Shown: in pieces, positions 1-64,000 of the stretch
Numbering within the stretch: the first letter of the stretch is position 1
Layout: every line of letters begins with the position of its first letter
Assembly (NCBI GenBank): GCA_013368375.1
Contig: JAACJP010000005.1
Location: 868,001-932,000, forward strand
Reading direction: 5' to 3'
Length of the DNA stretch: 64,000 bases
Origin: Tricholomella constricta
Taxonomy: Eukaryota; Basidiomycota; Agaricomycetes; Agaricales; Lyophyllaceae
The notes under the pieces: generated by a model
Databases searched by the model: none
What the model saw: the letters and a program-made list of their open reading frames with translations, nothing else
What the model was told of the DNA's origin: nothing
Translations under genes and position numbers: made by a program

Positions 1-487
1 TCCATAGTACCTTGATACAACGTGTTCGGCGCACGCTTCGAGCCTACGTCGTTGATTTTCATCGGTTATCTTAGAAGCCGACCAAAATAGCTGGAGCTCA
101 CGCCGTAAAAGGGCGAGCTCGATCCAATCTTCGTGCACAGGCGACGAAGATTCGCCTGTGCCGTTCCAAAGAAACGGCTCGAGTTTGCTCGAGGGAGCCG
201 CCGCCGGCGGTTCTGCCGTGTGACGTGGCATCAATTTTGATGCTTCGAGCATCGAAAAGTCTCTCGGAGCCGCAAGCTGCGGTTCCGACGAGTGACGTGG
301 CCGCGTGTCCGCGGCCTCGTGTGTCCATACGCGTGTCGCATGGTCCTGGGTGGTTCTCGGTGTCATGTCGAGATGTTGGTGGTAGCCAAAAGGGGTTTGA
401 TTGGCCAGATTGAGAAAAGAAGCAGATATAGCGGGATATAGCGGGATATAGCTGTGTATAGCAGTAGAGCTGGATAGCTCAAAAAAA
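1..487. other. Flank with no gene, dense in short hairpins
   Basis: No convincing coding region is seen. The stretch is full of short perfect inverted repeats. Examples are a 10-bp stem at 135-144/152-161 (7-nt loop) and a 7-bp stem at 299-305/310-316 (4-nt loop). An imperfect ATAGCGGGAT tandem motif lies near 425-460. The hairpin density resembles that of the A/B/C Gypsy family, so this may be leftover sequence of a related element; that is inference, because no protein similarity is visible. Confidence 0.4.
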
Positions 488-682
488 TGTAGCGGTGCTA
501 CAGGACGACCTCGCGATTCACACTACAACCGAGCTTGACCAGATGTCATTTTTCTGCTAGTTGTACATGAAGTTGCGAAGATCTACTTTAAATAATAGAT
601 ATAAACAATAAATATAGGCAACGCCGAAGGCGTTGCCAAACAACGCCAACACGGGTGACCAGTATGGACCTGCGTCCTTACA
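488..682 (-). repeat. Diverged LTR of the A/B/C Gypsy family, inverted relative to copy A
   Basis: It begins TGTAGCGGTGCTACA and ends GCGTCCTTACA, matching the ends of the 220-bp LTRs elsewhere in the window (TGTAACGGGGTTACA ... GCGTCCTTACA). It is about 195 bp long and clearly diverged inside. It keeps the LTR hairpin at 617-637 (GGCAACGCC/GGCGTTGCC). Its right end joins the pol fragment of copy A at GATTATC. The left flank is a run of A and gives no matching 5-bp duplication, so the junction looks recombinant rather than like a clean insertion. Strand is given by the coding direction of the other LTRs. Confidence 0.75.
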
Positions 683-2873
683 GATTATCTGTGACGCCTC
701 CAAGTCAGGCGTCGGTGCGATGTATGGACAAGGACCTACATGGATCCAAGCCCAGCCGGCTGGATTCATGTCCAAAAAATTCACTAATGCACAGCAGAAT
801 TATGCTGTGCATGAACTCGAGACCTTAGCTATTCTCGAAGCGTTACTTAAGTGGGAGGATAAACTTGTGGGCTATAAAATCCACATCATTACCGACCATA
901 AAGCCCTCGAATTCTTTAAGACCCAGGTGAATTTATCACCTAGGCAGCGTCGATGGATGGAATACATGTCGCGATTTAACTTCGACATAACCTATGTGAA
1001 AGGCGAACTGAACAAAGTCGCCGACTGTCTATCGCGATACTTCGAGAGCGATAACCATCAAGATCGTTACGACGTCCACGACTTCGTAGCTGCTGATGCT
1101 AGAATCGATCCTACTGGTGAAGATCTACCAGTACCACGATACCATGAAATCGTGGAAAAAGTAGTTGAGATTCGAGCGATGAAAGACGTAGAAATACGTC
1201 GAAGCAAGCGTCTTCAAGAACGCCAGGAGGATCGAGATGTCGAGGCTCAGATAATGGAGGCTGCAGCACCAAGTACCGCATCCGGAACATCGTCAAACCC
1301 TCAGAAAAGCATGAGTCCAACCGAACGGGAACGTACGGTCGGAGATATTGTCCTCGGGAGGGACACAGTTTCTCCTCCCCCAGACAAAACGGATGAAAAG
1401 ATCCGTCACGACGTTATCCTTGGATACCCAAAGGATAAACTATTTTCAGTTATTCTCGCTAACCCCATGGACTTTCATACGTTCACCACGAAAGACAATC
1501 TCATTTGGACCATGAACGCTATAAATGATAGCGTTCTATGTATACCGCGAGAACCCGAGCTCATCACCACAATTATTGAGCAAGCCCATAAAACTATGGG
1601 CCATTTCGGTGCCGAACGGACTACTGAATATATTCGACGATGGTATTAGTGGCCATCACTAGCCACGACCGTGCGTACGTTTTGTAAAATGTGCGAGTAC
1701 TGCCAGCAGATCAAGACGTCGAATCAAAAACCGTCAGGGAAACTACACTCCCTGCCAGTACCAACTAAGCCTTGGGATTCTATCGGAATGGACTTTATCG
1801 GTCCATTTCCAGAATCAAAGGGATATAATTACCTATGGGTAGTAATTTGTCGTATGACGAGTATGGTGCATATGATACCCATACATACGACGATGACAGC
1901 AGCCCAATTATCATGGGTATACTTACGGGAGATCGTCAGGCTCCATGGCCTGCCAAGCTCGATCGTAAGTGATCGAGACTCTAAGTTTACGTCACGCTGG
2001 TGGCGCGAACTACATAAGTTATTAGGAGCTAAGCTCCTAATGTCGACATCTTTCCATCCTCAGACGGATGGACAAACGGAGCGAGCCAATCGTAGTATTG
2101 GCCAGATATTTCGTGCCGTTGTGAGGCATGACCAAAAGGATTGGGTAGATTGTATACCCATGGCTGAGTTCGCGATAAATGCGAGCGTATCGGCTACTAC
2201 CAAGTTCGCTCCATTTGAGCTGAACAGTGGATACATGCCGTCCATGTTGAAAGAGATACGCTCAGACAGCGTAATACCGAAGGGAATTCGAGAGTATGCG
2301 GAACGCGCATTGCAGAATATAGCGGAGGCGCATGACGCTATAATCGAAGCGCGCGTATTTCAAACGCGCGAGGCAAACAGGCGCCGATCCGCTGGTCCAG
2401 AAATAAAGGGGGGAGACTTGGTGTATTTATCCACCAAGAACTTGAACCTCCCCAAGGGACGCGCCCGTAAATTGTGCCCGAAATTCGTCGGGCCCTACAA
2501 AGTGCTGAAGGCCATGCCAGACACGTCGAACTATACGTTGGAATTACCTACGGCACTCATGGAGCGCCGGATACATCCAACATTTCATATATCGATGTTG
2601 CGCCCATACTACGCAACGAATGATACAATGTTCCCTAATAGAACTCATCCGGAGCCCTACGATTTTGGGGCGCCGGATAATCACGAATGGTTTGTAGAAG
2701 ACATTTTGGGCCATAGATGGACCCAAAATAATACTGTGGAATATCAGGTTAGGTGGAGCCTGGGAGACACCACCTGGGAACCGCACACCAATTGTAACAA
2801 GTTAGCGGCACTGGATCGCTACTTGGAACTACAAGGGGTGAAGAGCGCGTCGAGATTACCGCGACGAACCTAG
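683..2873 (+). pseudogene. Gypsy pol fragment: RNase H, integrase, chromodomain (copy A)
   Basis: The fragment starts inside RNase H (ICDASKSGVGAMYG) and continues through the integrase HHCC zinc finger, the DDE core (MDFIGPF, SDRDSKF, TDGQTERANR) and a C-terminal chromodomain (VEYQVRWSLGDTTWEPH) that would direct insertion to marked chromatin. An in-frame TAG at 1647-1649 replaces a Trp codon that is intact in copies B and C, cutting the protein inside the zinc finger. The frame is otherwise open to the stop at 2871-2873. With no RT and no 5' end, the copy cannot be autonomous. Confidence 0.92.
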
Positions 2874-3001
2874 AATGTGGCGCGGTCATGTGACCACGGC
2901 GATCAGGAAAATTACATAACCATCAAAAGTTATGACAGAAGGTTAAATATGTTTGGCGCTAGACGCGCAACCGATTTTCAACCCTCTCAACACAAACCAA
3001 C

Positions 3002-5956
3002 ATGTACCCCAGCCAAGTACCAACCTCCAGCAACGACGCGATTCGGGGCGGCGACAGCCGCACCGACCAGCAAAATTTGAACTCGGGGCCGAGGTCAAGT
3101 GGGGAGGGAGTGCAGGGGCGCGCGGAAAATGCGCCCCTGCCCCCAACTTACATGGGCTCGCAGCCCCAATTATACCAATATCCTCCGGTTGGCCATATGA
3201 GCCAACCGCCCCATCAGGGGCAACAAACATTTCCGACGGTTGGCCATATGAACCAACCGCACCACCAAGGGCAACAACCACCTATGGGTGGTTTTTACCC
3301 GCCAGGGCTGGCATTCCAACAGATGCCATCAATGGCGGGTTTCATGGGGTACCCGCAACCGACGTGGTACCCCCAAATGCCCATGCAGCCTGTACCGCAC
3401 AATACGCGGTACAACGAATCGGAGAAGATGGAGGTAGACGACCAAAGTCATCTGCAAGCAAATGTTCCGCCGGCGCAAGTGGTGCGCGGCGAACAGGTGC
3501 GGCAACATGTCGCACCGAATGCAGACGACAAAGCGTCGTCGGCGTCGAGTTCATGGAGGATGGCAGACGATCGCAGAGTATCGCCTGCATCAAGTTCGAG
3601 GAGACCATTCGCAGACGATGGTCTCCTTTCTTCTCTCTTGGATCGATTGGAAGACGCGGGTATTCACCGCGAATTTTGTGATTTCTTGGATGATGGAATG
3701 GCGCAGCTGGTTATAACCCAGCTGCTTGATGCATACGATGGAGTTCGCGCGGATTTGAGACGCGTGAAAGCGAGAGAAGCGGCCATGGCTGAGCAACTCA
3801 GCCTGGCAAGAAAACGGCCGGCAGTAGCATCGCCGGATCGCGGGGAGGGACCATCGTCCCGACCCATAAAAAGGCAGCAAATGGAGGTGCGTCGAGAAGA
3901 ACGCACCTCATACGAGCCGCGACGACAAGAGAGGAGCGAGCCCAGGCGTCCGGAACGACGCCTGGAACAGGAGAATCGGCGGTACAACCGCCACCCCGAC
4001 CAGGAAGTGTGGCGTGACGAACGCCCACTTGATTATGGTTCTCAACGGGAAGAGCGCCGAGAGGATCAAGGGACGCGCGAAGTGCGCCCCTTACCTGCTC
4101 GAGAAATCGAGCGCACGGCGTCGACATCGTCGACGTCAGCGGAAGCAAAGCCGCAAAACCTATCCGGAGCGTTACCGCCCCCGGGAGAAAGCCGGGTGCG
4201 GAACCCAGAACGAGGTTCTCAGAAGAAGGAACCTGTTGGCAAATATACCTTGCCAGCGCCAGCCCCTGCACCACCTAGTACGATGGTGCAGCCCCCAACG
4301 CCGCCATCCAAAGGCAAACAGAAGGCATCGGATCCATATGCCGAGGCTATGGATGAATCGGACTGGGGCGAGTCGTCTGACGACGACAAGCCTGTCAGCA
4401 AGAAGAAGGCTGCCGGGCAAAAGCAGCATCGCGAGAATATGGCTCGCAAAGCTGAGAAGGAGATGCCGGGGCGGATCCCTGACGAGCTCGGGGTGGTCTT
4501 CATCAACGACCGCCACGAAAGGGACAACCGCTTTTGGGATATGCTAGTGCGGACGATATATGTATCGTCCGCCCAGAATCGTGCCTACGCACTAGGCACT
4601 GCAGCGCGAGTGTCCGAAAGCGAGTTGGGGACGGGACATAATTCTCGTCCCCCATCGGGACGGCTATATGCCGTCGCACCACGCGGGTTCCCAATGAACC
4701 CTCGTGAAGTTGATCAGTTGTATGCACTGATCAACGATCGGCGCCCCGGCGTGACGGATGAAGAGCGGGCAGAGGCCTTTATGCTCTTTAGGGAGTTCCG
4801 GCGAGTCTCCCTCTCGGTAGCGCCCCATTTGCGCGACCGATCCATGGCTCGAGCAGCCATGGATGAATTTAGAAGCGTCAACCGACCGTTCGATACACGG
4901 TCACCCATTTGGCAGGCCGCGCCAATTAGGCGGCCTGGGAGGGCATTCGAATATAGGCCGGACAAGCCTACACGAGGCGCTGGCCTGCCTCAGCCAGGCC
5001 CCGACCATGCCCTCGATGTCGAGCACTGGTGCCGACATATGATTCACCATGGGCGTATTGGTTCAAAAAACCAATACGGAGGAATCGTCATGGACTACCG
5101 GTTCCGCGTACATAGGCGCGGAACTTGGGGATACTTGTTGGCGAATGTACTAGCGCCAACTACCCACAGCATGCGGTCATGGTTCATGCGACTTTTCGCG
5201 ACCATTACTGCGCGGCCATACCTCTACGCAGAGGCTGTGGCTGCCTATAACGAGGCCAATCCAGATCGGCCTTTCACACCGATCGAAGGCCCTGAGGTTA
5301 CCATACCTCGCATCCAAGTGATCCCTCCGGAGGTGCGGATCACTGAACAAGGTGTCTTGCAACACCTTATCAACATTGGTATTCCAGTAAGCTGGATACA
5401 CCATAGCTACACTTATGGTCTACATTATTTGGACCATAACTACTCTAACTCAGGTCCCTATAAGGACCTGTTCCGCAATGGTGACGACGATCGAGTTCGT
5501 CGTCTAGATGAAATGGGTGTTCCGCCCGCCATCCCTGAGTGGGATGGGTGGTACCATCCCACCACCGACGACATCACGCGCATCCAAACACTGATGCACG
5601 TGGAATTCCAGACCGAATCACTAGACTGTCTAGTGAGTTCGGAATGGATGTTTGTGGGTGAAGACCCACACTTCCGAGGACTCCGTGTTCGGGTGGGGGA
5701 ATATCTCCCCCCAGGCCTGCATCACCCAGCTTCATCGGGATCGACGTCCATCAACGTCGAAATGGCGGACCCGGCGGCAGCTATACCTGCCCCCGCGACA
5801 CCCTCCACAGTCGTGGCAGCTCCAACTGGAGCTACCGAAACCCAAGTGGACCCCGTGTCGGCCCTTACAGGGCCTTTATCACTGGCGGTGATTACCACCA
5901 GCCAGGGTCCGGTGGACAACAACACCACCGACCCCGACACAGTGATGGAGTCATAG
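3002..5956 (+). CDS. Retroelement ORF3, unknown function (copy A, 984 aa)
   Basis: A long ORF 128 nt downstream of pol on the same strand, conserved in copies B and C, so it belongs to the element. Residues 1-130 are rich in Pro, Gln, Met and Gly. About 200-265 is a helical, possibly coiled-coil stretch. About 285-370 is Arg/Glu-rich. A Lys-rich, NLS-like patch (KKKAAGQKQHREN) precedes a denser, apparently folded region from about 495 to 900 with Trp/His/Arg motifs such as EHWCRHMIHHGR. I see no signal peptide, transmembrane segment or furin site, so it does not look like an env. I do not recognise the family. It could be a second nucleic-acid-binding structural protein or an accessory factor; that is a guess. 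Confidence 0.8.
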   Translation: MYPSQVPTSSNDAIRGGDSRTDQQNLNSGPRSSGEGVQGRAENAPLPPTYMGSQPQLYQYPPVGHMSQPPHQGQQTFPTVGHMNQPHHQGQQPPMGGFYPPGLAFQQMPSMAGFMGYPQPTWYPQMPMQPVPHNTRYNESEKMEVDDQSHLQANVPPAQVVRGEQVRQHVAPNADDKASSASSSWRMADDRRVSPASSSRRPFADDGLLSSLLDRLEDAGIHREFCDFLDDGMAQLVITQLLDAYDGVRADLRRVKAREAAMAEQLSLARKRPAVASPDRGEGPSSRPIKRQQMEVRREERTSYEPRRQERSEPRRPERRLEQENRRYNRHPDQEVWRDERPLDYGSQREERREDQGTREVRPLPAREIERTASTSSTSAEAKPQNLSGALPPPGESRVRNPERGSQKKEPVGKYTLPAPAPAPPSTMVQPPTPPSKGKQKASDPYAEAMDESDWGESSDDDKPVSKKKAAGQKQHRENMARKAEKEMPGRIPDELGVVFINDRHERDNRFWDMLVRTIYVSSAQNRAYALGTAARVSESELGTGHNSRPPSGRLYAVAPRGFPMNPREVDQLYALINDRRPGVTDEERAEAFMLFREFRRVSLSVAPHLRDRSMARAAMDEFRSVNRPFDTRSPIWQAAPIRRPGRAFEYRPDKPTRGAGLPQPGPDHALDVEHWCRHMIHHGRIGSKNQYGGIVMDYRFRVHRRGTWGYLLANVLAPTTHSMRSWFMRLFATITARPYLYAEAVAAYNEANPDRPFTPIEGPEVTIPRIQVIPPEVRITEQGVLQHLINIGIPVSWIHHSYTYGLHYLDHNYSNSGPYKDLFRNGDDDRVRRLDEMGVPPAIPEWDGWYHPTTDDITRIQTLMHVEFQTESLDCLVSSEWMFVGEDPHFRGLRVRVGEYLPPGLHHPASSGSTSINVEMADPAAAIPAPATPSTVVAAPTGATETQVDPVSALTGPLSLAVITTSQGPVDNNTTDPDTVMES

Positions 5957-6313
5957 GTCGGGGAGACAACTTAATCCCCCCATCAACGAACCGACCTCGA
6001 CACGTAGGGCGTACCGCCGGGCCGACCGCCATTGTCAGGTGCAGACCACCTGACTCCCGAGGAGCAATCCGCAGGTTGCGTATTAACGCAACATTGGATG
6101 TCCTCACCACCATTCATTGCCGCACGGCACTTTGAGGCCGTGCAGTGGCGCTAATGCATCCACTACTCGTTAAGTCAAGAATACGTATTATACCTACGTA
6201 TTCTTGCATTATTTGATAGGTCTAGGTCGCCGGGACCTAGACCCTCCTTTTACTCTCCTTTTTCTGCCCAACTCCCTGGTGAAGATCGCTACACGCGATC
6301 TTAAAGGGGGGTA
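5957..6313 (+). other. 3' untranslated segment and polypurine tract of copy A
   Basis: Non-coding spacer between ORF3 and the 3' LTR. The run AAAGGGGGG at 6303-6311 lies two bases before the LTR. This is where the polypurine tract that primes plus-strand synthesis should be, and it fixes the LTR's left edge and orientation. The same tract precedes the 3' LTR of copy B (46486-46494, minus strand). Confidence 0.75.
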
Positions 6314-6534
6314 TGTAAGGACACCCACTATCTTATCTAATCTTGGTTATATAATCGTATCTTATCGAGACGATTACGCTATTGTTTGGCAACACCTTCT
6401 GGTGTTGCCTATTTAATTCATTACATTAATTAAGTATAAACAACCTTGTACACCTATACGTAGCAATCGACAGACTTGTCAAGCTTACGTCTAGTGTGAA
6501 CAACAAGGTCCCCAAATTCTGTAACCCCGTTACA
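6314..6534 (+). repeat. 3' LTR of copy A
   Basis: 221 bp from TGTAAGGAC to CCCCGTTACA, with TGTAA/TTACA terminal inverted bases. The last 15 bp form a palindrome (TGTAAC-CCC-GTTACA). The central hairpin GGCAACACC/GGTGTTGCC is shared by all LTR copies. The next base begins the protease region of element D, so copy A ends here. Confidence 0.9.
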
Positions 6535-6560
6535 AACGTGGACTGGGACAGTACGTGTCG

Positions 6561-9500
6561 GCGGTACCGAGGCCGAGACGACGTTCGAGGTATTCGATTG
6601 TGGCGACGCCTTCGACGTCATCCTCGGGAAGCCATGGCTTCGTCGCGTACGCGCCCTCCATGACTACGTCACGGACGAGATTGTCATGAGAGGCCCAGAA
6701 AAACCAGAAACCATTACCAACCAAATCGACGAGCTGGACGACCCAATCCCGGAGGTCCATACAGTGACAGAAACAACGGTCAAGACCGAACCCACCACAC
6801 AACGCGGATGGCGCAGACAGGACGTATACGAGACGGAGAAGGCGGCGAAGGAGGCGAACAATACCGAGGAAGGAATGTTGAGGAGAGAGAATGAGGCGGC
6901 GGAGAGCGAAGAACGAAAACAGGCGACGATGGAGGGGAACACAGCCGAGATATCGGACCCAGAGAAGGAAATGGCGGATGAATGGGTAAGGATTCATCTT
7001 CTCCAAGATTCAACTGACCCCTGGGCGGAGACACGATGGGGCGCATTCTTAAGTGACAAGAGCAACTGCTACCTGGACCGTGAAGACAAACCAGCCGAAG
7101 AGTGGCTCCAACAGTTCCACTCCGAACCCGAACCGCCAGCCTACCCGATACACCAACAACAATGGGATAAATGGAATGCGAAACGTGATCGTAAGGAAGC
7201 TGAAGAGCTGCTAACGGCTCACATCCACACAGTGCAACAGACCCCACACACCCAAGGATGTGCACCACGCCCGAAGTTCTCGAAGGCGACACGCGACTCG
7301 GCCACAGAACAAGACGCGGAACGCTGGCAACTCCACCGACAGAAGGTCAACATCGAACAATTATTCGGCATCGACTCAAGATCAACCTCCAGCAAACAAG
7401 AACTCGCGAACCTACTGCAGTCCGAAATCCGGATCAAACAACTCCGCAACAAGATCGACACCCTCCGCGACATGGCGCTCACGGCGATGGGAGACGACAC
7501 CCAAGCTGGGGACCACGAACCAGTAAACGTGATAGGCGACGTACGCGCTGACGAGTTTAAGATCGATAGAGGAGACAACCAATCACCACGGGTTGTGGAA
7601 CCGTTTGCGGAGGCACGCGTTGAGGAAATCCTCAAACAAATCGACATAGGACCAGACCTAAACGACGACCAACGCAACAAAGTACGCAACCTCATACGCG
7701 AATATGCTGACGTTTTTGCTTTATCACTCAGCGAGGTATTCTTCGTCGATTGGTATAAGCACAAACTCAACATCCCTCCGGACACCAAATTCCCGACCCG
7801 CATAAATCAACGCCCCGTCACCGAAGCCCAGAAGACGTGGTTCAGTAACATCCTCGATGACATGGAAACAGCCCACATCATACAGAAGGTCCCGGGCACC
7901 TTCATCAAGAGTCTCAGCAGTACCAACCTAGCACCGAAGGAGGCTGGTAAGACTGGACTGACACGGACAGAAATCCTACGGAGCGTAAATGCGGAATGCA
8001 TTCGGAACGGACTACCACCATTTTGGGAAGAAGCAATGGAGCCCGGGGAAACCAACGAAGCGCTACTAGAAGCGGTCGAAGGCGAAACCCCACACCAAGT
8101 CAAGACGAAATGGCGGGTATGTCACGCCTTTAACGCTCTGAACAAAGCGACACAGGTACCCCCATTCCCAGCTGGCGACTTGAAAGCGAAACAAGAATAC
8201 GCGGCGGGACACCGGTGGGCGAGCGTTATCGATTTCGCAGCGGGATACTATGCTGTCCCTCTCGACGACGACTCGGTACCATATGTTGCCTTCTACGTCG
8301 AGGGCAGAGGATACTATGTCTACCTCCGGATGCCCTTCGGCTTGACAGGCGCCCCAGCAACCTTTTGCGAGATGGTGTCCATTGCCCTCGATGACATGAT
8401 CGGACGTGAACTCGTGAACTGGATGGATGACATTTGTATCCCTGGGGACAACTTCGACACGAAACTAGGACATCTACGCAAATTCTTCGAGCGCTGTAGA
8501 ACGAAGAAACTCTCGGTGGCACCCAGCAAAACGAAGCTATTCCAAACGGACGTCTTATTTGCCGGGGCTATGGTGGGTCCACACGGAATCAAACCTAACC
8601 TGGATAAGGTTGGCGCGGTCGTGAACTGGCCCCGCCCGGAAACAGCACAACAACTAATGAGCTTCTTGGGTCTCACCAACTACTTCCGGCGCTTGATCGC
8701 CAACTACGCCCGCATCGCTGCCCCCCTTTCGGATCTGACACGCGACATCAAGGTCGAGGCACCAAGCAGCAACTGGCGCGCCAGGAAGGGAGCGTACAAG
8801 CGAGCTTTGACCAACGCTTCGCTGAAGGACAAATGGGGCCCGGAACAACAAAAAGCGTTTGTCACACTGAAATGCTTGTTATCGGAGGAACCACTAGTGA
8901 AAGCCCCACAATACGACGGACGACAATTCCGTGTAACGACGGACGGAAGCATGACACATTTCGCCGGCTTCCTCTCTCAACCGTTCACCTCGATCGGCAG
9001 CAATGGCAAGGAGGTCACCAGATGGCACCCGGTCAGTTACTGCTCGAAGTGAACGTCCAAGAGTGAGGAAAAGTACGAACCATTCCTTCTGGAATTCGCG
9101 GCACTGAAATACAGTCTGGACGAATTCGCTCCATACATATACGGGTCGCCCATCGAAATCGAAACAGACTGCCAAGCCCTCCGCGACTGCCTAGTCCAAG
9201 AAAAGATGAGTATTCACCATAGTCGTTGGAAAGAGATGATACTCGCTCACAATATCATCTCTATCCGTCATCGGCCAGGTGTCGAAAACCCAGTAGCCGA
9301 TGGTCTCAGCCGCATGTGGGCGGACCGCAAACGCTCGAGTACAGATGGCTCGAGCTGGTCAGTCCTCCCCGACTGGGAGGCGTCGAAGGGCATCGTCAAC
9401 GACATTCTGAGCGTATCAGAACTCCCCAGCCCGAAACACGCACTCGAAACGCGCTTGGAAGACGACATCTTCTTCCGCCCCATAGTACGACATCTACTCG

Positions 9501-10864
9501 GACACACCCAAGGCGACACACCATCGGACCAGAGGAAATTTGCGCACAGAGCTACGGACTTCATGATAGAGGACGGCAAACTCTGGAAAGTCAGCACCAA
9601 GGCTAACGACTGGGTCTCCCGAACAGAATGCATCCCGAGTGCGGATGGTTTCGACCACGCGCTCGAGGCTCACCTCACTAATGGCTGTTTTGGTCCTGAC
9701 CACATACAGCTACATTTGCGAGACCGCTTCTTTTGGCCCGGTATGTACACTGACAGCCGACAAGCTCAGCTCGAATGCCCCAAATGCAAATCCTTCGGAG
9801 CGGCGGCCAGAAACGCGGCACTTCAACCCATCCGACGCTCCAAACCGTTCTCCCTGGTGGCAGGGGACTACCTTTCCCTCCCAGTAGGCAAAGGCGGCTT
9901 CAAGACAGTCGGCCTATACATTGATGCCTACTCAAACCATGTCTGGCCCACAAAACTCAAAACGGCAGGCACTGGCAAGACAACAGTAACATCGCTCAAG
10001 AGAATCTCCCATGACTTTGCGGTACCGGACACCTTCATGGCCGACGGCGGCTCCCACTTCGACAACCAAGAAGTAGATGCGTTCTGCGATGAGCTCGGAA
10101 TCACCCACATCACCACAGCGGCATACGCGCCATGGGTGAACGGCCTCATCGAGAATGCTAACAAACTCCTTCTAGGTCGACTAAAGCGCTTATGCGCACC
10201 GGACCACGACAACATCGCCGACGAGACCGACGTCGACCCCAAATCTATACCCAGCAACTGGCCAGACCACTTCGACGAGGCCATCCGTCAACTCAACGAC
10301 CGCATCCTCCCCGCTCTCAACGCTACCCCCCGCGAGCTCCTATTCGGCCTCAGATTCCGCCCGGATAACCCACCAACAACAACAGCACTCCCAACTACCA
10401 CCACTGACACACACACAAATTTCACGCTCTCGGACACGTTCCGAGCAGACGCACACCTACGTGCACTACAAGACGCGGAGCGATGCAAAGAGTCCTTTGA
10501 CAACACATCACCGCTCACTACTTTCAACATCGGGGACCTAGTCCAAGTATACGACTCAGCCTCAGACTTCAACTATAAATCCAGCAATAAAATCGCTCCG
10601 AAATGGTCCAAACCTAGACTAATCTACGCTAAGTTTTCTAATTCATACTCTCTGAGTACACTGAGTGGTCTACCACTCAAAGGCATCACACATTCATGCA
10701 GGATGCGACACTATATACCCCTTCGAGGCACCCCCCTCGACCTTCTCAACCCCCGAGAAGACATTATACCCACAACAGAAGACCTCGACATCGCTACAGC
10801 AGAGGAAGCGATGTACGACGCAGTGTTCACACACCCAGGAACCACGTCTGGGAACGCTCCCTAA
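6561..10864 (+). pseudogene. Gypsy protease-RT-RNase H-integrase polyprotein (element D)
   Basis: One reading frame spans the region. At 6600-6690 a retropepsin tail is seen (FDVILGKPWL). The RT follows, with conserved blocks around 8100-8450 (DFAAGYYAVPL, LRMPFGLTGAPATF, WMDD), then a connection and RNase H. The integrase has a core Asp near 9868, MADGGSHF near 10037 and a catalytic Glu in NGLIENANK near 10140. A single in-frame TGA at 9050-9052 falls in the RNase H motif SK-R-TS, where Arg is expected, consistent with CGA to TGA. The downstream open frame that begins with an ATG at 9206 is simply the rest of this polyprotein. Confidence 0.88.
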
Positions 10865-10912
10865 ACGGTCTGCCTCTAACGACAGTGGCACACCAATACT
10901 TCCCCGGTCATC

Positions 10913-11167
10913 TGTCACGTCCACGTTACGTGTTGCTGGGTGGTAGATCGAGCGGCGCAACAGATTGCGTTCATGAGGAGGACGTTGGACGGTCGGGACG
11001 CCCGTCACTTGGAGGTGGGCAGATGTGGCTGTGCTGGCGGAGCCAGCCGAGCGGAGTCTGAAGTAACTTAGAACTTCGTCCGTAGTTGTAGATATAATTA
11101 TCATTCATTTCACCGGTTTCCACTTCGTTTTCCTTCGGTTTCCCTTCCGGACTCAAGCTAACTGACA
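10913..11167 (+). repeat. Candidate 3' LTR of element D
   Basis: It starts TGTCACG about 50 bp after the pol stop and ends ACTGACA, giving TGTCA/TGACA ends over 255 bp. No second copy is in the window to confirm the boundaries, and no clear polypurine tract is visible. The right edge coincides with the start of a Thr-Pro-Ala repeat frame of host-like sequence. Confidence 0.4.
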
Positions 11168-11168
11168 G

Positions 11169-11945
11169 CGGAGACCAGCCGTCTCCACCGCTACCACTCC
11201 CGCCACCACTCCCGCCACCACTCCCGCCGCCACTCCTGCCGCCACTCCCGCCGCCACTCCCGCCACCACTCCTGCCGCCACTCCCGCTACCACTCCCGCC
11301 ACCACTCCCGCCACCACTCCCGCCACCACTCCCGCCGCCACTCCCGCTACCACTCCCGCCATACACCCAAACTCCACTCACCCGACCTCGACTCCCGCCT
11401 CGACTCCCGCTACCACTCCCACCACCACTCCTGCTATCACTCCCGCCACCACTCCTGCCATACACCCGAACACGGCCATGAACCCGCACACGACCAATCT
11501 GAACATGATCATACCGCCAGCTCAGGACTACACGCTTACAGGGCCTGCAGCCGCGACTCGCGTCCTTGACGAAGGCCAGCCGCATCTCAATCTCTCAGAG
11601 GATGTCGTCACAAAGCGCCAGGCAGCAGCGCAGAAGCGCGCAGAGACCATGTCACTGAAAAAGGCCATTGCTGAAGAGAAGAAAAAGGCTCTGGCTGCAA
11701 AGAAGAAGGGAACGGCGGTGGCTGCCAGGAAGGCCTCAACGAGTAAGGCAGTCTCAAAGCCAGCACCTCGCACTGGGCAAACAGTGCCCGAGAATGTCCC
11801 AGAGCGCCCTCGCCGCACTGTGAAAGCTCCACCGTGGGCTGATCGGAGCCCTTCCCCTCCTCCCAAAAAGTATGTGTTTTCTTCCCGTTTGCATGTGAGC
11901 GCCGCTAACTGTCATGCACAATCCAGGCAAAAAAAGTCGGCTTGA
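11169..11945 (+). CDS. Thr-Pro-Ala repeat, Lys/Ala-rich protein, 5' end missing
   Basis: An open frame from 11169 encodes a run of T-P-A-T/T-P-A-A repeats to about 11466, then a Lys/Ala-rich helical stretch and a basic tail with RRTVKAPPW. Exon 11169-11869 joins 11927-11945 across a 57-nt intron with good signals (GTATGT donor, GCTAAC branch, CAG acceptor), giving a tail ending KKQKKSA. The first ATG in frame is 11478, but the repeats upstream are open, and the frame is cut at the putative LTR edge of element D. D may therefore have inserted into the gene and removed its start. No family is recognised. Confidence 0.45.
   Translation, partial: RRPAVSTATTPATTPATTPAATPAATPAATPATTPAATPATTPATTPATTPATTPAATPATTPAIHPNSTHPTSTPASTPATTPTTTPAITPATTPAIHPNTAMNPHTTNLNMIIPPAQDYTLTGPAAATRVLDEGQPHLNLSEDVVTKRQAAAQKRAETMSLKKAIAEEKKKALAAKKKGTAVAARKASTSKAVSKPAPRTGQTVPENVPERPRRTVKAPPWADRSPSPPPKKYVFSSRLHVSAANCHAQSRQKKSA
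11178..11466 (+). repeat. Tandem repeat of 12-bp ACTCCCGCCACC-type units
   Basis: More than 20 imperfect copies of ACTCCCGCCRCC run nearly uninterrupted. Because 12 is a multiple of 3, the array keeps one frame open and encodes Thr-Pro-Ala repeats. Confidence 0.85.
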
Positions 11946-13140
11946 GAGTATTAGTATTCTAGTTTAGCAGTTGATTGATAAATTAGCGCTGTGTCTGTAT
12001 ATACTTAGTGTGGATAAATAACAATGTCGCGAACATCGCGAACATATAGTCGCGAACATAGTCAGTCACGAACATAGTCAGTCGCGAACAAATTACTAAG
12101 ATGTTCACGAATGTATTAAAGGTTCTCGGATTTACAAATGTCTGAGCATTTTAAACAAGTGTTGACAAGCATTGATGATAGCAGGAGAGGGGAAAATCAC
12201 TGAGAATCGGGCATGTCATACAAGGCTGCGACTTCGCAAAAATAAACTAAGTCAGAAGTGCCGAGTTAGCCGAAGTGCCGAGTTAGCCGAGGTACTTCAC
12301 GTGGGGGTTTGACTTAGAAAAAAACAACTAAGTCCTAAATTGAAGACCCGAGGGCGCACATCAAGGGGATCTGTCTTGGCATCGTGAAGGACAGTGACAA
12401 CACAGTGCAGGAAGCTGCCAACAACAGCGATCAGAATTGTGGCCGCTTCTGGCCAGGCACGAATGGAACCCAAGCCCAGGCCAGCGCCCGAAATGGACCG
12501 GTAATCTGATGCCGAGCGGTACCCGGTTTGCAAAGTGCAGTGGACTGAACTTTCAAAGTTCAGTCGACTGAAGCATACAGTCAAATTTGCAAAGCTGTTT
12601 TACTGTGTGTTACAATCTAGTTTTGCAAAGTTCTTACAGTGTTGCCTGGAATGTTGGTATCAAATTCACGAATAACGTGCAGCATGATTTTACATTGAAC
12701 ATGTGCGACTCTTCAGTAATGCGGCATGCACTGTATGACTTCGGCTTATTTATCATGTACCCGCGCACCACTTCCTTCCAAAACATCAGAGACTACCGAG
12801 CGGAAATCGCCTTCCTCACTCTGGACCGCCGCCCGATCCGGGCATCAATCGCTTTCTAATAGACGTGGGCCGTATTGGAAGTGCAACCGTGGAGATAAAC
12901 TTCAGTCCAATTATAAGGCGGTCCATTCACGTGGAGCCCTGTAACCCAATGTCGCCGAGTCATCGAACACATTGTTCTTGCCTTGGTTCATTTCATCGGT
13001 GCGTCCACAACGGACGATCGAGCTGTCTCAATAATAATCTGACTCGAAAATATCAGGAAATGCTTTTCACATAGAGGATACACGAGGACAAGACATCAAG
13101 GCGTGGAGAGAATCGTGCACAAAATAGCCTCGAAATGCCA
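11946..13140. other. Intergenic, no supported gene
   Basis: Only short unconvincing ORFs. Short direct repeats of CGCGAACATAGTCAGT type lie at about 12027-12095, and a duplicated GTGCCGAGTTAGCCGA motif lies near 12257-12290. From about 13000 rightward the sequence matches the 3' flank of the gene at 15207-16165, marking the left side of a segmental duplication. Confidence 0.5.
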
Positions 13141-13199
13141 TCAGTACGGCACCAATTTCCCAACCCTATCTCCCTCTGCAATGAGGCCCGCCATCACCT

Positions 13200-14109
13200 T
13201 CATAAAGTCAGTCTCATACCATTCATCGTCCTCGAAGTTGATATCAAATGTGTCGTGAGTGATCTGAATCTGTTGCATGTTGCCAGGAACACCGTCCGCC
13301 ACGGCCTCACGGCCTCAGCGGTTCCCAATGAAATGAGCGCGGTGATGAAGATCATCTTGCTGCACGTTTCGTTTGGATACATCATGTGAACCTGAGATAA
13401 TTCGAACCATTCAGTCGACCTGCGGATTCGTAGTACGTGTTTTTTGACTGACCGGAAATCCTCCTTTCATGTTCTCCGGAACATTTTCTTTCAAAAATGT
13501 CTGTGCCATCGAAATCAATACCGCGAGGTCCAGCACATCGAGGTGCCGCTCCTCTTGCGGCGGCCAATCGCCCTGCTTCAACTCGCCCATCTCCTTTCTC
13601 TTCCTGTGTGCATAGCGCAAGCGCTCGTCCGTGTAATTGAACACTGGGATCCCATCGACCGCACACCCCACAATGCTGGTTGTGTTTTGCCACGAGCCCT
13701 TCCCAAGATGGAGGTAGTCATTACTGCAGTTGCTGATATAAAGCTTGTCGGCTTCGCCCAGCATGGTCATAACATATTCCAGCAATTCTGGAATGTCAAG
13801 GATCGTCAGAATGTCGTTTGCCTTCTGTGCTTTGCGAAAATCCTTGAGGTAGTTCTCGAAATTGGTCAGGCGGACTTCTTCGACCCTTTCGACTGGAACG
13901 GTAATCCGGGGTAAACGCATATCCTCCAAGGAGGAGCAGACATTTGAATCTTCGAGGAGAGTCGTTGGCCATTTCAGGGCCCGGGGATGATGACGCCTGT
14001 AGGCTTCGGCGACAAACGGGTTTGATACTCTGGCGGCAGGGCGTGAGAGCTGACAAGGAGTCGAGGAGGTCTCTGGCATTGAAATGCTGGACTCGGATGG
14101 GGTAGACAT
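13200..14109 (-). pseudogene. Duplicate of unknown two-exon gene, frameshifted
   Basis: Exon 1 is 14109-13453 (219 codons), the intron 13452-13392 (61 nt, GTCAGT donor, CTGAAT branch), and exon 2 starts at 13391. Exon structure and sequence match the paralogue at 15207-16165 with no length change in exon 1. In exon 2 an 8-bp tandem duplication (13301-13308/13309-13316) shifts the frame, so translation ends at 13200 instead of the ancestral stop near 13141. The last 45 or so residues, including the acidic INFEDDEWYETDF segment, are replaced. The start was chosen at MSTPSESS because the paralogue starts there; the frame is open further upstream. A MITE 61 bp upstream separates this start from the ancestral promoter. 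Confidence 0.7.
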
Positions 14110-14170
14110 ATAATTGATGATTGTTTTCTGGACACAACTTATGAGGTGCGGAAAATCTCTGAAGGCAGCC

Positions 14171-14837
14171 CAAGGGGGTGTCACATGTGACATTCCTTAT
14201 ATAGGGTTAGTTAGTTAGTCCAAGCCACCAGGTCGTTAAAAAGAAATATGACATCAGTTTAAAGGGACTTGTCCTTGGCCCAGGACCAAACCTGGGCTTG
14301 AATGGCAGTATTCATGAGAACTGCTCTCATCCAAAGGTATAGAAAGCACTAGTTTTATAATTATTGCTTGAAAAGGGTGTGGGAAGTTCAGGGTCCTAGG
14401 CTTATTGAAAGTCGCAACATGGTGTCTTAGTATATGGACCTACTGCAAACCACTTCTTTATTGTGGCAACGTTTCGGGCTGCTTACTATGTCTACTATTC
14501 TAATCTGACAATCATGTATACTGTTCCAAGTGTAATGCACAAGTCAAAGATTTTAAACAGTGGTTCCATTCATACCTTGGTGATTGTCAAAGTTTCAGCT
14601 TCAGAAGTGTACAGCTTGAGCACTGCATAACTGGTTTCTGTGAGGTATGCAACAGGGAAATGTGGAGGAGCGACAACATTGAGAATGATGTCAACAACAA
14701 CAGTCGGGTGACCGGACCGTGTGCCAGATTGCCTTATTGGGTAATTAGTTCCTAGCAATAGTTAGTTAGTCCAGGAGATTCTCCCGTTAAAAAAAAATCG
14801 ACCCTATATGCTTAATTTTTTTTCCGACACCCCCTTG
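14171..14837. mobile_element. hAT-like MITE (667 bp) with 8-bp target duplication
   Basis: The ends are perfect 12-bp inverted repeats, CAAGGGGGTGTC and GACACCCCCTTG. They are flanked by identical 8-bp copies of AGGCAGCC at 14163-14170 and 14838-14845. An 8-bp duplication with CAAGGGG-type ends is typical of the hAT superfamily. Subterminal motifs (TATAGGG and GTTAGTTAGTCCA) occur near both ends. There is no transposase ORF, so it is non-autonomous. Promoter sequence shared with the paralogous gene resumes right after the element. Confidence 0.85.
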
Positions 14838-15206
14838 AGGCAGCCCTTATATAGAATGGATGTCAGGGATGCACTAGATAAAATCGTGGCCTGCGATATG
14901 AATCCGTCTTTTGACAAGGGGCGTGGCGGCTAATCGTCAAGGAAGAAGATGACACTCAAAACACACTGGCGGGTTGTAATTTTATTAAATATCCAGGACC
15001 GCGGCCCAGTGAAAAGTCGGTCAGGTGGGGTCAAGCCGCCAACGCGGCCGTGTCCCGCGTCAACAAAGCTGTTACTTCATGTCCACAACGAACAATTGAG
15101 CTGTGACTCGAAAATATCAGAATTTTCTTCCACATAGATGTATAGACACAAGAACAGAACATCAAGATGCAGAGAAAATCAGGTACAGATAAGTCACGAA
15201 ATGCCA

Positions 15207-16165
15207 TCAGTACGGCAACAATTTACCAACCCTGTCTCCCTCTGCAATGAGGCCCGCCATCACCTTCATAAAGTCAGTTTCATACCATTCATCGTCCTCG
15301 AAGTTGATGTCAAATGTGTCATGAGTGATCTGGATCTGTTGCATGTCACCAGAAACACCGTTCGCCACGGCTTCAGCGGTTTCCAATGGAATGAGCGCGG
15401 TGATGACGATCATCTTGCTGCATGTTGCGTTTGGATACATCATGTGAACCTGAGATAATTCAAACTATTCAGTCGACCTGCGGATTCGTATGATTTTTAA
15501 TGACTGACCGGGAACCCTCCCCTCAAATTCTCCGGAACATCTTCACGCAGATATTTCTGTGCCATCGAAATCAACACTGCGAGGTCCAGCACGTCGAGGT
15601 GCCGCTCCTCCTGCGGCAGCCAATTACCCTCCTTCAACTCCTTCGGTTCCTTTCTGTTCCTGTGTGCGTAGCGGAAGCGCGCGTCCGTGTAGCTGAACAC
15701 TAAAATCCCATCGACTGAGCACCCTGTGATGCTGGTAGCGTTCTGCCACGAACCCTTCCCTATGTGGAGGAATCCGTTATAGTCGACGACGATTTGGAGT
15801 TTCTGGGCTTCAGCTAGCGTGAACATAACATATTCTAGCACAATGGGAATGTTGTTGAGGATCTCCGGGATGTTCTTTGCCTTCTGTGCATCGCGAAGCT
15901 CCCCGAGGTAGTGCTTGATATCGGCCCGGCGGCGTTTCTTGACCTTTGCGATTGGAAAGGTGATCCGCGGTAAACACATGTCCTCCAAGGAGGAGCAGAC
16001 ACCTGAATCTTCGAGGAGGGTTAATGGCCATTCCAGAGGATGTTGGAGCCTGTAGGCATCGGCGACAAAAGGGTTTGATACTCTGGCGGCAGGGCGTGAG
16101 AGTTGACGAGGAATCGAGGAGGTCTCTGGCACTGAAATGCTGGAGTCGGGGCCGGGGGTGGACAT
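15207..16165 (-). CDS. Unknown two-exon gene, intact paralogue (299 aa)
   Basis: Exon 1 is 16165-15509, the intron 15508-15450 (59 nt, GTCAGT donor, CTGAAT branch, CTCAG acceptor), and exon 2 is 15449-15207. The junction is phase 0 and gives 299 codons plus stop. The N-terminus is a Ser/Pro-rich disordered stretch with SRPAARVSNPFV. The body has an amphipathic Lys-rich helix, the motif GKGSWQNATSITGCSVDG, then EERHLDVLDLAVLISMAQKYL and an acidic tail. No signal peptide or membrane segment is seen. I do not recognise the family. The frameshifted tandem copy lies immediately to its left in the same orientation. Confidence 0.75.
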
Positions 16166-16802
16166 GACGAGAACTTGGATGAGAAGTCACTTCCGAGGGA
16201 CACAATAGGTGCAGAAATTATTTGAGGTGGATGTCAGGGATGTACTACTCAATTAAATCGTATGAACTCGTCTATCAAGGGGCGTAGCGGCTATGGCGGA
16301 TGGTTGTCATTGTCCTTACATGTCGACCGCGGTAGTTTAGGAATGGGACAGCTCCGCGTAATAAGAACAAGAATTGAAACAAGGATACAAACACGAGATG
16401 ACTCATGTGAGTGCATAACCTGAGTTGAAGGCTTTTCAAATTGAGTTTTCTTTTTTCAAGCAGTTGGGTCAACCCTGTAGGAGACAAGCAACCCTCCTCT
16501 CTGGTTTCGTTACTACTCTAGTGATTTTGAAGAAGACGAAGAGGATTCGATCGAGAATACACACGCAGTGAAATTGATTTCCCGACATCCAGGTATCCAG
16601 AACTCCAGGAAGTTCAAAAGCTTGATAAACTGGGAACAACGCTTACAGGCCATTTATTTCAGTCTATCCGTGTGGCGTTGCTTCAAACATATTCCAGGAA
16701 GAGTCTATAGAGCGAGAAAAAGTCGAGCTAGTGCTACCATAACCTAAAGCTGTTTTAGGGTGACCACGAAGGTGGACGAGTATAATTGCAAGACGGACGA
16801 GA
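16166..16802. other. Intergenic, nothing supported
   Basis: The first 120 bp is the promoter side of the 15207-16165 gene and shares GTGGATGTCAGGGATG with the sequence just right of the MITE. Beyond that only short ORFs occur, and none has recognisable features. Confidence 0.5.
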
Positions 16803-17477
16803 GTGTCAGATTCATGCATCAGAAAGGGTAACTTAGGGAGTTTGTACCCAAGATTGCAGAGGTTAAAGCAAAGGCCGACTCGCGCGTTGTTCTCCGTGGT
16901 CGACACATCGCAGAGCTTTAAAATCAAATCTCGCGCCGTGATGCCGTACAGTATGGGCTTCGAGTCCTGGTCTCTCGTGAGCGAAGAATACAGGACAGTA
17001 ACCATTGTGTTACAACGGTGCTCGCTCGCAGACCTTGAAGGGCGACGGGAAGCTGCATGCATGGTCATCCACATAGCCTATCGCAAGAGCCTGATCACAC
17101 CAGGGCTAGAGGTGCAGACTTTCAATTGTGTTTGTTCAGCGGCCCAAGTAGATCCTGAGGAGGAGGAGGAAGGCGAAGCAGGAGATGAGATTGCGCTGTG
17201 TTCAGAGGCCCAGAAGGAGGAAGGCGAAGCAGCAGAAGAAGAAGACGAAGAAGGTTCAGAGAATAGGGACGGAGACGAAGAGGAGGAGAGCGAAAAGGAA
17301 GAGGAGAAGGACAAAGATGAAGAGGAAGAGGAAGAGGACAAAGACAAAGACAAAGACGAAGAGATAGAGGAGAAAGTTCCCAGAACTAGTCTCGTCGCTG
17401 ATTATTTGCTTTGGTTTGATTCCCTTTACAAAATTGATGCCAATCTTTCCTGTTCTTTTGTAACACGCACCATATGA
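16803..17477 (+). CDS. Possible acidic low-complexity protein
   Basis: A 224-codon frame with an unremarkable N-terminal half and a Glu/Asp/Lys repeat region at residues 118-195. The acidic tract comes directly from a purine-rich tract (17155-17375), which by itself tends to keep a frame open. There is no domain, no paralogue in the window and no clear promoter. An opposing 136-codon frame at 16664-17074 is equally unsupported. Treat as doubtful. Confidence 0.25.
   Translation: MSDSCIRKGNLGSLYPRLQRLKQRPTRALFSVVDTSQSFKIKSRAVMPYSMGFESWSLVSEEYRTVTIVLQRCSLADLEGRREAACMVIHIAYRKSLITPGLEVQTFNCVCSAAQVDPEEEEEGEAGDEIALCSEAQKEEGEAAEEEDEEGSENRDGDEEEESEKEEEKDKDEEEEEEDKDKDKDEEIEEKVPRTSLVADYLLWFDSLYKIDANLSCSFVTRTI
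17155..17375. repeat. Purine (GA-rich) tract
   Basis: About 220 bp that is almost all G and A on the plus strand, with GAAGAGGAG and AAAGACAAAGAC motifs. Confidence 0.7.
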
Positions 17478-18031
17478 TGGCGATACGTGGCCCCATGGAC
17501 ATTGATTGCAATCTGCACCAGTCATGTTGACAAAAGTCTGCAAATTGACCAACATGGATTTGAGCATAGTTCCGTACAAAGTTCGGCTGGTTGTTGCCAA
17601 TGTCGGCAGGACTAGGGAACGCGAAAAAACCCCTTCAAAGTTAGTGACCGGAGGTTTCTAACGATTCAGATAGGGAAAGATTATCTTAAACGCACCGGAT
17701 TCATAGCTGATTCACCGGTACCACTAATGATACTTTTGTTCAACGAGGTAGATAGAACGGCCAAGTCATTGAGGCCCTTTTCGAGACCAGATCTTCGAGA
17801 CTTTGACTGTCTAATTCACAGTGGGCGATATTGAAGTTGTATTTGCGTGTGTGTCGCATCACCTGACCCTGACGGACGCGTCGAAGCGTCTCCTCTAAAT
17901 CAACGGCCAAATAACTTATCAAAGTCCTGACTGAAACCGGCGTCTCTCCTCACCAGAGTACCTCAGGGAGCCAGCTTGTATTTCTCAGCTACTAGTCCTA
18001 TCACCAAGGAGACGAAACAGTTCTCTCTTCG
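17478..18031. other. Intergenic, upstream of the Rsc7-like gene
   Basis: No gene is supported here. It contains the presumed promoter and 5' UTR of the gene starting at 18032. Confidence 0.5.
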
Positions 18032-19998
18032 ATGAAATCTGAGGTCCCAAAGATTGTAATCAAAGCACGAGTGCCCGCCGCGGCACCGCCAGCGCCAGTA
18101 TCAGTCCCCACCGTGACGATTCCTGGAACTTCTTCGCGTCTGATAGCCGCAGCGCCAACTCCAGAAGTGGAAGAAGAGGGTGACGATGACGGGATGGAGG
18201 TGGACAGCCCGGCGGGTGTGCAAACCGGGGAGGAGGAAGGCAACAGTAGAGTGGGAACTCCGCGACCAAGAGGCCGGCCGCGAGGGCGTGGACGTGGTTC
18301 AGCTAGTGGGACGAGTACACCGAGGGCTCGGGGACGGGGGAGAGGACGGGGGAGAGGACGGGGGCGGGGTCCACTGACGATACGACTGCCGAAAAGAGGG
18401 GATGAGGAGGGGGATGCTGGTGCTGAAGGCGATGTAGAAGGTGACGGAACGGGAGCTGCTGACTCTGAAGCTGGGGATGCGGAGGTCGAAGGTGAAGGTG
18501 ATGATACACCCAAGGAGAAGGAGGAACCTTTGGGAGGGGGGAAGCCATTTCGCAAGATACAGGGCAAAGTTTATATCATCGACGGCGACGAATTCATCAC
18601 CGATGAGGACCCCAAGGGCAACGAGAAGATTGATTTTTCTGGTATTCTACTGGGCGGTGCGTCTTTATTTCGCTCCCTGCGCGTCGTCTGTTCTATACCT
18701 TATCTCTTCAATAGGCCGTAGGTTTAAAGCATCCACATTTGTGCTTCCCAATAGGCATCCAACGCGACAATACATGCTCGCCATCGACGCAGCTCGGACG
18801 TCCGGGTTCCGCGACTCGCTCTACTACTTTCGACGCAACCTACTGGCTTTCAAGTTGAACGCGACCCAGCCTGAGAAGGACTACCTCATCTCGGAGGGTA
18901 AACTTGGCTCACATCTGCGCACGCGCAGCGTCACCCTCATCACCGCACGAAGTGCATTCAAACTCCATGGGAGCAAAATGGTCATTGGTGCGTTTCTCAT
19001 ATCAAATTCTAAATTCTGTTACATCTATAGCTTACATTCACTGTTTGAAAGACGGAAGGTGGGTCACAGACGACTACTACGAAGAGAAAGTCATCGAGAC
19101 AATCACGCCTTTGGGACTCAAACCTGGTGACCCCGTCGGGGAGCTTCCAGACCCCAACGCCCCCAGCCACACTAACGAAGCTCTTGCTGCGGCTGCGGCT
19201 GGTGCTGCTGCCGGGAAAGCGGATCGCGTTGGTGGCGGAATATACCGGGCGGGGGGACCGACGACGCTGTTTGGTGGGGGTGGATGGGGCCCTTATAGTG
19301 ACGGCCCATTGAACGCGGTCAGGAAGAGCTTGTTATCGCGTGACGGGGTGGACGAGGAGAATTGGATGTTTATGATGGCGACGCGGGTGGCGGAGTCTGG
19401 CGAGGAGTGGGCGAAGTGGAGGCGTGAGGGTGTGAAGCCTGGAGGGGGCGCGGATACGGGAGCAGGGACTTGGGAAGTGCCCAGCGTTGTGGGCAGTCAG
19501 GCAAAGCGGAAGATCAATGAGAGGGAAGACGAGGAAGAGGGCGTTGAGGAAGCGGAAGAGGAGGATGAGGTGGGTGAGGTGGGACCGCCTGGAGACGCCA
19601 GCACCAAGGTCGAGGCTGAGCCCATTACCAAGCGGCGGCGAGTTGAAGTGGTCGAGCTGCCTCTTGGGATCTATGAGCCTCACTCAGGCCTGATTCATTG
19701 TGAGAGTCTCTTTCTCTGAAATGCAGCGAATATGTCTGAATACCTCTTGTCAGATCGGGATGACACTCAACCGACTCGAAGTCGCTGGGAAGCCCTTCCC
19801 GATCCAGGTGGAAGGAAATATGTGCTGGGTGGCACCAAGGCTGGAAATGGAGCTTGGGCCCTTGCCTGGATCGATACTGTCATGGAAGTTAGCGACCGCC
19901 ATGCGGATGAGGACCGTTTATCTGCAAGTATGCAAACAATGCTAAGCGAGGCCGATGGTGCCACTCGGCAGGTTGTCGACTTGACAGTAGACTCGTAG
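18032..19998 (+). CDS. Chromatin remodelling RSC/SWI-SNF subunit, Rsc7/Swp82 family (596 aa)
   Basis: Four exons: 18032-18656, 18715-18987, 19052-19699 and 19754-19998. Phases join correctly and give 596 codons plus stop. The acceptor of the third exon could instead be 19031, which adds seven residues in frame. The conserved CRC-subunit domain spans about residues 175-320: VYIIDGDEFITDEDPKG, LLGGRRFKASTFVLP, YMLAIDAARTSGFRDSLYYF and DGRWVTDDYYEE. A second conserved block, YEPHSGLIHY-RDDTQPTRSRWE, is rebuilt only when the last intron is removed, which supports the model. The N-terminus carries RGRGRGRG AT-hook-like repeats and acidic stretches; an acidic linker and KRRR precede the second block. 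In yeasts these proteins are subunits of nuclear RSC or SWI/SNF. Family assignment is from remembered motifs. Confidence 0.88.
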
Positions 19999-20217
19999 TA
20001 TCTTCATTGCTTTTACTATATACTTTTGCGCTTGATTCTTTCGTAGCGATATCATTATACAATTAGCTTACAACATCTTACATGTTGATCCTCGTCGACG
20101 AATTCTTCGCAGGAGATAGTCACATGATGCGCCACGCCATATATGTGAAAAGCGTTTTGAGACCCACATATTTCTCTCCCAAGTTGTCGACGGACGTAAC
20201 TACTTCGATTGACGTTA

Positions 20218-21235
20218 CTACTCCGGAAGACCTGTGGAGTCCATCTCATTCGCATGCCGAAACATCTGCGCTTGGTGCACCAGGCCCCATTCCCTAATCT
20301 TCTCGAAGTTTCGACAACTGTGCAAGATATCGAACCGCGGAGTTTGTTTTTGTCCGGCAGATTTGTCAAAAACGATGGTGCTGATATCGGCAGAACACTG
20401 AAGCGACTGTCGTAGAGAATTGATGCAATGTGCGAGATGTATCTCGCGTTGCTCGGCTGACTCTCTGGGGTTTGATGGATATGAGTCTATCTGAATCAGA
20501 GACGTCTCTGCGCGCCACAGAAATGTCGGAATACATACCTGGATGGAGTGCCTTTCTAAGCATATTCTAAGCGAACCCTTATGAGCAACGGGTAAAATCC
20601 GGCAGCGGAAGGCTCACGAGACAGTGTAATTGGTGGAAGACATCTAACCCCACGATATATTCTGAATCGCTGTGAGGGATCATTGTAGTTGCGTTGACTA
20701 GACGTTGAGCCTGGTACTCTGAAATTTGCGATATCCCGACTATAACAAGGAACATAAGTTCAACTTTCAATGACGGCGACAGAAATCAATGTGCACAATT
20801 GTAGAGATCTGACCAAGCTTTATCGACTTCGTCGGACGGAGGTCTGCTGTAGATATCAGGTGCTTCACCACCAAAAATCCCGCTATTGAACTTGACGACT
20901 TCATATTCAACGACGTCTTGTGCTGGGGCTGTGGATGGATCGAAGTGTGAGAAACGCACGATTTCGACGTTACTGTGAAACATACAGTATATAATCTGAG
21001 CGTTGGGATACCTACAACGGCTCCAAATCAACAGAGAGACGCCGGTAGCCTCCAGAATGACGAAGCAAATGACAACCCAGAGAGGTACATTGACGCGCCT
21101 AGCAGACCACCTCGCATTAGATACGGGTGGTTTCGAATGAGGTGCGTCCCCATAATATAGATGTGTGTCGGTGTTCACATCCTGACTGCCTCTGTTGATC
21201 ATCGAGTAATAAAACGTTTCTCTGAGAAACGACAT
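20218..21235 (-). CDS. UstYa-family (DUF3328) oxidase-like protein 1 (258 aa)
   Basis: Five exons on the minus strand: 21235-20986, 20928-20797, 20739-20618, 20566-20539 and 20462-20218. Lengths sum to 777 nt, in frame. One N-terminal transmembrane anchor (VPLWVVICFVILEATG) is followed by the family's PAQDVVEYEVVKF segment, a PPSDEVDKAWSDLY motif and two HxxHC motifs, HQLHC (exon 3) and HLAHC (exon 5). UstYa-type proteins act in RiPP biosynthesis, where they oxidatively cyclise peptide cores, and the two His/Cys motifs are thought to be catalytic. Exons 2, 3 and 4 have exactly the same lengths (132, 122, 28 nt) as in the gene at 24714-25738. The start was chosen at the ATG nearest the TM segment; a longer open frame upstream has no support. 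Confidence 0.87.
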
Positions 21236-21827
21236 GGATGGCGCTCTGTAGTGTAGAGTGGATAGAGAGGCGGAGTCCTGGATGTGGTCAACAAGTTCGT
21301 TGTTCAAGCGTCCACCTTTCCACGGATCACCAACAAGCTCAGGGCGTAACTCACTTACTTTAACCGTAATTGACCGATAAGTGCGCGAACCAAGTAGAAG
21401 CATCCGCCACCAAATCTCCAGCCAATGGCAGTCAACAAAGGACTTCTGCCATTCAAGAGAGGAAGTGTTGTGACCGTCGATGGCCAAGGCCGGTCAGAGC
21501 CGTATCAGATTTAGGTACTGTCAGTCCAAAGATCGTTGACGGGCATACAAAGAATGGGAAGTTGAGCTGCCTCAAAGGCCCGGGGGATAAGGGGACCCAT
21601 TCTGATTGTAGGTAGGAGAGGAGACTACCTGCTATGCGATAACCTTGCATCCGAAGAATCAATATAAGCTGAAATAACGGAGATGAGCTAACAAACCGCT
21701 GGGGACGGAAGTGAGCTTCTGTACGCGTGCTAATACGCTGCCCGAAGACGCGACGGCTTATAAGAGGGCAGCAGGTTTTACAACCGCTCGTCGTCTCTAC
21801 TTCACAGAGAATAATCCCCATCTCACC
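21236..21827. other. Divergent promoter region
   Basis: Separates the minus-strand UstYa-like gene from the plus-strand small secreted protein. A TATA-like TTATAAGAGGG at about 21758-21768 sits 60-70 bp before the ATG at 21828. No other gene is seen. Confidence 0.5.
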
Positions 21828-22268
21828 ATGAAGGCCTTCTTTGTATTCGTTAGCCTCTTTGTTGCTCTGTCTGCGGCCGCTCCTACTAAGGAAGCTGTAG
21901 GTGTTCAGTAGCGTCCACTGGAATGCCTGCTATGCTCACCTCGTAGCTACGATAGAGGTTCGCCGAAGTTTTAGAGGATATCTCATTCCCCACCGTCTAC
22001 CACGATCACAACGTTGCATACCAGCGGAACGTCGCAGATGGTAAAGACACGAGTTTGATTCATACATATCGCATGGCACTAATATGTTAAACAGAAAAGC
22101 AAGTTGGCCAGAACGTGGGTATTCAGGTATAAGATTGGGGTGCACAGACTCACCCGGAATATATTATAGATGTCAGTTGACATCTCATTCAGCGAGTATC
22201 ACGGTAACGACATTTGCTTGGTTGATACGACCACGAGCGCTGACGCTGATATAGAGGAAACGCAATAG
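21828..22268 (+). CDS. Small secreted protein (94 aa)
   Basis: Exon 1 (21828-21896) encodes a clear signal peptide, MKAFFVFVSLFVALSAAAPT, similar in style to that of the repeat precursor at 24231. Proposed further exons are 21956-22040, 22095-22126 and 22170-22268. They are in frame with GT-AG introns of 59, 54 and 43 nt; intron 2 has a good CACTAATAT branch site. The mature part is short and acidic, with no repeats or dibasic sites in the model and one Cys. It lies between the two UstYa-like genes. It may be a second peptide substrate, an effector-like secreted protein, or unrelated. The exons after the first are less certain. Confidence 0.5.
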
Positions 22269-23222
22269 GATCGTGGATTCAACCACTTTGTGAGTTCACC
22301 TACATAAACCATGATGAACCCAACTCGGACGTTGATCTGATCATTGACAGTATGTAGGTCCTAAGAACGTCATTCGCCCACGTTGCGTCCTTGTTCAGGA
22401 AGTTGAAACCGTTATTTCGAGCATAAGGAGTTCCAATATATTTTGATCATCCAGCGACGAATTTCATTCGCACTATAATCCTTGAATGACTGAACCCGCA
22501 AGCCATGCGGCTGTGTTAGAAGAGTTGAATCCAACACAAGGAATAGATATAGCTTACGATAAAATCCAGCCAAGCAAGCTACCTCGTTATCGCTTTATCG
22601 CTCTACTTGCAGGAACTCTTGCTGCACAGCCCTTGTTTGCAGTTATTTGATGATTTGATCTTGAAGCTACTAGTAGGTCACTGCTGCTTGACTGCTACTG
22701 TGGTCGCATAACTCCCTTGCTTGAAATCTCGAAGGTAGTTTTTAACTACGCTATTAGAAGTCCATGCAAGAAAAGGTTTTTCTAAGGTTTGCCACAATAC
22801 GACGAGCGAAATCCAGCAGTGAGGCAGGCGGTCTCCTGACTCGACTCCGAACCTTACACGAACCAATGAGGACGTGAATCGATGGAACGGGACATCGATC
22901 TATGTGTCCTATCTTTGTGCGTTTTTGAATCCTTGATTCATAAAGGTTGCATTATACAGGTTTTTGGTATTTTCAGTACAGCACGATTTCGTCAAAAAAG
23001 TAGATATACACGCGGAACGGCTCATATCGTATCGTCGAGGTCGGAGGCAGGAAAGGGCTAACTAGAGAATGAATAAGAAGTAAGTTCCGCGTCATTGAGC
23101 TTGCCTGGACTCACTCGAGAGCTGTGGCGTAACGCTCTTGACAATTCGACTGCGTTGGAATGAAGTCATGTCAGGCTTCAGACTAAAGGTGTGCTCGATT
23201 TTTTACCCTCAAAGACACTGCG
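22269..23222. other. Intergenic between the secreted protein and repeat precursor
   Basis: Apart from a 54-codon ORF at 22486-22650, nothing is supported. The right end is the 3' UTR of the minus-strand precursor gene. Confidence 0.4.
22486..22650 (+). CDS. Small ORF with a hydrophobic C-terminal segment (54 aa)
   Basis: ATG to TGA. A polar N-terminal half is followed by the basic SKLPRYR and then the hydrophobic FIALLAGTLAAQPLFAVI. It could be a tail-anchored microprotein, a decayed N-terminus of a membrane protein, or chance. No second copy is in the window. Confidence 0.2.
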   Translation: MTEPASHAAVLEELNPTQGIDIAYDKIQPSKLPRYRFIALLAGTLAAQPLFAVI

Positions 23223-24231
23223 CTAATAGGCGGCAATTTCAGAATCCACTGGAATAACATTAGCCAGCTTTTTCATGCGTGATGATTTCTGTTTACCGTT
23301 TGCCTCGCCTCGCTTATAGGCTGCGATAGCCTGGTCTACTGGAGGGAAAACATCATTTTTCGAACGGCTCAAGAACGTAGGCCGGAATTACCATTCGCCT
23401 CGCCTCGCTTATAGGCTGCGATAGCCTGGTCTACTGGAGGGAAAACATCTTTCTGGAACGGCTCAAGAACGTAAGCCGGAATTACCATTTGCCTCGCCTC
23501 GCTTATAGGCTGCGATAGTCTGGTCTACTGGAGGGAAAACATCATTTCTCGAACGGCTCAAGAAAGCAAGTCGGAATTACCATTTGCCTCGCCTCGCTTA
23601 TACGCTGCGATTTGGTTATCGACTAGAGGGCAAATATCATGAGTCTTTGGATGGCTAAAGATGTAAGCCGGAATTACCATTCGCCTCGCTTCGCCGATAC
23701 GCTGCGATTTGGTTGTCCACTGGAGGGAAAACATTATTTCCTGAGCCGTTCAAGAAAGCAAGCCGGAATTACCGTTTGCCTCGCCTCGCTTATAGGCTGC
23801 GATAGCCTGGTCTACTGGAGGGAAAACATCATTTTTCGAACGGCTCAAGAACGTAGGCCGGAATTACCATTCGCCTCGCCTCGCCGATACGCTGCGATTT
23901 GGTTGTCCACTAGAGGGAAAACGTCATTTCCTAAGCCGTTTAAGAAAGCAAGTTGGAATTACCATTCGCCTCGCCTCGCTTATACGCTGCAATTTGGCTG
24001 TCCACTGAAGGGCAAATATTATTCTTTGAACGGCTCAAGAACGTAAGCCGTAATTACCATTCGCCTCGCCTCGCCTGTACGCTGCGATCTCGGAGTCGAC
24101 GTCTCTGGCCTTGAGCTTCAAGGTGTGTCATCAGGATGAAACTTCTGCAAATTAAACAAAATACTGACATATGCAGGAGCAGCCAATGTTGATGGGACAA
24201 TAACACTGAGGACTACAAAAAATAACTTCAT
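23223..24231 (-). CDS. Repeat RiPP precursor, Kex2-type, one core per exon (160 aa)
   Basis: Eleven exons: 24231-24169 (signal peptide MKLFFVVLSVIVPSTLAAPA), 24115-24058, 24004-23963, 23909-23868, 23814-23773, 23719-23678, 23622-23581, 23527-23486, 23433-23392, 23338-23297 and 23248-23223. Exons 3-10 are exactly 42 nt, all phase 1, and each encodes one 14-residue unit V-D-x-x-I-A-A-Y-(K/R)-R-(G/S)-E-A-N. The ten xx pairs are SE, SQ, NQ, QA, NQ, NQ, QT, QA, QA and SE. The first unit follows a leader containing LKARD. The last ends IAAY-stop with no dibasic site. KR/RR would be cut by Kex2 in the secretory pathway, releasing ten near-identical peptides. UstYa-like genes on both sides suggest oxidative modification of the invariant IAAY. 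All 483 nt stay in frame, and every intron (48-55 nt) has GT-AG ends. The final product is unknown. Confidence 0.9.
23249..24057 (-). repeat. Amplified exon-intron unit, about 95 bp, eight copies
   Basis: Each unit is a 42-nt core exon plus a 52-55 nt intron. Introns as well as exons are strongly alike: GTAATTCCGG donors, GAGCCGTTC in the middle and TTTTCCCTCYAG acceptors. The gene therefore grew by duplicating whole exon-intron modules. Two subtypes interleave, one reading VDQA/VDQT and one VDNQ/VDSQ. Confidence 0.92.
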
Positions 24232-24713
24232 ATTTGGCGGTGAGTGGTCGTTGTTATTCGATGAAGAGGGCTTTTTCTGAGTGTGCCCATACAGACTATC
24301 TCGACTTTATGCAGTGTTGAAATCGACGGTCACATGTGAAGTGCTAGAACATCTTTTCTCTCCGTTCTCTACGGTTTGTTATTTGACATCTTCCTTTCTC
24401 CTGCAATGCCTCCTTCTGATCGATTCAAAGAATCTCTGGATGTGCACGCAAGGCTAAGGAACCCCTGACGCCATACGAACACCAGCTCTTCCCACATCTG
24501 TCCATGGGTATCGGGTTGATCAATACCTTAGATTGGCTGGAAACTGAGTAGCCGACATCCCGTGTTAGTGGGTCCAGTGAAAGAAGGTAAATTGACATCG
24601 ACTTTCTTGGTTCTGGGGTTCGGCGCCGCGACCACCATATGACCCCTACGGTGGGTCACTTATATTCGTCACAGTTAAAGCCTGACCACTCCGCCTGTAC
24701 GACCCACACTGTC
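24232..24713. promoter_or_regulatory. Shared divergent promoter of precursor and UstYa-like gene 2
   Basis: 482 bp between two divergent start codons (24231 minus, 24714 plus). A TATA-like TTATATTC lies about 50 bp upstream of the plus-strand start. A shared promoter would fit co-expression of substrate and enzyme; that is inference from position only. Confidence 0.5.
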
Positions 24714-25738
24714 ATGGAACAGAGCTACGAGCCTCTCCTCAGTAAAGACTCTGCAGATATAGATTCTGAGCCTTTGAGGGTTGCACCTCACCTCCCAACT
24801 AGGCGCACAAAAGCAGGCTGGTTCTCTAGACGCATTGCAGTACCTCTCTGGATTGTCGTATCTTTCGCTATTCTACTTGCCGTTTGCATTCCCTTCTTTA
24901 TCCGGAGTAGTATCCAAAGCCACTGTAATCATCCAAATTCTCAACTCCTCTACTGTATGTCATTTGCGTTTTCTTGAAAGCTGAATGCTAACGCGCGAGT
25001 AATTTCGCTTCCAGCTCCAGCCCAGGATGCGATCGAATACAAAGTCGTAAAACTCTATCAAGGCGGACACGAGAGCGAACCACCCGATATCTACTCCAGT
25101 CCACCATCTGATGCAGTTGACGCCGCCTGGCAGGACCTATACAGCTGTATTTACCTCCTCTTACGATATCGCCACTGGTTAGAACTAATACCTCGGTCTA
25201 GTCGGCGTTTCTCAGATTCCCAACGATCAAGCTGGCTGGCTTGTCAATAAGACCATGGAAATTCCAGGGAGCAATTCGCAATATATTGTGTTGCTCGATG
25301 TCTTCCACCAGCTACACTGCCTCGTACGTCCTCTGCTTTTGAATGATTATAACCGACTGAGAACCCTGTTTCGACGTACAGAATAACCTCAGAAAAGCTC
25401 TTCATCCCGGTATGTATTTCGATCCTCGTCGCCAAGTCACTGCGTGCATGGTCTTACGCTCAATATCCGTAGAATACTACAAGATAAGCCCTGAGGAAGC
25501 AAAGGAGGAAGAACGCCATCTTTCTCATTGCCTGACCACATTACGGCATTCGATTCAGTGCTCATCTGATATCAGTGTTATTCCCTGGCAGAAAAAAATC
25601 GGGGCCAGAAGGGAACTTCCTCAGTTTGATATCTTACACAGCTGCCGGAACTTTGAAAAGATCAAAGAATGGGCGCTCGATCACCGAGCCAAGATAGAGA
25701 ACGGCGAGGATGGGAGAATCAGGGCATCGAGTCACTGA
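24714..25738 (+). CDS. UstYa-family (DUF3328) oxidase-like protein 2 (262 aa)
   Basis: Five exons: 24714-24954, 25015-25146, 25202-25323, 25382-25409 and 25473-25738. All phases agree; 789 nt including stop. The N-terminus has an acidic MEQSYEPLLSKDS head and a TM anchor (VPLWIVVSFAILLAV). PAQDAIEYKVVKLY and PPSDAVDAAWQDLY follow. The two family motifs are HQLHC (exon 3) and HLSHC (exon 5), and the protein ends after FDILHSCRNFEKIKEW. The gene is divergent from the repeat precursor. It is clearly paralogous to the gene at 20218-21235 with the same intron positions. Ustiloxin-type pathways also use two UstYa-like proteins, which fits a pair acting on one precursor. Confidence 0.9.
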
Positions 25739-26901
25739 GGGTTGGGTTATCCACCAATAATCTTGCATACCATGCTGTTTACCATTTCGCAAGATTTTCC
25801 AAGATTCTGGAGCGGAATTTCCAAGTCGGAAAATGGGCTCCATACTCATGTCTGCTCAATGGGCGCCAGCTATTCTTGTTTTGGGATCTGTTTCTCAAGC
25901 TCTAAACTCAAAACAAGCACCTTATTGATGCCAACGTACTGGACATTCAAAAATTCAAGCTTCGAGCATGTACTACATGTCAGAGATTGTCTTGAAGTTG
26001 TCCGATCCATATGGTCAGCTGACTCTTTCCGCGTGCCCTCCGGGGACACAGCTGTCACAGCCAGCGCTCTACATTCCAATTATATTCGGCAACCTGTTTA
26101 ACATTGCGGGGCATCGGCAGCGCGGTGCGGGCCAAAGCCAGGACAGGACAGGACATCTTCGCCATCAACTCTGTCGACCGCTGCCGAACTCGTTCCTTGT
26201 GACTTCAATTTGTGAAGCCTGCACTTTTTTAACTCCAGTTGGCGATAACGTTCTAAGGTTGTTTCCACTCAAAGGGGATACAAAACGTTCACTTTCAACG
26301 CGTCCGTTTCCGTCCCTCCGGCCCGCGAGACTTACGCAGAACAAGATGCGACGCTCAGCGCGTGGACGGATTCATTCCGCCATCTTGCTCCTGCTTTCCT
26401 CGATCACGGATGGATGATCGAGCTCCCTTGTCTCCGCGACGAAGGTGAGACTCCGCGCCCCTTCTTGTCTTGCCCGAGAATCTGAAGTCCTCCGTCGCTC
26501 CCTCACTCGACCTCAGATTCCCTCGGGTAAGCAGAAATTGCACCAGTCTGTCGCACCTGTATTCTGACACCTCAGATATCTCAGGTTCAGTCTTCGGTCG
26601 TCACAGCCGTTTAACAATAACCCACCATCCTCCCCCTGTCACCTCCTACTTTATTTATTCTCTCTCTCATTTCATTTACCTACAAATATATCACTAGACT
26701 CTCGTAGTTATGACCGTTTGTAGCGTTTCCCGCGATCGAGCCTTTTCCAGGGTTCCGCCGCTGTTACAGGGCGAGCCCGTCCATCCATCCATCCATCCGT
26801 GTCCGGCTAAACCCGTTCGACTTCCCTTAAGTCAGCTCTCCAAGACGACCGAAGGGTGATTAGAGATAGTTATATCCTCGCGAAATCCTTGAAGTGCCGT
26901 C
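25739..26901. other. Intergenic, no supported gene
   Basis: Several short ORFs exist, but none has a recognisable domain or splice-consistent continuation. A CCAT microsatellite lies at 26781-26798, just upstream of the gene at 26902. Confidence 0.5.
26781..26798. repeat. CCAT microsatellite
   Basis: Four and a half copies of CCAT in a row. Confidence 0.8.
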
Positions 26902-27870
26902 ATGCGTCCCGCCAGAGTAGGGAACGCTCTACAAAACTCTGTGTTGCGCCAGAGACTACTGACACAACCAAGAGCGCGGCAGATACCCACACGACTCTAT
27001 TCCTCACTCAAAAATACCCACCCATCCCCGTCAATTACTCCCTTCACCCCACGCGCGATCCTCCGAGGGGCAGCGACAGCTACCAACATCCACCGAGCGG
27101 CATATTCCTCTCAGGACGCATCTTCCACCGAGCCAGAACTTCAGCTGACGTCTTTCGAGGATTCGAGTCGACCAGGTCTGTTCTACCACCTTGTATCCCC
27201 GCCAACACCGTCATCACGGGACCGACCGGCCTATGCACTGTCCTTCCTCGAAACACCGCCGCCGCATGGAGCCTCGAGCGTTATCATCGGGTGGCTGCCT
27301 GCTACACGTTCCGCAGACTCCTCAGAGGCAAGAGGAGCGGGATTGAGCGATTTCGTGGAGAATCGTGAGTGTGACATCATGCATTTTATGACCGCGTTTT
27401 TGAATTACTGGCCCCGTAATGTAAGGCAAATTTCGTGACATCTTACAAGAAGTGATCAAGGATGGGCTCCAGAAGGGAGTGGATGAGATACAATCCAACG
27501 GCGCGCTTCAGTTGCAGGCAGGGTGGATGCATATTCACGGTGCGCATTATGTATGTCATGGCTCGGTCGGCCAACCAGAATTAACTTGTCACTTTAGACG
27601 ACCGTAATCTACCTCCGTTAGGGCGAATAGGTGACCCAGACGATATCATTGGCACTGTCCTCGTGGAAGACAGCAAAGTACGATATACTATTACCATTCA
27701 AATAGTTCTCTTTGACATGTATCTGTCACCAGATTCTTCCAGAGACGTACATGGAAATGCCATCCTATCGGCTTTGCACGGACGACGGTCCAATAAAGCT
27801 CTCGCCGGGTTTGGCAAAACATCTCCAGGCTCGTTTAGAGGAGGTGGACAAAGAGGAGAGATCTCGCTGA
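26902..27870 (+). CDS. Conserved fungal protein, probably mitochondrial (264 aa)
   Basis: Four exons: 26902-27364, 27426-27539, 27598-27677 and 27733-27870. Phases join; 795 nt including stop. The N-terminus is Arg/Ser-rich without acidic residues, with IPTRLYSS near residue 30, typical of a mitochondrial presequence. The conserved C-terminal half reads RKFRDILQEVIKDGL, GWMHIHDDRNLPPLGRIGD, PDDIIGTVLVED and ETYMEMPSYRLCTDDGP. I remember this pattern from uncharacterised fungal proteins but know no function. Each intron restores part of the conserved block, which supports the model. Confidence 0.8.
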
Positions 27871-28457
27871 TTGGAATTTCAGCATTAAGGCTTTAGTCAG
27901 TCCTCAACAAGTGTACCTATATGGGACATCGTGAGTGGTCCACCTGCGTTGCTACGATCCGGCTTGCGCTGATGCGCTATCCAAAAGTTCACCTAAAAGT
28001 AGACTTCTTTGATTAGAGCCGTTACCCTTGCCATTATCATACGACGCAATTGTACCATCGGATGCACCACAACACTGCAGTGTGATCGAAACATCCCAGA
28101 AATTTGACGGTTCTTGGTTCATTAAGCTTGTTCCTGCCTCGAAGTTCGCAACAAGGCTTTAAAAATGTCAGCTGGATGGAGAGCGCATAGAAGTTCAAAT
28201 TATATTTTCAACAATTGATCCTTGAAAAATATTCCACAGATATGAGAACAAGGGTGTGAGTAGCATATGGGCATAAAGATCAAGAAGGGGAGCAAGAAAG
28301 CATCAAAAAGAAAGAGAAGCAAGCATATCAAACGCATATAAGGACAAGCATAACGAAGACATGATCGTGATGAGTCGTGGGTGGTTCGTAAAAAGATAAG
28401 AAGATAAGATATAAATTCGTTAGTTGAAAGATTGAAAGTAGAGTGACCACAGAATGA
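27871..28457. other. Intergenic between converging genes
   Basis: It holds the 3' ends of the 26902-27870 gene and the large minus-strand gene. Nothing else is seen. Confidence 0.5.
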
Positions 28458-31400
28458 TCACCCTCGATGAATGGAACTGGCAGGCGACCTCGGCCCAAAC
28501 AACCCAGGGCTTCGGTCTTGCGGTTCGGGTACGAGGAGATGAGGTCGCAGCGCCGGCGTCGACGATTCGCTTGGCTGGCGGTCGGGATCCGCTGCACACA
28601 AAGTACATGATCAGTCTGAGGTGAGAGACTTTAGAAAAAAAGACCCTACGTAGCCAGGTATTCCATGAAGTTCTTGGATCAGGCCGGAACATATGCGTCA
28701 CCATAGACGACGGGCCCGCCTGGGGAGGAGGTGGGGGCATGGGCTGGGGAGGTGGGGCCGCTTCCTTCTTCGGCTTGCGAACACGAGGGGTTCGAGGTGT
28801 CACCTTACGCCAACCCGGCTTGGCTGGAGGTGGGATCTCCGGTGCAGGCGGTTCTTCTGGAGGCGGCTGGGGTGGATCCAGAGGTGGCCCTCCTGGAGCG
28901 CCGGGTCCAGGTTTCCTGTTGATAAGATGTCGGAAAATACGCTAAGGAAAGATAATATCGTGCTGACCAGTCTGGATCAAACTCTCCACCGGGACCATAC
29001 TTGGACTTCATGCACAACAAGTATCCGAGTTCGCTAAAAAGAATGGAGTGTGAGTTATCGGAATTTCCCATTACGTGGCCAGACATACTGTTGAAGCCCT
29101 CGGCGCTCTTCGCGTAATTTACCGACTTCTCCAAGGAGCATGCGCACTTCAGAAGCTAGCGCTTTACTGAATTCATCCAGATACTAAAAGTGAAAGAGAG
29201 TCTGAATGATTGACTTCGGAGGACGAATTGAAGAGAACGTACACCTTGAACATTGAAATGGACTTGTTGATTTGCAGTAGATTGTACGCTCTCGATTGTT
29301 TCCTGATGATAGCGAGCACAATCCTCACGCCAACCTGAAATTAAAATGAATATGAGCACCCTGTCGCGAGTTTGAGTGTTAGTACGAACTTTGCGACAAT
29401 TCGTTCAACATGGCCTGTTGTGCCGCGTTCTGCTCTTGCAGAGTTTTGATCACATCCTGCAAGTCTGGCGAAGGGTAAACAAGGTATTGGATAGGAAATA
29501 TGTCAGCACATACCTGGACCTCTCTCCCTCGACACCTTCGCCTCCAACGCCAGGTCTCGTGTTTCTTCCATGTCTTGCGATAGCTTCCTAACGAGGGACT
29601 CGAGATCGATCATTTTCTGATCCTTTTCGACACGCCGATTCTGTTTCTCTTCCCAACGCGTGTCCATAAGTTCCTTCTTGCGTTCGATTGCGTCACGCTG
29701 ATCTTGAACTAAGTTGGTGATATCCCCAAGCTGACTGCGAACAGCTTCGTCCCGCTCTTGAAGCGCATTGCTCTCCCGCTCGCGCTGCTCTGTTTCTATC
29801 ATCACTCTTTGTCCCTTCTCACTCTCCAGCTCTGCACGGACAGCAGCTAGTTCGTCTTCCAGGGCCTTGATGCGGAGTTCCTGCTGCTCCGCCTGCTGTT
29901 GGCGTTCCATCGCCGCCTGTTCCAGCAAAATTTCCCGTTCGCGTACCGCAGCCTCCCGTTCACGAGCAAACTCGTCCCGCTCCGCCTTGACAGTGTCCAA
30001 GATGTCGATTGCATGTTGAGATGCTGCTTGCTGTGCTGCAGACTCTCTGGAGTGAACGGAAACCCCATCGCCCCCCACGTCCGCTGTTTGAGTCACAGGT
30101 TGTTCTGGAGGCGGGGGCGGTGGCGGAAGGGCAGCGATTCGATTGTTAAAGTCTTCCCAAATAAGTTCAGCACGCTCTCGAGCTTCCCGATGGCGCCGTT
30201 CTTCTCCCTCCTGGAATACACGCTCTCTATCCTCTTCATTACGGCGGTAATCATGCTCGCGTTGTCCATCAGCTTCGAGAATTGAATGTGTAGCATCTTG
30301 TAGTTGTCTTTCAACTGCCTCCAGACGATAAGCACGTTCTCGCTCCCTCTCTGCATCCGAAAGGTCGTGAGGAAGGGGCGTGATGGTATCATGACGCGAT
30401 CTGACACTGGATGGGCGCCTTCGAGGAGTGTGAGGGTGGCTAGGAACAGGAAGAGGTCGGCCTTCCTCTTCCGATGTCCGCCCTGGACCCTCGGTCGCAC
30501 GAGTGGGGGCGTGCGAAGCCACAGGAGTCGTGGGTGCTGGTGTGTGGAGCCTGGAATCACTTGGGTGTCTGGAATCACTGGGGTGTCTGGAATCACTGGG
30601 GTGTCTGGAATCACTGGGGTGTCTGGAATCACTTGGGCGTCGACTGGATGGGGGGCGCGCACGGTCAAACTCTTCATCATCATCATAATCAGAGTGCCTG
30701 AAATCATCTCGTGGACCTAAAGACAGAAGACGTACCGGTTAAAGCAAATCTTTTTTCCAAAAAGAAAAAGAAAACTTACCAGATTGCGAGCGTCCTCGCT
30801 GGACGGAATCCCGGCTGACAGTAGGTACCCTATGTATTGAGCCTTCTGGGAAGGGAACAATACTCGGCGGTCGTTGATGGGAGCCAGCGGTAGTAGGAGT
30901 GACGATATGAATGGGAATATTAGCGCTATCAAGCCTTGAATCGTGTGTGGGCTGCCTGGAAAGATGCCTCGGGGGTAAGTGGGTAGGGGTCATAGAGTCA
31001 CTACGGTCGTCGCGAGAATGAGAGCGGACAATTGGACGACTACTCGTCGCGTGAGGGCGGTAACGCGAATCAGAATCATGGCTTGAAGCCCGGCGATGGC
31101 GAGGGCCACGAGTTGGTGCATGACGAGGTGGGGTCAAGGATCGGGAGCGACGAGTGGTTGAGTAGCTGGGGGAACGTGGCCGCCGGCGCCTGTCTGAGCT
31201 CGGTACATATGGTTGTCGGTATCTTTCTCCGTAATCGCGCGGCGAATAACTCCTGCGTCGGTCTCGGTACCTTGGCTCATTGAGGTGTGGAGATCTATAG
31301 CCTCTCCTTCTTTCATCTCGAGGAGGCGGAGAACGCTCGCGATAGCGGTGATACCCAGGGGATGGGCTTCGAGACCGCGAATAGTGGTCCCGATGACGGT

Positions 31401-34400
31401 GCGGCAAGTGACGTCGATCACGGGGTCTGGGAGAATAACTCCTAGAACGCGACCGCGAGTCGTAGCGACTACGGTGACGTGAATAACCATGGGGAGACCG
31501 ACGTCGACCGTAAGATGGTGAATGAGGCCGACGACCATCGTATGGTGAATAAGGTCGGCGACCTGACGGATCCACTACTACGACTGGCTGTGTGCTCTGT
31601 GGAATCGGCTGTGGTTGTGCAACGATTTGCGGTGCAGGCCGAGGTGACCGAGAGCGGTGGCGATCTCTTGACCTTGACCGTCCGCGTCCCGAATCGGGCA
31701 TAGTCGTGGGTTGGATGATAACAGGAGCTCTGCCACCCCCGGAGTGTGAGTGAGAACGAGATGAGGAACGAGAACGCTGTTGGACAATGACTGGCGGCTG
31801 CCCCATTCCAGACATTACTGGCATCATCCCATGCATTCCTGGCATCATTGAAGGGACAGCACCCGGAGGCATAACTATTGTTCCTTGGGGCATCTGCATT
31901 GGTGGCTGCTGGATCACTGTTGCAGGCTGACTTGGGATAATCATGGGATCACGTCCGCGGCTGTGGCTCCTACTCCTACTCCTATGGCGATGACGGCGAG
32001 AACTACTGCTCCGGCTCCGGCTGCGCTGCATAACAACAACAGGTTGGGGAGTCTCATGTTGAGGAATGAACGTGGGCTGCGGTGCGGATGTTGATGGAAA
32101 TGTGACCGGCACGACTGGGTGGGAGTAGTGAGGTGAACGTGAACGAGACCTAGAACGAGACCGATCACGTCCTGAGGGCTGCTGCTGGATGATGACAGTG
32201 GGTTGTGGCGCAGGTTGGGTTTGACGCGGTGATTCTGACCGTCTATGATGACGACCACGGCTTTGGCTTCGACTTCGACTCCGAGTATCGTGTCGACTCC
32301 GACTATCACGTCGACTGCGATGATGACGACTGTGGCTTCGACTGGAATGAGTCGAATAGGAATCCATACGTTCTATAACCACGGGAGGAGCATGTGAATG
32401 TGGGTGGCTCATTGGAGGTATCATGGTAGTAGGGGGAATATGCATCTCAGGATGAGGGGGCATTGGCCCAGGAAGCATACCATGCTGAACCATAGGGATG
32501 CTAGGAGTCTGTGGGTAGGGGCCCGGAGACTGGTGAATGATTATGGGTGCGGGAGGCTGCTGAGGCTGGGGCTCATGTTGGTGTCCCTCCGAGTGGTGGG
32601 TCGGTTGCGTTGGAACTACGATGACAGGAGGCGCTGGCGCTGGATGTCCTTGATCGGGCTGGTACTGCGGAACTGGTTGGGGAGCCTGCACGATGATCTG
32701 ATGCGGTGTGGGCGACCGGGGACTGGAACTCCTGCTGTGAGACCGTGATCGTGGTCTTCTCCGACCACTGCCCCTACGAGGTGTCCGACTACTGCTGTGC
32801 CTACTAGGTGAGCTGGTCCTGCGGTCGTCATGCATTTCTCGACTGGGAGTGCTGCTGCTACTGCTGCTGCTGCTGCTACTGCTTCTGCTACTCGTGCTGC
32901 TGCTAGGAGGCGAGCCTGCAACTTCAATGATACGGGGTTCAGGATAACGCACAGGAATAAGACGGGGCGAGCGTGAACCGCTTCTTCCTGTGACATCTGG
33001 CGGGATGAAGGGTACAACGTGTTCAGGGGATGGTGGTCTCTGTGCCATAGGTCCTGGCATAGGTCCTGGAAGACGGTAACCATCTTGTGGAGCTGGAGTC
33101 AAATTTGACACCGCAGGTGGTAGATTGGGAATGACAGGCGGAAAAGAAGGTGTCGGCGTTCGGTGGGGAGGCCGACCAGTAAACATGTCTGGAATCACAG
33201 GCGGGATCACAGGACCGTCTCGAGGCGGTTGCAAGTAGGCAGGATACGGCACAAAACCAAGTGGGAGCTGCCCATCGGAAAGGGGGGGAATGACTGGCCC
33301 CTGGTGGTGTGGTTGCGGCATTTGCATCCTTGGCCCCTGCGGCTGAGGCATATGAATATCAGATCCGTGGTGCGGTGGCTGAGGCGTGGCGAGCGGTCGA
33401 CCAACAGGAATCCGAGCAGGACCCAGAGGCGAACCAATTGATGAACTACGGTCGCTTTCTCCGGGCAGCACTAATACAAGCTGAGCAAAATAAGGTGGCA
33501 GAGTAATTTGGAACTAACCATTGACTTGTATGTTCAGGACATCCTGTCTGAGCTGGTCTACGCGAGCATTTAGTCCTCGAAGTTCATCTCGTCGATCACT
33601 CGTGTCCCGTGCTAGCCAGTCGTTTAAAGAACTCATATAGCGCATCAGTTCTCGCTGTTGTTCAACAGAGGCGCTTTGAGCATCCCGATTTTCCTAAACA
33701 GAAGTGAGCCGCTGTCCCTGAAGGCAGAATTGAGCCAAGAATACCCTAAGTAAGTCCATCATGCCATCAAAATAGGGGGGCAATCGGACGATAACCTATC
33801 ATTGTGTTAAAAGAATGCATAGACGTGACCGAGTATTGGCTTACCGGCGGTTGTGGCATTGGAACGTAGGGAAGGCGACTTCTCTGCGGCTGAGGTGGTG
33901 GCTGGCTCTGAGCAGCCGCTGGGACATCAGGTGTGCCCTAGACGAACGCAATTTCATACCAATCGTTGTCAATGAGGAAAAGGGAACGCACCGAAGTTCT
34001 TGCATTTACCTGACCTTCAAGGCCACCCGGCGCCGGTGGACGATACCAACTTTCCCCTTGTTCTCGCACGCTCCCCACCGCAGGAACTGTTTGTGGACGA
34101 GAGGGGTGGAGGTTAGCCTAGCGGGAGCGATCAGAAAGAAAGTCCATGACAGGAAAGAGACGACTTACAAACACAGGAGCAGGAGCAGGAGCGGGTGCTC
34201 GGGTGCTGAACGTTCCATCGGTGCCAGGAAACCTCTCCCGGCGCCGGGCTCTCACTTCATCGTCGAAGTTGGGGGCAGGCATCGCACCCGTGTCTGCTGG
34301 TAACTGAGCAGGTTCAGGTGGCGGCACAGGCTGCGGGGTGGCATCCCGCCTTTGGCGTGGTAAAGGTGGACGAGGAACCCTCCGAGGAGGCACATTTCGT

Positions 34401-37400
34401 ACCGGCCTGGTGTGTGCTTGAGGGAGAGGAGGCTCGGATTCTGGTCTCGGTGGGAGATTGTAAATTGAAACAGGGCTGGGACTCCTCCTTTCTCTGCGAG
34501 AGAAATTGAGGTTGACAAATGCAGGCGGTGGTTGGATATGTGGTGTTGGGAGGTTAAGGCTCGTAGTCATAATTTCTTCAAGTCTTTCCGCCAGAGAAGG
34601 CCCTTCGCGCGTTGGCACGGGAGCATGGATACCTTGATCAATTTCAAAGTTTCGCAGTCTATCTTGCAGTTGGGTTAATTCCAAATCCGAGCTGATAGCT
34701 GAGAGTGGTGCGGCCGGATACGGTTCATAGACGACGTGTGGCTCGCCAGAGGGCTGATTTAACAACGTTTGAAGCAGACCTTCAATACGATGAAGTCTAT
34801 CTTTCAGCTCCGTGTCGTCGGGCACCTGGGGGCTGGGGCGCTCTCGAAGTGTATCAAGCATGTGATTAGTCGATGTTTGACCATCCCACAATGCATTAAG
34901 CTGGTCTCTAATTGCATTTAATGGGGTTAAAAGGTCTGGGGGAGTAACGGGCGGGCGAACGGTGGAGACCGACGTCGACGATGGAGTTGGGGACGGGGGC
35001 GGGAAGGGGCGACCAGAGGATTCTGAGCTATCTGGGTACGGTGGGGAACGAGATGTGTCGGATTCCAAAAATATCGAAGACGAGCCGTCTGATTCCGAGA
35101 TGGTTGGTGCATGCCATGGTGGCGGGGAATCTTGATATGAGGTCGCCGATGCCAGATACTCATCATCTGAATGGTGAGACGACAGGTAAGATCCAATGCT
35201 GCTGGCTGAGCTTGTGGCCCGAGACAATTGTCCGGACGATACACTCAGTCCACGCTGATCAAGGGCGAGCAAGGATGTCCTAGGGCTGCTTCCGCCAACC
35301 ATCCTATCAACCCGGTGAACCAGAGGAGGTGCATGTTGTGGAGGTGCATGTTGTGGAGGTGCATATTGAGGTTGGGGCTGTACGTGGGGTGGCGATGGGG
35401 TTCTGTGTAGATACTCGGAGAGGTCCTGCAGCTCGTTCCGAAGTGCCCGCACGTTGTCTGCTAGCTCCCTATGTTCATCTCCTCTGGCATCGTCGTATCG
35501 ACGAAGATCGTCCGCTATACGATCGAGATCGCGAGACAAATCACGCTCCGTTGCCATACTTTCGGATGTTTGAGTCCTCAGGCTCGACTGGGTGGTCTGC
35601 GCGGATCCTTGAGGCGTCGAAAGTGTGGCGACCATAGAAGGTTCTGGCGTTCTGAGCTGAGCATCCTGTGTAGAGAACGGCGAGCGCTACAACGGGTCAT
35701 GATTAATTCAATTCAGCAAGGTATTTGAAAGGAGTACTTACAAGCTGACGCTCGGCTTGTGATGGAGTAGTCAAAAGAGATGGAATTGTCGACGGCTCAT
35801 CAATATCGTCGAGATCATCCTCTTCCATCAGCGACCTAGCATCGAATACCGATGAATTAAGCGACGACTGTGACCGGAAGGACGCAACAGATGCATCTGA
35901 ACGAGATCGAGCTAGCGGAGTGCGGATATCGGTTGAAAGGGATATGTCGGAAGGTGTCCGAACATCCACAGATGACACAACTGAGGGTGGCAAGGAACGC
36001 AATGAAGTCAGCGTTGGAAGTGACGATTGCGACAGCGTGAAGCTCCGCGGTGTAGATACATCCATGGAAGACGGCGTTTCGACATCTGACGAGGATGCCA
36101 TAGTCGGCGACAGCGAGGGAAGTGGCGTCAAGACCGGCAGTGGAGACCGTTGAACTGCTTCCAGCGATAGACTTGAAGGCGTTAGAACACCCGTGGAGGA
36201 TGAGATCGATGACGGCGGCATAGGCACGGGGGTCAACTGAGGAAGCGGCGAGCGCGGAGACATCGTCGAAATACCCGTTGGCGTTTCTGGAATGGCGCTT
36301 AGGCGGTCTACAGAAGACACACCTGATCCGCTAGGCCTCAGGAACGACGTTTCAAACGATGTATCGAGCCCCTCCGGGACAGCCAGCGACATCACTGAGG
36401 GTGATGGTGCCAATTGAGATGACTCATAAGAGTCGTCCGTCTCATGAGCCCAGGGTTGTGGACTCGGTGGCGGCGGTGGTTCGGAGAAAGGTGGAGTCAG
36501 GTCGCTGAGGCTGGATACAGACGAGATGGTGGGACTGGAAATAGAAGACAAGCGGGGCGCAGGCGTGGAAGGGTGCTCGGATGGCGCTGAAGAGCTTGAT
36601 AGGACCAGTGTCGACGGCGTTACATTCGAGGCGGATGACGAAACGGTTTCAGTTAGAAGTGAAAGACTACTGGACGCGTCCGAAGAAAGAGGTCTCAACG
36701 ATGACACCTGGGAGGGCAAACGAAACGAAGTTGGCGTGGCGACATCAGGCGACTCCTCGGTGGGCGTTAACAATGATGGGGTTGGGGATAAGGACGGTAA
36801 AGAGGGGGGTAACGGCGGTAGCGGGGGAGACGGAGACGGAGTCAGCTCGAGGGATGCGACAGACGAAGCCGACGGCGGGAGAGGAGGGAGGACATCAGAG
36901 AACATCGACGGCGACCGGATCGACAGCGACCGGATCGACGGGATCTCTGAAGGGGGCAAGGAGGGCAACCCAAGCACGCTCTTCGTGTCGTCATCAGATT
37001 CCAGCTTTACAGAAGAGAGTGTGGGCGTATTCTGCTCGGATGGAATGGTTGGGCAAAGCTCTGCCGTGATGTATTCCGAGCCCATGGAAGGCTCGGAGAT
37101 TGTCCGATAATGCGAATATCCTGTATCAGCCGTCTTGTACTCCGATTCAGAAGGAATTGTAGGGAACGACTCAAAGGATGTCTCAGATCCCTTAAAAGAT
37201 GCGATGGAACCTTTTAACGAGGGACTCCTAGCCGTCAGGTAATCTGAGCTCCCCTGAGAGGCTGTAATGAAGTTCTCTGAATCCACTTCTGAGGCATGTT
37301 CGGAGGGAGGAGTTGACGAGAAAGGGGTGAGACTGTCTTCACTGGAGGTTATCGGGCGACCTGTCTGATCAGTGAAATCTGAGGAAAGGCAGACGTCGTA

Positions 37401-40400
37401 GCCTGTTTCACTCGATTCACCGGGAGTGAAAGTATCCGTACCCGTGTAGGTCCCACTGCCCTCCCTGGTGTAGCTCCCGCTCTGCGAGTAACTTCCACTC
37501 TGCGTATAGCTGCCGCTATCCGTGTAACTTCTGCTCCCATAGGTGTAACTCCCGCTGCTTGGGGTGAAGCTCCCACTTCCATAACTCCTTGAATCAAACG
37601 ATTGGGTCCCGCTCTCAGGTGTATAGCTCCCGCTCAAGTTCTCCTTATCCGATGACGCGTCGGTGAGGTAACCAGACGAGTACGAGCGGGAACTGCTTCT
37701 CCCGCCTCTCCTCCTGACTTCCCTGGTACGCGAGAGTGTCGAAGGGGAAGTGCCCGTATAAGAGAATGAGTCGTGCGAATCGCCAAAGTAAGACGTAGAT
37801 TCCCCTCTCCGATACGAAAGGGTAGAAGGCGTTAGGTGCGTACCGGTGGCAGACGTACCATAGCCATACGATGTACCGTCTGTTCTGAGCCCAGTTGATG
37901 TGCGCAGCTCCGACGAGAAATTTGTCGAGTAATAAGATGACCTCGAGCCATCAGACAGGGAACCAGCTGTGAAGAACTGCTCGTCCGTGACCGACATGTC
38001 AGAGCGTGCCCTGTCACTTCCTCGCCCAACACTCGGCGGGGGCGTAATTGTCACGTCGCGTCCTAATGTAGGCCCACTCGAGATCGTTACGGGTGAAGCT
38101 CCGAAGATAAGACTCGCGAATCCTAAACCAGGTCTCGCCCCTCTCGCACGCGTCACAGCCGACGCGAACTCTGCATCTAGATCCGTCATGGACCCGCTCC
38201 GCCTGAGCAGTGAGCCTGTTCTGGCAGGTTGAATGGCGCGTGGATCCCCAGGATAGACGTACTCCTGGTTGGATATGACGGTATCATCGACTGTGCGGGT
38301 GTGATGCGAAGACACAAGTGAGGTACGGCGGGAAAGGCCAGCAGACCTGGATGAAGTCGAGGAGACGTTGGAAGAGAAATCAGGAATAGAAGGGAGGGAT
38401 CTCAAAGGCGGTACGTAGACCGTCGATCGGGAGCCAGTGCTGGATATACTCGTACGACTGTCGATGGAGAGGATCGTCCTGATTGACCCCGTCGGGGAAC
38501 GGGTAATCGACGAAGAGTCGGGCATCGCGATTGGACGATTCACCGCCTCCCTGCATAGTACTGCTATCAGCAAAATTTGAAAGCTGAAACGAACAATAAC
38601 ACGTACCACAGGCGGTTGACCCATTTCTGACGTTCCAGAAGACTCTCTGCTGCCAACCTCTCGACACCATCCGCATAGAGCATATGAAACGGAACCAGCA
38701 TATCCATCAACGGTTGTCCATCCCTTTCCATACTCTGCGACCTTGCAGCAATCGTCCCAATGTCGTCCCGAGCGCTTGGATGTGTCGGTGAAGGCGCCGA
38801 TTGCACGCTGGTACAATTGAGAAGATCAAGCGCCACAATCCCCCTTCCACCTCCTGGAGACAGCCATGAGAGAAGGAGCAACTGAGGATAAAGCAGCGCC
38901 TGGCATCTTTGCCAACGATACGGGGGCGCGTCGTGCACGTTGAGATACCAGAGCAGTCCAATATGTAAAGGCTGTAGCCAAACAGACACAAAGTTAGCAA
39001 GGAGACCGGAAAACATACAACGAAATTTGCTTACCGCCTCATTGCTTTGTGTATAAGGAAGCAAGTCTGCTACATCCAACCCAGGCGGAAGATGGCCACT
39101 CATCATACTGCGAACGCTGGCAGTATCGGCGTCAACCCTGCGGGTCGGAGTAACTGGGTCGCTGCTCCCTTGACCATTACGCTGCTGCAGTTGACCATTT
39201 GCGCGCTGCGCTCTCCTTCTGATTCCAAATAAGCCTTCGCCGTCGGCGGGAGGTGAAACACTTGTAGCCGATCCAGGCGCGGAGTTCTTTCCAGGTGATC
39301 GGCTCAACGTCGGTGTGCGCTCCTTCCAAAGGGCTACAATGTTCCGCACTGAGGTAAGGGGAGAACGAGGAGAGGTTTGCGGGCGACGGAGGGTTGACGT
39401 TGGAGTGATGGACGTGGCTGCGTTTGTGCCCGACCCCGTAAAGGTATCGGTATACGTGCGGGAATCCGTTCTCGTGTACGTTCCGGTGTCCGTTTCCGTA
39501 TAAGTACCAGTATCTGTTCCTGTGTACGTCCTAGCATCTGTTCCAGTGTATGTCCGCGCATCTGTTCCAGTGTATGTTCGCGCATCTGTTCCTGTGTAAG
39601 TTCTGGTATCCGTCCCCGTGTGCGTCAAGGTACCACTGAACGTGCTAGGTGTCTGGGTCGTGTAGGCGCTAGGAGTCATATACGAGCCTGTCCCCCGGCT
39701 ATATGTTCCTCCAGGTGTCGTCGAACGGTAAGTACTATCGCCCGACATCGCGGTCCAAGGCCGCGGAGGTGGGGAGAGAAAAGATGACCCCGTAGGCCTT
39801 GTGTCTGTGGCAGTGTACGAAGTGGCCGACTTCGATGGTGACGACGGGCGTGATCCATAACTGTATCCTGCACTGCTATAAAACGGGCTTGAGGGCCGCA
39901 CACCAGGTGCTGAAGAAGTTCGTGAGTGCCTGCCGCCAGGGCTGCTGGTTTCGAAAACGGCAATCAGTTCGGTGGCACGACCCGGGGGTGGCAGGGTTCG
40001 GTCGGACCCAGGATCAGTTGATGAGCGCGAATGAGAGGAAGGCGTGCCTCCAAGAAAGACTGAACGTCGGAAGGTCTCTGGCGTTGGATTAGCAGGCCTA
40101 GCAGTACCTGCTGCAGAGAACGCGCCGGAGTTGGGACGCGATGGTTCTTCCGTCCTTTCCGTAATTTTGCTTAGACGTGCGCGTGGATCACCTGGGGGAG
40201 GGGTCGGTGCTGAGCGCAGAGTGAGGGTCGGTAATGAAACATATGATGGGGATCCCGTGTATCCAGTGCCAGTGAATGTTCCCGTGTATGACCTTGTCGC
40301 CGAGGTGTATGATGGCCCCGAAGAGGAACCATGCGACCACTCTGTAAGAGCTTGTTCAGTATCATCGAGCTCGTCCTCGAGATTGCTGAGGGTGGCTTCA

Positions 40401-40710
40401 ACTTCGTCGATGGAGTTATCGTCGGTGTACGCGTCTGAATCCGAGTTTTGCTGGGATGGCGAAGGAGAGACCGTGATACGTCTCATCTGGTGAGCCGAGC
40501 CGTTGTCATCACCGTCTGACGACGGACGTTGTGAATCTGTAAAAAGTTCAGCGTGCGCATCAGAAAGAATGGAGGACTTGAATGTTGCAGACCTGAACGA
40601 GAAGTGTATGAGTATCTTGAGGGCGAAAGGGGAGTCTGAGTGTCAGAGAATGAAGTAAAAGTCGCAGCCCCATATTGAGGAGACCAAGGATCTGTAGAAT
40701 TGCTTGACAT
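28458..40710 (-). CDS. Giant PH-like, SR-rich, coiled-coil protein (3786 aa, 17 exons)
   Basis: Exons: 40710-40593, 40536-39035, 38971-38607, 38550-35742, 35686-34169, 34117-34010, 33937-33845, 33795-33745, 33693-33519, 33470-30780, 30716-29514, 29464-29390, 29334-29243, 29183-29089, 29033-28968, 28915-28650 and 28591-28458. The 11361 nt stay in frame throughout. Residues 1-540 are Ser/Thr/Gly/Tyr-rich. About 541-668 resembles a split PH domain (HIGLLWYLNVHDAPPYRWQRC ... LLERQKWVNRLWEAVN). A Ser/Pro-rich region runs to 1598 and a mixed region to 2246. About 2247-3143 is packed with RS/SR and RSRSRS, like an SR-protein tail. A long coiled coil covers about 3250-3540. A conserved-looking WREDCARYHQET...VQGYLDEFSKAL block precedes a Pro-rich tail. 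No enzyme is seen; it may be a cortical or nuclear scaffold. Several low-complexity exons could hide a split into two genes, but the exon 4/5 junction is in frame. Confidence 0.7.
30551..30640 (-). repeat. Five 18-bp repeats inside the giant gene
   Basis: Five copies of CTGGAATCACTKGGGYGT on the plus strand, coding on the minus strand for five S-D-S-R-H-P type hexapeptides at the start of exon 11. Confidence 0.85.
39440..39625 (-). repeat. 24-bp Thr/Gly/Asp/Tyr coding repeats inside the giant gene
   Basis: Imperfect 24-bp units coding T-G-T-D-x-R-T-Y, several times in tandem in exon 2. Similar S-G-S-Y-T repeats recur in exon 4 near 37450-37620. Confidence 0.75.
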
Positions 40711-41777
40711 TGCGGGCGACAACGAGCAGGATCAGTCGGTGAGCATTCCAATTTATCAACAGCTTTACAAAGGCGACAATTGTTGGCAACGATTCAACAC
40801 GATCACGTGTAGATTAGGGCAGGTGCTTTGGCGCTCGCGTTATCACGTGGCACTCTGTGTGCTGCGCGCCGCCGCGCCTGGTGCTTGGACTATCGGGCAC
40901 ATCATCATCATGAATATGCGGTTTGAGGGTGATATTTGAGGGTGATATGTATCATGTATGAAGCTGTAGCCTTGCACTGTAGAAAGGAAACGGACGCTAA
41001 ACGTAATCTGCATATCACATTCGAATAGCCGAACTGCAAATTCGCATCCCGCAACTGCACAGATGAAGAGAACTGGTTTTCCTGGTCTGATTTAGGTTTT
41101 CTCTTTACAAAAGACGTTCAAGGCCTATTTGAACAGATGCAATGACATAAGCCACATGGTGCTGCCGCTGATTTATAGTCATCGAGGATGAATATCCAAT
41201 ATCCAGCCTTTCCCAGCGTTTAAACATGCCATACAGAGATCCGAACGAATGTAAAGAACGTCGAGTCGCTTTTTTCAAATTTCGCGACTGGTTGCCGGGG
41301 CGTTTCTTGCGCACATGTTCAACGATCGCGCTTCAAGTCAATATGAGGGAAATGTAGGTGGCGCGCCATGACTTGAATATAGCGGGAGAGGCTACCTCGT
41401 GGCTAGTAAGAAATAATACCGATGCCCTCGCAACTCCCATTTTTTTTTTCGTAGTTACTTGTACTTGGTGCCCCTGAGCGCCCACAACATAAATACCCTC
41501 ACAAGCATGCCTTTTAGAGAACGGCTTGGGGTAGATCCGTCTGTTATTGGGTCTGCATCACTTGGACCTATGTAAGAATTTGAGTACTTCGACTCCAGGA
41601 CCACGTTGATGGTGCAAGTCGGTACTTGATGTTGGCGGAGTTAAGAACAAGCTTACGTAACAGAAGAGATGCTGTCGGATCGGGCCCTGCGAGTCTGCCT
41701 TGGTAGCTAACGTCTAACAGTGACCGCTCACTTGACCGCCACAACCACCACCACCCTCTTCATTCAACAGAATCACC
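40711..41777. other. Divergent promoter region of giant gene and RBX1
   Basis: About 1.07 kb between two divergent start codons. Short ORFs only; no domain or conserved element is recognised. Confidence 0.5.
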
Positions 41778-42808
<1,031 letters not shown>

Positions 42809-44240
42809 CTAGTCGACGTTCCTTTCCCTGAGCATTACACTTGCGGTCGCGTTGGGTAGGCTTTCCGTGATGAACCACGAATCTGTTGGGCGTTTACCCT
42901 CATTTTCCAGCTTCACGTCGTAATTCAAGAGAATATGCGTCATCATGGCCTTTAGGATGGTAACTGCGAAGAACCGTCCAGAGCTAGGGAAGCAAGGGTT
43001 CACATCCGTTTTGAAAAGATACCAACGTATCGATTACTGACCAGACATGACGACCCACTCCGAAAGGAAGGTATTCCATGGAAGGAGTTACCATCTATGA
43101 GTTGTCACCCTTCATGTTGACGAATCGAAACGCATCAACTTCCTTGGCGTTGGGGTAGATGCCATCGTCCATATGAGTGGGAAGTGCTGCTATTGTAATG
43201 GTGATCCCGGCAGGGATACGAGTGAAAACGTGAACGGTTTGAGGACCTGGCGATAAGTTGCAACTGAAAAAGAAATAACTTCAGCGACCTATACACGCCG
43301 CCGATGTACGAGAGCGACTCAACTGGAACCGAGGCCACTCAATCTCTGCGACTCCTTGAGGAAGCTGTCGAGCTTGAGTAACTCGCCCATAGCAAGCTTC
43401 GTCCAGCCCTCCTGGGAAACAACTCTCTCGATCTCTTCCCGTAATGGTTTGATACACTCGGAGTTGGCAGCTAGATGGTAAAGAGCCTGCGTCAAACTCT
43501 GAGGGCAAGAACATGATCAAACGGAAGGAAAAGTAATCACCTGTACCCTGGAGGACCAGAAACTCATCGAATGCTGCTACGACTTCGTCACGGATGTCAT
43601 GGAAAGATCCATTCAATCCAATTATGAGCTGTGTTTGGATTATGGGAACATGAAAATGACTCCGCCTCAACTCCGCCTGATGTTGGGACCAAGTGTGTGA
43701 AGCGCCTCATGAAAAAGTACTAGTTGGTGGAAATTGATGCCATCAAACCAAGGAAGGAATCACGCGCCACACCTCGTCCATTGTAGCTACAAAGGCAAGG
43801 ACATCGTCTGGAGCCTTACGAATATATTCGATGAATCGTGGCCCGCTCACAATGTACCCCTCTTGAATCATCTGCAAACTATCGACGAGAAAACGACATG
43901 CACCGATGTATGATGAGGGAGGCCCCGAGGGTCCGATAGTTGGAATTGAGCGGAGCTTCACTAGCACATCATTGAGTGGGGTGCCAGGTCGTAAAAAACA
44001 CTTCGAATGACCTCGGAGGAACCAAACCAAGCCTTTGTGAACTACAAGAGAATCAAAAGCACAATCGCAATCACACTTGTCAAGGTCAACGGATTTGACA
44101 GGATCCAAGGCATGATGAGCTCTCAAAAAACGGGGCAGTGTGAAGTGACGAAAAGCTGCTCGAATGAACGTCAATATGAGCTCAACGAGCTTTATGAAAC
44201 TACGGCGACTCCGAGTCGGAGCATGATCTTGAACATCCAA
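42809..44240 (-). pseudogene. Decayed cytochrome P450
   Basis: Scattered P450 pieces lie in the right order on the minus strand: IPTIGPSGP...YIGACRFLVDS and YIRKAPDDVLAF (N-terminal part, about 44000-43800); LYHLAANSECIKPLREEIERVVSQEGW and KLDSFLKESQRLSG (helices J-K, about 43500-43350); GITITIAALPTHMDDGIYPNAKE and FRFVNMKGDNS (about 43230-43100); and GRFFAVTILKAMMTHILLNYDVKLE (after the heme loop, about 42990-42880). Frames change between pieces, and stops remain after removing plausible introns. The large middle portion is missing. The heme-binding loop is not recoverable: the expected FGxGxHxCPG reads as unrelated residues. It is a relic of an Agaricomycete-type P450. Confidence 0.8.
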
Positions 44241-45280
44241 TCTCTGTCTGCAAGAAGCCCCATAAGTTTAGCGGAACGGAATACGCTGACAGTTAACGTC
44301 ATGCCCCATACGAGGCTCCCAATCATCCCCGTCCGATAGCGCATCCTAGCTATAAGTTAGCACATTCATTATTTTAAGATGATACACGTGCACACTAGTC
44401 GAACCAAATTGTCTCGCGTAAGGTTGAAGCGAAAAGCGGTGGGGTAGCAGCTTTTCGACAAGGGATTGGGACTTGAGCAATTCCACATGGAAAACATCGC
44501 TGGATTTGGCTATAGATAAATCTGTGGTTGCGCAGGTGTGAGAACTTTACTGGTACGTATAACAGAGTTAACCACTTGTAGTCTTACAGGGTTTTCGGAA
44601 ATTCTTGGCCCACGTGTTTATGTGTTCAGAAAATCGGAAAATCAGAATAATGGAAATAAATTCTAGACGACGCTCTCCGCACCTCTAACACTCCTCTGTT
44701 TACTAATATAAATGTCCATTGAACTGTCAGTGGCTTGTGTGAAGCAGCGGGCTTTACAGCTCCTCGATCTCGGAATTTGACAATTTTGCTGATACTCTTG
44801 AAGTATTGAATTTAGAAAAGAATCGGACGTGAACCGACGACTATGAGACCCACGGACATGTGGATCCACTGTATATTCTATGAGGACCTTGTGTTCTCAC
44901 CCAGGACACCCTCAAGGATCTTCGAGAAGTGATTCAAAAGACACTTTCCTGATAAAATCCGAATTGGGGAGCGGCTTGCCCTCGACACAACTAACCCATA
45001 TCGACAACTGCTTTTGACGAGAACTTGGCCTCACTTATCAGTTTGTGTGCAGGGCAGTGTCTGAGCACGACCCGGTCCTCCGATCTGACTAGATGTGACA
45101 CGTCATTGCACTGTGGAGAATAATGATATTGTTGTCCTCGACAAATTCAGCGAAGATGCTTGAACTATAGTATGGCAGTACTTATGGACGCGCGATGAGT
45201 GACAGTGCTGTGTGCAAAGCAGCGAGAAACTGCCAGTTCTTGCCTTTGAGATTATGTGAATTTACCAGCCTATACTGACA
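44241..45280. other. Intergenic, nothing supported
   Basis: AT-rich sequence without credible genes. The right part approaches the minisatellite and begins to show GATGCATCA-type motifs. Confidence 0.5.
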
Positions 45281-45570
45281 ATGTGATGCATTATACAACG
45301 CTTGTTGGCATTAATTTGTGATGCATCATACACTGTAGCGTAGTGTTGTTGAGTAATGCATCACGTTGTCGTTAAGGCCCCACCTCAGCGCCCTTGCACT
45401 ATACCTCCTGTGCAGGCAGGCACCCTCGCTCCCCACTACAGGTGATGCATCACTAACTGATACCAGCGTTGGCCAGTGATGCAAGAGACCCCCGTCGTCT
45501 AGTATGCACAATACCTTCTATCAAGCGAGTCATGCATTACCCAGCTATATTGGCATTGACCGGTGATGCA

Positions 45571-46263
45571 TCACTTTCAGGAGTTTCCAATGACGAATCA
45601 TGCATTATACGATCATTGGCGGTGCTCTCTTCACCTTCCTGCCCTCGTCCGGCTGATGCATCACTTACAGGAATTCCCATTGACGAATCATGCATTATAC
45701 GATCATTGGTAGTGCTCCTTTTGCCTCCCCGCCCTCGTCCGGCTGATGCATCGCTTACAGGAATTCCCATTGACGAATCATGCATTATACGATCATTGGT
45801 CGTGCTCTTTCCACCTCCCCCCCCTTGCTCGGCTGATGCATCACTTACAGGAATTCCCATTGACGAATCATGCATCATACGATCATTGGCAATGCTCCTT
45901 TTGCCTCCCCGCCCTCGTCCGGCTGATGCATCGCTTACAGGAATTCCCATTGACGAATCATGCATTATACGATCATTGGTAGTGCTCTTTCCACCTCCCC
46001 CCCCTTGCTCGGCTGATGCATCACTTACAGGAATTCCCATTGACGAATCATGCATCATACGATCATTGGCAATGCTCCTTTTGCCTCCCCGCCCTCATCC
46101 GGCTGATGCATCGCTTACAGGAATTCCCATTGACGAATCATGCATCATACGATCATTGGTAATGCTCCTTTTGCCTCCCCGCCCTCGCTCGGCTGATGCA
46201 TCACTTACAGGAATTCCAACCGACAAATCATGCATCATACGATTATTGGTAATGCTCCCCTCG
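45571..46263. repeat. 90-bp minisatellite, about 7.7 copies
   Basis: A 90-bp unit containing GGCTGATGCATC, TTACAGGAATTCCCATTGAC and CATTATACGATCATTGG repeats in register from 45571 to the LTR at 46264. Divergent relatives extend left to about 45280. Since 90 is a multiple of three, frames stay open on both strands, which produces long but meaningless ORFs. The array is cut abruptly by the retrotransposon LTR. Confidence 0.92.
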
Positions 46264-46483
46264 TGTAACGGGGTTACAGAATTTGGGACCTTGTTGTTCA
46301 CACTAGACGTAAGCTTGACAAGTCTGTCGATTGCTACGTATAGGTGTACAAGGTTGTTTATACTTAATTAATGTAATGAATTAAATAGGCAACACCAGAA
46401 GGTGTTGCCAAACAATAGCGTAATCGTCTCGATAAGATACGATTAGATAACCAAGATTAGATAAGATAGTGGGCGTCCTTACA
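46264..46483 (-). repeat. 3' LTR of copy B
   Basis: 220 bp, reading TGTAACGGGG...GTCCTTACA on the plus strand. The adjoining TACCCCCCTTT (46484-46494) is the polypurine tract on the minus strand. It differs from the LTRs at 53699 and 57242 at a few positions. Confidence 0.9.
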
Positions 46484-46839
46484 TACCCCCCTTTAAGATC
46501 GCGTGTAGCGATCTTCACCAGGGAGTTGGGCAGAAAAAGAGAGTAAAAGGAGGGTCTAGGTCCCGGCGACCTAGACCTATCAAATAATGCAAGAATACGT
46601 AGGTATAATACATATTCTTGACTTAACGAGTAGTGGATGCATTAGCGCCACTGCACGGCCTCAAAGTGCCGTGCGGCAAAGAATGGTGGTGAGGACATCC
46701 AATGTTGCATTAATACGCAACCTGCGGATTGCTCCTCGGGAGTCAGGTGGTCTGCACCTGACAATGGCGGTCGGCCCGGCGGTACGCCCTACGTGTCGAG
46801 GTCGGTTCGTTGACGGGGGGATTAAGTTGTCTCCCCGAC

Positions 46840-49796
46840 CTATGACTCCATCACTGTGTCGGGGTCGGTGGTGTTGTTGTCCACCAGACCCTGGCTGGTG
46901 GTAATCACCGCCAGTGATAAAGGCCCTGTAAGGGCCGACACGGGGTCCACTTGGGTTTCGGTAGCTCCAGTTGGAGCTGCCACGACTGTGGAGGGTGTCG
47001 CGGGGGCAGGTATAGCTGCCGCCGGGTCCGCCATTTCGCGACGTTGATGGACGTCGATCCCGATGAAGCTGGGTGATGCAGGCCTGGGGGGAGATATTCC
47101 CCCACCCGAACACGGAGTCCTCGGAAGTGTGGGTCTTCACCCACAAACATCCATTCCGAACTCACTAGACAGTCTAGTGATTCGGTCTGGAATTCCACGT
47201 GCATCAGTGTTTGGATGCGCGTGATGTCGTCGGTGGTGGGATGGTACCACCCATCCCACTCAGGGATGGCGGGCGGAACACCCATTTCATCTAGACGACG
47301 AACTCGATCGTCGTCAACATTGCGGAACAGGTCCTTATAGGGACCTGAGTTAGAGTAGTTATGGTCCAAATAATGTAGACCATAAGTGTAGCTATGATGT
47401 ATCCAGCTTACTGGAATACCAATGTTGATAAGGTGTTGCAAGACACCTTGTTCAGTGATCCGCACCTCCGGAGGGATCACTTGGATGCGAGGTATGGTAA
47501 CCTCAGGGCCTTCGATCGGTGTGAAAGGCCGATCTGGGTTGGCCTCGTTATAGGCAGCCACAGCCTCTGCGTAGAGGTATGGCCGCGCAGTAATGGTCGC
47601 GAAAAGTCGCATGAACCATGACCGCATGCTGTGGGTAGTTGGCGCTAGTACATTCGCCAACAAGTATCCCCAAGTTCCGCGCCTATGTACGCGGAACCGG
47701 TAGTCCATGACGATTCCTCCGTATTGGTTCTTTGAACCAATACGCCCATGGTGAATCATATGTCGGCACCAGTGCTCGACATCGAGGGCATGGTCGGGGC
47801 CTGGCTGAGGCAGGCCAGCGCCTCGTGTAGGCTTGTCCGGCCTATATTCGAATGCCCTCCCAGGCCGCCTAATTGGCGCGGCCTGCCAAATGGGTGACCG
47901 TGTATCGAACAGTCGGTTGACGCTTCTAAATTCATCCATGGCTGCTCGAGCCATGGATCGGTCGCGCAAATGGGGCGCTACCGAGAGGGAGACTCGCCGG
48001 AACTCCCTAAAGAGCATAAAGGCCTCTGCCCGCTCTTCATCCGTCACGCCGGGGCGCCGATCGTTGATCAGTGCATACAACTGATCAACTTCACGAGGGT
48101 TCATTGGGAACCCGCGTGGTGCGACGGCATATAGCCGTCCCGATGGGGGACGAGAATTGTGTCCCGTCCCCAACTCGCTTTCGGACACTCGCGCTGCGGT
48201 GCCTAGTGCGTAGGCATGATTCTGGGCGGACGATACATATATCGTCCGCACTAGCATATCCCAAAAACGGTTGTCCCTCTCGTGGCGGTCGTTGATGAAG
48301 ACCACCCCGAGCTCGTCAGGGATCCGCCCCGGCATCTCCTTCTCAGCTTTGCGAGCCATATTCTCGCGATGCTGCTTTTGCCCGGCAGCCTTCTTCTTGC
48401 TGACAGGCTTGTCATCGTCAGACGACTCGCCCCAGTCCGATTCATCCATAGCCTCGGCATATGGATCCGATGCCTTCTGTTTGCCTTTGGATGGCGGCGT
48501 TGGGGGCTGCACCATCGTACTAGGTGGTGCAGGGGCTGGCGCTGGCAAAGTATATTTGCCAACAGGTTCCTTCTTCTGAGAACCTCGTTCTGGGTTCCGC
48601 ACCCGGCTTTCTCCCGGGGGCGGTAACGCTCCGGATAGGTTTTGCGGCTTTGCTTCCGCTGACGTCGACGATGTCGACGCCGTGCGCTCGATTTCTCGAG
48701 CAGGTAAGGGGCGCACTTCGCGCGTCCCTTGATCCTCTCGGCGCTCTTCCCGTTGAGAACCATAATCAAGTGGGCGTTCGTCACGCCACACTTCCTGGTC
48801 GGGGTGGCGGTTGTACCGCCGATTCTCCTGTTCCAGGCGTCGTTCCGGACGCCTGGGCTCGCTCCTCTCTTGTCGTCGCGGCTCGTATGAGGTGCGTTCT
48901 TCTCGACGCACCTCCATTTGCTGCCTTTTTATGGGTCGGGACGATGGTCCCTCCCCGCGATCCGGCGATGCTACTGCCGGCCGTTTTCTTGCCAGGCTGA
49001 GTTGCTCAGCCATGGCCGCTTCTCTCGCTTTCACGCGTCTCAAATCCGCGCAAACTCCATCGTATGCATCAAGCAGCTGGGTTATAACCAGCTGCGCCAT
49101 TCCATCGTCCAAGAAATCACAAAATTCGCGGTGAATACCCGCGTCTTCCAATCGATCCAAGAGAGAAGAAAGGAGACCATCGTCTGCGAATGGTCTCCTC
49201 GAACTTGACGCAGGCGATACTCTACGATCGTCTGCCATCCTCCGCGAACTCGACGCCGACGACGCTTTGTCGTCTGCATTCGGTGCAACATGTTGCCGCA
49301 CCGGTTCGCTGCGCACCACTTGCGCCGGCGGGACATTTGCTTGCAGACGACTTTGGTCGTCTACCTCCATCTTCTCCGATTCGTTGTACCGCTTATTGTG
49401 CGGTACAGGCTGCATGGGCATTTGGGGGTACCACGTCGGTTGCGGGTACCCCATGAAACCCGCCATTGATGGCATCTGTTGGAATGCCAGCCCTGGCGGG
49501 TAAAAACCACCCATAGGTGGTTGTTGCCCTTGGTGGTGCGGTTGGCTCATATGGCCAACCGTCGGAAATGTTTGTTGCCCCTGATGGGGCGGTTGGCTCA
49601 TATGGCCAACCGGAGGATATTGGTATAATTGGGGCTGCGAGCCCATGTAAGTTGGGGGCAGGGGCGCATTTTCCGCGCGCCCCTGCGCTCCCTCCCCACT
49701 TGAACTCGGCCCCGGGTTCAAATTTTGCTGGTCGGTGCGGCTGTCGCCGCCCCGAATCGCGTCGTTGCTGGAGGTTGGTACTTGGCTGGGGTACAT
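46840..49796 (-). pseudogene. Retroelement ORF3 of copy B, frameshifted near the C-terminus
   Basis: Same product as the ORF at 3002-5956, colinear from MYPSQVPTSS onward. A 2-bp insertion near 47037 (GTCGCGAAATGG instead of GTCGAAATGG) shifts the last 60 or so codons. In the shifted frame the ORF ends at 46905, while the ancestral frame ends at 46840 with DTVMES. The conserved central and C-terminal folded region is intact, so some function could remain. Confidence 0.85.
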
Positions 49797-49924
49797 GTTG
49801 GTTTGTGTTGAGAGGGTTGAAAATCGGTTGCGCGTCTAGCGCCAAACATATTTAACCTTCTGTCATAACTTTTGATGGTTATGTAATTTTCTTGATCGCC
49901 GTGGTCACATGACCGCGCCACATT

Positions 49925-52900
49925 CTAGGTTCGTCGCGGTAATCTCGACGCGCTCTTCACCCCTTGTAGTTCCAAGTAGCGATCCAGTGCCGCTAACTTG
50001 TTACAATTGGTGTGCGGTTCCCAGGTGGTGTCTCCCAGGCTCCACCTAACCTGATATTCCACAGTATTATTTTGGGTCCATCTATGGCCCAAAATATCTT
50101 CTACAAACCATTCGTGATTATCCGGCGCCCCAAAATCGTAGGGCTCCGGATGAGTTCTATTAGGGAACATTGTATCATTCGTTGCGTAGTATGGGCGCAA
50201 CATCGATATATGAAATGTTGGATGTATCCGGCGCTCCATGAGTGCCGTAGGTAATTCCAACGTATAGTTCGACGTGTCTGGCATGGCCTTCAGCACTTTG
50301 TAGGGCCCGACGAATTTCGGGCACAATTTACGGGCGCGTCCCTTGGGGAGGTTCAAGTTCTTGGTGGATAAATACACCAAGTCTCCCCCCTTTATTTCTG
50401 GACCAGCGGATCGGCGCCTGTTTGCCTCGCGCGTTTGAAATACGCGCGCTTCGATTATAGCGTCATGCGCCTCCGCTATATTCTGCAATGCGCGTTCCGC
50501 ATACTCTCGAATTCCCTTCGGTATTACGCTGTCTGAGCGTATCTCTTTCAACATGGACGGCATGTATCCACTGTTCAGCTCAAATGGAGCGAACTTGGTA
50601 GTAGCCGATACGCTCGCATTTATCGCGAACTCAGCCATGGGTATACAATCTACCCAATCCTTTTGGTCATGCCTCACAACGGCACGAAATATCTGGCCAA
50701 TACTACGATTGGCTCGCTCCGTTTGTCCATCCGTCTGAGGATGGAAAGATGTCGACATTAGGAGCTTAGCTCCTAATAACTTATGTAGTTCGCGCCACCA
50801 GCGTGAAGTAAACTTAGAGTCTCGATCGCTTACGATCGAGCTTGGCAGGCCATGGAGCCTGATGATCTCCCGTAAGTATACCCATGATAATTGGGCTGCT
50901 GTCATCGTCGTATGTATGGGTATCATATGCACCATACTCGTCATACGACAAATTACTACCCATAGGTAATTATATCCCTTTGATTCTGGAAATGGACCGA
51001 TAAAGTCCATTCCGATAGAATCCCAAGGCTTAGTTGGTACTGGCAGGGAGTGTAGTTTCCCTGACGGTTTTTGATTCGACGTCTTGATCTGCTGGCAGTA
51101 CTCGCACGTTTTACAAAACGTACGCACGGTCGTGGCTAGTGATGGCCACCAATACCATCGTCGAATATATTCAGTAGTCCGTTCGGCACCGAAATGGCCC
51201 ATAGTTTTATGGGCTTGCTCAATAATTGTGGTGATGAGCTCGGGTTCTCGCGGTATACATAGAACGCTATCATTTATAGCGTTCGTGGTCCAAATGAGAT
51301 TGTCTTTCGTGGTGAACGTACGAAAGTCCCTGGGGTTAGCGAGAATAACTGAAAATAGTTTATCCTTTGGGTATCCAAGGATAACGTCGTGACGGATCTT
51401 TTCATCCGTTTTGTCTGGGGGAGGAGAAACTGTGTCCCTCCCGAGGACAATATCTCCGACCGTACGTTCCCGTTCGGTTGGACTCATGCTTTTCTGAGGG
51501 TGTGACGATGTTCCGGATGCGGTACTTGGTGCCGCAGCCTCCATTATCTGAGCCTCGACATCTCGATCCTCCTGGCGTTCTTGAAGACGCTTGCTTCGAC
51601 GTATTTCTACGTCTTTCATCGCTCGAATCTCAACTACTTTTTCCACGATTTCATGGTATCGTGGTACTGGTAGATCTTCACCAGTAGGATCGATTCTAGC
51701 ATCAGCAGCTACGAAGTCGTGGACGTCGTAACGATCTTGATGGTTATCGCTCTCGAAGTATCGCGATAGACAGTCGGCGACTTTGTTCAGTTCGCCTTTC
51801 ACATAGGTTATGTCGAAGTTAAATCGCGACATGTATTCCATCCATCGACGCTGCCTAGGTGATAAATTCACCTGGGTCTTAAAGAATTCGAGGGCTTTAT
51901 GGTCGGTAATGATGTGGATTTTATAGCCCACAAGTTTATCCTCCCACTTAAGTAACGCTTCGAGAATAGCTAAGGTCTCGAGTTCATGCACAGCATAATT
52001 CTGCTGTGCATTAGTGAATTTTTTGGACATGAATCCAGCCGGCTGGGCTTGGATCCATGTAGGTCCTTGTCCATACATCGCACCGACGCCTGACTTGGAG
52101 GCGTCACAGATAATCCAAATTGGTTCGCCTGTCTTCGGTTGAATCGGCCGAATAATTGGCGTTGTGCAGCATATATGCTTTATCATTTCAAAGCATCGCT
52201 GATGAATTGGTCTCCAATAAAATGGCGACCCATTCTCGGTCATCGCCATTAGTGGACCAGTGTATGCAGATATATCTGGGAGAAACTGTCCCAGATAGTT
52301 AACAAGTCCAACGAATCGTTGGATATCGTTGTAATTCCGTGGTATCCTCCAGTCACGGATCCGTGCCAGTTTGTCGGCGTCAGGGTGAATTCCTTGGTCG
52401 TCAATAATATGACCAAGGCAATCAACGCGATCCGAATACAATTCGCATTTCTTCCATTTAAGGTAGAGCGATTGTTCGCGTAATCGTTCGAACACAACTC
52501 ACAAGTGGTCTTCATGTTCCTCAATAGAGTTCGAGAATATGAATATATCGTCCAAGTATACATGCATGAACTTCCCAATGACGTCCCGAAAGATGGACGT
52601 CATTAATCGTTGAAATGTCGCGGGAGAATTACAGTCCCCGATTTGCATGATGTTACTGATGTATGTTCCCGCTATCGTTGCGAAGGCGGTTTTATGTACA
52701 TCTTTTTCAAGGATGCGTACTTGTTCATACGCATCCGTTAAGTCAATTTTGGACCGTATTTTTCCCCTAGCGACATCTTCGCGAATAACTTCCTGGTCTG
52801 GCAAGGGCGTAACGTCCTTGATCGTGTTATCGTTACGCTGGCGTGCGTCCAAGGGTGTTCTCAGGGAGCCGTCTTTTTTCGGGATACATAGCAGCGGCGC

Positions 52901-53698
52901 TGCTTGCTTCACCGAACGAGGCTCCCACCATTTAGAATCCGTATACCGATTGACCTTCGCGTAGAATTCCTCGCGAAGGGACATTGGGCACCTCGGCGCG
53001 TGGTACTGGTACTGTTTCTCATCATCGATGAGAGTAATTTCGTGATTGACTTCCCGCCAGGGTGGTAGCTGTTGTTTCGTACCACCCACCATATCTTCGA
53101 ATTCGTCATGCCATTGCTGGCGAAGTCGTGGATAATCTTCCGCGGTAAGGCCTCCATTGGGTGCCTTACCTTTTCTGTTCACCGTTCTTGCAGCGCGAAT
53201 GTGCGCTGTGTCTTTATTGCTAGGTTTAACATCAAACCTAGCTCGTAGTTTTACGAGAGCAAAGTCACTCTCATCCTTCACTGGTAACCGATACAACGGC
53301 CGTTTAGCCCGTTGTATATTCACCGGAAAATTCATTTCCGTTGGCTCCGATACTTCCTCAGGCCGTGGATTTCGGTACGCTTGTCCTCGCGTGCCTACAT
53401 TTCTTCCTTCGTGAGCCCGCATTGACGCTATTACTGCGTTCCATTCTTGCGGCATCCGTGGGTCGAACATCCACTCATATTGTGGATGTGGATTTGGTCT
53501 ATCCCAAAATGATCGATTACTCGTATTCGTATACGGCTCTGATTCCGTATCCTTGTCGGCCCCGCTCGTCTTACGCGCTTCATTATCGCGCTGATGTTCT
53601 TCGCATGGCTCGTCAACCTGTGCTCGTTCGTTCGAAGGCTCGTTTTGTGCCTTCTGCTGTCGTCGTTGGGGTTTTCTCTTCTTCGGAGGTGGCTTATC
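49925..53698 (-). pseudogene. Gypsy pol of copy B: RT, RNase H, integrase, chromodomain
   Basis: Full-length relative to copy C, starting with DKPPPKKRKPQ right after the LTR at 53699. The RT motif YLDDIFIFS is intact. A TGA at 52496-52498 replaces an Arg codon just after EEHEDHL (CGA to TGA), cutting the protein after the RT active site. RNase H, the HHCC and DDE integrase motifs and the chromodomain are otherwise open to the stop at 49925. There is no upstream gag on this strand; the neighbouring gag points the other way. Confidence 0.92.
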
Positions 53699-53919
53699 TG
53701 TAAGGACGCACACTATCTTATCTAATCTTGGTTATCTAATCGTATCTTATCGAGACGATTACGCTATTGTTTGGCAACACCTTCTGGTGTTGCCTATTTA
53801 ATTCATTACATTAATTAAGTATAAACAACCTTGTACACCTATACGTAGCAATCGACAGACTTGTCAAGCTTACGTCTAGTGTGAACAACAAGGTCCCCAA
53901 ATTCTGTAACCCCGTTACA
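53699..53919 (+). repeat. LTR shared by copies B and C
   Basis: 221 bp, TGTAAGGACGC...CCCCGTTACA. For C (plus) it is the 5' LTR upstream of gag. For B (minus) it sits at the start of pol, flanked by TTATC (minus strand GATAA), exactly where the inverted LTR in C sits. I saw no difference from the LTR at 57242-57462. No standard TGG-type tRNA primer site follows it; the next bases are a T run. Confidence 0.9.
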
Positions 53920-54029
53920 TTTTTTTTAAGCTACCTTGCTTTCTATTGCTGCGTACCCACGACGTTACGCAGACCCACATTCCATTTAGAACACCCATCA
54001 TCAAAAAGAACCAACGAGACCGAGACCCG

Positions 54030-57000
54030 ATGACAACAACTCCCACATCCGGAAAGAGCCGAACTCCGGTCCTCGAGGATGCGCTCACAGCGCATCCTCC
54101 ATCACAACTTCCACTGCAACCAGTGGAAGTTGGATCAGTCGCTGGTGGACAAAGTTCACCAGCGCAGAATACACTAGGAGTAGAATCGGAGGAACTTTGG
54201 CCAATAGCAAGCACCAATGTGCCTGGGAGCTTGGCCGACGAATTGGCCAGGTCACATCGACCTGGCCCCACGGCGGGAAGCAGATGGCCAGACAGCCGTC
54301 TGTCAAATAGAGCGTTCGGGGCGTCCACCCTGAGCATAATCAAGATGGAGTCGGACGAAGACGACTTGTCCGACCCCGAGGCTAATGAAGAAGAGGCCAG
54401 CGAAAGGGAACTGCTTGCGCTTCAAGTGAAGCAATTCTGGGACACCACCGATGTGGTTAGCGAGCATCGGCGAAGGCGACTGGAGGAACGAGCGGATAGG
54501 CTCGTTCTGCGATCTACCGGAGCACAATCCGTTGGAGAAATGGTCGCACAAGCATATGCCGACCGATACTTGGAAGCGCTGTCCGTAGTAGTTACGGAAT
54601 ACAGGAAGAAGTACCCTAAGGGAACTTCGAATTCAGCAGTCAGCTCGATCGCTGGGACGCCTGTACCTAAGAAAGCCTCGTTAAACAAAGGGAAAGGTCG
54701 TTGGGATGACCTCTTCACTCCTCAAGCAGTGGCTGCCGGATCGAACCAGCCTCTTGATGAGGCTGCCATGGCAGTATCGGCGCTGCATCAAGCGCGACAG
54801 TTAGGAGAATCTGACGACGATTATCGTCGTCGGTCTGCGGCAGCGAAGCGCGAGAGAATGACTCGTGAAGAGCATCTTGCGCAACCACAGGGATCCAAAT
54901 GGGCCCCTGTTAGTGAGTCTACGTTAGACCCACCCACGGAACGTAAGTATACAACCACGCAAGCAGCTGGCGACGAAAGCGCGCCAGCTATTCAAGTACC
55001 TATGGATGCGAAGGATGGCCGTGTTCCATTAGCGAAAGATTGGAACAACCGAGTCGCATATCAGCGTTTGAGAAACGCTGATTTATCACGGAGCAAGTTC
55101 ACGAATTATGATGATCAAGGAGTCGTCTTCGAAGGACATATGCCCGTAGATGAGATGGCGAGGCAATGGGCCTCGCAAACTCAAGGTTCGGATGGTGGAC
55201 TGGGAAATGGGGCCGTCGGAAAACATAATACGACGGCGACGGCTAACGGCCGTCAAGACATGCGGGTTCGTATAAGTGAACCCACTTCACACGCTCAGCC
55301 TCGATTTCAAAGTCGAGGCTACTCAATGCCTGACCCGATTCGCAGGAGTCAATCAATTGCGGACGGAATATATGCTGCTGGAGAGCAGCATAAAACTAAG
55401 ATGCACGAACGGTTGCATCAACTGATACACGAGCGACTGGCTGTACGCCTATCGCTCCCTGATGGTATGAAATCTCGCCGTGCGGACTCAAAGTCCGTAG
55501 GAACTTATAGTGGAAGCGCCAAGTTTGGCGAATTGGAAGAATGGCTAGCCAGCCTTGTCGTGATGCTAGCCGTGAGCCAGTTTGGAGGAGCAGAACGCGA
55601 CCAAGAGCGCGTTCTGATAACATCTGAGTTCCTTGATGGTGAAGCTCGGAAATGGTACAATCGCCATGTTATCCATGTGAACCGCGAAAAGCAGCCCTGG
55701 ACGTTTGAAGACGTCATACTAGGGCTGTACGATCGGTTCGTGCTGCCTTCAACCATGCAGGATGCTCGTAACGACTTTAACGCTGTTACCTATTCGGCGA
55801 GCAAAGGCATACAAGGTCTGTATGACGACCTTGTGGATCATGCCATGAACATGGCAGCAAGAACGGATGATTGGACGTTCCTGGAGAAATTTCTCAAAAC
55901 ACTTCCGCGCGATATGCGGAAGGCATTATTCGATGACGGGCTATCACCCGAAATCAATACAGCCCAAGAGTTCCTAGCGGTGGGCCTAGCACTTCAAGCC
56001 ACCCAGAAAACGGCTGATTACTTTGAGCGGACCATAACCGCTCAGCGAAGTCAACCGAGCCAAATGCGGAAACCAGATGGAGGGCGAGTAAACGCTCCAC
56101 ACAATACTTTCAACAGGCCTCGACGGGTGTATGGCGCAGTAAATGAAAAGCCATATGTCAAGCCAGCGTATCAGGATCAACCTGGACGTGGAGAGCAAAA
56201 GCCCCACGTCGAAAAACCAGCGATGAAGACAGGAGATCGTCCGCGTTACGATCAACCTAAAAACCACGATCATCACAACCATCCTCCGGGGGAAGTGTGC
56301 TTTAATTGTGGAAAACTAGGGCATTTTGCAAAAGATTGCAAACAGCCCAAGGAACAGCGAGCGTTCCTAAGGGCCGCACGTACAGCGGCACCTGACGCGG
56401 CAAGTGAGGCGGACGATGAAGACACGTCTCCTGAGGACCCGGACGGACGAGACAATGGACGCCCTGATACAGAGGCGGACAATGAAGACGAAGGCGATGA
56501 GTTCGTAGACATGGAGGTCTACGAAAATGAATACTATGCTCGGGACGATGAGACCGAGCGTATGTTTGCAATGACAGAAGTAATTGCGTCAGAAGAACGC
56601 AATGATAAACCACCAGTTCGCAAAGTTAAAGTGCGGACGGGGAGGGACAAAATTGCTCGTCCCGTAGTTCTGATAAAGGACAAGGAGTGCCTTGTCACCT
56701 ACATTAACGTAGGTGGACATGAGGCTTGGACCCTTTGGGATTCCGGGAGTACAACTACCGGACTTACGCCGTCATTCGCTCAAGTGGCCGATATTCGAGT
56801 ATTTCCGCTGGAGGATCCATTAATCCTCCAGCTCGGGACTAAAGGAAGTCGGGCCACAGTAAACTTTGGTACGACGGTGGAAGCCGCTCTGCCAGGGTTT
56901 AAAGGCAAGGTTTACATGGACCTTGCTAACTTTGATCGATACGACGTGATTATAGGCACGCCGTTTATGCGCGCAAATAATGTCGTGCTGGACTTTAACC

Positions 57001-57110
57001 GTGACGAAGTGGTCGTCAATGGAGTCGCTATACCAGCGACTAAGGTAAAAATGGAGGATACCGATGGCCGAGCTAGACGCCATCGGTCATTGGAGAAACG
57101 AAGAGAATGA
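54030..57110 (+). CDS. Gypsy Gag-protease (copy C, 1026 aa)
   Basis: Start chosen at the first ATG in the open frame. The N-terminal half is polar and disordered. A capsid-like retrotransposon Gag region covers about residues 480-690 (ARKWYNRHV, FNAVTYSASKGIQGLYDDLV, FLKTLPRDMRKAL). A zinc knuckle CFNCGKLGHFAKDC (CX2CX4HX4C) follows near residue 755, then a Glu/Asp-rich linker. The retropepsin has active site LWDSGSTTTG near residue 905 and the C-terminal DVIIGTPFM. The frame ends at UGA followed by CUAAAA, and the same frame then continues for 40-odd codons toward pol. Gag and Pro are thus in one ORF, and Pol was probably reached by stop readthrough before the LTR insertion. Confidence 0.9.
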   Translation: MTTTPTSGKSRTPVLEDALTAHPPSQLPLQPVEVGSVAGGQSSPAQNTLGVESEELWPIASTNVPGSLADELARSHRPGPTAGSRWPDSRLSNRAFGASTLSIIKMESDEDDLSDPEANEEEASERELLALQVKQFWDTTDVVSEHRRRRLEERADRLVLRSTGAQSVGEMVAQAYADRYLEALSVVVTEYRKKYPKGTSNSAVSSIAGTPVPKKASLNKGKGRWDDLFTPQAVAAGSNQPLDEAAMAVSALHQARQLGESDDDYRRRSAAAKRERMTREEHLAQPQGSKWAPVSESTLDPPTERKYTTTQAAGDESAPAIQVPMDAKDGRVPLAKDWNNRVAYQRLRNADLSRSKFTNYDDQGVVFEGHMPVDEMARQWASQTQGSDGGLGNGAVGKHNTTATANGRQDMRVRISEPTSHAQPRFQSRGYSMPDPIRRSQSIADGIYAAGEQHKTKMHERLHQLIHERLAVRLSLPDGMKSRRADSKSVGTYSGSAKFGELEEWLASLVVMLAVSQFGGAERDQERVLITSEFLDGEARKWYNRHVIHVNREKQPWTFEDVILGLYDRFVLPSTMQDARNDFNAVTYSASKGIQGLYDDLVDHAMNMAARTDDWTFLEKFLKTLPRDMRKALFDDGLSPEINTAQEFLAVGLALQATQKTADYFERTITAQRSQPSQMRKPDGGRVNAPHNTFNRPRRVYGAVNEKPYVKPAYQDQPGRGEQKPHVEKPAMKTGDRPRYDQPKNHDHHNHPPGEVCFNCGKLGHFAKDCKQPKEQRAFLRAARTAAPDAASEADDEDTSPEDPDGRDNGRPDTEADNEDEGDEFVDMEVYENEYYARDDETERMFAMTEVIASEERNDKPPVRKVKVRTGRDKIARPVVLIKDKECLVTYINVGGHEAWTLWDSGSTTTGLTPSFAQVADIRVFPLEDPLILQLGTKGSRATVNFGTTVEAALPGFKGKVYMDLANFDRYDVIIGTPFMRANNVVLDFNRDEVVVNGVAIPATKVKMEDTDGRARRHRSLEKRRE

Positions 57111-57241
57111 CTAAAAGTAACAGTAGAAGATGACGATGATCCTGATAATGAGGGTAGGCCGATAAACAGCCTACCGAAGGATCATCCAGCACTTTTATTA
57201 TCCGAGGAAGAGTTTCAAGAAACTCTTAAGGAGGGGGATAA
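57111..57241 (+). other. Gag-Pol linker in the same frame after UGA, cut by LTR insertion
   Basis: After the gag-pro UGA the same frame encodes an acidic linker ending FQETLKEGD and is interrupted at 57242 by an LTR. Deleting the LTR and one copy of its duplicated GATAA joins the linker in frame to KPPPKKRK of pol. The ancestral element therefore had gag-UGA-pol in one frame. Confidence 0.85.
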
Positions 57242-57462
57242 TGTAACGGGGTTACAGAATTTGGGGACCTTGTTGTTCACACTAGACGTAAGCTTGACAA
57301 GTCTGTCGATTGCTACGTATAGGTGTACAAGGTTGTTTATACTTAATTAATGTAATGAATTAAATAGGCAACACCAGAAGGTGTTGCCAAACAATAGCGT
57401 AATCGTCTCGATAAGATACGATTAGATAACCAAGATTAGATAAGATAGTGTGCGTCCTTACA
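57242..57462 (-). repeat. Solo LTR inserted between gag and pol, inverted, with GATAA duplication
   Basis: 221 bp reading TGTAACGGGG...GTCCTTACA, opposite to the LTR at 53699. It is flanked by GATAA at 57237-57241 and 57463-57467, a 5-bp target duplication as expected of a Gypsy integrase. It breaks the gag-pol frame; the through-frame stops inside the LTR. Confidence 0.92.
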
Positions 57463-60400
57463 GATAAGCCACCTCCGAAGAAGAGAAAACCCCAACGACG
57501 ACAGCAGAAGGCACAAAACGAGCCTTCGAACGAACGAGCACAGGTTGACGAGCCATGCGAAGAACATCAGCGCGATAATGAAGCGCGTAAGACGAGCGGG
57601 GCCGACAAGGATACGGAATCAGAGCCGTATACGAATACGAGTAATCGATCATTTTGGGATAGACCAAATCCACATCCACAATATGAGTGGATGTTCGACC
57701 CACGGATGCCGCAAGAATGGAACGCAGTAATAGCGTCAATGCGGGCTCACGAAGGAAGAAATGTAGGCACGCGAGGACAAGCGTACCGAAATCCACGGCC
57801 TGAGGAAGTATCGGAGCCAACGGAAATGAATTTTCCGGTGAATATACAACGGGCTAAACGGCCGTTGTATCGGTTACCAGTGAAGGATGAGAGTGACTTT
57901 GCTCTCGTAAAACTACGAGCTAGGTTTGATGTTAAACCTAGCAATAAAGACACAGCGCACATTCGCGCTGCAAGAACGGTGAACAGAAAAGGTAAGGCAC
58001 CCAATGGAGGCCTTACCGCGGAAGATTATCCACGACTTCGCCAGCAATGGCATGACGAATTCGAAGATATGGTGGGTGGTACGAAACAACAGCTACCACC
58101 CTGGCGGGAAGTCAATCACGAGATTACTCTCGTCGATGATGAGAAACAGTACCAGTACCACGCGCCGAGGTGCCCAATGTCCCTTCGCGAGGAATTCTAC
58201 GCGAAGGTCAATCGGTATACGGATTCTAAATGGTGGGAGCCTCGTTCGGTGAAGCAAGCAGCGCCGCTGCTATGTATCCCGAAAAAAGACGGCTCCCTGA
58301 GAACACCCTTGGACGCACGCCAGCGTAACGATAACACGATCAAGGACGTGACGCCCTTGCCAGACCAGGAAGTTATTCGCGAAGATGTCGCTAGGGGAAA
58401 AATACGGTCCAAAATTGACTTAACGGATGCGTATGAACAAGTACGCATCCTTGAAAAAGATGTACATAAAACCGCCTTCGCAACGATAGCGGGAACATAC
58501 ATCAGTAACATCATGCAAATCGGGGACTGTAATGCTCCCGCGACATTTCAACGATTAATGACGTCCATCTTTCGGGACGTCATTGGGAAGTTCATGCATG
58601 TATACTTGGACGATATATTCATATTCTCGAACTCTATTGAGGAACATGAAGACCACTTGCGAGTTGTGTTCGAACGATTACGCGAACAATCACTCTACCT
58701 TAAATGGAAGAAATGCGAATTGTATTCGGATCGCGTTGATTGCCTTGGTCATATTATTGACGACCAAGGAATTCACCCTGACGCCGACAAACTGGCACGG
58801 ATCCGTGACTGGAGGATACCACGGAATTACAACGATATCCAACGATTCGTTGGACTTGTTAACTATCTGGGACAATTTCTCCCAGATATATCTGCATACA
58901 CTGGTCCACTAATGGCGATGACCGAGAATGGGTCGCCATTTTATTGGAGACCAATTCATCAGCGATGCTTTGAAATGATAAAGCATATATGCTGCACAAC
59001 GCCAATTATTCGGCCGATTCAACCGAAGACAGGCGAACCAATTTGGATTATCTGTGACGCCTCCAAGTCAGGCGTCGGTGCGATGTATGGACAAGGACCT
59101 ACATGGATCCAAGCCCAGCCGGCTGGATTCATGTCCAAAAAATTCACTAATGCACAGCAGAATTATGCTGTGCATGAACTCGAGACCTTAGCTATTCTCG
59201 AAGCGTTACTTAAGTGGGAGGATAAACTTGTGGGCTATAAAATCCACATCATTACCGACCATAAAGCCCTCGAATTCTTTAAGACCCAGGTGAATTTATC
59301 ACCTAGGCAGCGTCGATGGATGGAATACATGTCGCGATTTAACTTCGACATAACCTATGTGAAAGGCGAACTGAACAAAGTCGCCGACTGTCTATCGCGA
59401 TACTTCGAGAGCGATAACCATCAAGATCGTTACGACGTCCACGACTTCGTAGCTGCTGATGCTAGAATCGATCCTACTGGTGAAGATCTACCAGTACCAC
59501 GATACCATGAAATCGTGGAAAAAGTAGTTGAGATTCGAGCGATGAAAGACGTAGAAATACGTCGAAGCAAGCGTCTTCAAGAACGCCAGGAGGATCGAGA
59601 TGTCGAGGCTCAGATAATGGAGGCTGCGGCACCAAGTACCGCATCCGGAACATCGTCACACCCTCAGAAAAGCATGAGTCCAACCGAACGGGAACGTACG
59701 GTCGGAGATATTGTCCTCGGGAGGGACACAGTTTCTCCTCCCCCAGACAAAACGGATGAAAAGATCCGTCACGACGTTATCCTTGGATACCCAAAGGATA
59801 AACTATTTTCAGTTATTCTCGCTAACCCCAGGGACTTTCGTACGTTCACCACGAAAGACAATCTCATTTGGACCACGAACGCTATAAATGATAGCGTTCT
59901 ATGTATACCGCGAGAACCCGAGCTCATCACCACAATTATTGAGCAAGCCCATAAAACTATGGGCCATTTCGGTGCCGAACGGACTACTGAATATATTCGA
60001 CGATGGTATTGGTGGCCATCACTAGCCACGACCGTGCGTACGTTTTGTAAAACGTGCGAGTACTGCCAGCAGATCAAGACGTCGAATCAAAAACCGTCAG
60101 GGAAACTACACTCCCTGCCAGTACCAACTAAGCCTTGGGATTCTATCGGAATGGACTTTATCGGTCCATTTCCAGAATCAAAGGGATATAATTACCTATG
60201 GGTAGTAATTTGTCGTATGACGAGTATGGTGCATATGATACCCATACATACGACGATGACAGCAGCCCAATTATCATGGGTATACTTACGGGAGATCGTC
60301 AGGCTCCATGGCCTGCCAAGCTCGATCGTAAGCGATCGAGACTCTAAGTTTACCTCACGCTGGTGGCGCGAACTACACAAGTTATTAGGAGCTAAGCTCC

Positions 60401-61236
60401 TAATGTCGACATCTTTCCATCCTCAGACGGATGGACAAACGGAGCGAGCCAATCGTAGTATTGGCCAGATATTTCGTGCCGTTGTGAGGCATGACCAAAA
60501 GGATTGGGTAGATTGTATACCCATGGCTGAGTTCGCGATAAATGCGAGCGTATCGGCTACTACCAAGTTCGCTCCATTTGAGCTGAACAGTGGATACATG
60601 CCGTCCATGTTGAAAGAGATACGCTCAGACAGCGTAATACCGAAGGGAATTCGAGAGTATGCGGAACGCGCATTGCAGAATATAGCGGAGGCGCATGACG
60701 CTATAATCGAAGCGCGCGTATTTCAAACGCGCGAGGCAAACAGGCGCCGATCCGCTGGTCCAGAAATAAAGGGGGGAGACTTGGTGTATTTATCCACCAA
60801 GAACTTGAACCTCCCCAAGGGACGCGCCCGTAAATTGTGCCCGAAATTCGTCGGGCCCTACAAAGTGCTGAAGGCCATGCCAGACACGTCGAACTACACG
60901 TTGGAATTACCTACGGCACTCATGGAGCGCCGGATACATCCAACATTTCATATATCGATGTTGCGCCCATACTACGCAACGAATGATACAATGTTCCCTA
61001 ATAGAACTCATCCGGAGCCCTACGATTTTGGGGCGCCGGATAATCACGAATGGTTTGTAGAAGACATTTTGGGCCATAGATGGACCCAAAATAATACTGT
61101 GGAATATCAGGTTAGGTGGAGTCTGGGAGACACCACCTGGGAACCGCACACCAATTGTAACAAGTTAGCGGCACTGGATCGCTACTTGGAACTACAAGGG
61201 GTGAAGAGCGCGTCGAGATTACCGCGACGAACCTAG
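57463..61236 (+). CDS. Gypsy Pol: RT, RNase H, integrase, chromodomain (copy C)
   Basis: An uninterrupted frame of about 1258 codons. Counting from the LTR junction, RT carries CIPKKDGSLRTPLD, IDLTDAYEQVRI and the catalytic YLDDIFIFS near residue 380. RNase H starts near 530 (ICDASKSGVGAMYG ... ITDHKALEFF). The integrase zinc finger is H..H..CEYCQQ near 830-872. Catalytic residues lie in MDFIGPF, SDRDSKF and TDGQTERANR (about 897, 957, 995). The chromodomain is near 1195-1230. No ATG is near the 5' end: the frame enters from the inverted LTR through a GTG, and the first Met is about 80 codons in. Translation after the LTR insertion is therefore unexplained. Confidence 0.93.
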   Translation, partial: DKPPPKKRKPQRRQQKAQNEPSNERAQVDEPCEEHQRDNEARKTSGADKDTESEPYTNTSNRSFWDRPNPHPQYEWMFDPRMPQEWNAVIASMRAHEGRNVGTRGQAYRNPRPEEVSEPTEMNFPVNIQRAKRPLYRLPVKDESDFALVKLRARFDVKPSNKDTAHIRAARTVNRKGKAPNGGLTAEDYPRLRQQWHDEFEDMVGGTKQQLPPWREVNHEITLVDDEKQYQYHAPRCPMSLREEFYAKVNRYTDSKWWEPRSVKQAAPLLCIPKKDGSLRTPLDARQRNDNTIKDVTPLPDQEVIREDVARGKIRSKIDLTDAYEQVRILEKDVHKTAFATIAGTYISNIMQIGDCNAPATFQRLMTSIFRDVIGKFMHVYLDDIFIFSNSIEEHEDHLRVVFERLREQSLYLKWKKCELYSDRVDCLGHIIDDQGIHPDADKLARIRDWRIPRNYNDIQRFVGLVNYLGQFLPDISAYTGPLMAMTENGSPFYWRPIHQRCFEMIKHICCTTPIIRPIQPKTGEPIWIICDASKSGVGAMYGQGPTWIQAQPAGFMSKKFTNAQQNYAVHELETLAILEALLKWEDKLVGYKIHIITDHKALEFFKTQVNLSPRQRRWMEYMSRFNFDITYVKGELNKVADCLSRYFESDNHQDRYDVHDFVAADARIDPTGEDLPVPRYHEIVEKVVEIRAMKDVEIRRSKRLQERQEDRDVEAQIMEAAAPSTASGTSSHPQKSMSPTERERTVGDIVLGRDTVSPPPDKTDEKIRHDVILGYPKDKLFSVILANPRDFRTFTTKDNLIWTTNAINDSVLCIPREPELITTIIEQAHKTMGHFGAERTTEYIRRWYWWPSLATTVRTFCKTCEYCQQIKTSNQKPSGKLHSLPVPTKPWDSIGMDFIGPFPESKGYNYLWVVICRMTSMVHMIPIHTTMTAAQLSWVYLREIVRLHGLPSSIVSDRDSKFTSRWWRELHKLLGAKLLMSTSFHPQTDGQTERANRSIGQIFRAVVRHDQKDWVDCIPMAEFAINASVSATTKFAPFELNSGYMPSMLKEIRSDSVIPKGIREYAERALQNIAEAHDAIIEARVFQTREANRRRSAGPEIKGGDLVYLSTKNLNLPKGRARKLCPKFVGPYKVLKAMPDTSNYTLELPTALMERRIHPTFHISMLRPYYATNDTMFPNRTHPEPYDFGAPDNHEWFVEDILGHRWTQNNTVEYQVRWSLGDTTWEPHTNCNKLAALDRYLELQGVKSASRLPRRT

Positions 61237-61364
61237 AATGTGGCGCGGTCATGTGACCACGGCGATCAGGAAAATTACATAACCATCAAAAGTTATGACA
61301 GAAGGTTAAATATGTTTGGCGCTAGACGCGCAACCGATTTTCAACCCTCTCAACACAAACCAAC

Positions 61365-64000
61365 ATGTACCCCAGCCAAGTACCAACCTCCAGCAACGAC
61401 GCGATTCGGGGCGGCGACAGCCGCACCGACCAGCAAAATTTGAACCCGGGGCCGAGTTCAAGTGGGGAGGGAGCGCAGGGGCGCGCGGAAAATGCGCCCC
61501 TGCCCCCAACTTACATGGGCTCGCAGCCCCAATTATATCAATATCCTCCGGTTGGCCATATGAGCCAACCGCCCCATCAGGGGCAACAAACATTTCCGAC
61601 GGTTGGCCATATGAGCCAACCGCACCACCAAGGGCAACAACCACCTATGGGTGGTTTTTACCCGCCAGGGCTGGCATTCCAACAGATGCCATCAATGGCG
61701 GGTTTCATGGGGTACCCGCAACCGACGTGGTACCCCCAAATGCCCATGCAGCCTGTACCGCACAATACGCGGTACAACGAATCGGAGAAGATGGAGGTAG
61801 ACGACCAAAGTCGTCTGCAAGCAAATGTCCCGCCGGCGCAAGTGGTGCGCGGCGAACCGGTGCGGCAACATGTTGCACCGAATGCAGACGACAAAGCGTC
61901 GTCGGCGTCGAGTTCGCGGAGGATGGCAGACGATCGTAGAGTATCGCCTGCGTCAAGTTCGAGGAGACCATTCGCAGACGATGGTCTCCTTTCTTCTCTC
62001 TTGGATCGATTGGAAGACGCGGGTATTCACCGCGAATTTTGTGATTTCTTGGACGATGGAATGGCGCAGCTGGTTATAACCCAGCTGCTTGATGCATACG
62101 ATGGAGTTTGCGCGGATTTGAGACGCGTGAAAGCGAGAGAAGCGGCCATGGCTGAGCAACTCAGCCTGGCAAGAAAACGGCCGGCAGTAGCATCGCCGGA
62201 TCGCGGGGAGGGACCATCGTCCCGACCCATAAAAAGGCAGCAAATGGAGGTGCGTCGAGAAGAACGCACCTCATACGAGCCGCGACGACAAGAGAGGAGC
62301 GAGCCCAGGCGTCCGGAACGACGCCTGGAACAGGAGAATCGGCGGTACAACCGCCACCCCGACCAGGAAGTGTGGCGTGACGAACGCCCACTTGATTATG
62401 GTTCTCAACGGGAAGAGCGCCGAGAGGATCAAGGGACGCGCGAAGTGCGCCCCTTACCTGCTCGAGAAATCGAGCGCACGGCGTCGACATCGTCGACGTC
62501 AGCGGAAGCAAAGCCGCAAAACCTATCCGGAGCGTTACCGCCCCCGGGAGAAAGCCGGGTGCGGAACCCAGAACGAGGTTCTCAGAAGAAGGAACCTGTT
62601 GGCAAATATACTTTGCCAGCGCCAGCCCCTGCACCACCTAGTACGATGGTGCAGCCCCCAACGCCGCCCTCCAAAGGCAAACAGAAGGCATCGGATCCAT
62701 ATGCCGAAGCTATGGATGAATCGGACTGGGGCGAGTCGTCTGACGACGACAAGCCTGTCAGCAAGAAGAAGGCTGCCGGGCAAAAGCAGCATCGCGAGAA
62801 TATGGCTCGCAAAGCTGAGAAGGAGATGCCGGGGCGGATCCCTGACGAGCTCGGGGTGGTCTTCATCAACGACCGCCACGAGAGGGACAACCGCTTTTGG
62901 GATATGCTAGTGCGGACGATATATGTATCGTCCGCCCAGAATCGTGCCTACGCACTAGGCACCGCAGCGCGAGTGTCCGAAAGCGAGTTGGGGACGGGAC
63001 ACAATTCTCGTCCCCCATCGGGACGGCTATATGCCGTCGCACCACGCGGGTTCCCAATGAACCCTCGTGAAGTTGATCAGTTGTATGCACTGATCAACGA
63101 TCGGCGCCCCGGCGTGACGGATGAAGAGCGGGCAGAGGCCTTTATGCTCTTTAGGGAGTTCCGGCGAGTCTCCCTCTCGGTAGCGCCCCATTTGCGCGAC
63201 CGATCCATGGCTCGAGCAGCCATGGATGAATTTAGAAGCGTCAACCGACCGTTCGATACACGGTCACCCATTTGGCAGGCCGCGCCAATTAGGCGGCCTG
63301 GGAGGGCATTCGAATATAGGCCGGACAAGCCTACACGAGGCGCTGGCCTGCCTCAGCCAGGCCCCGACCATGCCCTCGATGTCGAGCACTGGTGCCGACA
63401 TATGATTCACCATGGGCGTATTGGTTCAAAGAACCAATACGGAGGAATCGTCATGGACTACCGGTTCCGCGTACATAGGCGCGGAACTTGGGGATACTTG
63501 TTGGCGAATGTACTAGCGCCAACTACCCACAGCATGCGGTCATGGTTCATGCGACTTTTCGCGACCATTACTGCGCGGCCATACCTCTACGCAGAGGCTG
63601 TGGCTGCCTATAACGAGGCCAACCCAGATCGGCCTTTCACACCGATCGAAGGCCCTGAGGTTACCATACCTCGCATCCAAGTGATCCCTCCGGAGGTGCG
63701 GATCACTGAACAAGGTGTCTTGCAACACCTTATCAACATTGGTATTCCAGTAAGCTGGATACACCATAGCTACACTTATGGTCTACATTATTTGGACCAT
63801 AACTACTCTAACTCAGGTCCCTATAAGGACCTGTTCCGCAATGTTGACGACGATCGAGTTCGTCGTCTAGATGAAATGGGTGTTCCGCCCGCCATCCCTG
63901 AGTGGGATGGGTGGTACCATCCCACCACCGATGACATCACGCGCATCCAAACACTGATGCACGTGGAATTCCAGACCGAATCACTAGACTGTCTAGTGAG
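61365..64000 (+). CDS. Retroelement ORF3, copy C (runs off the window)
   Basis: Same start and layout as the 984-aa ORF at 3002-5956. About 879 codons are visible with no stop seen, only scattered substitutions from copies A and B. Its conservation in three copies, with changes scattered rather than disruptive, argues that it is a functional part of the element. Function unknown. Confidence 0.85.
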   Translation, partial: MYPSQVPTSSNDAIRGGDSRTDQQNLNPGPSSSGEGAQGRAENAPLPPTYMGSQPQLYQYPPVGHMSQPPHQGQQTFPTVGHMSQPHHQGQQPPMGGFYPPGLAFQQMPSMAGFMGYPQPTWYPQMPMQPVPHNTRYNESEKMEVDDQSRLQANVPPAQVVRGEPVRQHVAPNADDKASSASSSRRMADDRRVSPASSSRRPFADDGLLSSLLDRLEDAGIHREFCDFLDDGMAQLVITQLLDAYDGVCADLRRVKAREAAMAEQLSLARKRPAVASPDRGEGPSSRPIKRQQMEVRREERTSYEPRRQERSEPRRPERRLEQENRRYNRHPDQEVWRDERPLDYGSQREERREDQGTREVRPLPAREIERTASTSSTSAEAKPQNLSGALPPPGESRVRNPERGSQKKEPVGKYTLPAPAPAPPSTMVQPPTPPSKGKQKASDPYAEAMDESDWGESSDDDKPVSKKKAAGQKQHRENMARKAEKEMPGRIPDELGVVFINDRHERDNRFWDMLVRTIYVSSAQNRAYALGTAARVSESELGTGHNSRPPSGRLYAVAPRGFPMNPREVDQLYALINDRRPGVTDEERAEAFMLFREFRRVSLSVAPHLRDRSMARAAMDEFRSVNRPFDTRSPIWQAAPIRRPGRAFEYRPDKPTRGAGLPQPGPDHALDVEHWCRHMIHHGRIGSKNQYGGIVMDYRFRVHRRGTWGYLLANVLAPTTHSMRSWFMRLFATITARPYLYAEAVAAYNEANPDRPFTPIEGPEVTIPRIQVIPPEVRITEQGVLQHLINIGIPVSWIHHSYTYGLHYLDHNYSNSGPYKDLFRNVDDDRVRRLDEMGVPPAIPEWDGWYHPTTDDITRIQTLMHVEFQTESLDCLV

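Follow-up and report, generated by a model that had tools for sequence, protein, structure and literature searches.

The question raised by this locus is whether a tandem array of short repeat units on one strand of a mushroom contig is a gene, and if so what kind of product it encodes. Tricholomella constricta is placed in the Lyophyllaceae (Agaricales). Its assembly comprises 44.1 Mb in 118 contigs, and the window is the whole stretch of 64,000 nucleotides that we analysed (C5:868001-932000). From the sequence, we read the array as the gene of a dikaritin-like, KEX2-processed precursor whose peptides are probably modified by UstYa enzymes, and we give this reading a probability of roughly three in four. 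What we observed directly is the DNA, an exon model consistent in phase, constraint at the protein level, UstYa genes on either side and a duplicate of the locus. Published sources are cited by PMC number.

Exon model of the precursor gene

The scripted model of the precursor gene has 11 exons on the minus strand (Table 1): a first of 63 nt, a second of 58, eight of 42 and a last of 26. Spliced together they make 483 nt, that is, 160 codons and a stop. All ten introns (48-55 nt) have GT-AG ends. Intron 1 is in phase 0 and introns 2-10 are all in phase 1, and each 42-nt exon is therefore symmetric. If left unspliced, the minus strand of the locus has stops in all three frames. A preliminary description of this DNA had proposed a ten-core gene on the minus strand, and its coordinates, strand, exon sizes, phases and codon number were all reproduced here.

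The N-terminus (MKLFFVVLSVIVPSTLA) has the appearance of a signal peptide, as judged by eye. Each of the later exons contains one core of the form VDxxIAAY (10/10): VDNQIAAY and VDQAIAAY three times each, VDSEIAAY twice, and VDSQIAAY and VDQTIAAY once each. Positions 3 and 4 are the most variable (SE, SQ, NQ, QA, QT). Ile and Tyr are invariant in all ten cores, and Tyr is the C-terminal residue of every one. The nine linkers all open with KR or RR; the four residues that follow had been described as GEAN in every unit, which holds for eight linkers, while the fifth unit has SEAN. The last unit does end directly after IAAY, as had been noticed, with the final exon supplying only VDSEIAAY and the stop codon.

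For the predicted unmodified peptides, the computed [M+H]+ values are 1264.580 (GEANVDNQIAAY), 1221.575 (GEANVDQAIAAY), 1251.585 (GEANVDQTIAAY), 1237.570 (GEANVDSQIAAY), 1238.554 (GEANVDSEIAAY) and 1294.591 (SEANVDNQIAAY); those of the bare core octapeptides are 850.43-893.44. By eye, the branch-point motifs of the repeat introns are weak, a point against our reading. The precursor has three Pfam matches, the best being Exonuc_VII_S, whose 32.1 bits exceed the curated threshold of 24. Each has 0 passing stretches, and we took all three for repeat artefacts.

Table 1. Positions of features in the window.
Feature	Position	Strand	Details
Retroelement domains	7001-10861	+	reverse transcriptase, RNase H, integrase
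Rsc7/Swp82 chromatin-remodelling subunit piece	18438-19127	+	92.3 bits
UstYa homologue A	20218..21202	-	247-aa model; HQLHC and HLAHC; PF11807 170.7 bits
Gene D, small secreted-protein-like	21828..22132	+	3-exon model, 63 aa; divergent from UstYa A
Precursor gene	24231-23223	-	11 exons
Precursor exon 1, signal-peptide-like	24169..24231	-	63 nt; MKLFFVVLSVIVPSTLAAPAY
Precursor exon 2	24058..24115	-	58 nt; LKARD, core VDSEIAAY, RR, GEAN
Micro-exon	23963..24004	-	42 nt; VDSQIAAY-KR-GEAN
Micro-exon	23868..23909	-	42 nt; VDNQIAAY-RR-GEAN
Micro-exon	23773..23814	-	42 nt; VDQAIAAY-KR-GEAN
Micro-exon (fifth unit)	23678..23719	-	42 nt; VDNQIAAY-RR-SEAN
Micro-exon	23581..23622	-	42 nt; VDNQIAAY-KR-GEAN
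Micro-exon	23486..23527	-	42 nt; VDQTIAAY-KR-GEAN
Micro-exon	23392..23433	-	42 nt; VDQAIAAY-KR-GEAN
Micro-exon	23297..23338	-	42 nt; VDQAIAAY-KR-GEAN
Last precursor exon	23223..23248	-	26 nt; core VDSEIAAY, then stop
UstYa homologue B	24714..25738	+	5 exons, 262 aa; HQLHC and HLSHC; PF11807 181.9 bits
Tandem repeat	45560-46258		90-bp period, 7.8 copies

Coding constraint among the repeat units

The array might instead be a non-coding minisatellite, or the real gene might be the plus-strand ORF at 23639-24046. The array is indeed a tandem repeat with a period of about 95 bp (a period of 287 bp, equal to three units, was also detected), and the plus-strand ORF is open for 135 aa. Exons and introns have also diverged about equally between units (means of 0.179 and 0.184), and the support for a gene therefore resides in the codon pattern and not in overall conservation.

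We examined this pattern in nine 42-nt units, one from the end of exon 2 and one from each micro-exon. In the modelled minus-strand frame, pN/pS among the units is 0.34; leaving out the two variable codons of the core, a post hoc decision, lowers it to 0.093. Stops occur in some units in both other minus-strand frames and in two of the three reverse frames; the sole open reverse frame has a pN/pS of 1.39. We also moved the 16 variable column patterns whole to random positions, a procedure that preserves the relatedness among the units. The real units vary at 4 of their 14 residues, whereas 20,000 such rearrangements averaged 9.5 variable residues and never came down to 4.

GTAATT and AG ends are invariant in the eight repeat introns, though 25 of 56 intron columns vary, and micro-exon length is fixed (42 nt in 8/8) while these introns range from 52 to 55 nt. 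A degenerate pattern combining AAY, the dibasic site, the linker and a GTAA donor has nine matches in the 44-Mb genome, all within the precursor gene; the same pattern reversed, as a control, has none. The preliminary description had supposed that gene finders would miss the gene or call the plus-strand ORF. That ORF exists, but the unit of about 95 bp is not a multiple of three and rotates its frame through the array. The pN/pS values, the rearrangements, the invariant intron ends and this rotation all argue against a minisatellite or a plus-strand gene, either of which we regard as extremely improbable.

Protein and literature searches

In a public protein search that scored the 7,993 candidates with the most shared words, the precursor has one match up to E = 10. 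This protein (P0001, 231 aa, E = 0.062) was judged unrelated from its sequence. The protein search returned no T. constricta entry for the precursor. The two queries, the precursor and UstYa B, and probably also UstYa A, seem either to be absent from public proteins or to have quite different models there. In the open-licence PMC literature, no paper matches VDSEIAAY, IAAYKR or IAAYRR, and among the titles and abstract openings listed we noticed none on a fungal precursor whose cores each occupy a separate exon.

UstYa genes flanking the precursor

The strongest support for a peptide precursor comes, on sequence grounds, from the two UstYa genes that flank the array (Table 1; the PF11807 cut-off is 25 bits). 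UstYa B is a clean five-exon gene divergent from the precursor, with the two start codons 482 bp apart. UstYa A lies 2.0 kb past the precursor stop, with gene D in between. Its gene model is less certain: the acceptor of its fourth intron (CCAGAG) is unusual or uncertain, and its HxxHC motifs depend on the exon model. The two proteins are 53% identical in alignment, and each has two HxxHC motifs, a feature used as the criterion for UstYa proteins (PMC12048977).

A protein search with UstYa B gave 165 matches, and PF11807 is present in all of the 120 listed. The best among the matches listed is a Tephrocybe protein with 50% identity. No T. constricta entry for UstYa B was seen among these 120 of 165 matches, many of which are nameless or have the name cut. 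No solved structure matches UstYa B at E <= 1. Across the genome, the PF11807 search (11/11 candidates scored) pointed to three loci, one each on C5, C20 and C65. The C65 locus (C65:104735-106107) is a pair of UstYa reading frames, divergent in sequence and convergent in orientation, and Tandem Repeats Finder found no array like the precursor in 20 kb near this pair.

A Kex2-type P domain (PF01483) has two matches in the genome, both on C12. The link to UstYa and Kex2 that had been proposed for the array is supported by the two flanking genes, which the preliminary description did not report, by these P-domain matches and by the duplicate of the cluster on C20. Tyrosinase (PF00264) has four genome matches, on C29 and C11, and none on C5, the contig of the precursor.

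We scanned 30 proteins against Pfam: UstYa B, UstYa A, the precursor and 27 raw reading frames, the latter drawn from 157 frames of at least 75 aa in 7000-20500 and 26000-46300. No further tailoring gene was found among the 27 scanned frames, in which the sole domains recognised other than UstYa are those of a retroelement and of an Rsc7/Swp82 subunit (Table 1); genes with short exons could escape such a scan. The Rsc7/Swp82 piece is likely the left border of the cluster, and the retroelement domains lie farther to the left.

The tandem repeat at 45560-46258 was considered as a second precursor and dropped; a visual reading of its minus strand brought no repeated core to our notice. It adjoins large near-identical repeats (683-6534, 46264-52115, 47161-53921 and 57240-64000; about 99% identity, several of them inverted).

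Gene D and the possibility of linear peptides

Gene D has one protein match, the public T. constricta model D9615_003284 (90 aa). Both modelled introns of gene D agree with this model over the first 58 residues, and the two models differ beyond. The agreement provides a limited check of intron calling at the locus, the public model presumably being itself predicted. The existence of D9615_003284 also qualifies the earlier expectation that gene finders miss the precursor: the precursor has no credible protein match, as expected, but a public protein from the locus does exist.

A DISF...YH motif occurs in gene D and twice in D9615_003284, at 21977 and 22179, which are the sole two matches of the corresponding DNA pattern in the window. 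We rejected the idea that gene D is a duplicate of the precursor; its local alignment score was matched by 1757 of 5000 shuffles, and the 63-aa model contains no dibasic repeat. Gene D may possibly encode another peptide precursor, paired with UstYa A and processed in a different way. We do not count it as a member of the pathway.

Gene D adjoins UstYa A, and the UstYa enzymes might act elsewhere, for example on the gene D product. The precursor would then be spliced and cut by Kex2 and Kex1 into linear peptides, with no cross-link. This would agree with the KEP peptides detected in the agaricomycetes Coprinopsis, Lentinula and Pleurotus, which were linear or minimally modified (PMC9769878), and with the scarcity of DUF3328 genes near basidiomycete KEPs (103/1680; PMC7329392). 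On the other side are the divergent arrangement of UstYa B and the precursor, the proximity of UstYa A, the small number of UstYa loci that the family search found genome-wide (three), and the invariance of Tyr and Ile in all ten cores. We consider linear products unlikely.

The same count bears on the phrase 'new basidiomycete family', which had been applied to this locus and is too strong. UstYa-linked KEPs are a kind already known, also in Basidiomycota; one core per micro-exon is a new variation on it.

A rearranged copy of the cluster on C20

We found that C20:174829-184447 is a rearranged copy of positions 20141-26296 of the window. In DNA, UstYa A and its flank are 91% identical between the two, and the remaining blocks 77-84%. 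An insert of about 5.65 kb splits the copy; by eye, its ends resemble LTRs (TGTTGG...CCAACA), and 5 bp of target sequence (GCACT) are duplicated. A counterpart of UstYa B is absent from the matching place in the copy, and another UstYa gene, with a premature stop, is found at 185 kb on C20.

The precursor exons of the copy measure 63, 58, 42 and 26 nt, and their splice positions are identical to those of the window precursor. The last intron is 46 nt, compared with 48 nt in the window, and 6 of the 21 codons of exon 1 differ, three of them synonymously. The persistence of exon lengths and splice sites in the copy supports the exon model. There are ten core exons in the window precursor and three in the copy, and the comparison shows that the number of units changes. 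Within the window precursor, unit 4 matches unit 9 exactly in the exon and in the preceding intron; this identity and the 287-bp period fit repeated tandem duplication. Among the units, intron similarity is hardly correlated with the similarity of the exon before (0.01) and moderately with that of the exon after (0.44), values too weak to single out the segment that was duplicated.

In the C20 precursor, the middle unit is interrupted by a premature stop and its core is different. UstYa A on C20 is likewise interrupted by a premature stop, and one of its HxxHC histidines is gone. The C20 cluster is thus probably decaying, whereas the precursor and UstYa B of the window are intact. The window array might likewise be a relic, a former precursor gene now silent like its duplicate. 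The decay on C20, with premature stops in the precursor and both UstYa genes and the LTR-like insertion, would be compatible with such a fate, as would the unusual acceptor that UstYa A requires in the window and the lack of T. constricta entries described above. We nevertheless consider a relic very unlikely, since the window precursor retains ten of ten splice pairs, no stop and the constraint among its units, next to an intact UstYa B.

Comparison with known peptide families

Dikaritins are KEPs cyclised by UstYa homologues and include ustiloxin, phomopsin, asperipin-2a, victorin and epichloecyclin (PMC10512285). Their precursors are secreted and cut by Kex2 (PMC10512285; PMC6514808). Like the precursor described here, they have near-identical cores parted by KR or RR, and their genes adjoin UstYa (DUF3328, PF11807) genes that encode two HxxHC motifs. 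Every core also contains a Tyr, and the combination of Ile and Tyr recalls the ustiloxin and phomopsin cores, in which ether bonds thought to form on Tyr link Tyr to Ile (PMC7329392).

The order of these residues is different. In VDxxIAAY, Ile precedes a C-terminal Tyr, whereas in the ustiloxin and phomopsin cores (YVIG, YAIG, YVIP) Tyr comes first. The locus also differs from those of ustiloxin and phomopsin in having no tyrosinase match on its contig; the asperipin-2a cluster is described without a tyrosinase (PMC6514808). Its occurrence in a basidiomycete also sets the precursor apart from the dikaritins, as may its one core per exon.

KEPs are common in fungi, with about 5.3 per basidiomycete strain (PMC7329392). 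Those of Agaricomycetes share with our precursor repeats with dibasic sites and have a signal peptide, which the start of our precursor resembles by eye, and some KEPs adjoin DUF3328 genes in Basidiomycota (PMC7329392). Mushrooms can also have UstYa-like genes, of which Pleurotus has 16 (PMC8893723). The published KEP screens began from annotated or predicted proteins (PMC7329392; PMC9769878); our precursor has no credible match in the protein search. High intron density has been named as an obstacle to finding amatoxin-type gene clusters (PMC9233826). One core per symmetric micro-exon and the lack of a listed T. constricta protein for the precursor or UstYa B are the unusual features here.

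To our knowledge, the micro-exon genes (MEGs) of Schistosoma are not Kex2 repeat precursors. They are similar in that their secreted products come largely from short symmetric exons, the skipping of which keeps the frame, and different in that these exons measure 6-36 bp and alternative splicing has been reported for them (PMC5825161). The caerulein and magainin genes of Xenopus laevis also have tandem peptide-encoding exons, and unequal crossing-over has been proposed for their copy number (PMC3731216). These are animal genes without UstYa chemistry, likened to ours by description.

A possible pathway

In a dikaritin-like pathway, the 11-exon transcript would be spliced to encode a secreted precursor with ten VDxxIAAY cores, one per exon, and the precursor would enter the secretory pathway. 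A Kex2-type protease would cleave after KR or RR, and a Kex1-type carboxypeptidase would remove the basic residues, so that most of the released peptides would be [G/S]EAN-VDxxIAAY. These would then be oxidised by UstYa A, UstYa B or both, most likely via the invariant C-terminal Tyr and perhaps to the invariant Ile. By analogy, a cross-link within IAAY is our first guess; since the spacing and order of IAAY differ from those of known cores, the ring could be different. We infer splicing, cleavage, the order of the steps, the cross-link and export from the dikaritin families named above.

Ustiloxin output and transcript level are reported to rise with repeat number (PMC10512285). By analogy, it is possible that the ten copies are kept because repeat number raises output. 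A cassette of symmetric one-core micro-exons could also be safe in frame against exon skipping or unequal crossing-over, and the number and mix of cores might then be tunable by splicing and evolve fast. This last idea is tentative, and we regard it as rather doubtful.

Implications for mushroom peptide genes

Umemura found DUF3328 neighbours at 30.1% of ascomycete and 6.1% of basidiomycete KEPs, and suggested that the cyclisation motif differs in Basidiomycota or that cyclisation might hardly occur there (PMC7329392). If the T. constricta precursor is expressed and modified, part of this basidiomycete shortfall may stem from annotation. The micro-exon layout could conceal similar peptide genes from genome surveys, and should it be widespread among intron-rich mushrooms, the small number of UstYa-linked KEPs that surveys of annotated proteins found in Basidiomycota would be partly explained. 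As a UstYa substrate in which Ile precedes a C-terminal Tyr, the precursor is also amenable to testing. Together with its C20 copy, it constitutes a natural system in which the number of cores differs by exon copies.
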